Positions 1-43,761 of a stretch of DNA of 43,761 nucleotides are shown here, piece after piece (the stretch's first letter is position 1; every line of letters begins with the position of its first letter). A model generated the notes under the pieces. The model was given only the letters and a program-made list of their open reading frames with translations, was not told where the DNA came from and did no database searches. Position numbers and translations under genes: made by a program. This DNA is from a virus, in the IMG/VR virus record IMGVR_UViG_3300020466_000335, positions 1 to 43,761 of that record. One strand, 5' to 3'.

Positions 1-216
1 ATCAGGCTGCCACACCACACCATAATCATCCAGAGCCACCACAATCACCGGATCCTGCATGTCAGGGATGTCCAGGGTGAAGGTGCCATCCGGGCCGCTC
101 ATCGTCTCGCCGACCACCTCGCCGGCTGTGCTCGGATCATAAGATACTGCCACCAACCGGCGCGGCACCCCCGCCTCCTCGATCGTGACCGTACCCTCTA
201 TCCGACCGTACCCCAT
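1..216 (-). CDS. distal tail/adsorption protein, partial (carboxypeptidase-regulatory-like N-terminus)
   Basis: Only the first 72 codons are present and the gene runs off the left edge. Its ATG overlaps the stop of the upstream 1168-codon gene (TGATG), so the two are probably translationally coupled. The visible sequence begins MGYGRIEGTV, and a later GPDGTFTL motif gives the look of a carboxypeptidase-regulatory or transthyretin-like beta-sandwich, a fold often found at the start of phage tail-tip and fibre proteins. By position at the 3' end of the tail module it is probably a tail-tip or receptor-contact protein. The remaining domains cannot be seen. Confidence 0.6.
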   Translation of the reverse strand, partial: MGYGRIEGTVTIEEAGVPRRLVAVSYDPSTAGEVVGETMSGPDGTFTLDIPDMQDPVIVVALDDYGVVWQPD

Positions 217-3200
217 CAGTCCGCGTCCCCTCGAACCTGCAGCACGAACTGGTCATTGTCTTCCTCGGCCTGGCCGGTTGTGACAGTGCGCGCAATCCAT
301 ATCGGAGCCAGGCAGCCCTCGGTATTGAAGCGAACCACATTGCCGTTGGACCAGCCTGTGCCCCAACCAGCAGCGCGTATTACAAAATAGGGGAAGCCTG
401 TGTTTACGTTCTCGGGCGCCAGGTCGACGTATATGGACCCGGTCGCGATAATCCCCAAGGTCTCGCCGATCACATCGAAAGTTGACGTCGAGCGAAAATG
501 GATGGCCCACTTTTCAGTGATCGCGCCGCGGTTCGCAAACTCTATCGGCCAATTGACCAGATCATACTTTGCAGTAGTGTCGTCGCCGATGCGCTCTGAC
601 GTCCAATTAGGCTCGCCACTGTCCCAGCTGCGCTGAGTGAAATAGTCGAACACCCGGGAGTTGATGTCCCCCCAGACCAGTGCAGAACTCACGACGGTTT
701 CATCCGCGGGAAAATCGTGGACCAGCGGCGCGAGAAATGACAGCTCGCCACTGATTTGCACATCATTGATCACGCTCATGTGCTCGATGCGGTCCTTGAT
801 GTTCAGAGGCGTGGTCAGCGCCGAAGTGTCCGCAGCCTGCAAGACTACGGGGTCCGCAAAGGTCACAGTCCCGGCCTCAAGGTTCGCCGTATACTGCGCG
901 GGGTCCATGGCCACACCATCGGCATCAAATACCAAGATGCTTGCCTGGTGGTCCCTGGACAGCGACACCACCTGGCCGTCCGTTGGTGTGCCCGCATTCG
1001 TCTCTGCAGTATGGGACAGGACTACCACGTCGCCTTCACGATAGACCGGCACGCGGCCGTCGGCGGGAAGTCGCACAGGGTTAAGTCCGATCAGCTCTGC
1101 GTCGAGCGGAAGGAAGGAAAACAGTACGGCGCTGTATCGGCCAGAGTCGTGGTAAACGTACACCGGGTCAACTCCGTCAGTGAACACCAGGTCCACCACG
1201 CCAGTTTCCACGTTCACAAAGCCATCCACCGACGCCCCGGTGATCGTCCCGTCGACCCCGGCCAGTTCGCTGATCAAATTTCCCTCCTGGTCGGTCACTG
1301 TGATCGACAGAGACTGCGGGCGCAGCGGCTTGCCTGGCGTCCTGAAAGATATGCGGTCCACAGCAAGACGGTCATTAAGAGTAAGCGCCGCAACTACATC
1401 CACACCCAGCGGGGCGCCCGCCGGCCACGATTCGAGACTTATCGTGCGGTCGGTGTAGTTGACCGTACCCACCGCGGTGGCCGCACCGGTGGTCGACTCA
1501 AAGCCGGTATAGATGATGCCGTCTCGATCCAGGTACAGATTGCCCGCCCAAGTAAACAGCAACGACCCCGGCACAAGATTCCTGACGCTGGCGCCAGGTA
1601 GCAGATCCAGGGTGACGGTTTCCTGTGGCACTACCGTCTGCCCGGCAGCGTCGGATGGCCCGGCCTGCTGATAGCTGATAGTCACCGCGCCGCTCATCTC
1701 CTGTCGCTTGTTAACCGATGATGATGAGTAGCCGCCACCTACCTGATATTGCCTGCTTCCAAGGGTGTAGGGACGCAGCAGCTCTACGCTGTAGTCGCCC
1801 GTGGTGTAGTTGATCGTCCCCGTTGTGCCCGTACCGCGCAGGCTTCCACCGTTCTTGCCGAACAGCCAGCCGCCGGACCCATTGTCCACAACAGTCTGCA
1901 GCTTCGTGTATTGCTGACCGCTTGTGGTTTCGGACGTAACCAGCCCACCCAGCTCGACGCTGCCAGGCTCCAGGGGAGCGTTTGGTATAGTCCCGCTGAT
2001 CACTCCATTCGTAAAGCTGGGACTGGCAATTACTTCCTCGTCTGGCACCGCGAAGTCATAATCCACAGTGATGCTGGTAGCATCATCGGGCAGAGTTGTG
2101 GGCTTGAATCGGATATAGCCCGATGCGTAGTCCACATAACCGTCGCCGTCACCAGCCAGGATGCCGGTGTCCGCAGTGTCATCCAGCGTCTTGGTGACCG
2201 CTCCGGACTCGTACGTCACAACAACCGTACCTGGCATCAGGCCAGGATCCGCTGTCAGCTCTATCTCACCTCCGGCCGATGCGATCGACCCGGATTCTTC
2301 AGTGGTGTCATCGGCCAGATCTATGATGAAGCTGAAAATTACTGCTGATCCGACGTCCGGGAGAGCATCGAGGGTCACGTTTATTGTGCCCGTCGTGAAG
2401 TTCACAGTGCCCGCGCCCAACCCCTCCAGGACGCCATTGCCGGGGTCGCGCAGGTCGTACCACTTGCCCAGAGCCATGTAGCTGACAACCGTGGTGCCTG
2501 GCCGCGGCTTCGCATCCGGGAATGTGCGGATATAGTTGAACGCACGGTTAACCAGCGTCACCTCCTCGCTGGTGGAAAGCGGCTTGCCCGAAAACAGCCC
2601 GCCCGGCATAAAGATCGCGCTACCGCTCTTCGTACCAGATCCGCTACCGCTATCCCTGACCCCCTCGATCAAGCCGGTGTCGTGGTCCAGGCTCAGCTCA
2701 GCGAACGGGAAGCTGCCGCTGGTGCGAGTCAGCGTGCCGCTGCCGTCATCGTCGTAGGTGGAGCCCTCCATCGTCAGCTGGACCGTGCCGCGAACCGCCG
2801 GACGGACCAGGTACCCGCGCACGTTAGCATCATCAAGGTACTCCATCTGCACCACTGACTGTGTGTAGTTGGACGCTGCGGCAGCCCGAATGTCCCGCGG
2901 CTGGAGACCCATCTGTTGATCAGTCAGCGGGCTCTCTGCCTGGGCGCTGGGCACCAAGCTGGAGTAGATATCTGCCACCTTGATGCCAAAATCACCAATG
3001 CTGGCCTCTTCCACCGACCTGGACGTGCCCCAGTATCTTGCGGCGTCCGCCACCTCCGTGGTGTACACGCCTGAGTGCGGGCTGGTGGGGCCTTCTGGTC
3101 GGGCCTCTCCGCCGACAAAGGTGTAGTCCAATGGCGCACTGATGCCCAGGTCAAGCCGCCGGCGCTCAAAATTCACCAGGTTGCTGCCGATAAGTGCGGT

Positions 3201-3722
3201 GAATGTCTGGACCTGCGCGTCAACTTCAGTGATGCGGACAAACTGCTGTGTTTCGCCGTCCGGCAGCTCGAGCAGGTAGACCTCGCCCACCTCCGGCACT
3301 GGCTGCTCCTCTCTCTGAAATCCTACCAGCCCACGCTGGCCCTCGTACTGCGTCCCCAGCAAGTCCCACTGCGCCGACGGCCCGCGCACTACGTAGCTTT
3401 CGATGCGCTGTTGCGCAGCATCGCGTTCGTCATCTTCGCTGCCTGCATCGAACATGACCACATGCACATTCGAATCGGCCGGCGGCTCTACGATGATCGC
3501 ATGTGCGCCGAGGTAAACATCGGCGTTGTTTGTGTTGACGCCGACGAAAGCCTTGCGCAACGCCACATCACCCACCGTCCGGTCCAGTCGGCTGATGTCG
3601 GGAAACAGGTTGTTTATTTCGCCGTCGACTACCTCACGCCCCGTGGCTCGTCCTCCGCCATCGCTTTCATCCGTCAGGCGTTCGCTTTCATAGAGCTTTA
3701 CGTTTTCCGGGTTGATTGCCAT
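216..3722 (-). CDS. large beta-rich distal tail protein (1168 aa)
   Basis: The start is close to a conserved-looking MAINPENVKLYESERLTD. The protein is almost entirely beta-rich (Gly, Thr, Val, Asp), without signal peptide or membrane segment. Short motifs of the type G-x-V-x-Y-x-x-G-x-I-x-L recur at least five times in the middle (for example GTVNFTTGTINV, GYVDYASGYIRF, GTINYTTGDYSV and GTVNYTDRTISL), suggesting stacked small beta-domains. It follows the tape measure gene and a 136-codon gene, where lambda has M, L, K, I and J, but it does not resemble those proteins. I faintly recall similar unnamed proteins in transposable Pseudomonas phages, but could not check this. Its ATG overlaps the upstream stop. 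It is most likely a structural part of the tail tip or baseplate. Confidence 0.65.
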   Translation of the reverse strand: MAINPENVKLYESERLTDESDGGGRATGREVVDGEINNLFPDISRLDRTVGDVALRKAFVGVNTNNADVYLGAHAIIVEPPADSNVHVVMFDAGSEDDERDAAQQRIESYVVRGPSAQWDLLGTQYEGQRGLVGFQREEQPVPEVGEVYLLELPDGETQQFVRITEVDAQVQTFTALIGSNLVNFERRRLDLGISAPLDYTFVGGEARPEGPTSPHSGVYTTEVADAARYWGTSRSVEEASIGDFGIKVADIYSSLVPSAQAESPLTDQQMGLQPRDIRAAAASNYTQSVVQMEYLDDANVRGYLVRPAVRGTVQLTMEGSTYDDDGSGTLTRTSGSFPFAELSLDHDTGLIEGVRDSGSGSGTKSGSAIFMPGGLFSGKPLSTSEEVTLVNRAFNYIRTFPDAKPRPGTTVVSYMALGKWYDLRDPGNGVLEGLGAGTVNFTTGTINVTLDALPDVGSAVIFSFIIDLADDTTEESGSIASAGGEIELTADPGLMPGTVVVTYESGAVTKTLDDTADTGILAGDGDGYVDYASGYIRFKPTTLPDDATSITVDYDFAVPDEEVIASPSFTNGVISGTIPNAPLEPGSVELGGLVTSETTSGQQYTKLQTVVDNGSGGWLFGKNGGSLRGTGTTGTINYTTGDYSVELLRPYTLGSRQYQVGGGYSSSSVNKRQEMSGAVTISYQQAGPSDAAGQTVVPQETVTLDLLPGASVRNLVPGSLLFTWAGNLYLDRDGIIYTGFESTTGAATAVGTVNYTDRTISLESWPAGAPLGVDVVAALTLNDRLAVDRISFRTPGKPLRPQSLSITVTDQEGNLISELAGVDGTITGASVDGFVNVETGVVDLVFTDGVDPVYVYHDSGRYSAVLFSFLPLDAELIGLNPVRLPADGRVPVYREGDVVVLSHTAETNAGTPTDGQVVSLSRDHQASILVFDADGVAMDPAQYTANLEAGTVTFADPVVLQAADTSALTTPLNIKDRIEHMSVINDVQISGELSFLAPLVHDFPADETVVSSALVWGDINSRVFDYFTQRSWDSGEPNWTSERIGDDTTAKYDLVNWPIEFANRGAITEKWAIHFRSTSTFDVIGETLGIIATGSIYVDLAPENVNTGFPYFVIRAAGWGTGWSNGNVVRFNTEGCLAPIWIARTVTTGQAEEDNDQFVLQVRGDAD

Positions 3723-4132
3723 TAGGGTGAGTCCTTAACAATAAGATTCAATGTGATGAAGTAGGGGTGGCCATTAGCCTGCTGGTGCATCGCCAGGCGA
3801 TAGACCGGACGGGCAGAAAATCCGCGCTTCCCACCAGTGCGATCGAACACGACGCCAAAGGTGCGACCATCCACCCAGTCCAGGGTCATGGTGTCACCGT
3901 CAGCAAGTGGAATTGCAGCCAGCGCGTGCAGCTGCTGAACTGTCGACAGAGATGTCCAAGAGCCGTCGCCGGAAGCCAGCGTCATGGGCCTGCCTTCGGG
4001 CTGTGCGTTCTCTTCCACAACCAGGGCGCCGGTGATCGTGGGCGTAATGTTCTGGCCCACGCCAAAGCCCTCGAATTCATCCGTCCACTCGATGTCGCCC
4101 GGCAGCGCGATGCCGGCCAAAGTTACTGCCAT
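3722..4132 (-). CDS. small distal tail protein following the tape measure
   Basis: The 136-residue product begins MAVTLAGIALPGDIEWTDEF and is beta-rich, with no membrane segment. It lies between the tape measure gene (5 bases away) and the 1168-residue tail protein (overlapping start and stop), a position held in many siphophages by distal-tail or tail-tip adaptor proteins. The text reads like a single compact domain (WTDEFEGFGVGQN, DWVDGRTFGVVFD). I do not recognise a named family; lambda gpM is a positional comparison only. Confidence 0.55.
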   Translation of the reverse strand: MAVTLAGIALPGDIEWTDEFEGFGVGQNITPTITGALVVEENAQPEGRPMTLASGDGSWTSLSTVQQLHALAAIPLADGDTMTLDWVDGRTFGVVFDRTGGKRGFSARPVYRLAMHQQANGHPYFITLNLIVKDSP

Positions 4133-4137
4133 TGTGG

Positions 4138-7100
4138 TTACCCCGTCGTCAGGAAGCGGTTAGCTTCGATACTTTCCAGCAAGCGCTGCACCTGTGCGGG
4201 GTCCACGCCGTCCAGCGTGCCCAACTGTTCGCCCTGCACGCGCAGGTCCAGCGTTACACGCGTGGACGATACGGCGCGATCCAGTTGCGTCACCTGTTCC
4301 TGGCTGCGCCGTTCTGTGCGGGACACGTCCTGGCGCTCTTCGCGCTCTTCGTCCTGCGTGCGGCTTGCGCGCTCGGCCTCGAGCTCGGCGCGGCGCTGGC
4401 GGGCGGATTCTTCTGCCTCCAGGGCCTGCTGCTTTCGCAGTTCATAGGCCTCCTCGGTGAGCTTCAGCGCCTTTTCCGCATTGGCAATCGTCTCCCGATC
4501 TCCCAGCTTTCGGGCCTTATCCAGCTGCTCCTGCAGCTCAGTCTGGCGCTCAAGAAATCGCAGGCGCTCCACCTCCGCGGTATCGCCACGCAGCGCAGCC
4601 AGCTCCTGCTCTGCCGCATTTACCGTGTCGATGATGGAGTCATTCAGGGCCGATATTTCACGCCTGGCTGACTGTATGGCCCCGATCAGTGGCCTTAGTT
4701 GAGATCCGTCCAAAAGATCGAATCGGCGGGTCAGCTGATCCGCCGAGTAGTCGATCTCTTTAACCGCCCGGTCACCACTAAGAATGCGATCGGTCAGCTT
4801 CTCAACGGCTATGGCCTGCTCCAGGAAGGCACGCTCAGTTTCAAAGCCCGCCTCAGCCCAGCTGCGCAATAGCCGTGCGACGGACCCGCCACCTGTAACG
4901 CGCTTGTCCATGTCGGCCAGGCGGCCTTCAACAGCAGATAGCTGTTGCTCCAAGGCGCTAGCGTCAGCTGTGGCCTGGCGAAACCCAAGACGCTGCTGGA
5001 AGGCCTCGGCAGCTCGCGATGACAGACCGGAAAGGTAGTTGGCCCATCTGTCGCCAATGGCGCCGATCGCTGCTCCAACGCTACCGGCGGACTCAACAAC
5101 CGTGTCACCGGCCTCCTTGGCAGTCCGGCCAGTCTCCTGAAGCTCATCTTGCAGGAAGACCACTTGCTGGAAGGTCCGCTTGGTCGCATCAGTGGCGTCA
5201 TCGGCAGCACCACTGACCTGCTGAAAGTTCTGAACCAGCCCACTGCCACCGGGGGCTTCTTGCTGCTGATCCTCGCTCAGACCCCGCAGCTGGTCCTGTA
5301 GGGCCTTGTATCGCTTGCGCAGCTCTTCCAGGCGCTGTGCCGCGGCTTCCGAGCCATCCTGCTCCCAGGCCGCCTCCATCTCGGCAATGGCCAGCGCTGT
5401 GTCTGCGATCTGGCGGGCCAGTACGTCCTGCTGGCGGGCCAAGCCCTCCGTATTCTCCGCCGCCGACTTCGCCCCTTCGGCGGCATCGCGATTCGCGCCA
5501 ACCAGGTCCTTCGCGGCGCTCACCGCGCCCTGAATCACTCCAGCTGCTTTGCCTGCGCCTTTGCTAGTGTTATCGAAAGCACTGACAGCCGACTTGCCAG
5601 CGTCCACTGCAGCCTCGGCGTAGCCGACAGTTTTCGCCCACAGATCCTCCATAGTGCCTTTCAGGTTCTGTGTGCGGAATTCCGCGCGCCTGACTGCCTC
5701 ATCTGAAGCTAGGCCGAGATTATTTGCCCCCTTGACCGCCAACTCTATGGCTTTGGAGACACCGGCAGCCAACGCCCCCCAGTAAGCTTGAATTCCGGCG
5801 CCCAGAGCTTGTGTGGTACGAAAAACCCCCAGCAGGGTATTACCAAGAAACTGTGCAGTATCTACTACAGCCTGAAGGCCGCCGGTAATCTCGTCCCGGT
5901 TGTCCAGCAGCAAGCCCACCCAGTCCCGGGTTCGCTCGATCAGGCCGCCAAGCACACCCGCAATGTCACCTATCAACTTCGGATTACTGGCAAGAAACCC
6001 TTCGAAATCCTCAGCCAGCTCCGTGAAAGTAGGCGCAAGCTCCGCAGCTACCTTGTTACGCACCTGGTCCAGTCGGTCACGGATTTGCTGGAAGGCGTCA
6101 TCGGTGTCTTTCAGGGCCTGAAGGTCGGCCTCTGACACCAGGGAACCTCGCTTCCTCGCCTGCTCCTGCAAGCGCGTCAGCTCCGCGGTGTTATTCTCGA
6201 GGAGCGGCAACAGCAGGGAGGCGTCGCTGGCAAGGGCTTCCAGCACAAATATCTTGTTTGATCGACTGCCCAGCTTGTCCAGCTCACGGCCGATGGTCGC
6301 CAGCTGCTGGTCCGGAGAAAGCCGGGCCAGCTTCTCAATATCCAGCCCCAGCCCCTGAATAACTTCGCGGGCCTCACCCCCGCCCGTCAGGTAGGCGTCG
6401 CCGATCTTCTCGGAGACGTCCTTGAGAATGTCCGCGGCCTTGTCGTTCTCAATGTTGAAGCGGCTTGCCGCGTACTGGAACGCCTGGAGCTCATCGGTCC
6501 CAATACCCAAGGCCTCAGCAGTGGCCAGCGTCTGTCTGGCGAGATCGGCCTGCTGCGCGGTGAACCGAGTCAGCAGGCCTACAGCAGCGGCCGCGCCCGC
6601 CGCAGCAGCGGCCGCGCCCCACTTGCCCAACGTTACGATGCTATCGGACAGCCCCCGCCGAAAAGCCAGGATGCGGCTGGTACCTTCCTTCTGTTCTCGG
6701 TTCAGGTCCTGCAATGCCCGCCGCGCCGCTATCGTCTCCTTCTGGTTGCGCTTCTGGGCGGCGTTCAGGTCTTCGAGGTTCAGGCCCGCCTGGCCTGCCT
6801 CTTCGCCCAGCTCTTCCAGGATCCGTTCGGACTTTTTGTATTCAGCCTCAGCATCGCGCGCAGTCTTGGTGGCCAACTCAAGGGCCGCCGCTTGGCTGGC
6901 GGTCGCCTCACCGCTACGCTCAATCTGCTCCTGCAGTCGCGTTACGCGGATCTTCGCGCGATCCCAGGCCTTGCCGGTGTTGCTGACCGCCTTTTCAGCC
7001 TGCTGGAATTGGCGCACCAGGCGCCCCTGGTCTTCCAGCGCACGCAGCCGATCCTGCAGGGCCTGCGCATTCTCACCCAGATTCTGGACGCTATCCGCAG

Positions 7101-7176
7101 CTGCATCAGTCTCAGATGACAGGCGGTTTTTGGCGCTCAGTATCAGGTTGACAGCTTGGTCTTTCAGGCTGGCCAT
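4138..7176 (-). CDS. tail tape measure protein
   Basis: The 1012-residue protein is mostly predicted coiled coil. An Ala/Gly-rich hydrophobic stretch near residues 190-205 (GKWGAAAAAAGAAAAVGLL) is typical of tape measure proteins, and further hydrophobic stretches follow near residues 400-480. The C-terminal third is very rich in Glu, Arg and Gln. It is the longest protein of the tail module and directly follows the tail tube gene. Tape measure length sets tail length: at about 0.15 nm per residue this would give a tail near 150 nm, similar to lambda. The start ATG follows an AGGCTCCT-type Shine-Dalgarno region. A hairpin with a T run precedes it (7196-7222). Confidence 0.9.
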   Translation of the reverse strand: MASLKDQAVNLILSAKNRLSSETDAAADSVQNLGENAQALQDRLRALEDQGRLVRQFQQAEKAVSNTGKAWDRAKIRVTRLQEQIERSGEATASQAAALELATKTARDAEAEYKKSERILEELGEEAGQAGLNLEDLNAAQKRNQKETIAARRALQDLNREQKEGTSRILAFRRGLSDSIVTLGKWGAAAAAAGAAAAVGLLTRFTAQQADLARQTLATAEALGIGTDELQAFQYAASRFNIENDKAADILKDVSEKIGDAYLTGGGEAREVIQGLGLDIEKLARLSPDQQLATIGRELDKLGSRSNKIFVLEALASDASLLLPLLENNTAELTRLQEQARKRGSLVSEADLQALKDTDDAFQQIRDRLDQVRNKVAAELAPTFTELAEDFEGFLASNPKLIGDIAGVLGGLIERTRDWVGLLLDNRDEITGGLQAVVDTAQFLGNTLLGVFRTTQALGAGIQAYWGALAAGVSKAIELAVKGANNLGLASDEAVRRAEFRTQNLKGTMEDLWAKTVGYAEAAVDAGKSAVSAFDNTSKGAGKAAGVIQGAVSAAKDLVGANRDAAEGAKSAAENTEGLARQQDVLARQIADTALAIAEMEAAWEQDGSEAAAQRLEELRKRYKALQDQLRGLSEDQQQEAPGGSGLVQNFQQVSGAADDATDATKRTFQQVVFLQDELQETGRTAKEAGDTVVESAGSVGAAIGAIGDRWANYLSGLSSRAAEAFQQRLGFRQATADASALEQQLSAVEGRLADMDKRVTGGGSVARLLRSWAEAGFETERAFLEQAIAVEKLTDRILSGDRAVKEIDYSADQLTRRFDLLDGSQLRPLIGAIQSARREISALNDSIIDTVNAAEQELAALRGDTAEVERLRFLERQTELQEQLDKARKLGDRETIANAEKALKLTEEAYELRKQQALEAEESARQRRAELEAERASRTQDEEREERQDVSRTERRSQEQVTQLDRAVSSTRVTLDLRVQGEQLGTLDGVDPAQVQRLLESIEANRFLTTG

Positions 7177-7195
7177 AGGAGCCTCTTTAGCGGCG

Positions 7196-7222
7196 AAAAG
7201 GCCCAGCCTCGCGGCCGGGCCT
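7196..7222 (-). terminator. weak intrinsic terminator or attenuator between tail tube and tape measure
   Basis: Read on the minus strand, arms at 7213-7222 and 7199-7208 form a 10-bp GC-rich stem with one mismatch and a 4-base loop, followed by four T residues. A second short GC hairpin (6-bp arms, 7241-7256) lies just upstream. Both are in the 88-base gap after the tail tube gene. They may step down expression of the tape measure relative to the abundant tube protein. Confidence 0.5.
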
Positions 7223-7264
7223 ATTCAGTGGAGATGTCGTGGGGCCGGACGGCCCCGAGGTGGA

Positions 7265-8026
7265 TCAGGAAGCGGGCTCGGCCATATCTACCCGGAAGTA
7301 CTTGGAAATTTCCGAGCCAACAATGGAGCTGTCAGAGAGCACCGAACCTTCGAGGGGGAGCTCTGCGTAGTCATCGCCGATGAGCTCCAGGCCAGTGGTG
7401 GGCGTGAACTTGCCCTTGTGGATCCTCACCACCACCTCCGCACCGGATTTGGCCTCGTTCAGACCCTCAAAAACCAGCTCATACTCATCACCGGAGCTCG
7501 TCATGGCTTCCACCACGTCGCCCTTTTTCTTGGTGTAATCGACACCGACCTCGTCAGAATCAGACGCCGCGCCCCCCTCCAATATCCGAATGCCGGAGCG
7601 GGTGACTTCGTAGTCCGTGTCCGCGACCAGCGCGCTGGGCGAACCATCGGGATCCAGTACAACCGCAATGGCCTGGGTACGGTCCGGAATGTCATTGAAC
7701 GGAATCAGGCCGCCGACGTAGGCAGTGTGTCGCTCATCCGTTACGGCTCCCGCGGCGATCGCACGCACGCTGGCGCGCAACGCGATACCCAGGTTCTGCG
7801 GACGCAGCTCCAGCATGGTCAGGTTCATGCCGACCGTGCTGATCCTGTCCACCACGTTAGCCTCGCCGCCGCCGGCGTTCTCGTAGTCGGGCTGGCTGAT
7901 GCTGTTGGTCTCAACGTTGAAGGAAAGGCCGCTGCAGTTGCCAATGGGCAACAGCGGCGCCGCAGCACCCTTCACTCGCAGATTGATGGTGCCCTTGCCG
8001 ATAAATGCATAGGTTTTCTGTGCCAT
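7265..8026 (-). CDS. major tail tube protein (lambda gpV position)
   Basis: The 253-residue protein begins MAQKTYAFIGKGTINLRV. It is Gly/Val/Thr-rich and beta-rich, as expected of a tail tube subunit. It sits between the tail terminator-like gene (2 bases upstream) and the tape measure gene, the exact gpV position in lambda-type tails. The length is close to lambda gpV (246 residues). No Ig-like C-terminal domain is obvious. No pair of frameshifted tail assembly chaperone genes (lambda G/GT) fits in the 88 bases after it, which is unusual for a long non-contractile tail. Confidence 0.75.
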   Translation of the reverse strand: MAQKTYAFIGKGTINLRVKGAAAPLLPIGNCSGLSFNVETNSISQPDYENAGGGEANVVDRISTVGMNLTMLELRPQNLGIALRASVRAIAAGAVTDERHTAYVGGLIPFNDIPDRTQAIAVVLDPDGSPSALVADTDYEVTRSGIRILEGGAASDSDEVGVDYTKKKGDVVEAMTSSGDEYELVFEGLNEAKSGAEVVVRIHKGKFTPTTGLELIGDDYAELPLEGSVLSDSSIVGSEISKYFRVDMAEPAS

Positions 8027-8028
8027 GT

Positions 8029-8478
8029 TCAGTCCCCTTGGTACTGTTCGATGTAGGAAATTGCTGCAGGCAATGCTGCAAGTGCATAGTTGGAGTCGGG
8101 TTCCGGGTTATACTGCGCGGGCTGTATATCCAGGGCCCCGACCAGCGGCGACTGCCACCGTTGCTCCATCAGCTTCAGTGCAGCGCGCAGATCCCGCACC
8201 GCGGCCTGCAGCCGATCTGATTTGTCCACCTTGTCCACCACAAATATGATGAACGCCCCGGCGACCCTCGCTTGATCCGGGTGCGGACTTTGTGTCGATT
8301 CGGTATTTGGCTGGATCACGTAAAAGGGGCATTGTTGATCATCACTATCAACCGCGTGGGCCAAAAACCCCCTGATGACATTCTTTCCCGCATCGGTGAA
8401 GTACCCGTCGGCGACCGTAATCCCCTTCAAAGCAGCCTCGAGCTGCTTCGCCGCCTGTATGCTCTCGGCTTCTGCCAT
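8029..8478 (-). CDS. tail terminator/completion-like protein (gpU position)
   Basis: The 149-residue protein has an alpha/beta pattern: an N-terminal helix (ESIQAAKQLEAALKGI), a central strand FIIFVVDKVDK and a helical DLRAALKLMEQRW. This fits the small proteins that cap the tail tube and join it to the head, such as lambda gpU or Mu gp37-type proteins. It is one base away from the gpZ-like gene and two bases from the tube gene. Assignment rests mainly on gene order and size. Confidence 0.55.
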   Translation of the reverse strand: MAEAESIQAAKQLEAALKGITVADGYFTDAGKNVIRGFLAHAVDSDDQQCPFYVIQPNTESTQSPHPDQARVAGAFIIFVVDKVDKSDRLQAAVRDLRAALKLMEQRWQSPLVGALDIQPAQYNPEPDSNYALAALPAAISYIEQYQGD

Positions 8479-8479
8479 G

Positions 8480-9091
8480 TCATGCCCGCCTTCTAAATTC
8501 TTTCTTGAAGCGCTTTACAGCGATATCCATCGCTTTCGGTGCGATTCTGAGTCGCACACCGCGCCAGGCCTCATCCACGGATGAGCCATAGACTGCCGCG
8601 AGCTTTGCATTGGCGCCTCGACCCTTTCGCACCAGCATGATGTAAGCCCCGGAATTCTTGCCCCAAATGAAAAACGCGTTGGGCCAGGCCTTCTTTTCGC
8701 CTCCGCGTTTTGGCCCCCAAGCCGTGGACCCTGCGGCCTTGCGGCCCTTAGGAATCCGGCGATAGGGATCGCCTTTGACTTTCGACAATGGCGACTTCGT
8801 CGGTGCAGTCTTCTGGGCTGCGCCGAAGCGTGGCGCAAGCACGGACCGACGCTGCGCAGTGATCTTCGTTAGCAGATCTCCGCGACTTGACCGCTTGGTG
8901 ATTGACATTTGCTTATGCACATAAGCCTTTTCGAGGTTTAGCTCCTTGAAGATGGACGCCCGGCCTTCTCTGAGTGCGAACTCCGCACCCGCCTGCAGTG
9001 CCAGGTCAGCAGCTTGGTTTGCGGCTTCCGGGGCCCTCTTAAGCGCCTGCGCGAAAACATCCAGGTCCCCAAGGTTGAAGCTAGCGGCCAC
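8480..9091 (-). CDS. minor tail protein Z-like (head-tail connector)
   Basis: The 203-residue basic protein begins MAASFNLGDLDVFAQALKRAPEA and resembles prophage minor tail protein Z or HK97 gp10-type connector proteins. It has an N-terminal helix, a Lys/Arg-rich middle, then NAFFIWGKNSGAYIMLVRKG and a basic C-terminal helix. Lambda gpZ is needed for a properly joined head and tail. The length matches lambda gpZ (192 residues). It overlaps the end of the upstream connector gene by 11 bases, showing tight packing in the late operon. Confidence 0.75.
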   Translation of the reverse strand: MAASFNLGDLDVFAQALKRAPEAANQAADLALQAGAEFALREGRASIFKELNLEKAYVHKQMSITKRSSRGDLLTKITAQRRSVLAPRFGAAQKTAPTKSPLSKVKGDPYRRIPKGRKAAGSTAWGPKRGGEKKAWPNAFFIWGKNSGAYIMLVRKGRGANAKLAAVYGSSVDEAWRGVRLRIAPKAMDIAVKRFKKEFRRRA

Positions 9092-9404
9092 TATGCTTGC
9101 CCGCCGTCCAGCGCTCCTCCGTCCGGTCGCCTGCCAGTTTGCTCAGCAAGCGCCAGCGGTCATCATCCTTGCCCGTGTCCACCACCGTTCCGCGCATGGG
9201 GTTGGGAACTTCAGACAACTGCAAATGGATGATGCAAAGCTCTTCGGTGAACACGCCGTCATTTCCCCGGACCGTAGAATCCCTATCCAGGATGACCGTG
9301 GCGTCTTCAACAGGTAATAGATCGGGCACGGAAACAGTGGCGAGGACACCCAGTCGTTTGAACTGGTCGACAGTTGCCCGCCGTTCGATCTCATCGAAGT
9401 CCAC
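9081..9404 (-). CDS. head-tail joining protein (gpFII-like)
   Basis: The 107-residue protein begins MDFDEIERRATVDQFKRLG. An N-terminal helix is followed by beta strands (VLATVSV, ATVILDRDSTV, LCIIHLQLSEV), consistent with the small head-tail attachment protein that follows the capsid gene in lambda-type phages. Its place between the major capsid and gpZ-like genes is the lambda FII position, and lambda gpFII is 117 residues long. Family assignment is by order, size and general appearance. Confidence 0.6.
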   Translation of the reverse strand: MDFDEIERRATVDQFKRLGVLATVSVPDLLPVEDATVILDRDSTVRGNDGVFTEELCIIHLQLSEVPNPMRGTVVDTGKDDDRWRLLSKLAGDRTEERWTAGKHSGR

Positions 9405-9432
9405 GCCACTATTCCCGCTGATTGCCCCGCGC

Positions 9433-10428
9433 TTACGGCAGGGCGTTCTCGTGCAGCCTGATGATCGCGCCAGGCCGGGTGCAGAGGTGGATGGGATTGG
9501 ACTGGGCCTCCAGTTCGATGCCCTTGCCGTGGTCCATCAGCTCGCTGCTGGAGTAGAACGGCAGCCCGATCGTGTTGACCGCGTCCATGTAGTTGGCCGG
9601 CGCGTAGCGCGTGATGAACAGCTCATCGGCGGACATCGGAACCGCAAAGGCCTCCGTGGTGGGCACGAATGGCGTACCGTTCACGGCGCCCCGATAGCGC
9701 TCGAAGATGATGCCACCGAAGTCCAGCTCTTCCCGCGCGTCATCCCGCAGGCGCTGGCTTTGCTGGTATTTGTATGCCTCCGTCACCAGCGGGTGGGTGA
9801 TCAGCTTGCGCCAGAAACTGGAGCCACACAGGGCTCGAACGCCGGAAAACATGATGTCCCCCAGGGCGACCTCGATTGCCTCGAGTACATCCAGACACTT
9901 GAGCTGTACGTTCGTCGTGCTGGTGTCCAGAACGAAGGCAACCGCCGTCTGAGTGATGCCGAAAGCCGTGTACAAGTTCAGCAACTCCGTGGCACCGTCG
10001 GCATCCAGGATCTGGCCGCGAATTGCGCCCATGCGCTGGTATTCGTGCGTGGCGTCCAGCTTGCGCGCCATGGTCAGGGTGCGCGCATCCACCAGGTCCT
10101 GCAGGGCCTGGAGCGTGTCCTCCGAACCGAACGCCCTGATGTTCTGCGCTTCATCCGCCATAATCTGCGCGGTGGTCGGCAGGTGCACGGCGCTGAACGT
10201 ATGCCCGGTGCGCTTGTCGGGCAGAACCGGGGTTCCCGGCGCGCCGCGCTCTTTGGCCGGCACCAGGCCCAGCTGCTTACCGGACTTCTCTACCACCACC
10301 GTGGTGGTAGTGATGCCTTCTTCCTGGAACAGGCCCAGCTGGCCCAGGCGCCGCGGCAAGTATTCCGCTTCGTTGATGGACGCTGTCAGCCGGGCAGTGG
10401 TGAAGATGTCACTGTCGAAAGGGTTCAT
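9433..10428 (-). CDS. major capsid protein (lambda gpE family)
   Basis: The 331-residue protein begins MNPFDSDIFTTARLTASIN and is recognisable as the gpE type of HK97-fold coat protein, with internal signatures such as LPTTAQIMADEAQNIRAFG and PMSADELFITRYAPANYMDA. Lambda gpE is 341 residues. It would build the icosahedral shell together with the gpD-like decoration protein encoded upstream. A purine-rich ribosome site (AGAGGAAAG) precedes the ATG. The 108 bases between it and the decoration gene hold no evident gene. Confidence 0.93.
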   Translation of the reverse strand: MNPFDSDIFTTARLTASINEAEYLPRRLGQLGLFQEEGITTTTVVVEKSGKQLGLVPAKERGAPGTPVLPDKRTGHTFSAVHLPTTAQIMADEAQNIRAFGSEDTLQALQDLVDARTLTMARKLDATHEYQRMGAIRGQILDADGATELLNLYTAFGITQTAVAFVLDTSTTNVQLKCLDVLEAIEVALGDIMFSGVRALCGSSFWRKLITHPLVTEAYKYQQSQRLRDDAREELDFGGIIFERYRGAVNGTPFVPTTEAFAVPMSADELFITRYAPANYMDAVNTIGLPFYSSSELMDHGKGIELEAQSNPIHLCTRPGAIIRLHENALP

Positions 10429-10536
10429 GTTTGCTTTCCTCTAGTTTCAGCAAAAGGGTGCCCGCCCAGCTGATGCCAGGATGGCGATGTAAATTGCGTA
10501 ATGTCAGGCCAGATGTAGCCTGGGAGTGATACCGGA

Positions 10537-10905
10537 TCAGGTGCGGACGATGATGCCCAGCGCGGCCAGCTCGGCTTCAGCAGCGATCTGCTCGGGACCC
10601 GTTATATCCCCGGGCCAGGTCAATGCAGCGCCGGCCACTTCGCACTGACGAACGTGCACAACCGCGTCCTCATCCCCGCCGCTGGCGTCGACGGCCTCGT
10701 AAAGCACGCCCGCCGCCTCTTCAGTGCCATCACTGGCGTCCTGGTCAAACACCGCATACTTGCCAGACGCCGTGATAATACCCAGCACCGTCCCGGCAGC
10801 CAGGTTGTTACCTGATGCCAACGTGACCTGCTCCCGGCTAAGGGCGCCATTGGCTTCAGAAAGGATGTGCTCGCCTGGGTGGCGGGCTTCTGTGAAGGTA
10901 GTCAT
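10537..10905 (-). CDS. head decoration protein (lambda gpD-like)
   Basis: The 122-residue protein contains EARHPGEHILSEANG near its N-terminus and LASGNNLAAGTVLGIIT, both typical of phage lambda gpD-type trimeric head decoration proteins (lambda gpD is 110 residues). It stabilises the expanded capsid by binding at threefold positions. It lies between the protease and capsid genes, exactly as in lambda. An AAGGGG ribosome site precedes the ATG. Confidence 0.9.
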   Translation of the reverse strand: MTTFTEARHPGEHILSEANGALSREQVTLASGNNLAAGTVLGIITASGKYAVFDQDASDGTEEAAGVLYEAVDASGGDEDAVVHVRQCEVAGAALTWPGDITGPEQIAAEAELAALGIIVRT

Positions 10906-10945
10906 AAGGTAGTCCCCTTAGTCTCCAGTGGGTTAATGCTGCACG

Positions 10946-12082
10946 CTACTGCGCGCGGTTATTGCGCCGGCCATAGATCGCTTTGGTATCTATGCCGGTA
11001 TTCTGCCCGCCTTCGGGCGAATGCTGAGAATGGATGCCGGGCGCGGCGGCGGCGGCGGTCAATACGAAGTCAGCGCCCTTGTCCGCATCCCAATCCTCGG
11101 TGACGAGCTTTTCCAAGGCACCGTAATCCCCGGTGGTCTTGCAGGCATTCATCAGAGCCAGCACCCGGTCCCGCTCGGCTTTAACCTTGCCAGGCGCGTC
11201 CACGCCCGCCTGAATATCCTCAATCAGGCGCGGGCACGCCGCCTGCAGTTCCTCCAGCGTCATCGACGCCAGTTCCTGGGCTTCGAGTTCCTGTGGTTGG
11301 GTAAACATCCGGGCCTGAAGTTGCTCCTGGACAGCCTCCAGGTCGCCCTCGACGGCGTCTTCCTCCAGCTCCAGCGCCGCGGCCAGCACGCCAACAGCCG
11401 TGAGCTGCTCGGCTGACGAGGGATGAAGCCTGGCTTGGGCTTCCTCGCCCATCTTCGCCAGCGCCCCGCCCAACTCAACCAGACAGGCTGTGGCCGCGGC
11501 CTTGGTCTCCATCATGGAATCCGCCAGGCCCAGATCCAACCACTGCTGGGCGGACAGTATGGTTCCCTGGCCGATGTCGCCGCGGATCAGCCCCTCCAGC
11601 TCCTCACGTCGATCTTCCCCGATCCGGGCCAGGTAAGTGTCCAGGATGCCATCACCGATGGTGTCCAGATCTTTGGCCAGATCCCTGAATTCATCCGCAT
11701 TGCCCACCGCCGCCGTCCAGGGATAATGCAGAAGACCGAAAGAGCCCAGCCCCATGTTGACTTCGTCTGCCGAAGCTGCGATGACGGACGCGATGCTGGA
11801 TGCCTGGCCCAGTACGTTCACTACCACGCGAGCCGGATGCGCACGCAGGAAGTTGGCGATGGTCAGGCCGTCGCTGACAGATCCCCCGGGGCTGTTCAGG
11901 TCAATGTGGATTTCCTGCAGGTCCCCGAGGGCATTCATCGCGTTCATAAACGCATCGCTGGCCACCCCGCCGTCATCCCACCAGCTGCCGCCGCCGATGA
12001 TGCCGTCAATCGTTACTTGCGCCACATTCGCCTGGCTTCCCTGATCGTGTTTCCGCGCTTTGATGTCAAACCACTTTTTCAT
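10946..12082 (-). CDS. head maturation protease fused to scaffold (ClpP/S49-like, lambda gpC type)
   Basis: The first 200 or so residues are a ClpP/S49-type serine protease domain: IDLNSPGGSVSDGL forms the oxyanion loop, GQASSIAS carries the catalytic Ser, and GLLHYP is the likely His region. The remaining 170 residues are acidic, helical and Gln-rich, like the scaffold part of lambda gpC, whose 3' half also encodes the scaffold Nu3 in frame. An internal ATG at MFTQPQELE could serve as a separate scaffold start, but its ribosome site is weak. The start ATG overlaps the portal stop by 4 bases. The protein would shape the procapsid and then digest the scaffold. Confidence 0.9.
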   Translation of the reverse strand: MKKWFDIKARKHDQGSQANVAQVTIDGIIGGGSWWDDGGVASDAFMNAMNALGDLQEIHIDLNSPGGSVSDGLTIANFLRAHPARVVVNVLGQASSIASVIAASADEVNMGLGSFGLLHYPWTAAVGNADEFRDLAKDLDTIGDGILDTYLARIGEDRREELEGLIRGDIGQGTILSAQQWLDLGLADSMMETKAAATACLVELGGALAKMGEEAQARLHPSSAEQLTAVGVLAAALELEEDAVEGDLEAVQEQLQARMFTQPQELEAQELASMTLEELQAACPRLIEDIQAGVDAPGKVKAERDRVLALMNACKTTGDYGALEKLVTEDWDADKGADFVLTAAAAAPGIHSQHSPEGGQNTGIDTKAIYGRRNNRAQ

Positions 12083-13575
12083 GGGGTGTCTTCCTCTTCT
12101 TCCTGAGTCTTAGTGATAAAGTCCAGGGCCATCTGTACGGCCCCGCTCTTGTTTGTCTGCCGGGAGTTTGAGTCGAAAACCAGGCCCCCGTGGCGCTCAG
12201 CGCTTTGCTCTGACTCCTGAATCCTGCGGTCCAACTCATCCAGGCTATATCCGCGCTCAGCGGCCTTTTCACTACGCGGCGCGAACCCGCCACGCACTTC
12301 CATAAGGTCGGCCATGACCTCCTTCAACGGATCCACCCAGGACCAGCGTGGCGCGATCCAGTTGATGGCCAGGTACTTATCGCGATTCTCCCAGTAGTCC
12401 GGCAGGGTAATAGCCCTGGACACAACTGCAGTATCCAGCCACTTGGCGGCCACCGGCTTGCACCATTGCTGCACGAGCAGGTGTGCCTGCAGGGCTTCGC
12501 AGCGACGCCGGAACTCCAGTAACCCGGCACGAATGCTCGAATAGTTCACACCCTTCAGGTCACCGGTCAGCTGCTCGTAAGTAACACCGGCTCCCTTTGC
12601 CACCGCGTGCAATTCCCCACGAAGCCAGCCGTCATAGGCGCTGCCGATGTCCGGCGGACTGCTAAAGGTGACCTCTTCGTCATCCTCCAGGTAATGAATG
12701 GCGCCGGGCGTGAACCTGTCCAGAGGCTCCAGCTCGCCAGGCAGCATCACCTGATCACCAAACTCTGGGCGATCATCCTCAAGGTCTGGGGACTTGCGCT
12801 TTACAAACGCGCCGAAGAGTTGCGCCAGCTTTTGCCTCGCCAACATCGCGTCCTGCATCTCGTCAATTTCATACAGGCGGACAATGACGGAAGTGAGTTC
12901 TGGCACGCCTCGCATCTGGCCAGGGCGCGTACGGCGGAACAGGTGGACGACGCTGTGCGCCGGTACCACGATCCGCTGATTGTGCCTGGCTGTCAGGCGC
13001 TCACTTGGATGGTGGCGCCAAAGGTGATATGCAGTCCGGCGACCGATAGCATCAAACTCGACGCCCATTTTGATCAGGCGACCACCCTCGAGCACTCGAT
13101 TTAGCGCAGGATCCAGATGATCAGGCTCCATCAGCTGCAGCTGCAGCGGGACGGACATTCCATCCTCAGGGCGACGGAAGCGCAATCGGGTCAGAAGCTC
13201 ACCAGATTCGAACTGCGCACTGATACCCAGTGTCTGTAGCCCGTAGAAGCTCTCGAAGCCGTCTGCATCTGCCTCGGCCGCCCAGCGATCCCACAATGCC
13301 TGTATGTCAGGATTGGCCCAATCCGGACGCACGCCGGTACCAACCATGTTGCTCACATAGGCATCCCTGGCGCCTTGGGCATGCGGATTGTTTCGTATGG
13401 CATTTCGGCTGCGGGACTGCAGCAGTGGCAGCGAATGTGCCAAAGGCGTATTCGGCCCGGTCGAGATGCCGCCCTTGCCCCCCATGCGTCGTGTGCTACT
13501 GGCCCCTTCGTACATGGCCCTGGCGAGGTTTGCACCGGCCGGCACACGGATTCTAGGCTTTACCATGCTGCTCAT
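12079..13575 (-). CDS. portal protein (lambda gpB family)
   Basis: The 498-residue protein is close in length to lambda gpB (533). Recognisable stretches are RSRNAIRNNPHAQGARDAYV near the N-terminus, GVPELTSVIVRLYEIDEMQDAML in the middle, and VTYEQLTGDLKGVNYSSIRAGLLEF, the conserved stem/crown region of lambda-type portals. The portal forms the dodecameric ring through which terminase packages DNA. It follows the gpW-like gene by one base and overlaps the protease gene by four. Confidence 0.93.
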   Translation of the reverse strand: MSSMVKPRIRVPAGANLARAMYEGASSTRRMGGKGGISTGPNTPLAHSLPLLQSRSRNAIRNNPHAQGARDAYVSNMVGTGVRPDWANPDIQALWDRWAAEADADGFESFYGLQTLGISAQFESGELLTRLRFRRPEDGMSVPLQLQLMEPDHLDPALNRVLEGGRLIKMGVEFDAIGRRTAYHLWRHHPSERLTARHNQRIVVPAHSVVHLFRRTRPGQMRGVPELTSVIVRLYEIDEMQDAMLARQKLAQLFGAFVKRKSPDLEDDRPEFGDQVMLPGELEPLDRFTPGAIHYLEDDEEVTFSSPPDIGSAYDGWLRGELHAVAKGAGVTYEQLTGDLKGVNYSSIRAGLLEFRRRCEALQAHLLVQQWCKPVAAKWLDTAVVSRAITLPDYWENRDKYLAINWIAPRWSWVDPLKEVMADLMEVRGGFAPRSEKAAERGYSLDELDRRIQESEQSAERHGGLVFDSNSRQTNKSGAVQMALDFITKTQEEEEDTP

Positions 13576-13576
13576 G

Positions 13577-13813
13577 TCACAGCCCCTTGGATGTGAAGAT
13601 ATGCCGGGTCCGGCTACGCCGCCTGCCGGCCGCAGCCTGCTTTTGCAGGTCCGCCTCGATCAGCAACTTCATTCGCTCAATCTGTTCGGGGCTGGCTCCC
13701 TGATAAACCAGCGTTTTGCCATTCGCCGACCGGACCTGCAGCACCCGATTTCCCTGAACAGCGTCCAGCAGGGCTTGCTGGACCGACTCCAGATCTTGTT
13801 GTGTATAAGCCAT
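13577..13813 (-). CDS. head-tail joining protein gpW-like
   Basis: The 78-residue protein begins MAYTQQDLESVQQALLDAVQGN, two helices around a short beta hairpin (VLQVRSANGKTLVYQG), and has a basic C-terminus, matching lambda gpW (68 residues). It lies between the large terminase and portal genes as in lambda. gpW closes the filled head and provides the binding site for the next joining protein. A GGTTTCC-context start is preceded by AGGAAACC, an acceptable ribosome site. Confidence 0.88.
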   Translation of the reverse strand: MAYTQQDLESVQQALLDAVQGNRVLQVRSANGKTLVYQGASPEQIERMKLLIEADLQKQAAAGRRRSRTRHIFTSKGL

Positions 13814-13822
13814 TGAGGTTTC

Positions 13823-15913
13823 CTAAAGGTTCGACTTGACCACGCGCCGCCGGCGGCGGCCGCGATGCGACCGGTGACCGGCCTGGTCGCCGGGCTCTTC
13901 CCGCGCTTCTGGATCAAATATCAGCGTGTTGCGCGGCCAATCTTCGGCCCAAGGCGGCGGGGCCTGCCAGTTGACCGTTTCCAGGCCCAAGATGATGTAC
14001 AGCGCCACCGCGTAAGCGCACAGGTCAAAAGCCTCATTCGGCCGCTTGCCGGGCTTCTTCCACTTCCCGGTGGCGGCGTCCTTGACCTCATAGGTCAGCT
14101 CGTCAAACCACCACCGCCCCAACCAGTCGGGCACATGCATATACCCAGCGCCGGGGCTATCCCGATCCATCGCCAGCGCAACGATATCTTTTAGCAGGTC
14201 AGTGCCCAATATCCACAGAGGCACATCACCCCGGGCCTTGGATTTACGCGACTTGCGACCCGAATTGTCTGGATAGGTCTTCCTGACGCGGTTTGACGTT
14301 TTCGTGCTGCCGCCCTTAAGCAGGTAAACCCTGTCCTGCAGCCCATCCCTTTTCAGACGCCGGTAATAGTCGTACGCCTGTGACGTCACCGACTCTTCGC
14401 CATGGCCCTCACCACCAGTGTCGACACCCATCGCCGCTATGGGCATCCGGCGTCCGGATCCGTCTGCCAGCCGATAAGACCTGCGCAGCACGTCCCTGGT
14501 CAACAGATCCCAATCCTCGCCGTGGGTGGCCGGGCTGATCCTCCGCGGCTCCTGGTCATTATTCGGCCCGCGGTCCTCCTTGATATTGAACCGGTCCACA
14601 AGCCACATTTCCCGCCCAGGCCCAAATCCATGAATCTGCACCACAAAGCGCCGATTCTTTCCGCCTTGGACATCCACAGTGGCGATCAACACGCGCACGC
14701 CTGCCGGCACCGTGCGATGCTCGATGGCTTCGGTGCGGTCCATGAGCTGCAGGCTGGACCGGGACTTCGCAGAAACTCTGCTCTTGTACGGCCGCCCCCA
14801 GTCTGTGTTGATGACCGTTTTGAGATCTTCCTGGTCACCAGTTTCCGCAAAGGTCGCTTCCGCCGCGGCCAGCTTCGCCCTCAGCTGACCCCAGGTCTGG
14901 TAGGCCGCCGCGGGACCCTCCATCCAGAACGACGCAATCCGGACCGGCCGCCTGGCGCCATGGATGACGCCATCCACGTCTAGCTCGCAGCCTTCAGGCA
15001 GCCAGCGGTGCTCTCTGTTCAGCTGCCGCTTTTTCTTCGGGTCCAGCTCCACTGCGCAGTGCGGGCAAAAAACCAGGCCAGACTCCATGTTGAAGTTTTC
15101 TTTGACTGGCTGGAACCACTGCCGGCATCCCTTCTCGGGGCACTGCCAGTATAGGCGGCGCCGGTCCCCCTGGTTGTACAGATCCAGGATGCCCGTTGTG
15201 GGTGGAGCCCGGTGCGGCTCGTCTTCAGGGAGCCGCCAATCCGCATCCAGCACGGGTCGACCCGGGGACGACTCGGCCATCGTCATGCCGGTGGAGCCGA
15301 ATGTCTGAGTGCGCTTGCCGGCCAACTGGAACGCGGATCCCTCGCCGCCAATGTCGGGGGGCATCCGGTCATAGTCCGTCAGCAGCACGAACTGATAGTC
15401 GGAGCTGGCGAACACGTTCTTGCTGGGCCATTTGATCGCCAGGTAATTGCCCGCGCGGAATATTTTGTCGTGGACGTTGTTGTCGTTTGCCCTGGGACTC
15501 AGCCGCTCCAGCAAGTCCGGCGATGCGTTAAACTCCCGGTCCAGTCGCTTCTTGGAAAATTCGCGCGCCTTTTCCTCGGTGATCTGGGCCAGCAGGCCGT
15601 CACCGGGATCATTGATAACCTTGTAGGCGATATACCCGTCTATCAGGCCAAGGGTCTTCCCAGTCCTGGCAGGGCCGGCAAAAATCACCGCGTCATACAA
15701 TCGGGAGCCCATGCAATCCATGGGCTCTACCATGTAGGGCGTTTTCTCCGGCGACCACAGCGTCCGGGTGCCATTACCGTGCACGACGTAGAGCGATTCG
15801 CGCGCCGCATCGCTTACCCGGATGCGCCGCGGCGGACGCAGCAAATCCGTAATACCAAGCGCCGACTCTGTGGCGCGGGTGCGGAACGCCTCGGCGTGGT
15901 TGTCAGCCGTCAC
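13823..15913 (-). CDS. terminase large subunit (lambda gpA family)
   Basis: The 696-residue protein carries a Walker A-like motif GPARTGKT at residues 80-87, a Walker B-like segment FVLLTDYDRM, and a C-terminal nuclease domain with LIATVDVQGG and GVDTGGEG acidic motifs. A zinc-ribbon-like pair (CPEKGC, then CPHC) lies in between, as in gpA-type terminases. It pumps DNA into the procapsid and cuts at cos. The probable start is GTG, overlapping the small subunit stop. Lambda gpA is 641 residues. Confidence 0.93.
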   Translation of the reverse strand: MTADNHAEAFRTRATESALGITDLLRPPRRIRVSDAARESLYVVHGNGTRTLWSPEKTPYMVEPMDCMGSRLYDAVIFAGPARTGKTLGLIDGYIAYKVINDPGDGLLAQITEEKAREFSKKRLDREFNASPDLLERLSPRANDNNVHDKIFRAGNYLAIKWPSKNVFASSDYQFVLLTDYDRMPPDIGGEGSAFQLAGKRTQTFGSTGMTMAESSPGRPVLDADWRLPEDEPHRAPPTTGILDLYNQGDRRRLYWQCPEKGCRQWFQPVKENFNMESGLVFCPHCAVELDPKKKRQLNREHRWLPEGCELDVDGVIHGARRPVRIASFWMEGPAAAYQTWGQLRAKLAAAEATFAETGDQEDLKTVINTDWGRPYKSRVSAKSRSSLQLMDRTEAIEHRTVPAGVRVLIATVDVQGGKNRRFVVQIHGFGPGREMWLVDRFNIKEDRGPNNDQEPRRISPATHGEDWDLLTRDVLRRSYRLADGSGRRMPIAAMGVDTGGEGHGEESVTSQAYDYYRRLKRDGLQDRVYLLKGGSTKTSNRVRKTYPDNSGRKSRKSKARGDVPLWILGTDLLKDIVALAMDRDSPGAGYMHVPDWLGRWWFDELTYEVKDAATGKWKKPGKRPNEAFDLCAYAVALYIILGLETVNWQAPPPWAEDWPRNTLIFDPEAREEPGDQAGHRSHRGRRRRRVVKSNL

Positions 15914-16416
15914 TATTCGTCGACCTCTGATTCCAGCGCCCTGGACACAGCGGCCGCTGTTTCGTTGCGCACGCCGTCAAGCACTTCCTGGACCAGCACA
16001 AGACCCTCCGGCGCCAGGTTCGCATCTCGCTCCAGTATGTCTGGGATCGAATCCAGGGCTGCCGCAACGGTCTTGCAGAACGCGGCCAGGCATCGTGCGT
16101 GTTCGGACTCAGGAATCAGCCCGCCCAGCTTTTCCTCGAGCTGCACGCGATACAGCTCAGACTGATACCACGCCTTACGGGCCTCCGGAAAACTATCCAG
16201 ATCCAGATCTCCGCCAGGGCTACTGCCCGCTGGCGAATACATGAACTTGACCACCTGCCGCGCGTCGTAGACCGGATTGCCACGCACCTGGTCGGCCGGG
16301 GGGATCCCGGACTGCCCGATCCGCTTCGACACCGTTTTGCGGTCCATACCGAGGAAGTCCGCCAGCTTGCTGACGGACCAGTGGTATGCAGCTTCGGTGC
16401 CAACAACCTTGGCCAA
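15913..16416 (-). CDS. terminase small subunit (Nu1-like)
   Basis: The 167-residue protein has an N-terminal winged helix-turn-helix (YHWSVSKLADFLGMDRKTVSKRI, then NPVYDARQVVKFM) like lambda Nu1, which binds cos sites, and a helical C-terminal part for contact with the large subunit. A TTG start is likely because a GGGGG ribosome site lies four bases upstream and no earlier ATG exists in frame; the next ATG would delete part of the HTH. Together with a gpA-type large subunit it predicts cos packaging. Confidence 0.85.
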   Translation of the reverse strand: MAKVVGTEAAYHWSVSKLADFLGMDRKTVSKRIGQSGIPPADQVRGNPVYDARQVVKFMYSPAGSSPGGDLDLDSFPEARKAWYQSELYRVQLEEKLGGLIPESEHARCLAAFCKTVAAALDSIPDILERDANLAPEGLVLVQEVLDGVRNETAAAVSRALESEVDE

Positions 16417-16637
16417 AACGCCCCCAGACCGACCTGTGGCCGCGCTTCACCCCGGCAGCTGCAGGTCTCCCCCTTCCCCACCTTCCCCAGGCGGGCCACT
16501 GCGAGATAATTACTATATTTCAAGCGGAATTTACAATTTACGGGAGACCTGCAGCTGAGGCCCTACAACCCGAAAAACTATCCGAAGGCCGCGATTTCCG
16601 CGCCCCCGTGGACACTGGCTATCAGGGTAAGGACCCG
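16417..16637. other. candidate cos/packaging region with a long inverted repeat
   Basis: This 221-base non-coding stretch sits between the lysis genes and terminase, where lambda-type phages carry cos. A perfect 16-bp inverted repeat (16456-16471 with 16542-16557) flanks 70 bases that change from a C-rich part with two CCTTCCCCA copies to an AT-rich part (about 16503-16541). A short dyad CGCG-5-CGCG lies at 16590-16602 and is a candidate nicking region. Function is inferred from position and symmetry only. Confidence 0.45.
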
Positions 16638-16952
16638 CTAACCCCCGCCATCATCGGCGCGGCCCGCCGGCAGGCAAACCTCGCGCACGTAATCCTGCAG
16701 CGTGCGCACGCGGTCCGCCAGCTCCCAATACCGCGCGTTGTTTTCAGCCGCAGCGCGCAGCACGTCACCCGAGCTTGCCGGCCGATCAGGTGGAAGCATA
16801 CGCAGCTGAGATGGTGCCAACATGTCGCGCGGATCAGGGCTCGGAATCACCGGACACAGGTCCACGTGCCGTGGCGTTGAAGCCGCGCACCCCAGCAAGA
16901 TCCAAGCAATCGCCAGCGGCGGCATCATTCTCCATGTATTGTTCCAGCGCAT
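16638..16952 (-). CDS. o-spanin Rz1-like lipoprotein
   Basis: The 104-residue protein starts MRWNNTWRMMPPLAIAWILLGC, a signal peptide with a lipobox (LLGC), so the mature protein would be an outer-membrane lipoprotein. A Pro-rich stretch (VIPSPDP, LPPDRP) is typical of Rz1. Most of the start region is embedded in a different frame inside the Rz gene, the classic Rz/Rz1 layout. An upstream ATG at 16970 is possible, but GGGATGG before 16952 gives the better ribosome site. With Rz it fuses inner and outer membranes in the last step of lysis. Confidence 0.85.
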   Translation of the reverse strand: MRWNNTWRMMPPLAIAWILLGCAASTPRHVDLCPVIPSPDPRDMLAPSQLRMLPPDRPASSGDVLRAAAENNARYWELADRVRTLQDYVREVCLPAGRADDGGG

Positions 16953-17223
16953 GGTCCACCATCCCTTCATATTCTGCTCGCAGCTGGTCCCGGCGAAGCG
17001 CCTCGCGCTCAACTGCCTCGAGCCTGCCCAGCCGCTCGTTCGCAAGCGCGCGACCCGCCTTCTCCGCGGCCAAAGCCGCGCGCGCCGTACCAAGCTCAAG
17101 CTCTGCCATCCGCTCGCCGAGGCGCCACGCCTGCACTTGCCAGCCAGCACCGGCCGCCAACGACACCACCGTCGCAGCCGCCGCAACCCGCCAGGGCACC
17201 CGGGACTTAAGGACTGCCAACAT
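16834..17223 (-). CDS. i-spanin Rz-like
   Basis: The 130-residue protein has one N-terminal membrane segment (WRVAAAATVVSLAAGAGW) followed by a long periplasmic coiled coil rich in Glu, Arg and Ala (MAELELGTARAALAAEKAG), which is the i-spanin plan. The ATG at 17223 overlaps the end of the holin gene; longer starts would overlap it more. The Rz1 gene is nested in its 3' half. It acts in the inner membrane with Rz1 after the endolysin has degraded the cell wall. Confidence 0.82.
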   Translation of the reverse strand: MLAVLKSRVPWRVAAAATVVSLAAGAGWQVQAWRLGERMAELELGTARAALAAEKAGRALANERLGRLEAVEREALRRDQLRAEYEGMVDHALEQYMENDAAAGDCLDLAGVRGFNATARGPVSGDSEP

Positions 17224-17395
17224 CACGCTGCGCGAAAGCCGCGGCCACATTGGCAAAAGAGTACGAGGCGATCACCGCAGAACTGATCATCGCGTAATCT
17301 GCGCCAGTTATCTTACCGGTAGCCATTGCAAAGGACGCAGGCACCTGAACAAGCAGCGTAACCAGGAATTTTCGCGACCTGAATTTGTTGTCCAT
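17207..17395 (-). CDS. probable holin
   Basis: The 62-residue protein starts MDNKFRSRKFLVTLLVQVPASF. It has a basic N-terminus and two hydrophobic segments (LVTLLVQVPASFAMATG and YAMISSAVIASYSFANVAAAF), fitting a small two-segment holin. It lies between the endolysin and the spanins and overlaps the endolysin stop region. A TTG start six bases upstream is possible. The holin would form the lethal inner-membrane lesion that lets the signal-less endolysin reach the cell wall. Confidence 0.75.
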   Translation of the reverse strand: MDNKFRSRKFLVTLLVQVPASFAMATGKITGADYAMISSAVIASYSFANVAAAFAQRDVGSP

Positions 17396-17397
17396 GC

Positions 17398-17826
17398 TCA
17401 ACCCGGTATCAGCTCGTAGTGCGGCAGGTCATGGAGCTGCTGGTCCACAGTCCTGCCATCCGAATCCCAATCGCCGCCCCATCGTATTCTGTGCTGCATG
17501 CGGCCCTCCGCCCTCAGCCGGCGTGCCACTTCATCAACTCGCCCAGCAAGTACGCAAAAGGCCTTTGCATCGCCCCAGTCTATGTCACGGATCTGAGCTT
17601 CATACGGTGCCAGATCAACAGCCCAACTGGGCTCACGGTTGTGCTTCGAGTCAGGCCACTGCAGCGATGATGCTCCCGCTCGGTATGCGGCATCTTGATC
17701 TTCCCTGGATCGGAATCCACACACCACAGTGATGTCATAGTGTGCGATCAGTTCACGGCAAAGCACCTGCAGATCTTGGTGGCAGGTCGCCAGGCGGCGG
17801 CGGCTGGCCAGGCTGAACTCAGGCAT
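17398..17826 (-). CDS. endolysin, M15-family zinc peptidase (L-Ala-D-Glu endopeptidase type)
   Basis: The 142-residue protein has the zinc-peptidase motifs of the T5 endolysin group: SKHN (His62) and AVDL (Asp71) as first ligands, then HDLPH with catalytic Asp133 and third ligand His136. CGFRS near residues 36-40 is the usual upstream motif. It would cut peptide cross-links of peptidoglycan. It has no signal peptide, so it depends on the neighbouring holin. The ATG at 17826 overlaps the stop of the previous gene. Confidence 0.92.
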   Translation of the reverse strand: MPEFSLASRRRLATCHQDLQVLCRELIAHYDITVVCGFRSREDQDAAYRAGASSLQWPDSKHNREPSWAVDLAPYEAQIRDIDWGDAKAFCVLAGRVDEVARRLRAEGRMQHRIRWGGDWDSDGRTVDQQLHDLPHYELIPG

Positions 17827-18136
17827 TGGGCACGCCTTGGGCCTTGACTCGCAGATCATCTTCGATCTCTACGGCTTCGCCTGTGCTGGGATTCCACAGG
17901 TCTGCGTAAACCTTGTAATCACCTGGCTCCCACGAATTGGTAGCATCCCTGGAAAACAACCCCACGAAACGGGTGCCGGCATCGTTCTTCTGCGTCAAAT
18001 CCATCTGCCCAATGGCTGAGGCGCCCGGAGAGGCCTTCACCATGACCCTGCAGCTCCAGCCAGTCAGCTCCGGATCTCCCTCCAGGCCATACTTAAGGCC
18101 AAGGCTGGCACCCTGCGCAATCACCCTGCCCGCCAT
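17819..18136 (-). CDS. small beta-rich virion-associated protein, unknown
   Basis: The 105-residue protein begins MAGRVIAQGASLGLKYGLEGDPE and reads as one beta-sandwich (WSCRVMVKASPG, FVGLFSRDATNSW, DYKVYADLWNPSTGEAVEIEDDLRVKA). The pattern resembles small proteins in other phages that describe an imposed value range and lie next to tail-fibre genes. The gene overlaps the repeat protein upstream and the endolysin downstream. It is probably a minor tail or fibre-associated protein, without firm family recognition. Confidence 0.5.
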   Translation of the reverse strand: MAGRVIAQGASLGLKYGLEGDPELTGWSCRVMVKASPGASAIGQMDLTQKNDAGTRFVGLFSRDATNSWEPGDYKVYADLWNPSTGEAVEIEDDLRVKAQGVPNA

Positions 18137-18705
18137 GTCAGCCCTCCGACGGATTCAAGTTGAGCGGGCGCACCCACAGAATCAAATGTCTGTAGAGACG
18201 CCACGGAATCCAGATAAATCAGGATGTCTTGCCCGTCAAGATTCTGACGGTACACGAGACTTACCGTCTGACCGGCGGTATTGAACAGCCCTGCCGCGGG
18301 GCGAAGAACTCGATGAATATTCGCGCTCGCATCCTGACCAGACATCTCGAACACACCATGGCCAGCGATCAGGCGATAGGCCTTCAGCAGGGAAATGTCC
18401 CGGCCCTCGAAAGTGTAAACGCCAGAAATCGCTTCTAGCCTGCGATGCACGCGAAACGTGGCGTCTTGACCTTGAGTAACGAAACCACCGGAACTGGCCA
18501 CCAGGGCATGTTCCTGAACCACCCGAAAGTCCGCATTCTGACCGGAAGTTGAGAAATCACCTTCGCCCGCTTGTAGATAACGCTGGGAGACCAATCCTGC
18601 CGCAGGCCCGACGGTCTCAAAAACACCAGTTTCTGCAGAAAGTAGATATGTTGCGGACGCAAACTGAAAGAATGTCGTGCCGACTGCAAATGTGCCTACA
18701 GACAC
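18121..18705 (-). CDS. tail-fibre-like protein with six tandem 22-residue repeats
   Basis: The 194-residue protein is mostly made of about six consecutive repeats of roughly 22 residues with the pattern L-x-A-x-x-G-x-F-x-x-x-G-Q-x-A. Examples are YLQAGEGDFSTSGQNA, LVASSGGFVTQGQDA, LIAGHGVFEMSGQDA and LRPAAGLFNTAGQTV. Such regular alternation suggests a beta-solenoid or a shaft-like trimer. The last 40 residues (DGQDILIYLDSVASLQTFDSVG) differ and may be a cap. It begins one base after the GH5-like gene and shares its orientation, so it may be part of the same adsorption device. The function is not established. Confidence 0.55.
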   Translation of the reverse strand: MSVGTFAVGTTFFQFASATYLLSAETGVFETVGPAAGLVSQRYLQAGEGDFSTSGQNADFRVVQEHALVASSGGFVTQGQDATFRVHRRLEAISGVYTFEGRDISLLKAYRLIAGHGVFEMSGQDASANIHRVLRPAAGLFNTAGQTVSLVYRQNLDGQDILIYLDSVASLQTFDSVGAPAQLESVGGLTWRAG

Positions 18706-19860
18706 TTAAAAGTCCCCGGAATCATAAGTCAGCATCAGCTCCAGCGATGCCTTGTCCTTAGCGTAATACTGATCGTTGGCGCCAATCGCAGGATAAACGA
18801 CCGGATGCGGCTGCGGAGCAAATGCCGCAGGCGGGTAGCCGTATGAATATGAAATCAACCCGCCGAGATATGTAAAGATCGCCGCTATGGTGTCCACGTT
18901 TTCTGATGCTGTTTCGGACACGGCCTGCCACTCGCCGCAGACAACCGGCACGGTCGCGCTTGCCCAGGACGAGATATAGCCAAGCGTGTCATCTATATCT
19001 CCCGGAAAGCGGTCCGACGTTGGGTAAAAATGCGGCTGGCAAAAATCCAGCAGGTCCTGCGTGTTCGCGTAACCGAATGCGCCACTTGGAAATGGCAGAA
19101 CCCCGCACGTAACCAGCGCGTCAGGGTCAACAGCCTTGATGGCGTCACGCTCCTGCGTTATCCAGTCGCGCACCGTGTCGTCGTCCACCGAAGCCCCCTC
19201 CGCAACGCACTGGTTGTAGTAGACTCCTTGGCTGCCGTAGTTACCAGCGAATATGTCTGCAGTGGGGTCGGCGCTTATGTACGGCTCGTTAATGAGGTCA
19301 TAGGCCATTACCGTTGTCGCGTTCCCCGAGTCGACAACAGCCTGCACCAGTTGTGTCCAGAAATACTCCTGCACGTCCCAGCGATCGGCGTATGGCAAAG
19401 CCTCGTACCACGCAGGAGCATCATCCGGCACCCCGACATTGCAGCCGCACAGAATCATGTACAGGCCCGCCTGTCTGGCTTGGTCGACCTGATAGATCAG
19501 GTTAGCCATTTGCGTGGTGCGCACGGAAAGGCTGTTTTCGTCCGCCCCGGTGATGTACTGAAACATCTGCAATTGCACGCGGTGGACATTTGCTCCCATG
19601 CGCTTATTACCACGCAACTCGCTGCGGATTGCGGACTTCACGGCGGCGGCCTGCGTCTCGTAGTAATCATCCCAGTGCTGGATGACCGCTGAGCCGTGGT
19701 CGAACTCCAGATTGTGGAACCCGTAGGGGTTAATCACTCCGGTTTCGGCAGTGACCAGCGAAGATCCGATCGTTGCGACACGCGGCAAGGTATGCCGCAG
19801 CTTGATAGCGGACCCGCCAATCGCGACGCGGCTTGTGCCGACCTTGACGCCTTTAGACAT
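18706..19860 (-). CDS. GH5-like glycoside hydrolase, probable virion depolymerase
   Basis: The 384-residue protein has the hallmarks of a clan GH-A (beta/alpha)8 glycosidase: LINEPYIS with the acid/base Glu at residue 192, PHFYP near residue 277, and VPVVCGEW with the nucleophile Glu at residue 310. GH5 enzymes act on beta-1,4-glucans, mannans and related polymers. The first 40 residues (Gly/Ser/Val-rich, MSKGVKVGTSRVAIGGSAI) lack a signal peptide and may attach the enzyme to the tail. It is surrounded by fibre-like genes. It probably cleaves a host surface polysaccharide during adsorption, but the substrate cannot be read from sequence. Confidence 0.8.
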   Translation of the reverse strand: MSKGVKVGTSRVAIGGSAIKLRHTLPRVATIGSSLVTAETGVINPYGFHNLEFDHGSAVIQHWDDYYETQAAAVKSAIRSELRGNKRMGANVHRVQLQMFQYITGADENSLSVRTTQMANLIYQVDQARQAGLYMILCGCNVGVPDDAPAWYEALPYADRWDVQEYFWTQLVQAVVDSGNATTVMAYDLINEPYISADPTADIFAGNYGSQGVYYNQCVAEGASVDDDTVRDWITQERDAIKAVDPDALVTCGVLPFPSGAFGYANTQDLLDFCQPHFYPTSDRFPGDIDDTLGYISSWASATVPVVCGEWQAVSETASENVDTIAAIFTYLGGLISYSYGYPPAAFAPQPHPVVYPAIGANDQYYAKDKASLELMLTYDSGDF

Positions 19861-21106
19861 CGTAGGTCACGCCCATTGCGTGCTTGAATGAATGGGCGCC
19901 TACTGGATAAAACTTCTTCTCACTGGACGATGTCAGATCATGCGCAGCAATAGCCATCTCCATCAGCGTGAAGTTGGCCATTACGCGGGTTGAGTCCAGT
20001 ATTGTCGCCTCCAGCGCGCCATCGATATAAAACCGGGTTTCCGCGTCGTCATGGTCATACACTATGCGGAAAGTCTTGTTGGTGGTCGAGCCAGCCACAC
20101 CCGTATCAGTTTTGGTAACACCGCCAGCGTTGCGCACCACAGCGTGCCAGTTGTTGCTGCTCGGTGTCAGCTCAAAGAACATGCCCTGCGGGTTTACCGC
20201 TGTGACCGTCGACAAGAAACCAACGTAGTAATGGTGGCCATTGGACACAGGGTCAGTGTCGCTGGTGCCGCACATCCAAGACTGGTCAAACGACCTGTTA
20301 CCAGCCCAGAAGGAAACTGCCATAGAGCTTTTTAGGGACACCCTGCCCGTTGACGAACTGCCGGTAGTCAGTGTTACAACCTGCCCGAGAAAGTTGGTTA
20401 CGGTTGCGCCCGCGCCCGTGCCGCTCTGGTTGACCGTGTAAGGGTCCTTTCCAAAGTCATCGCCATCGGAGCTTGTGAAGCCTATCGGCGCCCCAAAAAA
20501 AGCGCACGCGCCCTGGACAGAGCTTTTTGCTCGGGTGAAGATGATTTCTGACATGGTGCGGTCGAATTGGTCGACCGTGGCCTTTCTTCCGTTACCGCCC
20601 TGCTCAACCGGAACAAACTCTGCGCCGGTAAGGGCAGACGCGGCGGTCATGTCCCCAATATCAACGTCCTGCAACGCCGCAATGTCGTCAGCCATGTCGT
20701 TAATATTTTCGGCCGCCGTGACCGTAATGTACCCTAGTTTGGTGCGCTCGGCGGGGGTGAGGATTTTGGCGTTTGTACCCTCCACCATATTTGACATGTC
20801 TTTCAGCGAGTCCGCGTCAGCAACCAGCCGGATTTCTATATTGCCTCCAGACCAGTTCACTGCATTGTCGGAGTTGCTGGAGTTGATAACTGTGTCCACA
20901 GACAGGCTGGTGCCCGATGCGGTGTATGTGCCCTCAAAAAGCATGTAATCGGTGCCGGAGGCATCGATAGCGAAGAACGTGCGCGAATCACCCTCGCCCA
21001 ACACGTCGGGTATTCCCCGGTGATACTTCAGCGCAGTCGTCAAGGTCAGCGGTCCTGTGCCGGTGGTGGCAGACCTGCTGCCCGTGTTGTTTTCGAAATC
21101 CGACAT
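19853..21106 (-). CDS. tail fibre protein with lectin/LamG-like C-terminal domain
   Basis: The 417-residue protein begins with a beta domain often found in virion proteins (TGTGPLTLTTAL, then MLFEGTYTASGTSLSVDTVI), followed by a short coiled linker near residues 105-150 (LTPAERTKLGYITVT, INDMADDIAALQDV). The C-terminal 200 residues (WAGNRSFDQSWMCGTSDTD, FRIVYDHDDAETRFYIDGALEATI) resemble a concanavalin/LamG-type sugar-binding sandwich. Its stop overlaps the start of the GH5-like gene, so a binding module and an enzyme are made together. It probably recognises host glycans. Confidence 0.65.
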   Translation of the reverse strand: MSDFENNTGSRSATTGTGPLTLTTALKYHRGIPDVLGEGDSRTFFAIDASGTDYMLFEGTYTASGTSLSVDTVINSSNSDNAVNWSGGNIEIRLVADADSLKDMSNMVEGTNAKILTPAERTKLGYITVTAAENINDMADDIAALQDVDIGDMTAASALTGAEFVPVEQGGNGRKATVDQFDRTMSEIIFTRAKSSVQGACAFFGAPIGFTSSDGDDFGKDPYTVNQSGTGAGATVTNFLGQVVTLTTGSSSTGRVSLKSSMAVSFWAGNRSFDQSWMCGTSDTDPVSNGHHYYVGFLSTVTAVNPQGMFFELTPSSNNWHAVVRNAGGVTKTDTGVAGSTTNKTFRIVYDHDDAETRFYIDGALEATILDSTRVMANFTLMEMAIAAHDLTSSSEKKFYPVGAHSFKHAMGVTYDV

Positions 21107-21145
21107 CCTACGCTAGCACTCGCGTCTTTCTCATGGGTTGGGCGC

Positions 21146-21613
21146 TCAGGAATCCTGCAGCACGCCGTTCACTTCACTGAAGTCAACGTCCATGCCTTCG
21201 CCATCCGCCAAGGTAATGCTTTCCCCCTTGTCCCAGTATCCCACCAACGGGTCCGCGGGACTGGAGGGCGTGTCGTTGACCAAATACACGTAGCGGAAAG
21301 GGCCGAGACTGCCGCCGCTAGCCTTCAGTTGATTCACGCCGGTCTTATCTTCCAGCACCAGCTTGTACACGCCTCCGCTCTGACCGCTGGACGTGGTGGT
21401 AACGTTCAGGCTCGACGTACCACCATCGAGATTGGTGTACGACACCTGGGTAACGCTGGCGAGAACACAGTCGTCGGTATCGATGGACGGATCGGTGGAC
21501 TCCGCGCTGGGCGCGGTGTTGGACAGCGCCAGCTTCAGCTGGTCGGAGCCCAGGTTGTGCACGCCGTGGTTCTTGTGCTCCACGAATCCATTGAGCTTGA
21601 CGAATGACGCCAT
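21146..21613 (-). CDS. conserved phage structural protein of the FVEH-VHNLGSD type
   Basis: The 155-residue protein begins MASFVKLNGFVEHKNHGVHN and contains LKLALSNTAPSAEST, SGQSGGVYKLVLED, GPFRYVYLVNDTP and ESITLADGEGM. I recognise this general text from an unnamed protein family common in siphophages and Mu-like phages, usually near tail genes. It is a single beta-rich domain without membrane segments. In this operon it lies just ahead of the fibre genes, so a tail or fibre role is likely. Confidence 0.6.
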   Translation of the reverse strand: MASFVKLNGFVEHKNHGVHNLGSDQLKLALSNTAPSAESTDPSIDTDDCVLASVTQVSYTNLDGGTSSLNVTTTSSGQSGGVYKLVLEDKTGVNQLKASGGSLGPFRYVYLVNDTPSSPADPLVGYWDKGESITLADGEGMDVDFSEVNGVLQDS

Positions 21614-21631
21614 GATTATTCCCCTTGCAAT

Positions 21632-22045
21632 TCAGTTGCCACAGTCTTCATCGCGCAGCAGGTCTTCCAGTTCCCGCTCCAGCGACCGCTGGCTCGTTCT
21701 CAGCCTCCCGAGGCGTTTCAAGTCCCTGTCTGTGGCGCTACCCTCCTGCGCCACCCGCTCCAGGTTGAAAACCTCAGAATCCGTTTGACGGATCGCTTCT
21801 TCCAGCGCCGTCTTCTGTATCGTGTGCTGGTTTTCGCACACCGCGCCTTCCAGCGATTCCAGGCGCATATGCACCTGGCGCATCGCCTCCTTGCTACTCT
21901 CCCGGAACGTCTCGAAATCCGTCGCCAAGACAAATGGATTGACGAAGACGCCCAACCCGACCATCAGCGTGCAGAAAGCCAGAATCGTGAAGTTCGGGTG
22001 CTTGTGTATTTCTTTCTCGAGTAGCGATGTCACAATTTCGCGCAC
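21632..22045 (-). CDS. membrane-anchored coiled-coil protein, first late gene
   Basis: The 137-residue protein has one hydrophobic segment near residues 18-40 (FTILAFCTLMVGLGVFVNPFVLA), followed by a long charged coiled coil (FRESSKEAMRQVHMRLESLEG, LKRLGRLRTSQRSLERELEDLL). It is the first gene after the candidate late promoter and terminator. A second holin-like or spanin-like role is possible, but the main lysis cassette lies 4 kb downstream. I do not recognise a named family. Confidence 0.6.
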   Translation of the reverse strand: MREIVTSLLEKEIHKHPNFTILAFCTLMVGLGVFVNPFVLATDFETFRESSKEAMRQVHMRLESLEGAVCENQHTIQKTALEEAIRQTDSEVFNLERVAQEGSATDRDLKRLGRLRTSQRSLERELEDLLRDEDCGN

Positions 22046-22145
22046 GTCTATACCCTGGGTCGCGGCCCACGCATTTATGGTTTGATGAAAGGCTGCGCCC
22101 TATGGCGCGAAAATGGGAACCTGCCTGGGTGGAAGATTCCTTGAA

Positions 22146-22185
22146 CGCAAACAAAAACCCGCCATTTGGCGGGTTTTTGTTTGCG
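22146..22185 (-). terminator. strong symmetrical intrinsic terminator (tR'-like)
   Basis: Arms at 22146-22164 and 22167-22185 are perfectly complementary over 19 bp around a two-base loop. The centre is ACCCGCCA-TT-TGGCGGGT, flanked by a run of five A on one side and five T on the other, so it can work on both strands. It lies downstream of the candidate late promoter and upstream of the first late gene. Late transcription must read through it, which is the arrangement of lambda tR'. Confidence 0.85.
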
Positions 22186-22278
22186 CTCTACGGGCTGGAA
22201 TAATCAGGGCATTTCCCGGCTCCTTGGCGTAATCTATGCTTGATTTTAGTTTTGGCCAGAATGCCAAAATACACGCTA

Positions 22279-22307
22279 ACGATATACATTTTGTACACGT
22301 AAGGCAA
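22279..22307 (-). promoter_or_regulatory. candidate late promoter (pR'-like)
   Basis: On the minus strand, TTGCCT (22302-22307) and TATCGT (22279-22284) are separated by 17 bases. Each box matches the sigma-70 consensus at four or more of six positions. Transcription would start near 22272, about 85 bases before the strong terminator. It lies immediately after the stop of the candidate antiterminator gene. Prediction is from motif and position only. Confidence 0.5.
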
Positions 22308-22312
22308 GCGCT

Positions 22313-22972
22313 TTATTGAAGGCCCACCTTATAGCCGATTTTGAAAAGCGCCATGCGATCCACCCTGTCGAGATCGTCGCAAACTTTGGCCCAGTGTTGA
22401 CGATAGGTATTGCTCCACATTTGTCGCGTGATCGTACGGTTGCTCGAGCTGAACTTGGCGTCCCACGGAATCTCTCCACCCATCTGCCCCATGCGCCATG
22501 CGACCATTTCCCGGATTACCGCGCGAGTCTCCGCCCTCACCCCGGCGCAATACAGCGCCTCATACTGCCTGGCGTATCGATGCAGGAAGCTCGCCCAACA
22601 CTCGCTCCGCTTGTGGCAGCGGTCCCGATAACAAAAGTGCACCCACAGCTGTTCCATCTCCGTCAGTTCGGAAATGCACCGATGGACGAAAGCCGTCAGC
22701 TGCTGGCTGTCCGCGAGCAGCGGCCGCGATCGCCCGCTATTGCGGGTTTCCACGACGGACACGCGCGTCGCGGCAGTGCGCGACGGAACCTTCTTGCCAT
22801 CGCCGCGGTCTACTGGCAGGCGTCGCGCCGGTAAGGCCCCCTGCCCATCGGTGCGCAAGTGGCGACTGCCAGTGAATGCTCCGACACCCCCGCCACGCTT
22901 GTCCACGTGGCCGAATGCCGCAAGCAGGGCCGCCCTGCCAATCCGCACCGCCTCATCCCCTTCTGCCCCCAT
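22313..22972 (-). CDS. candidate late-gene antiterminator (Q position), unrecognised family
   Basis: The 219-residue basic protein has a variable N-terminal part and a conserved-looking C-terminal half with LWVHFCYRDRCHKRSECW and WSNTYRQHWAKVCDDLDRVD. Several Cys and His residues (HFCYRDRCHKRSEC) could hold a metal. It is the last gene of the early operon, just before the late promoter and terminator, as Q is in lambda. I do not see clear identity with a named Q family, so the role is inferred from position. The ATG overlaps the nuclease gene by 20 bases. Confidence 0.5.
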   Translation of the reverse strand: MGAEGDEAVRIGRAALLAAFGHVDKRGGGVGAFTGSRHLRTDGQGALPARRLPVDRGDGKKVPSRTAATRVSVVETRNSGRSRPLLADSQQLTAFVHRCISELTEMEQLWVHFCYRDRCHKRSECWASFLHRYARQYEALYCAGVRAETRAVIREMVAWRMGQMGGEIPWDAKFSSSNRTITRQMWSNTYRQHWAKVCDDLDRVDRMALFKIGYKVGLQ

Positions 22973-23594
22973 AATAGCGCCCCCGCCGTACCTTGATCAG
23001 CCGCAACAGTTCATCTCTGCAACGGCGCACGCACTGCGCGCCGTGCTCGTATAACGCAACGACCCCAGGGTCGGCGCCTCGCATTTCCGCCTGGTCAGCC
23101 CCTCCACTCAGGACCTGCGCCCGCTGAGACCACGAGACCTGCAGGTCATCCAGGTCCTGCAACTCCAGAGCCTGCCGATCCAAGTAGGAACGCACAAACA
23201 TCACTGCCAGGCCCGCGTGGATCAGGTGCGCATCACACCGGTATACAAACCAGCCCAGCCTCGCAGCGTGGTGATACTTTTTCAGGTCCTTGGTAAACCC
23301 CAGGCCGCGATTGTGGCCGCCGCTCACCATGGCCCCACCCTCAACCTCTACCGCCAGACCAACATCAGGCCAGGCGAAATCGAAGCGCCAATCTGACAAG
23401 CCAGCCTGCTGCAGGCGAAATCGGACGCCATCACCCTTGCCTACGTGTTCTGCGGCAAAACGGTACTGCACCATGAAGCCGATGTCAGCCGCGCTCAGTT
23501 GGCGAGCCAGCTCATCCTCCAGCTCTGACCTGTTGGTCCGTCGCGTGCGGCGGTTTTCCTGGTACTTCGGCAGCTTGCCGGGCCGCCTTTTCAC
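22953..23594 (-). CDS. PD-(D/E)xK-type endonuclease
   Basis: With the GTG start at 23594 the protein is 213 residues long. The nuclease core reads WRFDFAWPD (Asp72) then AVEVEGG (Glu83, Glu85), followed by a Lys-rich helix TKDLKKY and the strand GWFVYRCD, as in Vsr/DUF559-type nucleases. The basic N-terminus (KRRPGKLPKYQENRRTRRTN) may bind DNA. The GTG overlaps the stop of a 22-codon reading frame (GTGA), supporting this start; longer forms would overlap the Lar-like gene. Possible roles are recombination, resolution of branched DNA at packaging or host DNA attack. Confidence 0.7.
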   Translation of the reverse strand: MKRRPGKLPKYQENRRTRRTNRSELEDELARQLSAADIGFMVQYRFAAEHVGKGDGVRFRLQQAGLSDWRFDFAWPDVGLAVEVEGGAMVSGGHNRGLGFTKDLKKYHHAARLGWFVYRCDAHLIHAGLAVMFVRSYLDRQALELQDLDDLQVSWSQRAQVLSGGADQAEMRGADPGVVALYEHGAQCVRRCRDELLRLIKVRRGRYYGGRRG

Positions 23595-23659
23595 GCAGCA
23601 CCCACAAGATCGAAATCGTCGGGCGTCTCGAAACGCACCTTGACGGCAGATGCTCCCAC
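23591..23659 (-). CDS. possible 22-residue leader peptide gene
   Basis: A GTG start at 23659 follows a GGGAGG ribosome site at normal spacing, which is itself within the end of the Lar-like gene. It encodes MGASAVKVRFETPDDFDLVG plus two Ala and stops in a GTGA overlap with the nuclease start. The acidic, ordinary composition and two-sided coupling suggest real translation. It may couple nuclease expression to the upstream gene. No relatives are known to me. Confidence 0.4.
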   Translation of the reverse strand: MGASAVKVRFETPDDFDLVGAA

Positions 23660-23662
23660 GGC

Positions 23663-23953
23663 CTACGCCTCCCGCCTGTTCCAGGCATCTACCGGCGCCC
23701 CAGCGAAGCACCGCGAGCACTCGTATGCATCGTGCTCGCCGTCATCAAGGCACCACGTTCCGTCAAAAAGCTCCGTGCATCCGCAGAACGGGCAAGGCAA
23801 CGGCTTGCGATCTTTACTGGGAGCCGCCCCGCTAAGCTCCTCCAGCCGGTCTGCAGCGTCGTGCAGAAGCCTATGCGGCCACTGAATGCGGGCATGAGGG
23901 TGGCCGACGCAGGCGTCACGCAATCGCTTTATGATCTCCTCGGTTGTCATCAA
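23663..23953 (-). CDS. Lar-like zinc-ribbon protein
   Basis: The 96-residue protein has an N-terminal helix (MTTEEIIKRLRDA) with HDAADRLEELSG, then a zinc ribbon (LPCPFCGC, later YECSRCFAG) ending in PVDAWNRREA. This plan is that of Lar-like restriction alleviation proteins and related phage zinc ribbons, in which an AxxAWNxR motif follows the second Cys pair. Lar reduces type I restriction of phage DNA. Whether this member does so is not shown. A second protein of this kind is encoded at 34063-34377. Confidence 0.65.
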   Translation of the reverse strand: MMTTEEIIKRLRDACVGHPHARIQWPHRLLHDAADRLEELSGAAPSKDRKPLPCPFCGCTELFDGTWCLDDGEHDAYECSRCFAGAPVDAWNRREA

Positions 23954-24014
23954 TCTCGACCCCTCTGTATCTGTTCAGCCAGTCCGTTTACGCATCCCAC
24001 CGCATCAGCTTCCG

Positions 24015-24791
24015 TTACCCCTCCCCGAGGCGACGAAACTCAACAACCCACACCCACGGGTTTGCATCCCACGAGCCTTGGCCGTTGATGGATTGCCATA
24101 GAGACTTGTACGACGCTATCCGGTCGCCCTCGAACCAGGGCCACCCGTCTGCATCGCCATCGGCGGTATAGTCGCGCCAGCAGTCCTGATAATCGCCGCC
24201 GCCGGTGGGGTGGTCGATACCCTCGATACCCTCCGCCTCCGCATCCTCTTCGCTAATATCCTGCAAACGCTCTATGCGTATTTCGGTTATCTCAAGCGTG
24301 ATGCGGGAGGCGCGGCGTGGCATGTAGATAGGTGAGAGCCATCCTGTCTCTCTGCCTTTGGGGTAAAGCTTTCTGTCGACGTCATCCTTGGGCGTCAGTT
24401 GGCGGTATGGATGACCTCCAGTGTTGCTCCAGATCGGTAGCAATTCACCGTCTGCCCTGTACGCGACCAAGTAATGAACTGGAGGAGGGCCGGGTATCCC
24501 AGCGTGTAGCAGGCGTAGGCCCTTCCGGTCGGCTTGGAATGCCATGGGATGCGCCTCCTTCCATGTTTCCCGCACCCACAGCCTGTCGCCTGGCTTGCCG
24601 TAGGGGCAATTGAATGACGCGAGGCGCAACCCGTCATAGCGCAGCCAGTCCCAGGTTGCCCCCTCGAAGTGCTGACAGCGCTCCGCATGTAGGTGTGGTG
24701 GCGCCTTGACCACCCGCCGCGTCTGCGTTTTCTGGCCAGCGAGAATCGCCCTGACCATCGGGGCGCCGAATAGGATTGGTCGTTCCTTCAC
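24015..24791 (-). CDS. ASCH/PUA-like phage protein
   Basis: The 258-residue protein begins MKERPILFGAPMVRAILAGQ and has KTQTRRVVK, then YGKPGDRLWVRETW, IYMPRRASRITLEITEIRIERLQDI and, at the end, WQSINGQGSWDANPWVWVVEF. This set is characteristic of a widespread phage protein with an ASCH/PUA-like fold, a fold linked to RNA or modified-base binding. Its role in phages is not known. An AGGAGGAG region before the start gives good translation. It lies four bases after the 113-residue gene. Confidence 0.75.
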   Translation of the reverse strand: MKERPILFGAPMVRAILAGQKTQTRRVVKAPPHLHAERCQHFEGATWDWLRYDGLRLASFNCPYGKPGDRLWVRETWKEAHPMAFQADRKGLRLLHAGIPGPPPVHYLVAYRADGELLPIWSNTGGHPYRQLTPKDDVDRKLYPKGRETGWLSPIYMPRRASRITLEITEIRIERLQDISEEDAEAEGIEGIDHPTGGGDYQDCWRDYTADGDADGWPWFEGDRIASYKSLWQSINGQGSWDANPWVWVVEFRRLGEG

Positions 24792-24794
24792 CCT

Positions 24795-25136
24795 CTACTC
24801 CTCCTCTCCAAAGAGAGGAAACTCAAAAGCTCCGCCTTTCTGCTCTGCGTCCCACCTGCAAAAATCTATAAAGCTATCGAACCCGTCCCCATACTCGATA
24901 AACCGCTGGTAACGCTCCTGGCTTCGGCTCATGCGGCGAACTGGCCCCATATCGCCATACGTGACTTTCCACGTGGGGTGGCATGGTGAAATGATGCCAG
25001 GCTTGTCATCGTCAAAACTGACGCCGATGTAATGCCCTTCATCTCGGGCAATGACCCCGGCTCGCCCGTTGGCCGTAACCCGGCGTCCATAGCAGGCTGG
25101 CACTCGGTAATGCTCACGTACATACTCATAGTCCAT
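24795..25136 (-). CDS. conserved phage protein, beta-barrel N-terminus, unknown
   Basis: The 113-residue protein begins MDYEYVREHYRVPACYGRRV, followed by GRAGVIARDEGHYIGVSFDDDKPG, a small SH3-like or KOW-like barrel pattern, then HPTWKVTYGD. The second half is helical with aromatic residues (SRSQERYQRFIEYGDGFDSF). I recognise the style from unnamed phage proteins but not a named function. Its start overlaps the end of the small secreted peptide gene. Confidence 0.6.
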   Translation of the reverse strand: MDYEYVREHYRVPACYGRRVTANGRAGVIARDEGHYIGVSFDDDKPGIISPCHPTWKVTYGDMGPVRRMSRSQERYQRFIEYGDGFDSFIDFCRWDAEQKGGAFEFPLFGEEE

Positions 25137-25311
25137 GCTTTTTGTACTCCTCCTCTCCGTTGGCGGCGGGCGAGACGGCGCCCACCCCGCACGCCTCCAG
25201 CTCCTGAATTACAGCAGTCTCGATTGTGTGCAGGTGCTCGTGTAGCAATTCGTGGGAGCGTGATACTTGCAAGCTTACGAATACCAGCAGAGCCAGTATA
25301 AGCACCTTCAT
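25126..25311 (-). CDS. small secreted or membrane peptide
   Basis: The 61-residue product starts MKVLILALLVFVSLQVSRSH, a hydrophobic signal-like segment, followed by a short helical part (ELLHEHLHTIETAVIQELEACGVG) with three His residues. It begins one base after the stop of the giant lipoprotein gene and ends inside the start of the next gene. It may be a periplasmic or membrane partner of the lipoprotein, but only proximity suggests this. Confidence 0.55.
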   Translation of the reverse strand: MKVLILALLVFVSLQVSRSHELLHEHLHTIETAVIQELEACGVGAVSPAANGEEEYKKHGL

Positions 25312-28300
25312 TTACTCGGCCTCCCCCGCCAACGTTCCGCGGAACCGCTCTTCAGCGGTCTTCCATCCCAGCTGTTCCAATCGCTCGTCGCTATGCGCAT
25401 CGTGACAGCCATGACAGGTACACTCCCCTTCGTTGCACACCAAGGGGGTCAGGCCATGGGCAACCTTGTCGCCGGCTTCGTCATAGCCAAAATGCCGAAA
25501 TGGTCGCCCACACTCTACGGGTAAGGACACAGACCCATCGGCGAGCAGCGGAGCTTTTAGCGGTGGGTATGTTTTCATCAGCCCCTCCCGGTCCGGCGTC
25601 CTGGTCCAGTGGTCGAAGTACTCGACACCGAAATATCGGACTATCGCCGGGTAGTCGGGATGCGCATGCCCCTGGAACGCAACGCGGTTTTGCTCATCGC
25701 CCTTACCCGGTATCGGATAGAGCTCACCCGACCGCGCGTCCACCACGCGCAGCGCACACTCACCACCGGGCGGCTGGACTTTCTCAACCTGTGGCGTCGG
25801 TACGCCGTACAGGTCTTGATACCTCGCAACCGGCTGGGCGTCCCAGCAGTGCCACTGCAGATCGCCGCAAGCCATGACCTCGCTCTGGCTGGGATCAAAC
25901 GGGTTGGTAACCACCTCCACCTTTGCGCGCCTGATCTGCTTCTGGCACGGCGGCTCACCCCCGAGCGCCGCATAGGTCGCCCTGCCTGGCGGTACCGCTT
26001 CAAAGCAGCCGTATCCACGTCCATGGGTATACATCCAATCAGCACCGCCACCAGGCAGCGGAGCGGGATAGCCAGCCCTGCCGGCAGCGCGGCCGTCGCG
26101 GTGCATCCTCGGCCAGCCCAAGTCCTGATCGTTGGCGTACGGCGTCAATGCCTCCAGGCTCTTCTCTACATAGTGCGCCGACCCAGGCACATCGGAATTC
26201 GACTCCATGCCACCCACTTGGCTCGCGCGCAGCGCTCCTTCCACTACACCCCCGCGAAAATCCAGGCCAAAGATCAATCCCATGGCCCCAGTGCTGTTCT
26301 TGGCGTAGTAGTTGGTGACCGCAATCTTTCCCGCGTGGATCTCGCCCGTGGCGCGTAGCGCGCGAAACTGAGTACTGCCCTCGCCCTTTCGCGCAGGGTC
26401 CACCCAGTCTTTGAGCAGCGCAGTGGTGATGATGTTGCCGGACCCATGAGCGCCCAGAATGGTGATCACCTCACCCCCGCCGAGGCCTACGCTTTTTAGC
26501 CACCACACGTTCTGCGGCGTGGATCCGTATTCGCCAGGACCATCCCCCTCCCACGCGGAAAAGAGCACTTCGCCGCTGGACAACACCTCAGGGCTGAGCG
26601 CCATCCACTCCCCCGGCGTGATATCGGTGATGTCGGCGAGCTGACGGCCGACCAGACGCGCGCGGTGGATGTGCAGCGCTTTCGAAGGGTAGAAATTGCG
26701 CGGGAACCAGTAGCTGCCGTCAGGATGCCTTCCGGGCGTACTGCGCGGGGCATAGGTCCCCGCTCGATCGCTCGCAAATACAATGCAGTCGTTGCCGCAC
26801 CAGTCGGGCGTGCGGTCCCGGTGGCCGCTGCTGATCCTGTATCGCTGCCCGCTGTCCAGCTCATAAATCCACAGCTCAGCGGTCACGGTGTCAAACTCCC
26901 ACAGATCCGTCATCGGCCCATTTGCCGCCTTGATCGGCCAGCGTGTGGCGCCAGGCGGAGCGGTGCTGACGGCGTAGACCACCCTTTTGCCGTCGGGGCT
27001 GATGCGAGCCTCCTGCGCGGTGCATATGACATCGGATCCCGTGCAGTCGTGGATTACCGTGATGCCGCCGGCCAGGTCATCAAACACCACGTCCGCTTCG
27101 GTCTGGCGCCACATGCGGCCCACGTCATTGACCCGTTGCCAGTTGCTGGCGTCATCGATGGACTTGCTGTAGGGAGTTTCCGGGTCAACAGTAATTCGCG
27201 TGCCGTGCCGCGGCTGACGCGTGTAGGTGATTCCCGCGAGCACCGGGGTGGGCCGGGTGATCTGCAAGGGCGTGTACTGAGTAGCGCTGGCCAGAGTCAG
27301 AGCCGGTATGGTGACCTCGCCGGTGCGTGAGACCTCGACCGTGCCGGATGCAGACCCTATCGACCAAGAAACGCGATCCCCCCTCTTAAGCTTGAAGTTG
27401 GCCGGGTTGCGAATCGTCAGGTCAAAGGTAGCCACCTCCGGCTGGTCCGGAATTCCGCCGCCGATATCTGTGTGCCTCAGATATCGCAGCGGCAAAGTTA
27501 GCCCGCCTTCCGTGTCCCGGACTCCCTTGCTGTTCCAGCTCAGCCCGAGGTTGTAGTGGCCTCTCGGATAGCCCTTGCCGTCGGCGTCCTGCAGGTGATT
27601 CGCAGTCGAGCCAGTGAACACCGGCAGCACCCCCAAGCGTCGGACCTGCGCGTCCGGTCCCGCGTACCGGTCGCGCCATGGGAGGTTTACGCCAGGCTCA
27701 CCCCCCTGAACGTGCCAACCCAGCCCCCACATCGCAAAGCACGCGACCTTGTACTTGTCGCAGTAGCGGAGGAAGTCTAGGTCAAACACACCCAAGTTGT
27801 CGTTCGTGTGCCCCTGGAGCTTGAAATAAACGTGCGACAGCCGGCCCTTGCGCATCTGCTCTTCCAGATCGGCTGCACTGATATCGTAGCCCTGCCAAGC
27901 GCGCTGCACCGCGGGGTCGCGCCAATAGCGCCCCTGCTTGCCGGCAAAGTTGGTATGCGGCACCGTGGCGTCCACCACTGATAGCCAGTTTCGCCAGAAC
28001 CCGTCGGGCATCAGCATCGCCTGCAGGATGCATCCGGTTCCGCCCATAGACGCGCCCACGCACTCCACCCCCGCGCCGAAGTCTATGGACGGCTTCATCA
28101 GCTCCACGGCCTTGTTCAGCGACACCGCCAGGCGATAGCCCGCATGGTTCTTTCCCTGGTTCGGGCCCCACCAGGTGGCATCATCGCCGTCCTGCGTGCT
28201 GCAGTTGGCAATGGTGATGTATCCCGCCTGCGGGTCCTGGTTCGGCTCTGTGCACGCTTTCGGGACGCCCCCGGTTCCGTGTAGCGCCAGCCTCAGCTTT

Positions 28301-28551
28301 AGGGAATTGTCCCGTGGCAGTGGGTTCGGCGCGATGATCAGCAACGGTATGCCATCCTCCGCCTCGGTTTTCGTGGTGTAGGGTTCGCCGCTGAAACTGC
28401 AGCGATACGCATTCCACAACTCTGTGACCGGCTCGGGATCCGAGCAGACCACGTCACGACTACTGCCGGCCTCGGTTTTGCAACCACCCAGCAGCATCAT
28501 CATCACCGCCAGGACGATTAGCACCAGGCCAATGCCGAATGATTTATGCAT
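25312..28551 (-). CDS. giant lipoprotein: alpha/beta-hydrolase, beta-propeller-like region, HZS_alpha-like CxxCH C-terminus
   Basis: The 1079-residue protein starts MHKSFGIGLVLIVLAV and has a lipobox LLGGC (Cys24); Lys at +2 favours the outer membrane. Residues 70-290 form an esterase-like alpha/beta hydrolase with LHGTGG (His91-Gly92), nucleophile Ser168 in GASMGG, and probable Asp251 (HTND) and His280 (GLGWH). Residues 500-750 carry TolB/PD40-like strands (ARISPDGKRVVYA, CIVFASDRAG, SSGEVLFSAWEG). The C-terminus (LLADGSVSLPVECGRPF, then CHGCH at 1046-1050) resembles HZS_alpha-type proteins whose CxxCH can hold haem c. A GTG start at 28662 is possible but would bury the signal peptide. The gene sits in the early operon. 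The role is unknown. Confidence 0.8.
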   Translation of the reverse strand: MHKSFGIGLVLIVLAVMMMLLGGCKTEAGSSRDVVCSDPEPVTELWNAYRCSFSGEPYTTKTEAEDGIPLLIIAPNPLPRDNSLKLRLALHGTGGVPKACTEPNQDPQAGYITIANCSTQDGDDATWWGPNQGKNHAGYRLAVSLNKAVELMKPSIDFGAGVECVGASMGGTGCILQAMLMPDGFWRNWLSVVDATVPHTNFAGKQGRYWRDPAVQRAWQGYDISAADLEEQMRKGRLSHVYFKLQGHTNDNLGVFDLDFLRYCDKYKVACFAMWGLGWHVQGGEPGVNLPWRDRYAGPDAQVRRLGVLPVFTGSTANHLQDADGKGYPRGHYNLGLSWNSKGVRDTEGGLTLPLRYLRHTDIGGGIPDQPEVATFDLTIRNPANFKLKRGDRVSWSIGSASGTVEVSRTGEVTIPALTLASATQYTPLQITRPTPVLAGITYTRQPRHGTRITVDPETPYSKSIDDASNWQRVNDVGRMWRQTEADVVFDDLAGGITVIHDCTGSDVICTAQEARISPDGKRVVYAVSTAPPGATRWPIKAANGPMTDLWEFDTVTAELWIYELDSGQRYRISSGHRDRTPDWCGNDCIVFASDRAGTYAPRSTPGRHPDGSYWFPRNFYPSKALHIHRARLVGRQLADITDITPGEWMALSPEVLSSGEVLFSAWEGDGPGEYGSTPQNVWWLKSVGLGGGEVITILGAHGSGNIITTALLKDWVDPARKGEGSTQFRALRATGEIHAGKIAVTNYYAKNSTGAMGLIFGLDFRGGVVEGALRASQVGGMESNSDVPGSAHYVEKSLEALTPYANDQDLGWPRMHRDGRAAGRAGYPAPLPGGGADWMYTHGRGYGCFEAVPPGRATYAALGGEPPCQKQIRRAKVEVVTNPFDPSQSEVMACGDLQWHCWDAQPVARYQDLYGVPTPQVEKVQPPGGECALRVVDARSGELYPIPGKGDEQNRVAFQGHAHPDYPAIVRYFGVEYFDHWTRTPDREGLMKTYPPLKAPLLADGSVSLPVECGRPFRHFGYDEAGDKVAHGLTPLVCNEGECTCHGCHDAHSDERLEQLGWKTAEERFRGTLAGEAE

Positions 28552-28646
28552 GATCGATAGCGCCCCCTGGCGCGTGTTCCGCGGGGCCGGGCGCGCAGCC
28601 TGTTCCCGCATTGCTTCACTGACCGCGATAGGCAGCGCTTTTCTTC

Positions 28647-28901
28647 TCACCACCGCCACCACAGCAACAATGCCAGCACCAGGTTCAGCACCAGCGAATA
28701 GGTGATCAGGTGGCCATTGAAATACGCCGCCCGCGCCACCCTTGCCCCTTCCGTCCAGATGTTGGTGAATGCATGGCCGGACCAGGGCGCCCGCTTCCAG
28801 CGGTCAATGAAGGGCTGCACCGCCCTGCGCCAGATCTTGTATTCCTGTTTGATCCTGGCCCGCACCCTGGCAAAACCATCCTTTCCCCTCGGCTGATCAC
28901 T
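28647..28901 (-). CDS. small membrane protein with PRGKDG N-terminus
   Basis: With the GTG start at 28901, preceded by AAGGGGG, the protein is 84 residues and begins MSDQPRGKDGFARVRARIKQ. A basic, helical middle (WRRAVQPFIDRWKRAPW) is followed by one C-terminal membrane segment (LITYSLVLNLVLALLLWWRW). The first 17 residues closely match those of the 49-residue protein at 29403-29552, indicating a local duplication. The function is unknown. It lies just upstream of the giant lipoprotein gene. Confidence 0.6.
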   Translation of the reverse strand, partial: SDQPRGKDGFARVRARIKQEYKIWRRAVQPFIDRWKRAPWSGHAFTNIWTEGARVARAAYFNGHLITYSLVLNLVLALLLWWRW

Positions 28902-28924
28902 CACCGCTTCCACCCCCTTGCCGT

Positions 28925-29410
28925 TCAGTCACCAAACTTCACCAGCGGCTGGTCCGCTTTGATGTACAGCGGATGACGTGGCGCGCCAGACTTGGTGACA
29001 CCCAGGCACCACAGCCTGGCATCCGTATCCTCCGCAAGCTGCATGAATTCGCGCACGCGATCAGGCGCCGCGCTGTTCCCCCAGGCACAAACCGCTTCAC
29101 CGTGTTCACGCAGCAGACGCACCAGGTGCGCGTCATTGTCAGGCCCCACCGGATCCGCACACAGCCGCAGCGCCGCCGGATCCGTTGCCCGGTATGCGTA
29201 GAGGTTCGCCACCGTCAGGCCCGCACAGCCCCAGCTTTCCGCAAAGCCACGGCAGCGGCGGATGGTAGGGTCATCCAGTTCAGCGTCAGCGGTGGAAGGG
29301 TTCAGCATGATGAACAGAACAGGGCCGCGCTCAGCGATTAGCGATCGACCAGGCCGCGTCAGCCAGTAGCGATAGAAGCCGCAGTCACTGATCAACGCAC
29401 CACTATTCAT
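28925..29410 (-). CDS. DUF1643 protein
   Basis: The 161-residue protein shows the DUF1643 pattern: CGFYRYWLTR, then LFIMLNPSTADAELDDPTIRRC, GLTVANLYAYRATDP and VCAWGNSA. The length is normal for the family. The fold is probably related to nucleotide- or base-handling enzymes, but no biochemical role is established to my knowledge. Such genes are common in phages and mobile elements. Its ATG overlaps the stop of the small gene upstream. Confidence 0.85.
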   Translation of the reverse strand: MNSGALISDCGFYRYWLTRPGRSLIAERGPVLFIMLNPSTADAELDDPTIRRCRGFAESWGCAGLTVANLYAYRATDPAALRLCADPVGPDNDAHLVRLLREHGEAVCAWGNSAAPDRVREFMQLAEDTDARLWCLGVTKSGAPRHPLYIKADQPLVKFGD

Positions 29411-29552
29411 CAGTAACCGTTCCGTCTGGATGCGTGACTTTCAATTTACGGCCGCCCTGCACAACAAGGTACGGCACCGCAAACTGGTCAGCCATCTTGA
29501 TCCGCGCCATGATCCTGGCGAGACCATCCTTCCCCCTCGGGTTGTCGGTCAT
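29403..29552 (-). CDS. small protein with duplicated PRGKDG N-terminus (49 aa)
   Basis: The reading frame begins MTDNPRGKDGLARIMARIKM and ends DGTVTDE. Its start overlaps the stop of the upstream gene (ATGA) and its stop overlaps the DUF1643 start, so it fits the run of coupled small genes. The last 25 residues (FAVPYLVVQGGRKLKVTHPD) look like a small beta hairpin. The N-terminus is shared with the membrane protein at 28647-28901. Confidence 0.6.
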   Translation of the reverse strand: MTDNPRGKDGLARIMARIKMADQFAVPYLVVQGGRKLKVTHPDGTVTDE

Positions 29553-29752
29553 TTCCACCCCCAGTGGTCATAAGCCCTGCAGGCCTCAGCTGGAGTCTTG
29601 AAGGCCATCGTCACGGTGTTGCCGTTCAGGGTCTTCACTACTGGCTTCGGCGGGCCATTGAGCAATCTCACCACCTCCTGAACAGGCACCGGCTGTCCTT
29701 CGCGTAGCACTACCGCGCCATCCCCCATGATTCCTTCCGTGTACTCGGCCAT
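29549..29752 (-). CDS. small conserved-looking protein, unknown
   Basis: The 67-residue protein starts MAEYTEGIMGDGAVVLREGQ at an ATG preceded by GGGGAG. An alternative upstream start would run into the previous gene. It contains VQEVVRLLNG, then VVKTLNGNTVTMAFKTPAEACRAYDHW. No membrane segment or known domain is visible. It overlaps the next gene by four bases. Confidence 0.55.
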   Translation of the reverse strand: MAEYTEGIMGDGAVVLREGQPVPVQEVVRLLNGPPKPVVKTLNGNTVTMAFKTPAEACRAYDHWGWK

Positions 29753-29756
29753 TTGC

Positions 29757-30020
29757 CTACTCCCCTTGCGTTTCCAGGAAGTCCCGGATTTCTTCCTCGA
29801 GCTCACTAGGCGCCACACCTAGCGCGAGGTTCAGCAGCTCCCTGGCCTTTTCCATATCTGCCTCAGCGCGATCGAGGCGCGCAGACAGATCACCCCCGGC
29901 CACCACTTCGATCTGACCACCGAGTATCGGGGTGCGAATACCCACCCGCGGCGGATTCAAGCCGTGGTACACCACGTAGGTATGACGGATGCCGATGGGC
30001 GCCTGGCTATCAGGTGGCAC
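29757..30020 (-). CDS. small acidic protein, unknown
   Basis: The 87-residue protein uses a GTG start overlapping the stop of the membrane protein gene. A beta part (RHTYVVYHGLNPPRVGIRTP) is followed by an acidic helical tail (DRAEADMEKARELLNLALG, SELEEEIRDFLET). I do not recognise the family. Confidence 0.55.
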   Translation of the reverse strand: MPPDSQAPIGIRHTYVVYHGLNPPRVGIRTPILGGQIEVVAGGDLSARLDRAEADMEKARELLNLALGVAPSELEEEIRDFLETQGE

Positions 30021-30648
30021 GAGTGCGGACCTCCTCGCCGCTAGATCGCGTGTCGCCAGGGCCGCGCTCTGGCGCGGTCACTAACCGACTCCTGAGTTCG
30101 TGGAGCCTTTTCAGGTCCTCGATGTGCGCAGCGCCAGACTCCAACATCAGGGCCACGCTCTCCAGATGCGCACCGTTAAGCCAGGTGCCCATACCGTTGG
30201 CCTGAACCTCCGCGCGCAGGCCGGTGGCGCAAAGCCGCATAGCATCTGGGCTGCAGTCACCTCCGCCGTTCAGGATTGCTTCTTCAGCCTCATCCGGTGA
30301 CAAGGCCGGCGTCTCGGGATCAGCCTGGGCGGCCGCCCTTTGCATCTCTCGCTTGCCGGTCAGCAGAAACCAAGTGAGCATCAACATGATGCTGGTAAAC
30401 CACCAGGCCATAGCCCAGCATGCCACCACCAGAGCAGCCAGCAGGGTCCGATTGACTCGCACCAACCACAGCATGGTTTTTTCGAACACCAATGACGCAC
30501 TGGACAGCAAGGCAGCCCAGCCGACGGCAATGAACAGCCACAAAAGGCCGCGGCCAATGTTCATCAGTACTTGATCACGCAGGGCATAGCCGACAATGAT
30601 GTTCGCCAGCGCGGCGCCATAAGCTATCGTTGCAGTGTATTTCCACAT
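30010..30648 (-). CDS. multi-span membrane protein with soluble C-terminal domain
   Basis: The 212-residue protein has about three to four N-terminal membrane segments in the first 95 residues (YGAALANIIVGYAL, GLLWLFIAVGWAALLSSASLV, LLAALVVACWAMAWWFTSIM), then a soluble helical part with GTWLNGAHLESVALMLESGA. The start overlaps the stop of the ParB-like gene (TAATG). An effect on the host membrane or on superinfection is possible, but nothing in the sequence proves it. Confidence 0.6.
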   Translation of the reverse strand: MWKYTATIAYGAALANIIVGYALRDQVLMNIGRGLLWLFIAVGWAALLSSASLVFEKTMLWLVRVNRTLLAALVVACWAMAWWFTSIMLMLTWFLLTGKREMQRAAAQADPETPALSPDEAEEAILNGGGDCSPDAMRLCATGLRAEVQANGMGTWLNGAHLESVALMLESGAAHIEDLKRLHELRSRLVTAPERGPGDTRSSGEEVRTRAT

Positions 30649-32180
30649 TACTCCTGTCCCTCATCGTCATCTTCATCGTCCAGATCGCGCTCGCCCCATG
30701 GGATATACGGCGCCTCGACGTCGTCGTAGATCTCCTGCAGGATCGCCGGGCGGTCTATGCCACAGGCCAGAATCGCCGCACGAAGGTCGGGCACCTTTAG
30801 CTTGTCCCAGGGCTTCCCCTCGGGCTGCTCGAGCTGGTGCAGCTCGACGAGGTGCAAAAGCTCAGCCTTGCGAAACAGTTCGAGGAAGGGCGCCTCGATC
30901 GTCCAGACCGCTTCGATGTTGCGGCCCCAAAGCTCGCGGCAGATTACTTGCGTCTCGCGCCACGGCAGGGAGTGTGCGACCTCGATTGCCGCGCAGAGCT
31001 TCGGGAAGTCGGTCGATTTTGCGGCAAGCAGGTCCTCGATACTGCCGATTCCGGCCTGCTTACTCGATTTGTAGTCCATGGAGATCGCGGGCTTGCGCCA
31101 CCACCCGGCGGGCCCTGGCCTTTCCATAGCGTGCCAGGCGAGCAGCTCGTCGGTGATATCGATATCGCCCTGCATCTTCTCGATAATCCGACTCACCAGG
31201 TAGTCGTGCAGGTAGTCGCGACACTTCTCGCGCAGCGACTGCTGGCGCTGTTCTCCTTTCTGCTCGACCTCTTTCTCAGAGGGCGCACCGGAGTTCGGCG
31301 CCTTCGCCTGCTTTGGCTTCTCGCCGCCAGGCAGTAGCCCAGCCGCCTTTGCCTCCCCATTCTTCTCCTGGAAGTCCTTCGGGCTCATGCAAACGGCTTC
31401 ACCACCTACGGTGACGAGGTGCTCGCAGCCCTTACACGCAGTTTTGTAGTTGAAGTGGACTGCCTTGTCGCCGTACCAGCTGTGCGTTTTCGTAAGGCTC
31501 ACGCCGCCAGCCTCGTACAGACCCTTGACCGCAGAAACTCGCGCCTCATGCACGGTGGCTTTGCCCCGCCAGTCGATGTCCTCCTTGAGCTCGCTGATAG
31601 CTGCCTTCATGGCGGCGGGGTACTTCTTGAGCGCACGCAGCTTGGACGCCGCGGCGGGCTCGAGCTGATCAGCGTCGATAAGGTTCTGCACGGCCTTGGG
31701 TAAATCGCACAGCTGTATCGCTTGCTCGATTTCCTTCGGCTTCATGGGCGGCAGGCCTGCGCGCGCCAGGTGCGCCGACAGATCGTTCACCGAGGCGAAC
31801 TTTTCGCGCCGCAGCGACGCCAGCATGCGCGCCACCTCCATTTTCGAGAGCTTCTCGCGGATATTGTTCACGGCGAGCTGGTCTACCCGGATATCCTCCT
31901 CACTGATATCGCCGTCCATGAGCAGAACCGGCACCTCGTCCTGCTCGGCAATCTGCGCCGCACGGTAGCGACGCTCGCCGTCGTAGATGACGAGCTCCCC
32001 GTTGCTGCTCTCGCGCACGATGATGGGCACCAGGACCCCGCGATCGACGATGCTCTGCGCGAGCTGCTTCAAGGATTTCTTGTCGAAGTTTTTGCGCGGC
32101 TGGTCAGGGTCGGGCGTCAGGGTGGACAGCGGGACGTGCGTTATCTGACCTGCGACCAGGGCGTTGTTGTTCTGAGTCAT
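30648..32180 (-). CDS. ParB-like protein, no ParA partner
   Basis: The 510-residue protein opens with a ParB/Srx-like domain: LTPDPDQPRKNF near residue 21, then the phosphate-binding GERRYRAAQ at 68-76 and LAVNNIREK near 102. A helix-turn-helix-type stretch follows (VNDLSAHLARAGLPPMKPKEIEQAI). A Cys cluster (ACKGCEHLV, AVCM) near residue 245, a charged linker and a helical C-terminal domain complete it. It is longer than typical chromosomal ParB (about 300) and no ParA gene is present. It may regulate transcription, act on DNA, or serve partition with a host ParA. Confidence 0.75.
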   Translation of the reverse strand: MTQNNNALVAGQITHVPLSTLTPDPDQPRKNFDKKSLKQLAQSIVDRGVLVPIIVRESSNGELVIYDGERRYRAAQIAEQDEVPVLLMDGDISEEDIRVDQLAVNNIREKLSKMEVARMLASLRREKFASVNDLSAHLARAGLPPMKPKEIEQAIQLCDLPKAVQNLIDADQLEPAAASKLRALKKYPAAMKAAISELKEDIDWRGKATVHEARVSAVKGLYEAGGVSLTKTHSWYGDKAVHFNYKTACKGCEHLVTVGGEAVCMSPKDFQEKNGEAKAAGLLPGGEKPKQAKAPNSGAPSEKEVEQKGEQRQQSLREKCRDYLHDYLVSRIIEKMQGDIDITDELLAWHAMERPGPAGWWRKPAISMDYKSSKQAGIGSIEDLLAAKSTDFPKLCAAIEVAHSLPWRETQVICRELWGRNIEAVWTIEAPFLELFRKAELLHLVELHQLEQPEGKPWDKLKVPDLRAAILACGIDRPAILQEIYDDVEAPYIPWGERDLDDEDDDEGQE

Positions 32181-32410
32181 TGGATCACCTCGAGACCCTG
32201 CAGGGTCACGCTAAATTGATGGACGCCGAGAGCCCCGGGGCAATGCACGCGGGCCATGTAGCCGCCCTCGACGAGCTTCTCGAACAGGTCGTAGCGATCG
32301 GTCCCCTCGGATGCGATCGCGTGGTTGCCGCCTTTGACGATCGCCTGCATGAGGGCGACCTGCTGGCTGTCCGGCGGAAAGGGCAACGGTAGATCATCAG
32401 GCAGACTCAC
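32177..32410 (-). CDS. small protein, unknown
   Basis: The 77-residue protein begins MSLPDDLPLPFPPDSQQVAL and continues MQAIVKGGNHAIASEG, YDLFEKLVEGGYMARVHC and VTLQGLEVIQ. The layout suggests a small winged-helix fold, but this is not certain. It overlaps the ParB-like gene start by four bases, so the two are probably co-translated. Confidence 0.55.
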   Translation of the reverse strand: MSLPDDLPLPFPPDSQQVALMQAIVKGGNHAIASEGTDRYDLFEKLVEGGYMARVHCPGALGVHQFSVTLQGLEVIQ

Positions 32411-32416
32411 AGTCTG

Positions 32417-32842
32417 TCAGCCCTCCCCGCTCGCCTTATCGATCAACTCTTCCATCCACTTTTCCGCCGCCCTCAGGTCCGCGGGACTGCCGGTATGGTT
32501 CCAGTTGGTGATATGCCGGACGACACCAGCCTCCTCCCGATCGAGCTTGTTGGCCCTGGTGTACTCCAGGGATGTAATCCGGTTGTGCCACCAGGCACCG
32601 TGCACGCACGCCCCACACAACTTCCGCAGCATTCGCTGGTACAGCGAATCAGCCTGAATGAATCGGATGAAATGCCTGGCCTTGTGCAGGTCTTCGACGC
32701 CGCCCTTGTCTCGCCAGCGGGTGACGTACTTGACAACCATGCTTTCGCAACCCTGTAGCATGTTGGCCTGCCAGTACTGCACTGGCTCGATCGCACAGTG
32801 CTTGTAGTGATCACCCCCGATCTGGTGGTCCAGGGGATTCAA
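32417..32842 (-). CDS. DUF3310 protein (SaV-like)
   Basis: The 141-residue protein begins MNPLDHQIGGDHYKHCAIEPVQY and continues MVVKYVTRWRDKGGVEDLHKARHFI, the signature of DUF3310, a phage family sometimes called nucleotide kinase-related. A second, diverged copy of the same motif appears later (VVRHITNWNHTGSPADLRAAEKWMEELI), so the protein looks like an internal duplication of that helical unit. Its molecular role is not established. It overlaps the next gene by four bases. Confidence 0.85.
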   Translation of the reverse strand: MNPLDHQIGGDHYKHCAIEPVQYWQANMLQGCESMVVKYVTRWRDKGGVEDLHKARHFIRFIQADSLYQRMLRKLCGACVHGAWWHNRITSLEYTRANKLDREEAGVVRHITNWNHTGSPADLRAAEKWMEELIDKASGEG

Positions 32843-33432
32843 AGGTCCTTCCCCTTACGCATCAGCCTTTCGATTTCAGCCAGTATCAACGCGCCAGCTT
32901 TCGTCAGATCACGAAGCGGCGTGGTGGGCTTCCACCAGTGGTACATAAACGGCCAATCGGATGGGGCAGAAGACTCACCTCCTGCTGGATTAATAACGTT
33001 CACGGCGTAACACGCCGCAGCCTTTGGGAGCTCCCCGCGGACATAGCCATCATCCCACGCAGGGCTCCAGCCCTCTTCCAGGACCTGGCGTTGGCGCTCC
33101 CTGGCAACCAGGGTCAGTGCGGTACCTGCCCCGGGGCCCGACGTCAGGTGCGCGCGCGCAGCTTCGAGCTTGCTGATCAACACATCCAGCGCCTCTGCGC
33201 TGTCCGTTACGATCTCCGCGAAAACAGCGCCATCCACAGGCCTCGGAGCCGCGCAGGGCGCATCAGACTCGCCAGGCCCGTCACACAGCGCAAAGACCAC
33301 CCCCGCCGCCTTGCCTCCATCCTCCCACGCATCTGCCATTTTCACCGCGCCCGTGCCCAACCTCAGCCGCACACACTCGCCGGTCCTGAGCACGCCCAGC
33401 TCATGGGCGCGTAACACATCCTCTCTGGCCAT
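32839..33432 (-). CDS. Ea22-like phage protein
   Basis: With the ATG at 33432 the protein is 197 residues. The C-terminal half has the conserved pattern LVARERQRQVLEEGWSPAWDD, GELPKAAACYA, WPFMYHWWKP and LTKAGALILAEIERL, found in many phage proteins related to lambda Ea22. The N-terminal part is different (SELGV-type beta strands with VRLRLGTGAV) and probably a separate module. The role is unknown; these proteins belong to early regions of lambda-like phages. Confidence 0.75.
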   Translation of the reverse strand: MAREDVLRAHELGVLRTGECVRLRLGTGAVKMADAWEDGGKAAGVVFALCDGPGESDAPCAAPRPVDGAVFAEIVTDSAEALDVLISKLEAARAHLTSGPGAGTALTLVARERQRQVLEEGWSPAWDDGYVRGELPKAAACYAVNVINPAGGESSAPSDWPFMYHWWKPTTPLRDLTKAGALILAEIERLMRKGKDL

Positions 33433-33433
33433 A

Positions 33434-33604
33434 TCAGCGACCACCTCCCTTCAGTAATCCGCCCAGATAAATACCCAAGCCCAGCATCGACAAACTGATA
33501 TCCACCAGCGACTTCCACACGGGGTGCGGGTATTGAATCAATTGGTCGGCGAAGGTAGGCAGGACGATCGCCACCCCCAGGGCTATCACGAAATGTTGAT
33601 TCAC
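33434..33604 (-). CDS. small two-segment membrane protein (56 aa)
   Basis: A GTG start at 33604 follows a GGAGG site at good spacing. The protein reads MNQHFVIALGVAIVLPTFAD, then a polar turn, then WKSLVDISLSMLGLGIYLGGLL. It overlaps the stop of another small membrane protein upstream (GTGA). The pair resembles small accessory membrane proteins of phages; a holin or exclusion role is only a possibility. Confidence 0.6.
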   Translation of the reverse strand: MNQHFVIALGVAIVLPTFADQLIQYPHPVWKSLVDISLSMLGLGIYLGGLLKGGGR

Positions 33605-33753
33605 TGCTTTCGGGCCTCCACGAACATGCTGCACACCACAGCGCCAAGTCCGATCATCGCCAGGGCGAATGCCAGCTTCCCGTAGTGCGGCGGCACGAAA
33701 TATTTAGGGCCCAACATCAAGATCACCCCCAGTGCCAACATCCGTCCTTGCAT
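33601..33753 (-). CDS. small two-segment membrane protein (50 aa)
   Basis: The protein begins MQGRMLALGVILMLGPKYFV, has a short polar turn (PPHYGK), and a second hydrophobic segment (LAFALAMIGLGAVVCSMFV). The stop overlaps the start of the 56-residue membrane protein. Two tiny membrane proteins in one coupled unit suggest a joint action at the inner membrane. The family is unknown. Confidence 0.6.
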   Translation of the reverse strand: MQGRMLALGVILMLGPKYFVPPHYGKLAFALAMIGLGAVVCSMFVEARKQ

Positions 33754-33761
33754 GGATCCCC

Positions 33762-34070
33762 CTACTCGCACCCGCTGGGCACGGTTATCAGTTTCTGATC
33801 ACGAATTCTGCGCCGCCAGGTGCGGTAGATACCGCGCATCTGGCAACGCAACAATTCCGCCTCCGACAAGTCCACGGTCATCCGGCCGTCGACGATCGCG
33901 TGACAGGTGGCGCAACCGTCTACCACCCACCAGTCCGGAGACTTGATAGACGTGCCCTTGTCCTCACTGGGCAAATGGCACGGCACCGTAGTTTCCGTGC
34001 CGCCCTCACACCACGGATGGATCCCGAACGCACACGTCTGATCACGCGATGCCGCGGTCAACTTACTCAC
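33762..34070 (-). CDS. DUF1364/YbcO-like zinc protein
   Basis: The 102-residue protein has DQTCAFGIHPWCEGGTETTV, then PCHLP, GCATCHAIVDGR and LLRCQMRGIYRTW, the pattern of DUF1364 (YbcO-type) proteins of lambda-like phages, which have an HNH-like zinc fold and are thought to be nucleases. The start is GTG, either 34070 or 34073, overlapping the upstream stop. A role in phage recombination or replication is likely from the family. Confidence 0.8.
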   Translation of the reverse strand: MSKLTAASRDQTCAFGIHPWCEGGTETTVPCHLPSEDKGTSIKSPDWWVVDGCATCHAIVDGRMTVDLSEAELLRCQMRGIYRTWRRRIRDQKLITVPSGCE

Positions 34071-34377
34071 CACGCGGACCCTTGAGCCAGTTCAGGATGT
34101 CATTCACGCCGGCCTCCACGCGGGCCAGCTCCCGGCGAAGATCTCCACCCCCGTTGCGCACATTCCAAGCCGCATCGGCCGCGGGGGTCGCCAGGCGAAC
34201 ACCACGGGGCTGACCTGCAAGGCTCGGCGAAATCTCCACGCGCGGACCAAGCGCCCCGCAATCCTCACATCCAGTCTGCACGTAGCGCAGGTCGCCGTGC
34301 ATGAAGTGGCGCTGACCAGACGAGGCCCCACCTCCGCAGAAGGGGCATTCGCGCAGCTCACTCACCGGACGGCCCAT
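34063..34377 (-). CDS. Lar-like zinc-ribbon protein
   Basis: The 104-residue protein has a zinc ribbon (LRECPFCGG, later TGCEDCGALGP) followed by ATPAADAAWNVRNGG, the Lar-like hallmark, and a helical tail (LRRELARVEAGVNDILNWL). It could help the phage escape restriction, as Lar does. It shares this family look with the protein at 23663-23953 but the sequences differ outside the motifs. The start overlaps the stop of the HTH gene. Confidence 0.7.
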   Translation of the reverse strand: MGRPVSELRECPFCGGGASSGQRHFMHGDLRYVQTGCEDCGALGPRVEISPSLAGQPRGVRLATPAADAAWNVRNGGGDLRRELARVEAGVNDILNWLKGPRGE

Positions 34378-34777
34378 TCGGGTTCAGCTCCAGCCATGCG
34401 GCTACCTGATCTTCCGGCCAGGCTTGGGGCTTTAGCCCCTTGATACGCGCCGGGAAGTCCTTGGCGGCGGTCCAGCGACGCGCCGTGGTTTCGTGCACGC
34501 CCGCCATACGCATGATTGCCGGGATCCTCACTATCCAGCGGCCGTCCACAAGTTCCCGCGCAGCCCTGGACACAACCTTGCCCGTATGCGGGTCAACGAC
34601 CGGCTGAGAGTTGAACGGATAGACCGGCTTCGCGCCGTCGCACGACGAAAGCACTTTGATCTCGCCGCCGCGATCCAGAAACTCCTGCGTCTGGCGCGCG
34701 ATTTCCGCTCTCAGCGCATCCGTATTCGGCCGCGGTGCCTCGTTCGTGGCGAAACGTCTGATCTCCGAATAGCTCAT
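34358..34777 (-). CDS. DNA-binding protein with excisionase/AlpA-like HTH
   Basis: The 139-residue protein has an N-terminal helical part (RPNTDALRAEIARQTQEFLDRGGEIKVL) and a C-terminal helix-turn-helix (IPAIMRMAGVHETTARRWTAAKDFP, then WPEDQVAAWLE) typical of AlpA/MerR-like small DNA-binding domains. It could regulate transcription within the early region. The real excisionase candidate is next to the integrase (41991-42245). No target site was identified. Confidence 0.65.
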   Translation of the reverse strand: MSYSEIRRFATNEAPRPNTDALRAEIARQTQEFLDRGGEIKVLSSCDGAKPVYPFNSQPVVDPHTGKVVSRAARELVDGRWIVRIPAIMRMAGVHETTARRWTAAKDFPARIKGLKPQAWPEDQVAAWLELNPNGPSGE

Positions 34778-34825
34778 AGCTCACTCCCCGTGATTCACGT
34801 AGAACAATGAAATTTGTCAGCCCGC

Positions 34826-35047
34826 CTACCGGTCATCGGGATGCCATCCCTGCTCCAGGCCGCTGTGGCCCTCCGGTGCCGGCGGAAGCCAATAAACCAC
34901 CGCCAGAACTGGCAGGCCCGCCGGCCACACCACCGCAAGCAGCACCAACTTTTTCCCGGCGATATGCATGCCCTCCTTGGCGCGCAGCAGTTCGACCAGC
35001 ACCAGCACTGCACTGGCGCCCAAAATCCACAGTAAAAACATCACCAT
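34826..35047 (-). CDS. small membrane protein (73 aa)
   Basis: The protein starts MVMFLLWILGASAVLVLVEL and has a second hydrophobic segment (KLVLLAVVWPAGLPVLAVVYWL), then a polar tail. Its start overlaps the stop of the AraC-type gene. No family is recognised. It is one of several small membrane proteins in the early operon. Confidence 0.6.
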   Translation of the reverse strand: MVMFLLWILGASAVLVLVELLRAKEGMHIAGKKLVLLAVVWPAGLPVLAVVYWLPPAPEGHSGLEQGWHPDDR

Positions 35048-35412
35048 TCGATCGCCTCCCGCTGGCGCGCCAGGCGCCACTGCGTGTATGTCCGCCCCTG
35101 GTGCTGCTTGAAAAACACCAGGAACGCCTCGCTCGTTTCGTAGCCGCAGAATCGCGCCGCCTTACGAATGTTCACCCGGCCGGACTTCTTCACCAGGAGA
35201 CTAAGGCGCCGGCACTGCTCCCGGCGCTTTTCCCCCGCCCAGCTGGTGCCTGCACCCCTCAACCGGCGGGCCATAGTCACCGGGTTCATGCCCATCCGAC
35301 GCGCGCATGCGGATGCACTGGCCCGGGCGAGGTCTTCGTGGTGGTACAGGTAGCGCCGCACCCTGAGGCGCACGGTGGTCGGGTCCTGGGTGCCCAGTTG
35401 CGCGACGGTCAT
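35041..35412 (-). CDS. AraC-type helix-turn-helix protein
   Basis: The 123-residue protein carries two HTH-like halves. The second (VNIRKAARFCGYETSEAFLVFFKQHQG, then YTQWR) is a clear match to the AraC C-terminal signature with a GF/GY-x-S-x-x-F core. The first half (LARASASACARRMGMNPVTMARRLRG) fits the first HTH of the same pair. There is no sensor domain, so it is a stand-alone DNA-binding unit. It overlaps the O-like gene by four bases and may control early or host genes. Confidence 0.7.
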   Translation of the reverse strand: MTVAQLGTQDPTTVRLRVRRYLYHHEDLARASASACARRMGMNPVTMARRLRGAGTSWAGEKRREQCRRLSLLVKKSGRVNIRKAARFCGYETSEAFLVFFKQHQGRTYTQWRLARQREAIEW

Positions 35413-36473
35413 GCTGGCTCTCCGAAAGTCTCCGTGGACTGCAGGCCCGCGGATCGCGCGAGGCGATGGCGGTACCTGGCCTGATCACAATCCGCGGACT
35501 CCCAGTCACGCAGCACCCAGTCGCGGAACAACCGCGGCCAGTCGCTGTGCTGAATCTCCATTGACCGGAACCAGATCACAAACACCTCCCGCGCCTTCTT
35601 GATCAGCGGGAGCGGCACCCCCATCGCCTGCAGGTCAGTCACCTGCGCCTCGTCTGGCTCCCAGTACAAGTCCAGCGCCCTGGGCTGGTTGGCCAACACC
35701 TGCATCAGGTAAGGCTTCGGCTGCACCGGAGCGGCGAGGATTGACACGACCAGGGCGTCCAGGAGCCGGTTGATGCCGGACTGCTCCTTGCACATCCCGA
35801 GGAACGCGCGCGCCTGATCCTCCGGGATCGCGTAGCCGGTCAACCAGGTCACGCCACGGTCGAAAATGTATTGCGCCGCCGACTCATGCTGATAGAGCTC
35901 GCCGAGCGAGCGCATAGAGTTATCCACAGGATTGGCCGCGCGAGCGGCCGATGCGATAGCATCGGAACTGGTATGATCATTGGTATGATCAGTACTGGTA
36001 TGTTCTGGATCGTCTTGGGCAGTTTTTCCAAGTTGGAAGTTGGGTAGTTTTTCCAAGTTGGGCGGTGTTGTTTTTCCAACTTGGGCAGTTTTTCCAAGTT
36101 GGAGAGATTCGCCAGTGTCAGAGCTTCCAACTTGGGCAGTTTTTCCAAGTTGGGAATACTCGCCATCTTGGGCGGCCGCGTCCTCCGGCAACAACAGCCG
36201 ATCGGGAATGGTGAGTCGGTACTTTTTCGGCCCGTGAAAAGACTTTTTCTCGGCCTTGCTGAGCCACCCTTTGGACTCCAGGCGGCTCGTAATTTTGGAG
36301 ACCTGCGTGGCGTCTCGATAGCCCGCCCGATGCGCAAGCGTGGCCAGCTTCGGCCACACCGTGTCGCAATTCTTGTCCCGAAACGAATACAGCGCCACCA
36401 GCACTTTGAACTCCGATGGCGTCAGCTCAGGGTCTGCGATCGCCTCATGGGGCACGATGGCGAATTTATTCAA
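35409..36473 (-). CDS. replication initiator, O-like, with iterons inside the gene
   Basis: The 354-residue protein begins MNKFAIVPHEAIADPELTPS with an N-terminal winged helix (FKVLVALYSFRDKN, VSKITSRLESKGWLSK). Low-complexity repeats follow in the middle (QLGKTAQVG several times), then a helical C-terminal domain. The plan is that of lambda gpO: DNA-binding N-terminus, repeats encoding the origin, C-terminus for helicase recruitment. No gpP-like helicase loader gene follows, so the host loader or another protein may be used. The start overlaps the gene upstream. Confidence 0.8.
   Translation of the reverse strand: MNKFAIVPHEAIADPELTPSEFKVLVALYSFRDKNCDTVWPKLATLAHRAGYRDATQVSKITSRLESKGWLSKAEKKSFHGPKKYRLTIPDRLLLPEDAAAQDGEYSQLGKTAQVGSSDTGESLQLGKTAQVGKTTPPNLEKLPNFQLGKTAQDDPEHTSTDHTNDHTSSDAIASAARAANPVDNSMRSLGELYQHESAAQYIFDRGVTWLTGYAIPEDQARAFLGMCKEQSGINRLLDALVVSILAAPVQPKPYLMQVLANQPRALDLYWEPDEAQVTDLQAMGVPLPLIKKAREVFVIWFRSMEIQHSDWPRLFRDWVLRDWESADCDQARYRHRLARSAGLQSTETFGEPA
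35969..36004. repeat. three short TGGTATG repeats next to the iterons
   Basis: TGGTATGAT occurs at 35969-35977 and 35981-35989 and TGGTATGTT at 35996-36004, within the O-like gene and just beside the main iterons. The spacing is 12 and 15 bases. They may be part of the origin, for example a region to be melted, or simply reflect a Thr/His/Asp-rich protein stretch. Confidence 0.35.
36015..36153. repeat. probable replication origin: four 22-bp iterons
   Basis: Copies begin at 36015, 36040, 36081 and 36132. Three are identical and one has a single C to T change. Each ends in CCAAGTTGG, and two further CCAACTTGG cores lie at 36076-36084 and 36127-36135, giving six CCAASTTGG cores. They are inside the O-like gene, the layout of lambda-type origins. 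Spacing of 25, 41 and 51 bases is irregular. Initiator binding is inferred. Confidence 0.7.
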
Positions 36474-36739
36474 AGCCCCACCCCCGACAGCCGTTCATCA
36501 AGCTGGCGCAGACGCCTGGTCCGCTCTTTGCTGTCGCGTATCAGCCAGCCAAGCGTCATGCTCGTTTTGGCCAATCCGGCTTCGCGTATCGGGTTGGCTG
36601 CACCCCGCCCCATTGCGCTGATCGCCTCGACTGCCGCACTAATGGCTGCCTGGCGCGTTCTGGGCCTCGCCGGCGGAAAATTCGGCACGCGCACCCCCGG
36701 GAACACCTCCGCCGCCAATGATTTGCCGTACTTATCCAT
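36470..36739 (-). CDS. small basic helical protein, unknown
   Basis: The 89-residue protein begins MDKYGKSLAAEVFPGVRVPN and is mainly helical and basic (AAISAAVEAISAMGRGAANP, SMTLGWLIRDSKERTRRLRQLDERL). It immediately precedes the O-like gene and overlaps it by four bases. It follows the intrinsic terminator, so its transcription depends on read-through or a promoter not seen here. The family is not recognised. Confidence 0.6.
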   Translation of the reverse strand: MDKYGKSLAAEVFPGVRVPNFPPARPRTRQAAISAAVEAISAMGRGAANPIREAGLAKTSMTLGWLIRDSKERTRRLRQLDERLSGVGL

Positions 36740-36762
36740 GACACCCCCTAAGCCAAAGTTCT

Positions 36763-36787
36763 GAAAAAGGCCGCTCGCGGCGGCCTT
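36763..36787 (-). terminator. intrinsic terminator between CII block and replication genes
   Basis: On the minus strand an 8-bp perfect stem (arms at 36780-36787 and 36767-36774) with a five-base loop is followed by a run of T. It lies after the 107-residue gene and before the replication genes, comparable to tR1-type terminators that make lambda early expression depend on antitermination. No N-like antiterminator was identified. Confidence 0.7.
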
Positions 36788-36805
36788 GCTGTGGATCCCC
36801 TTGGG

Positions 36806-37129
36806 CTAACCGCCGGAGCCCTGCTGTTCGTCTTTCTCGGCGCCTCCCTGGTCGGAGTCCTGCTGTTCGGCATCATTGGGGCCGGCGCCCTTCGACCCGT
36901 CATCATCGGTGCCGGTGGAATCAACCCGACTACCGGTGGCCGCCCTTGCGTCCTTCTCCTGCCGGCTCTTGTCCGCCGGCAGCTCCTGCACACGCACCAT
37001 GGTGTTTCCGTGCACGTGGAATTCACGCTCTTCGCCGTCCTGCAGGAACGCCGGCGGCTGACCGGTCACGTTGACCCGGACTTCCACGTCCGCACTACAG
37101 TGCGCCTCGACTTTCACATTGGTTGTCAT
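36806..37129 (-). CDS. small protein with acidic disordered tail, unknown
   Basis: The 107-residue protein begins MTTNVKVEAHCSADVEVRVN, forming a small beta domain with FLQDGEEREFHVHGNTMVRV to about residue 50, followed by a charged, low-complexity tail (Asp, Gly, Glu, Gln, Ser). A GGGGGAACC ribosome site precedes the ATG. It lies between the CII-like gene and the terminator. The family is not recognised. Confidence 0.6.
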   Translation of the reverse strand: MTTNVKVEAHCSADVEVRVNVTGQPPAFLQDGEEREFHVHGNTMVRVQELPADKSRQEKDARAATGSRVDSTGTDDDGSKGAGPNDAEQQDSDQGGAEKDEQQGSGG

Positions 37130-37185
37130 GGTTCCCCCTGACTGTTTCTATGCGCCCAGAGATGGGGCCAGGCGCAGACCCCTGG

Positions 37186-37632
37186 TTAAACTGACTCGAT
37201 CCTGGGCAAGGCACGCAGCAGCTGATTCAGCGCATCGACGGCATCGTCGACCTCGCCACGAATACGCGCGTGCTCTCGAGCTGTCAGCCGACCGTCGGAA
37301 AGCGCGTCCTGGATCACGCGCGCTACATCACCGTTCTCGGCCGCCGCGATCAGCACCGCCTCAGCGATGTTCCGGGCGCCCCCCTCCTGGTCACTGTCCC
37401 GGACATAGCGCCCGCCCAGAATCTGGCATTCCGCGCTGATAATGTCTCGGGTGTTGGTGACCAGCTGCAGGGATATCGCTTCGCGCTGGCTCAGCTTGTT
37501 CTGATCTGCCGCCCAGTTGACCTTGTTGTTCAGGACCGCATAGCCCACGCCGATGCGCGCTGCGATCTCCTCGGCAGACAGGTCCGGGTGTGCGTGGAGT
37601 GTTGAGTGGTTTGCTACGTCCAGCTGGTCCAT
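37186..37632 (-). CDS. CII-like phage regulator
   Basis: The 148-residue protein has the pattern of the phage regulatory CII family: LSAEEIAARIGVGYAVLNNKVN, then KLSQREAISLQLVTNTRDII. The first part is a helix-turn-helix with the characteristic LxNKxN loop. The C-terminal half is helical (DARIRGEV-type), as in longer members. It would activate or adjust lysogeny genes after infection. It is the second gene of the early operon, after cro, as in lambda. An AGGGGGG ribosome site is present. Confidence 0.82.
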   Translation of the reverse strand: MDQLDVANHSTLHAHPDLSAEEIAARIGVGYAVLNNKVNWAADQNKLSQREAISLQLVTNTRDIISAECQILGGRYVRDSDQEGGARNIAEAVLIAAAENGDVARVIQDALSDGRLTAREHARIRGEVDDAVDALNQLLRALPRIESV

Positions 37633-37696
37633 ATGATCCCCCCTGGTTCTATGTGTGGCATCAGCCCGCGTTCGCTAGGCTTGAGCAAATGGACGC

Positions 37697-37894
37697 CTAC
37701 GCAGACTGCTTTGCGACGACGCGCGCCAGATACAGGCGCTCAATCTCCCGGCCGATGGTCGTGCCCGGGTTGCGTGTATCGCCACTGCTGATCCGGCTGA
37801 TCGTCGACTGGCTAGTGCCAGCCAGGCCGGCCAGCTCCGTTTGGCCGATACCGGACTGCAACAATGCGTTTGTCATGTCTTTGAGTGTCGCCAT
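37697..37894 (-). CDS. Cro-like repressor
   Basis: The 65-residue protein begins MATLKDMTNALLQSGIGQTE and has a compact HTH (QTELAGLAGTSQSTISRISSGDT) followed by RNPGTTIGREIERL. It is divergent from the CI-like gene across a shared control region. The ATG at 37894 lies only nine bases after the -10 box, so the message may have almost no leader. Longer in-frame starts would run through the operator and into the CI gene region and are unlikely. Confidence 0.8.
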   Translation of the reverse strand: MATLKDMTNALLQSGIGQTELAGLAGTSQSTISRISSGDTRNPGTTIGREIERLYLARVVAKQSA

Positions 37895-37910
37895 GCCCGC
37901 AGAGAATAAT
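37881..37910 (+). promoter_or_regulatory. candidate repressor promoter (PRM-like)
   Basis: TTGAGT (37881-37886) and AATAAT (37905-37910) are separated by 18 bases. The -10 box overlaps the start of the operator, so the repressor or Cro could shut off this promoter. The start point would be near 37917, giving a leader with GGAGG before the repressor ATG. The -35 region lies inside the cro gene. Confidence 0.45.
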
Positions 37911-37931
37911 GCAAATTTGCATACGTAGCAA
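37903..37931 (-). promoter_or_regulatory. candidate early promoter (PR-like)
   Basis: On the minus strand, TTGCTA (37926-37931) and TATTCT (37903-37908) are 17 bases apart. The 14-bp operator palindrome lies fully within the spacer. A bound repressor would therefore exclude RNA polymerase directly. Transcription would start at or just before the cro ATG. Confidence 0.6.
37909..37922. promoter_or_regulatory. operator palindrome at the lysogeny switch
   Basis: ATGCAAATTTGCAT is a perfect 14-bp palindrome between the cro and cI genes. An identical copy (39197-39210) and a one-base variant (39224-39237) lie in front of the next plus-strand operon. The shared site makes it the likely target of the CI-like and Cro-like proteins. 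Confidence 0.75.
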
Positions 37932-37961
37932 GGCATATGCGCTTTTTCATTGGAGGCCGGG

Positions 37962-38477
37962 ATGAATGACAATGCGAATATGTATAAGAGTCGATTCAAA
38001 CCAATCCCGGGAAAGCCGCTGACCACAACCATTCCGGCCTTGCTAGAGTGGCGCGGAATTTCGCCAAGGGGCGTGGAAGAGGCGACCGACGGGAAGGTAT
38101 TTCAAAGCAACATTCAGCGCATTTGCTCCGGGAAAACAAAAAACCCGGGGCAGGATGTCGTGGGCGGCATCGCTGAGTTTTTCGGCCTCTCGATCAGTGA
38201 AATTTACAGCGCGGAGTTCGTTCAGGCATTCATAAAGGCCGGCGGGAGCAGGAAGCGAATGGGCCAAGGGGCGATCGCCGCTGCGTACACAGGCGAGCGG
38301 GCACAACCTGGCATCTTAAAGGATGCTCAGGTGCAGTGGACCGATGAGCAAGCGAAATCTATCTTCGCAAACCTGACAGCGGATGCCGCCACCCAGCTCA
38401 TAGAAGAATTCGTCCAGGGCCTCCCCAAGGAAGACCGAATCAAGATCGCCCAGGCTTGCCTGGCTGATCTTGACTGA
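37962..38477 (+). CDS. CI-like repressor, short form without peptidase domain
   Basis: The 171-residue protein begins MNDNANMYKSRFKPIPGKPL, preceded by GGAGG five bases upstream. An HTH region (TIPALLEWRGISPRGVEEAT, then NIQRICSGKTKNPGQDVVGGIAEFFGLSISEIYS) is followed by a helical C-terminus ending LPKEDRIKIAQACLADLD. The S24 autoprotease domain of lambda CI is absent. Induction may therefore need an antirepressor or another signal. It is divergent from cro and faces the same operator. Confidence 0.8.
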   Translation: MNDNANMYKSRFKPIPGKPLTTTIPALLEWRGISPRGVEEATDGKVFQSNIQRICSGKTKNPGQDVVGGIAEFFGLSISEIYSAEFVQAFIKAGGSRKRMGQGAIAAAYTGERAQPGILKDAQVQWTDEQAKSIFANLTADAATQLIEEFVQGLPKEDRIKIAQACLADLD

Positions 38478-38592
38478 GTTGCTGCGCACGCTCAATCATT
38501 CTGCGCTGCTGCTTTGGCTCTGACGCCTTGAAAATTTTCATTAGTATTTCAAGCTGGGCTGCGGTGCACTTACTATTTTTTTTTAGGGCCAT
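38440..38592 (-). CDS. possible small convergent gene (50 aa)
   Basis: The frame begins MALKKNSKCTAAQLEILMKI and continues FKASEPKQQRRMIERAQQLS, a helical, basic, protein-like text. It overlaps the 3' end of the repressor gene in antisense by 38 bases. The ribosome site is weak and no promoter is evident. It could be a real small regulator or a chance frame. Confidence 0.35.
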   Translation of the reverse strand: MALKKNSKCTAAQLEILMKIFKASEPKQQRRMIERAQQLSQDQPGKPGRS

Positions 38593-38622
38593 AGATACTA
38601 CTTAAACAAAGCCGGACTTCAC

Positions 38623-39156
38623 ATGATGCATTTTTCAATCGCTCGACAGGATACGACACACAGCTTCAATGCCAAAACCTTGACCCGTGTTGCAGTATTG
38701 CGAAATAAAGTCACGGCGGTATGCCTTCTTGCACTTTCCTGCCCGCTACTGGCGACCGCGCAGGTATACAAGTGCGAGGACGCTAACGGCAAGCCGGTGT
38801 TTTCTGACAGGCCATGTGGCGCCGACGCTGAAACCGTAGACGTTAAAGTGCGGAGCTCTGGCATTTCGGTCGGCCCCAGCGGGGATTTTTCAAGGGTGCG
38901 CGAAGACATGCAAAGGCGTGAGATTGAGCGCAAAATTGCACGCCTTGACCAAGACATCGAAGACCTGGAAGACGAGCGTGACAGGCGCCTTGATGCCATT
39001 GCGAAAAAACGCGAGCAAGCGAACAACAACCTTGCCGGTGCCACCTGGGAACAAAGTCTGGCGACCGAGATGGCCAGCGTGTCTCAAGACTACAATGCCC
39101 GCATCACTGCAAAGCGCAGTGAAATAAATCGGTTGCGCGATCGCGCTGACCGCTAA
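38623..39156 (+). CDS. DUF4124-like secreted protein, lysogenic conversion candidate
   Basis: The 177-residue protein has a hydrophobic export signal around residues 25-46 (VTAVCLLALSCPLLATAQ), followed by VYKCEDANGKPVFSDRPCG, the DUF4124 signature with paired Cys, common in gammaproteobacterial periplasmic proteins. The rest is a charged coiled coil (RREIERKIARLDQDIEDLEDE). The first 25 residues are unusual for a signal peptide; an internal start is possible. It lies downstream of the repressor in the same direction, so it may be expressed in lysogens. Confidence 0.7.
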   Translation: MMHFSIARQDTTHSFNAKTLTRVAVLRNKVTAVCLLALSCPLLATAQVYKCEDANGKPVFSDRPCGADAETVDVKVRSSGISVGPSGDFSRVREDMQRREIERKIARLDQDIEDLEDERDRRLDAIAKKREQANNNLAGATWEQSLATEMASVSQDYNARITAKRSEINRLRDRADR

Positions 39157-39196
39157 CTCATACACCCTGGCGCAGGGCTTTCGCTTCCCCCAAAAA

Positions 39197-39237
39197 ATGC
39201 AAATTTGCATATTCTGTGATTCTATGCAAATATGCAT
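39197..39237. promoter_or_regulatory. second operator region (OL-like), two palindromes
   Basis: ATGCAAATTTGCAT (39197-39210) and ATGCAAATATGCAT (39224-39237) are 27 bases apart centre to centre and lie just ahead of the plus-strand operon. A TATTCT box at 39210-39215 follows the first one as it does at the switch, but a good -35 is not visible. An AGGGGGG ribosome site follows at 39250-39256. Confidence 0.65.
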
Positions 39238-39260
39238 TTCAACCGGTTTAGGGGGGAAGA

Positions 39261-39638
39261 ATGAAAATGGCAACGGCAAACGACCTCGAATACACGCAGG
39301 TATCGGAAAGCTGGCACATTCTGCGCGCGCCAGGCAGGCCGGGTGAACCAGGGCGCGTTTTTACCGGATACACGAAATCCGAAGTTTTCCAAAAGGCGGC
39401 GGCCTCGATCGGTCGGCAGCGGATTGACGATGGCGCCTACATCGGCGGGGGCAGCATTATCCTTCGCCTGGAGCGACTGCGCGCGGGAGAGTCACTGACG
39501 CAGGATCAGATCACGCAGGAAAGCGGCCTCTCTCCCCAGCACGCCAGGGAGCTGATGTATCGCCTGATCGTCGATGGAAAGCTGATCCGCGTCTGCGGTA
39601 TCGGCACCACGCCAAGCATGTACCACCTCCCCCAATGA
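39261..39638 (+). CDS. winged-helix-like protein, first gene of pL-like operon
   Basis: The 125-residue protein begins MKMATANDLEYTQVSESWHI. Its C-terminal half reads LTQDQITQESGLSPQHARELMYRLIVDGKLIRV, a winged helix-turn-helix pattern. The N-terminal half has strands (WHILRAPGRPG, GRVFTGYTKSEVF). It is immediately downstream of the second operator region, in the position of lambda N. It could be an early regulator, but N-type Arg-rich RNA-binding text is absent. The ATGA overlap links it to the next gene. Confidence 0.6.
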   Translation: MKMATANDLEYTQVSESWHILRAPGRPGEPGRVFTGYTKSEVFQKAAASIGRQRIDDGAYIGGGSIILRLERLRAGESLTQDQITQESGLSPQHARELMYRLIVDGKLIRVCGIGTTPSMYHLPQ

Positions 39639-39739
39639 AATCCACACACCCTAACTGCAGGAACTGTGGGCGCGCGCTGACCGCGCCGGAAAGCCGCGCA
39701 TGCGGATTCGGACCTAGAGGAACTGAAGAACATGAATGA
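39635..39739 (+). CDS. tiny zinc-finger-like protein (34 aa)
   Basis: The frame begins MKSTHPNCRNCGRALTAPES and has a CxxC pair followed by a third Cys (RACGFGP). It starts in an ATGA overlap and its stop lies inside the start region of the clamp-like gene, whose ribosome site (AGAGGA) it contains. This two-sided coupling supports real translation. The role is unknown. Confidence 0.5.
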   Translation: MKSTHPNCRNCGRALTAPESRACGFGPRGTEEHE

Positions 39740-40352
39740 TATAGAGATCGACGCCAGATTTGTAAGGGGAGCACAGGCCTGCCAGGCCTCAAACGACATA
39801 CGCTACTACCTAAACGGAATCTGCATCATGCCCGATGGCCGCATTGCAGGGACAAACGGCCATGTGCTCTACGTCGGGAAGTACTCCGAAGATCAGGACA
39901 GCCTGCCCGACAGAAATATCATTCTGAAGCTTCACGGCACAATTCCCAGGGCGGCTAAAAGCGTCCGATTTACATTCACTGCAAGAGCTGGAGATGTCTG
40001 GCGGGGCGTCGCGGTAACAGACAACAACAAAGCATTTTGCTTTGAAACGATAGACGGAAAGTACCCTGACATTGACCGAGTGATTCCAGAAGCACCGGAA
40101 CCGGACGGAATCATCTGCGACGGCTTCGGCATACAAGCACGGTACCTGTCCCTAGTGCCAAAAACCCTGGGCGTCGGGGAATCCGTCATTTGCCAACACG
40201 CCGAGCCAAACGGGCCGGCGGTTTTCCGTCTGCATTCAGCCGACAAAGACGGCTGCGACCTATTCGCCGCTTCCTCGCGCCTCATAGTCATGCCCGCCTG
40301 GCTGAAAGCCACATATCGATCGGGGCAGGCCACCGCAACACAAACCATCTAG
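39732..40352 (+). CDS. shortened DnaN-like sliding clamp protein
   Basis: The 206-residue protein matches the second domain of the bacterial DNA polymerase III beta clamp: DIRYYLNG (22-29), GTNGHVLYVG (40-49) and DGKYPDIDRVIP (108-119). Its end, LIVMPAWL (184-191), matches the terminal VVMPMRL of DnaN, and GFGIQARYL (131-139) fits the middle of the third domain. The first domain and about half of the third are missing; bacterial DnaN is about 366 residues. It could be a small clamp, a partner or a competitor of the host clamp. An AGAGGA ribosome site precedes it. Confidence 0.75.
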   Translation: MNDIEIDARFVRGAQACQASNDIRYYLNGICIMPDGRIAGTNGHVLYVGKYSEDQDSLPDRNIILKLHGTIPRAAKSVRFTFTARAGDVWRGVAVTDNNKAFCFETIDGKYPDIDRVIPEAPEPDGIICDGFGIQARYLSLVPKTLGVGESVICQHAEPNGPAVFRLHSADKDGCDLFAASSRLIVMPAWLKATYRSGQATATQTI

Positions 40353-40372
40353 CCGACTACTGGAGCAAACAC

Positions 40373-40690
40373 ATGCCACGCGCAACCCCCACCAAAGAAA
40401 TGAAAGCCGCAGCCAAGCATATCCTTGGCATTTCCTCGATCACCATCACCCAGCTGAGACTGATGCCCACCTTGTATCAGTCGCTGATGTCGGATGACCA
40501 AAAGCTGGATCCTGACTCCATCACCGCCGCGGAATCGAAGATCCTGCAGGAGTGGACCAAGGAAGGATGGATCACCTGGGGTGAAGACCACAGGCTGGGC
40601 TGCACAAAACCCTTCTGGAATGCCGTGTCCGAGCTGCTTTGGCTCTCATATGTCTGTCCCGAGGGAGAGGAGGAGGCTGATGCAAGTTAA
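40373..40690 (+). CDS. small protein, unknown
   Basis: With the ATG at 40373 the protein is 105 residues, beginning MPRATPTKEMKAAAKHILGI. It is helical, with ITITQLRLMPTLYQSLMSDDQ and AAESKILQEWTKEGWITWGED. A 183-base extension of the frame would overlap the clamp gene and is a shadow. It overlaps the next gene by 11 bases. The family is not recognised. Confidence 0.6.
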   Translation: MPRATPTKEMKAAAKHILGISSITITQLRLMPTLYQSLMSDDQKLDPDSITAAESKILQEWTKEGWITWGEDHRLGCTKPFWNAVSELLWLSYVCPEGEEEADAS

Positions 40691-41324
40691 TACATCGAGT
40701 GCCACCAAGCTGGTTCTGACAGGGTTAATGGAATCGCATGGCATAGATCCTGTCTGCATCTTCCTGGAAGACTACGGCCCCGGCAAGGGCAAGGTCACCG
40801 TGGAATGCTACGGGAAGGCCTGGTCAAGCTACTGGCCCGCCATGGGTGAAAGATCAGTGGCTGAATTTTTTGTAGGCTGCGCTGCGGGCTATGTGGCCAA
40901 GAAGTTTGGCCAGGTAGAGGACCGCACCTATGACTGGGATGCCATTTCTGATCAGCTGGGACAGCGCACGGGTTCTGAAGTCTATATCACCAATGAAGTA
41001 GAACTGGCCGACTACCGCACAGAACTGGAAGCCATATGGGGCAATGACTGGTGGAATAATGTGCCCAAGCGCCCGCACCCTGACTATGTGTACCTGTGCA
41101 AGATCATCGCCGCCGCACAGGAAGGCGTCAGGGAATGGATGGGGCAGCCCCAGCCGGACTCCCAGGAAGTATCCACCAGCTTCCTAGGCGCGGTCACCGC
41201 CATGCGCCAGGCACAGCGGCAGTATTTCAGCACCAGGGACAAAACCTGGCTGGATACTTCCAAGGGCCTGGAAAAGCGGGTGGACCAGTACCTGGACGGC
41301 CTGGCCAGACCGGGGTTGTTCTGA
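40680..41324 (+). CDS. phage protein, unknown (214 aa)
   Basis: The protein begins MQVNTSSATKLVLTGLMESH, preceded by a GAGGAGGAGG-rich ribosome site inside the previous gene. An N-terminal alpha/beta part (VCIFLEDYGPGKGKVTVECYGKAWSSYW) is followed by a helical C-terminus (DKTWLDTSKGLEKRVDQYLDGL). I have an impression of similar unnamed phage proteins but cannot name a function. Its stop overlaps the next start (TGATG). Confidence 0.65.
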   Translation: MQVNTSSATKLVLTGLMESHGIDPVCIFLEDYGPGKGKVTVECYGKAWSSYWPAMGERSVAEFFVGCAAGYVAKKFGQVEDRTYDWDAISDQLGQRTGSEVYITNEVELADYRTELEAIWGNDWWNNVPKRPHPDYVYLCKIIAAAQEGVREWMGQPQPDSQEVSTSFLGAVTAMRQAQRQYFSTRDKTWLDTSKGLEKRVDQYLDGLARPGLF

Positions 41325-41971
41325 TGGCTGACAAAAAGCAAAGGGCCTGGGTGGCGAGTGAAGACGGTGAAGGCCACAGCGTTGTGATCTTCCATCACCA
41401 TGGGCTTGCCGCCAGGCGTGAGGGGGCCAATGCCCTGGGCATGGAATTTGATGAAGTGGAGTGCAAGCGGGCGCCACACTTTGACAGCTTTGCTGACCAG
41501 GGCCATGTGCCGCCGCTGGATCTGCTGAAGGCGGGCTGGTGGTTTGAATGCCACTCGTGCGGCCACCGAATCTGTGAAGATGAATACGACCTTGACCTGG
41601 TTGTCCAGACCGCAGACCAATTGGTGTTCTGCAATACCGCGTGCCAGCAGGTCCGCGCTACCAGGGTCCTGCAGGTGGATGAAGCGTTCAATAACTTCAA
41701 GGAAAAGGTGCAGGCGCACCGGCCAGATCTAACTTTCACCAGGTTCACTGGCGGCTATCCAATTCTCACACCCAGCGCGGACTTCAAGTTCAAGGGGTGC
41801 CGGTGGGGCGGCACCGCTAGGATGGCCCGGGATGGGAAGGTGGCCTGGTACATAGCGCAAGGGGACCGGGATGCCTGGGACCTGTATGAAGCGGGCCGGG
41901 CAATGGAACCACTGGAAACCACCCCACAGCCGCCCAGCGCAATGGACAGCTGGGCGGAAGGCGAACTGTGA
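41324..41971 (+). CDS. phage protein with zinc-finger centre, unknown (215 aa)
   Basis: The protein begins MADKKQRAWVASEDGEGHSV and has a basic alpha/beta N-terminus (GLAARREGANALGMEFDEVECKRAP), then a Cys/His cluster WWFECHSCGHRICED with FCNTACQQV that looks like a zinc-binding site, then a helical part. The combination is known to me from unnamed phage proteins. A nucleic-acid role is plausible. It is coupled to the previous gene by overlap. Confidence 0.65.
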   Translation: MADKKQRAWVASEDGEGHSVVIFHHHGLAARREGANALGMEFDEVECKRAPHFDSFADQGHVPPLDLLKAGWWFECHSCGHRICEDEYDLDLVVQTADQLVFCNTACQQVRATRVLQVDEAFNNFKEKVQAHRPDLTFTRFTGGYPILTPSADFKFKGCRWGGTARMARDGKVAWYIAQGDRDAWDLYEAGRAMEPLETTPQPPSAMDSWAEGEL

Positions 41972-41990
41972 AGCGGGAACAGTTTTCAGG

Positions 41991-42245
41991 ATGACCGTGG
42001 CACACCAGATGAAAGGCCAGCTGATCCTTGGCTCCAAGTTCCTGAAGAAGCACTTCCAGGCCGGATCGCGCATGACGAAGCGAGAGCTGGCCCAAAAGAT
42101 ACTGGACGGGACGATACCTGGCTGGGTCGAAGGCGAAACGGAAAACGGCACCCCCTGGGTCGATGAAGAATCCTGGCTGAACTCCTGGGGTCCGCCCGCG
42201 CCGATCACTGGACAGAAAACCAGTGTTGCGGACATGTGGTCCTAG
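41991..42245 (+). CDS. probable excisionase
   Basis: The 84-residue protein begins MTVAHQMKGQLILGSKFLKK with a winged-helix-like text (MTKRELAQKILDGTIPGWVEGE, then PWVDEESWLNSW). It lies directly before the integrase in the same direction, the usual xis position, and has the usual xis size. A second ATG at 42009 is possible. It would bend DNA at the attachment site and direct excision. Confidence 0.65.
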   Translation: MTVAHQMKGQLILGSKFLKKHFQAGSRMTKRELAQKILDGTIPGWVEGETENGTPWVDEESWLNSWGPPAPITGQKTSVADMWS

Positions 42246-42286
42246 TGTATGGTTTGCGAGCGCACACAACGATGGGAACCGTAACC

Positions 42287-43483
42287 ATGCCCAGGCCTAA
42301 AAAGCCCAGGCTTGTGGATGGTATTGTCCTGCACGATCGCCTATTCCAGGACTGCAGGAAAAGACCAGGCCACTGGCGCTGGCGCCGACCCGATGGAACC
42401 TTTAAAACCTTTCGGGCAGACACCCCCGAGGAAGCCAACAGCCTTGTGGAAGCTGCTCTAAACTTCGACCCGCCGCCCACCGGCGCAACTATTCGAAAAG
42501 ACTCGCTGGAAGCACTGGTGCCACTGTTCATCGAGCACCGGCAAAAACTAGACCCCAGCCTCAAACAAAAGACCAGCTGGAAGAACAGGCGCAATGCCCT
42601 CAAGGCCTTTGCCAGGTACTTCTCCGGCGTTGGCGTGGGCAAGATCTCCAGGCCCATGATTGTCACCTGGTGGGAAGGGCTGACATTCCACCAGCAGAAA
42701 CAACGGCACACCGAATGCCGCCGCCTCTTCAACTGGCTGATGGGCGAAGGCCTATGCCCGCAGCTGGAATATAATCCGTTCACCACCGCCGATGACCGGC
42801 CCCGACTCATGCTCTCAGGACAGGCGCCCAAGGCCAGAATGCGAATGGACCGGGCGGACTTCTGGGCCATCTATCACCAGGCCGGCGAACTGGGGCTGGA
42901 AGGCCTGCAAATTGCAATGGGGATTAGCTTGACTACGTTCATGCGTGAGTCGGACATCCTGGCATTACGCCTCGACGAGGATCTGGAGGGGGACCTGCTG
43001 AAGAAGGTGATAAGCAAATCAGCACAGCAAAAAGGGTCTGCACGCGCCGCCAGGTTAAAATGGGATGTCGCAAACCATAGGCTGCTGAAGCAGCTTCTAG
43101 CCCGAGCCAGGGTGCTGTCCATAAAGCACTTCCGTTGCCCCTACGTGATATCCCATCGCCCGCTAAAGAAGCGCCGGGGTGCAGCGAAGGACCACCCCTA
43201 CCAAGTGACACGATGGCGCTTGGCTGAAATGTTCGCCGAAGCCAGAGACGCCACCAGACGGTGGGACATAATTCAGGAAGGGCGCACACCGCCCACCTTC
43301 CACGAAGTTAGATCACTGGCTGACAGGCTGGCCGTGGACGCGGGGTATGACATCAAGACAATCCAGGGCGTAATGGCGCACGAGAGTGACGTCACCACCA
43401 AAGACTACCTTGATGGACATCAGCTGCCGTTTGACCAGGTGGATATTGTGTTTACTGAAGAAATGATTGGGGGATCCTTTTAA
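42287..43483 (+). CDS. tyrosine integrase
   Basis: The 398-residue protein begins MPRPKKPRLVDGIVLHDRLF, with an N-terminal arm-type part (GHWRWRRPDGTFKTFRADTPEEA), a core-binding domain (residues 70-165) and a catalytic domain with Arg220 (TTFMRESDIL), a Lys around 244 (ISKS), His339-x-x-Arg342 (FHEVRSL), His365 (MAHES) and nucleophile Tyr374 (TKDYLDGH). A longer start at 42272 is possible. It would insert the phage into the host chromosome. It overlaps the next gene by one base. Its att site lies outside or is not recognisable here. Confidence 0.93.
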   Translation: MPRPKKPRLVDGIVLHDRLFQDCRKRPGHWRWRRPDGTFKTFRADTPEEANSLVEAALNFDPPPTGATIRKDSLEALVPLFIEHRQKLDPSLKQKTSWKNRRNALKAFARYFSGVGVGKISRPMIVTWWEGLTFHQQKQRHTECRRLFNWLMGEGLCPQLEYNPFTTADDRPRLMLSGQAPKARMRMDRADFWAIYHQAGELGLEGLQIAMGISLTTFMRESDILALRLDEDLEGDLLKKVISKSAQQKGSARAARLKWDVANHRLLKQLLARARVLSIKHFRCPYVISHRPLKKRRGAAKDHPYQVTRWRLAEMFAEARDATRRWDIIQEGRTPPTFHEVRSLADRLAVDAGYDIKTIQGVMAHESDVTTKDYLDGHQLPFDQVDIVFTEEMIGGSF

Positions 43484-43761
43484 TGAAGAAAACCACCACC
43501 TGCCGCGGATTCAGAGTGTATGAATTCTATGACAGGAATGGGGAAGCCTGCAGCCTGCAGGCCAGCAGCGTTGCCACAGAAAGCCTAATCTGGCTTGGCA
43601 CTGATGACGCCAAGCCACAAGTTCTGGTGGCCGGGCAAGGGTGGCAGCCAATCGCGATGCCGGAAGACTACATGGCCACAACCAGGATGCACCTGGACCG
43701 CAAGACAGTGGCCAGGCTTCTGCCAAAGCTGATCAGGTTTGCAATTCTTGGCCGGATCTGA
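43483..43761 (+). CDS. conserved phage protein downstream of int
   Basis: The 92-residue protein starts in a TAATG overlap with the integrase stop. The text FYDRNGEACSLQASSVATESLIWLGTDDAKP, followed by TTRMHLDRKTVARLLPKLIRFA, is that of a small phage protein I recall from many temperate phages near structural or integration genes. Its role is unknown. It ends exactly at the window edge with TGA. Confidence 0.75.
   Translation: MKKTTTCRGFRVYEFYDRNGEACSLQASSVATESLIWLGTDDAKPQVLVAGQGWQPIAMPEDYMATTRMHLDRKTVARLLPKLIRFAILGRI

Follow-up and report, generated by a model that had tools for sequence, protein, structure and literature searches.

Can a temperate phage gainfully carry a single gene as large as 3.2 kb whose product resembles an esterase at one end and a haem protein at the other? 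The window analysed here, all 43,761 nucleotides of the IMG/VR virus record IMGVR_UViG_3300020466_000335, raises this question because a first-pass annotation, made from the letters alone, described in it a giant predicted lipoprotein with a hydrolase triad, propeller-like strands and a CHGCH motif. Frame, codon, conservation and prophage evidence confirm that observation. Its interpretation changes in one respect: the domain reading stands, and the supposed one-off giant gene belongs to a chromosomal family, of which it represents a trimmed phage branch, and differs from true hydrazine synthase.

The gene and its prophage

The gene (P0001; 28551..25312) lies on the minus strand, which the first-pass annotation had not named, and consists of one intact frame of 1079 codons plus a stop, while each of the other five frames of the same stretch contains 13–36 stops. 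Starting at the ATG at 28551 gives 1079 residues and starting at a GTG further upstream gives 1116; we took the ATG as the start because the signal peptide fits it. The gene takes up 6.6% of the prophage, close to the 7 percent of the genome first estimated. Its codon usage is phage-like, unlike that of the host, and its GC3 is 0.75 compared to 0.84–0.92 in eight host genes. The codons for Cys24, Ser168, Asp251, His280, Cys1046, Cys1049 and His1050 were all verified. Read by eye from the translation, the N-terminus carries a signal peptide and lipobox (MHKSFGIGLVLIVLAVMMMLLGGC; 28480..28551, minus strand) that ends in LLGGC24 and is followed by Lys at position +2, as had been proposed for a lipoprotein-type signal, and the AlphaFold model of the 1079-residue protein (pLDDT 75) shows a helix at residues 3–23.

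The prophage is complete-looking, measures 49 kb and sits at tRNA-Pro in the Halioglobus/Haliea-type genome of a marine bacterium, where a 46-bp exact copy of the tRNA-Pro 3' end serves as att repeat (C24:237-282 and C24:49309-49354). The fusion gene lies within the repeats, far from the prophage ends. Besides an integrase (42236..43483, plus strand; PHROG 1, E 9e-22), the prophage encodes replication, ParB-like, terminase and tape-measure proteins and a Q-like antiterminator (22313..22972, minus; PHROG 304, E 4e-11) at the end of the early region. A nuclease-like gene (22953..23720, minus; "VSR-like" by eye; PHROG 503, no Pfam match) shares 53% identity over 116 aa with a homologue in the viral contig L076 described below, where it also precedes the hydrolase gene. 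On the upstream side of the fusion gene lie an 88-aa protein (28647..28913, minus) with no match in Pfam, PHROGs or PADLOC, and a DUF1643 protein (28925..29410, minus; PF07799, E 1.5e-40). The DUF1643 neighbour had thus been named correctly; the neighbour called ASCH-like matches PHROG 874 and no Pfam family, and the early operon stands as a same-strand block upstream of Q, an assignment made purely from position. PADLOC found no defence-family match among nine proteins, and promoter and terminator scans stayed at shuffle level (6 against 5.5 and 17 against 16.3).

In genome G015, where pheS and pheT likewise form the setting (gene names by eye), an HZS_alpha-like gene is located just past a tRNA-Pro (ggg). 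In view of this parallel we considered whether the fusion gene was captured at the attachment site; as it lies far from either end of the prophage, we keep the parallel only as a coincidence.

Two halves of a Halieaceae family

Searched as a single sequence, the fusion protein matched nothing significantly in Pfam, PHROGs, NCBIfam or the PDB; the Pfam search that the first-pass annotation had looked to returned neither an alpha/beta-hydrolase family nor HZS_alpha (PF18582). Used as a query, it had no significant match in phage and plasmid records, and 0 of 11 viral-contig stretches and 0 of 3 genome contigs matched. Relatives were found solely through a whole-genome search and with alignments used as queries. 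As judged from these sequences, the fusion joins two families of the Halieaceae, of which one is a serine-hydrolase-like protein of 430 aa and the other an HZS_alpha-like propeller/haem protein.

The first half (residues about 34–437; 27241..28452, minus) is alpha/beta-hydrolase-like, as indicated by stand-alone homologues of about 430–450 aa and by Foldseek matches to EstA and S-formylglutathione hydrolase (E 8e-6 to 4e-5). The predicted nucleophile Ser168 (28048..28050, minus), supported by alignment and model, sits at the elbow between a strand (162–167) and a helix (169–180) of the AlphaFold model. The alignment also gives the predicted acid Asp251 (27799..27801, minus) and the predicted base His280 (27712..27714, minus; pLDDT under 50 at residues 280–283). 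All three residues are invariant in alignment A3 (n=6, five of which were picked with the Ser already seen), whose profile found no sequence relative in the PDB. The likeness to esterase D and EstA-type esterases (2UZ0, 4FOL) is one of fold, at only 13–14% identity. Modelling the half alone without an alignment gave a pLDDT of 39.7, and that model was not used. In the model of the whole protein, a serine-esterase fold is predicted with Ser at the elbow and conserved Asp and His, and the triad first proposed from motifs falls within it. Across the family, the triad is complete in 8 of 14 hydrolase halves; the remaining six (four chromosomal fusions, one stand-alone protein and the member in a second prophage) miss at least one residue, which indicates that the fold can be retained where catalysis is lost. 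We consider it likely that the fusion protein itself is a working serine hydrolase.

The strands first noted as PD40-like belong to a modelled TolB-like beta-propeller (residues about 438–915; 25807..27240, minus), identified with VIA-align to TolB (Z about 24–25) and to HZS alpha. It is followed by a part resembling the HZS_alpha middle domain (residues about 930–1079; 25315..25764, minus), placed by alignment and by 5C2V. VIA superposed the model on 5C2V_D over 447 residues (Z 29.8, rmsd 3.4, model residues 387–1079). In concordance with this, 5C2V was the best Foldseek match of the fusion model (E 4.1e-14), ahead of EstA/SFGH esterases, and the other leading matches were mostly esterase-type hydrolases; matches to viral structures were weak. 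The A6 family profile found one match among PDB sequences at E 0.01, namely HZS alpha (E 2.6e-11). The structure alignment comprised 18 rows and omitted two rows (contig-edge or X-bearing), L071 and others.

The CHGCH motif (residues 1046–1050; 25402..25416, minus) reads CxxCH in the aligned rows: the first CxxCH is kept in 20 of 20, fusion protein included, whereas shuffling the fusion protein produces such a motif by chance in 60 of 5000 trials. Its context is CHGCHDAHS, with His1053 at +3 and Ser at +4 after the CxxCH His, and the protein ends 34 residues after this sole CxxCH begins. With an export signal, recognised by eye, and a CxxCH, the protein has the sequence features expected of a c-type cytochrome, and that it carries bound haem is predicted as somewhat probable.

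The HZS_alpha-like context suggested at first reading holds in that the C-terminus models as a haem-alphaI domain; the protein itself has no Pfam HZS_alpha match. It shares with hydrazine synthase alpha of Kuenenia stuttgartiensis (5C2V; PF18582; NF052339) the order of propeller and haem-alphaI-type domain, and its middle-domain-like part aligns to chromosomal relatives that exceed the PF18582 cut-off (5 of 7 genomic relatives do). The differences are substantial. The proximal ligand of the synthase is given in the accessible text of PMC12607021 as Tyr591, four residues past the CxxCH His, where the fusion protein has Ser; the synthase has a second, bis-His haem alphaII domain, which the fusion protein lacks; the fusion protein adds the esterase-type half; and its relatives score 28–51 bits against the NF052339 cut-off of 800. 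We therefore rejected hydrazine synthase as an identity, since the Tyr ligand and the second haem domain are absent.

A close comparison is with chromosomal Halioglobus/Haliea fusions such as the 1301-aa product of G010:C55 (matching PKCY01000223.1), which is 42% identical to the fusion protein over residues 13–1075. These have the same halves, CHGCH and triad; unlike the phage fusion, they carry a QGCAVNTED block and an extra domain with a second CxxCH, so that the sequence after the first CxxCH is longer by about 130–230 residues. In G014:C55 and G012:C166, a hydrolase gene lies immediately upstream of a separate HZS_alpha-like gene. The prophage's own genome has four matches above the PF18582 cut-off, one of them inside a second prophage, whose product is a different family member with two CxxCH motifs. 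One genome search alone gave at least 49 match rows, spread over 22 genomes; members that were distant or truncated at a contig end, along with some additional orthologues, were not used in the trees. Neighbourhoods were taken as examples and vary between members: they include polysaccharide-synthesis, Wzy_C, pyruvyl-transferase, acyltransferase-3, AMP-ligase, and sulfotransferase or sulfatase genes, and further members adjoin DUF3604 or MlaD genes, or P450-like genes (by eye). Two neighbours named by eye, a sulfotransferase (L031) and a polysaccharide deacetylase (L053), had no Pfam match.

A trimmed branch in other viral contigs

Two more viral contigs carry the trimmed version, IMGVR_UViG_3300025018_000311 (L075, fused) and 3300048597_000667 (L076, split), so that the gene is not a recent assembly join peculiar to one record, as the first-pass annotation had allowed. 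Both share with the fusion protein the trimmed end, the single CxxCH and the intact triad. L076 differs in being divided into hydrolase, 125-aa and HZS-like genes; in L075, where the copy comes after a lysozyme-like gene (by eye), the reading frame breaks at a T-run close to the beginning of the gene. Of the 36.6 kb of L075, 17.3 kb were compared with the other tested frames of the window and gave no match at E 1e-5, and neither the L075 product nor that of the C4 prophage had a match in 50,697 phage records. Against PF18582, one of the two viral relatives passes (L076 at 32.8 bits, over the cut-off of 26.6; L075 at 22.1 bits, under it).

In a tree of the HZS half (20 rows), the three phage members cluster with 100/100 support, on long branches for which treekit warned of possibly false joins; in the hydrolase-half tree (14 rows) they were not grouped. 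Sixteen residues are exclusive to the three against 17 other rows; the single control trio examined had 0. Outside the branch all 17 rows have a second CxxCH, and inside it none of the 3 does. All three members keep a complete triad. Only 86 of 178 core-invariant columns are kept in all three phage rows, yet the CxxCH cysteines and His are kept there, as are all triad residues; of 203 core-invariant columns, 28 show a gap in each of the three, up to 25 of them accounted for by the shared missing end. The members are only 30–44% identical to one another. A trio that lacks the second haem domain yet keeps triad and CxxCH looks, on sequence grounds, like a long-lived phage lineage rather than a fresh capture. 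The fusion gene is thus no one-off but one of three trimmed phage members of a chromosomal family, and this identity is the part of our reading in which we have high confidence.

Proposed role and its rivals

Our best explanation is that the fusion gene is cargo of temperate phages, a phage-specific branch of the Halieaceae hydrolase/HZS_alpha-like family that changes the host surface; taken as a whole, we give it a probability of roughly one half. Expression would start from the early operon or take place in the lysogen; the protein would then pass through Sec, be lipidated and be sent to the outer membrane, a sorting we infer because +2 is Lys and not Asp. The host Ccm system, of which the host genome encodes CcmE, may load one haem c onto it. 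The serine-hydrolase half would cut an ester, acyl or acetyl, that is attached to material of the host surface, while the propeller/haem half would hold substrate or partner and may perform single-haem redox chemistry. The net outcome could be that infected cells or lysogens present an altered surface, for instance one with fewer receptors for competing phages. Distant versions exist in other viruses, and therefore the protein probably has a genuine function at the infected-cell surface; that this function is surface modification we put forward tentatively, at somewhat less than even odds. The link to the surface draws on the chromosomal neighbourhoods given above, which differ from member to member. 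A precedent is found in SGNH esterases within Klebsiella prophage receptor-binding proteins, as the accessible text of PMC13123978 describes them; no counterpart was found for lysogenic-conversion chemistry by such a hydrolase/haem enzyme.

The same cargo might instead serve metabolism, as an auxiliary gene that helps the host to exploit a substrate with ester or sulfate groups, without any phage exclusion. The chromosomal family is expanded in the genus, as the four PF18582 matches illustrate, and example homologues have sulfatase, DUF3604 or 3-keto-disaccharide-hydrolase-family genes nearby. However, no pathway is known, and divergence together with the loss of the second haem domain sets the phage branch apart from a plain duplicate of the host protein; we regard this explanation as unlikely. 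Chromosomal fusions without triad residues (four of them) that remain open frames would suit an idle binding or scaffold lipoprotein, a plug or decoy on an outer-membrane receptor or Tol/Pal-like partner, as would the resemblance of the propeller to TolB. Small phage lipoproteins, such as T5 Llp, can indeed exclude superinfection. Retention of the whole triad and CxxCH in all three branch members, despite their low mutual identity, makes an idle role improbable.

That a host gene was picked up by accident and is decaying without benefit would agree with the mostly chromosomal occurrence of homologues, the G015 homologue beside a tRNA-Pro (ggg) resembling the attachment site of this phage, the lost Pfam HZS_alpha match and the L075 frame break. 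An intact 3.2-kb frame, derived features common to three phage members, codon usage fitting the phage and preserved active-site residues render it very improbable. We give hardly any credence to a virion component, an esterase tail protein stripping the receptor during adsorption: prophage esterase receptor-binding proteins exist (PMC13123978, accessible text), and the C4 prophage member has beside it, by eye, a 968-aa gene and small genes that are followed by a lysozyme-like gene, but export-type signals start the fusion protein and both L076 products (by eye), and the position of the fusion gene upstream of Q is remote from the tail genes, as is that of the L076 genes (by eye).

A literature search, mostly without full texts, found no viral report of the hydrolase/HZS_alpha-like family, and a limited search found none of a virus-encoded c-type cytochrome; the accessible portions of PMC8115048 and PMC9083009 name no viral hzs gene. 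A more specific proposal, which we hold to be rather doubtful, is that of a distinct temperate-phage enzyme family of marine gammaproteobacteria, in which a secreted serine hydrolase coupled to a single-haem HZS_alpha-type redox domain with altered haem ligation would chemically edit the envelope. If our preferred reading of surface-changing cargo is right, phages of distinct types have kept a trimmed hydrazine synthase subunit relative joined to an esterase, which would offer a new testable route of surface conversion and a probable phage-encoded c-type cytochrome. A viral "hzsA" annotation then need not imply anammox chemistry, and the versions with one CxxCH would allow the study of the HZS alphaI-type domain outside anammox bacteria.

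Prophage setting of the fusion gene

The window gene is probably a temperate-phage cargo gene that joins two domains rarely seen together and, from the evidence, has long resided in phages; its function is an inference. It is an open frame on the minus strand (28551..25312) encoding 1079 residues, with a lipoprotein-type signal at the N-terminus, MHKSFGIGLVLIVLAVMMMLLGGC (by eye); counted from where CHGCH begins, the protein ends after 34 residues. The motif reading of the first-pass annotation, a lipobox cysteine, a hydrolase triad and a C-terminal CxxCH, was accurate, and each position proved correct at the codon level. Codon usage of the gene lies at a distance of 0.50 from 21 other phage genes versus 1.06 from 8 host genes, and its GC3 is 0.75 compared to 0.84–0.92 in the host genes (n=8). 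The host encodes CcmE.

The window corresponds to positions 5346-49106 of contig C24 in a 5.2-Mb genome. A tRNA-Pro (ggg) gene lies at L033:311-387 (~C24:49310-49386), and an exact 46-bp copy of its 3' part at C24:237-282; the tRNA and this repeat bound a prophage of ~49 kb. Past the tRNA lie merR-, pheT-, pheS-, rplT-, infC- and thrS-like genes (named by eye). PHROGs matches among the 10 products tested identified an integrase, a replication initiator, a ParB-like protein, a Q-like antiterminator, a large terminase and a tape measure protein. The window gene is contained in a same-strand block between the replication genes and Q, the region where lambdoid phages usually carry accessory genes.

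The ParB-like protein (30648-32180, minus strand, 510 aa) is encoded within an integrating prophage. Between Q and terminase, a glycosyl hydrolase family 5 (cellulase) protein (18706-19860, minus strand; PF00150, E 2.3e-11) is a possible candidate for a glycan-cleaving virion enzyme. In a relative's genome (G015:C12, L037), an HZS_alpha-like lipoprotein gene (5585-8656) is found 0.5 kb beyond a tRNA-Pro (ggg) gene (5007-5083) whose gene setting matches that of the prophage attachment site.

Chromosomal relatives and likeness to hydrazine synthase

Used alone as query, the window protein matched no family significantly. The own genome holds four more homologous genes, on contigs C3, C42, C4 and C38, all with E values no higher than 2.5e-32; a fifth match there was weak. 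Counting the own genome each time, matches were found in 15 of 57 genomes in the search of relatives, in 22 of 140 family-wide (E 1e-10) and in 5 of 390 order-wide. The relatives comprise fusions, hydrolases alone (at least ~430 aa) and HZS_alpha-like proteins alone; at G014:C55 and G012:C166 a hydrolase gene adjoins an HZS_alpha-like gene. Seven relatives were scanned with Pfam: five scored over the HZS_alpha cut-off, and the hydrolase-only pair had no match. Four chromosomal fusions (L026, L009, L010, L109) have lost the nucleophile serine from the hydrolase half while their frames remain open, and they are apparent pseudo-enzymes.

A PDB search with the family profile (E 0.01) returned the hydrazine synthase (HZS) alpha subunit as sole match (E 2.6e-11), covering the propeller and then both haem regions in the expected order; taken alone, the propeller portion matched weakly. 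The predicted structure of the window protein (mean pLDDT 75, pTM 0.62) gave HZS alpha as the top Foldseek hit (E 4.1e-14), followed mainly by esterases and related hydrolases, the EstA type leading. VIA-align placed model residues 387-1079 on residues 38-607 of 5C2V_D (Z 29.8, rmsd 3.4, 447 residues), a comparison that barely tests the N-terminal half, and TolB aligned at Z ~24–25. Viral structure models gave weak matches.

According to PMC12607021, the proximal ligand of the HZS alphaI haem is Tyr591, and the CxxCH histidine binds zinc. The window protein, in contrast, has Ser at +4 and His at +3 from the CxxCH histidine. Since it has Ser at the position of Tyr591 and is missing the alphaII domain, we rejected its identification as a hydrazine synthase.

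A phage branch of the family

IMG/VR scans matched three viral contigs, 3300020466_000336, 3300025018_000311 (L075) and 3300048597_000667 (L076); further scans recovered only the last of these. The L075 and L076 versions resemble the window gene: both are missing the second haem domain, end 29–33 residues from the CxxCH start and have the QGCAVNTED block of chromosomal members replaced. The HZS-half tree clusters these two with the window gene at 100/100, although the branches are long and the tree program issued a warning; the hydrolase-half tree leaves the three unresolved. Identity among the three is 40–44% in the HZS half and 30–36% in the hydrolase half. They have 16 residues in common that occur in none of the 17 other rows (control trio: 0), and among the 203 columns that do not vary across 15 chromosomal rows, 28 are gapped in all three, at most 25 of these through the shared missing end.

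All three branch members have the full triad, which occurs in 8 of the 14 hydrolase halves in total; every one of the 20 rows has the first CxxCH. As all three keep 86 of the 178 core-invariant columns that the phage span covers, and 33 of the 74 hydrolase columns, the retention of all six functional residues is mildly telling, at about 1 in 100 by a rough product of fractions if columns are equal and independent.

Gene content was compared using one non-overlapping set of window frames against 22.2 of 43.1 kb of locus L074, 17.3 of 36.6 kb of L075 and 23.6 of 40.2 kb of L076. L076 has replication, terminase, portal-like (by eye), 141-aa and nuclease-like genes in common with the window (25–53%), whereas L075 and L074 match it in the fusion gene only. 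Based on this gene content, the branch has either been transferred among different phages or been maintained in them. In L075, a frame break occurs at a nine-T run just inside the homologue start (~10000-10080), either a sequencing error or real; in L076, a 125-aa frame (11224-11601) separates split hydrolase and HZS-like genes.

A second prophage of the own genome, podophage-like by eye, occupies ~92.8-134 kb of C4 (L028, L043-L045). Just downstream of its Q-like gene (by eye) it encodes a 1552-aa family member with two CxxCH motifs, as in chromosomal members, and with Asp replacing the nucleophile Ser. Contig 3300020466_000336 matches this prophage: compared by eye, its 1552-aa product and neighbouring products are the same.

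Possible role at the cell surface

No single fixed operon surrounds the chromosomal homologues. The G068 locus contains polysaccharide-synthesis, Wzy_C and pyruvyl-transferase genes; an acyltransferase-3 gene lies near G009:C137, an AMP-ligase gene near G002:C183, and the C38 hydrolase has a sulfotransferase and a GNAT gene close by. Other homologues have DUF3604 and MlaD genes, sulfatases or a sulfotransferase as neighbours; two more that fitted by eye had no Pfam match. The common thread of these neighbours, drawn from examples and uncounted, is surface or extracellular chemistry. Stripping of acyl groups from surface material would suit a lipid-anchored serine hydrolase. Prophage esterase-bearing proteins that act on capsule are known as virion receptor-binding proteins (PMC13123978). 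The window protein differs from these in having an export signal (by eye) and in being encoded away from the tail genes.
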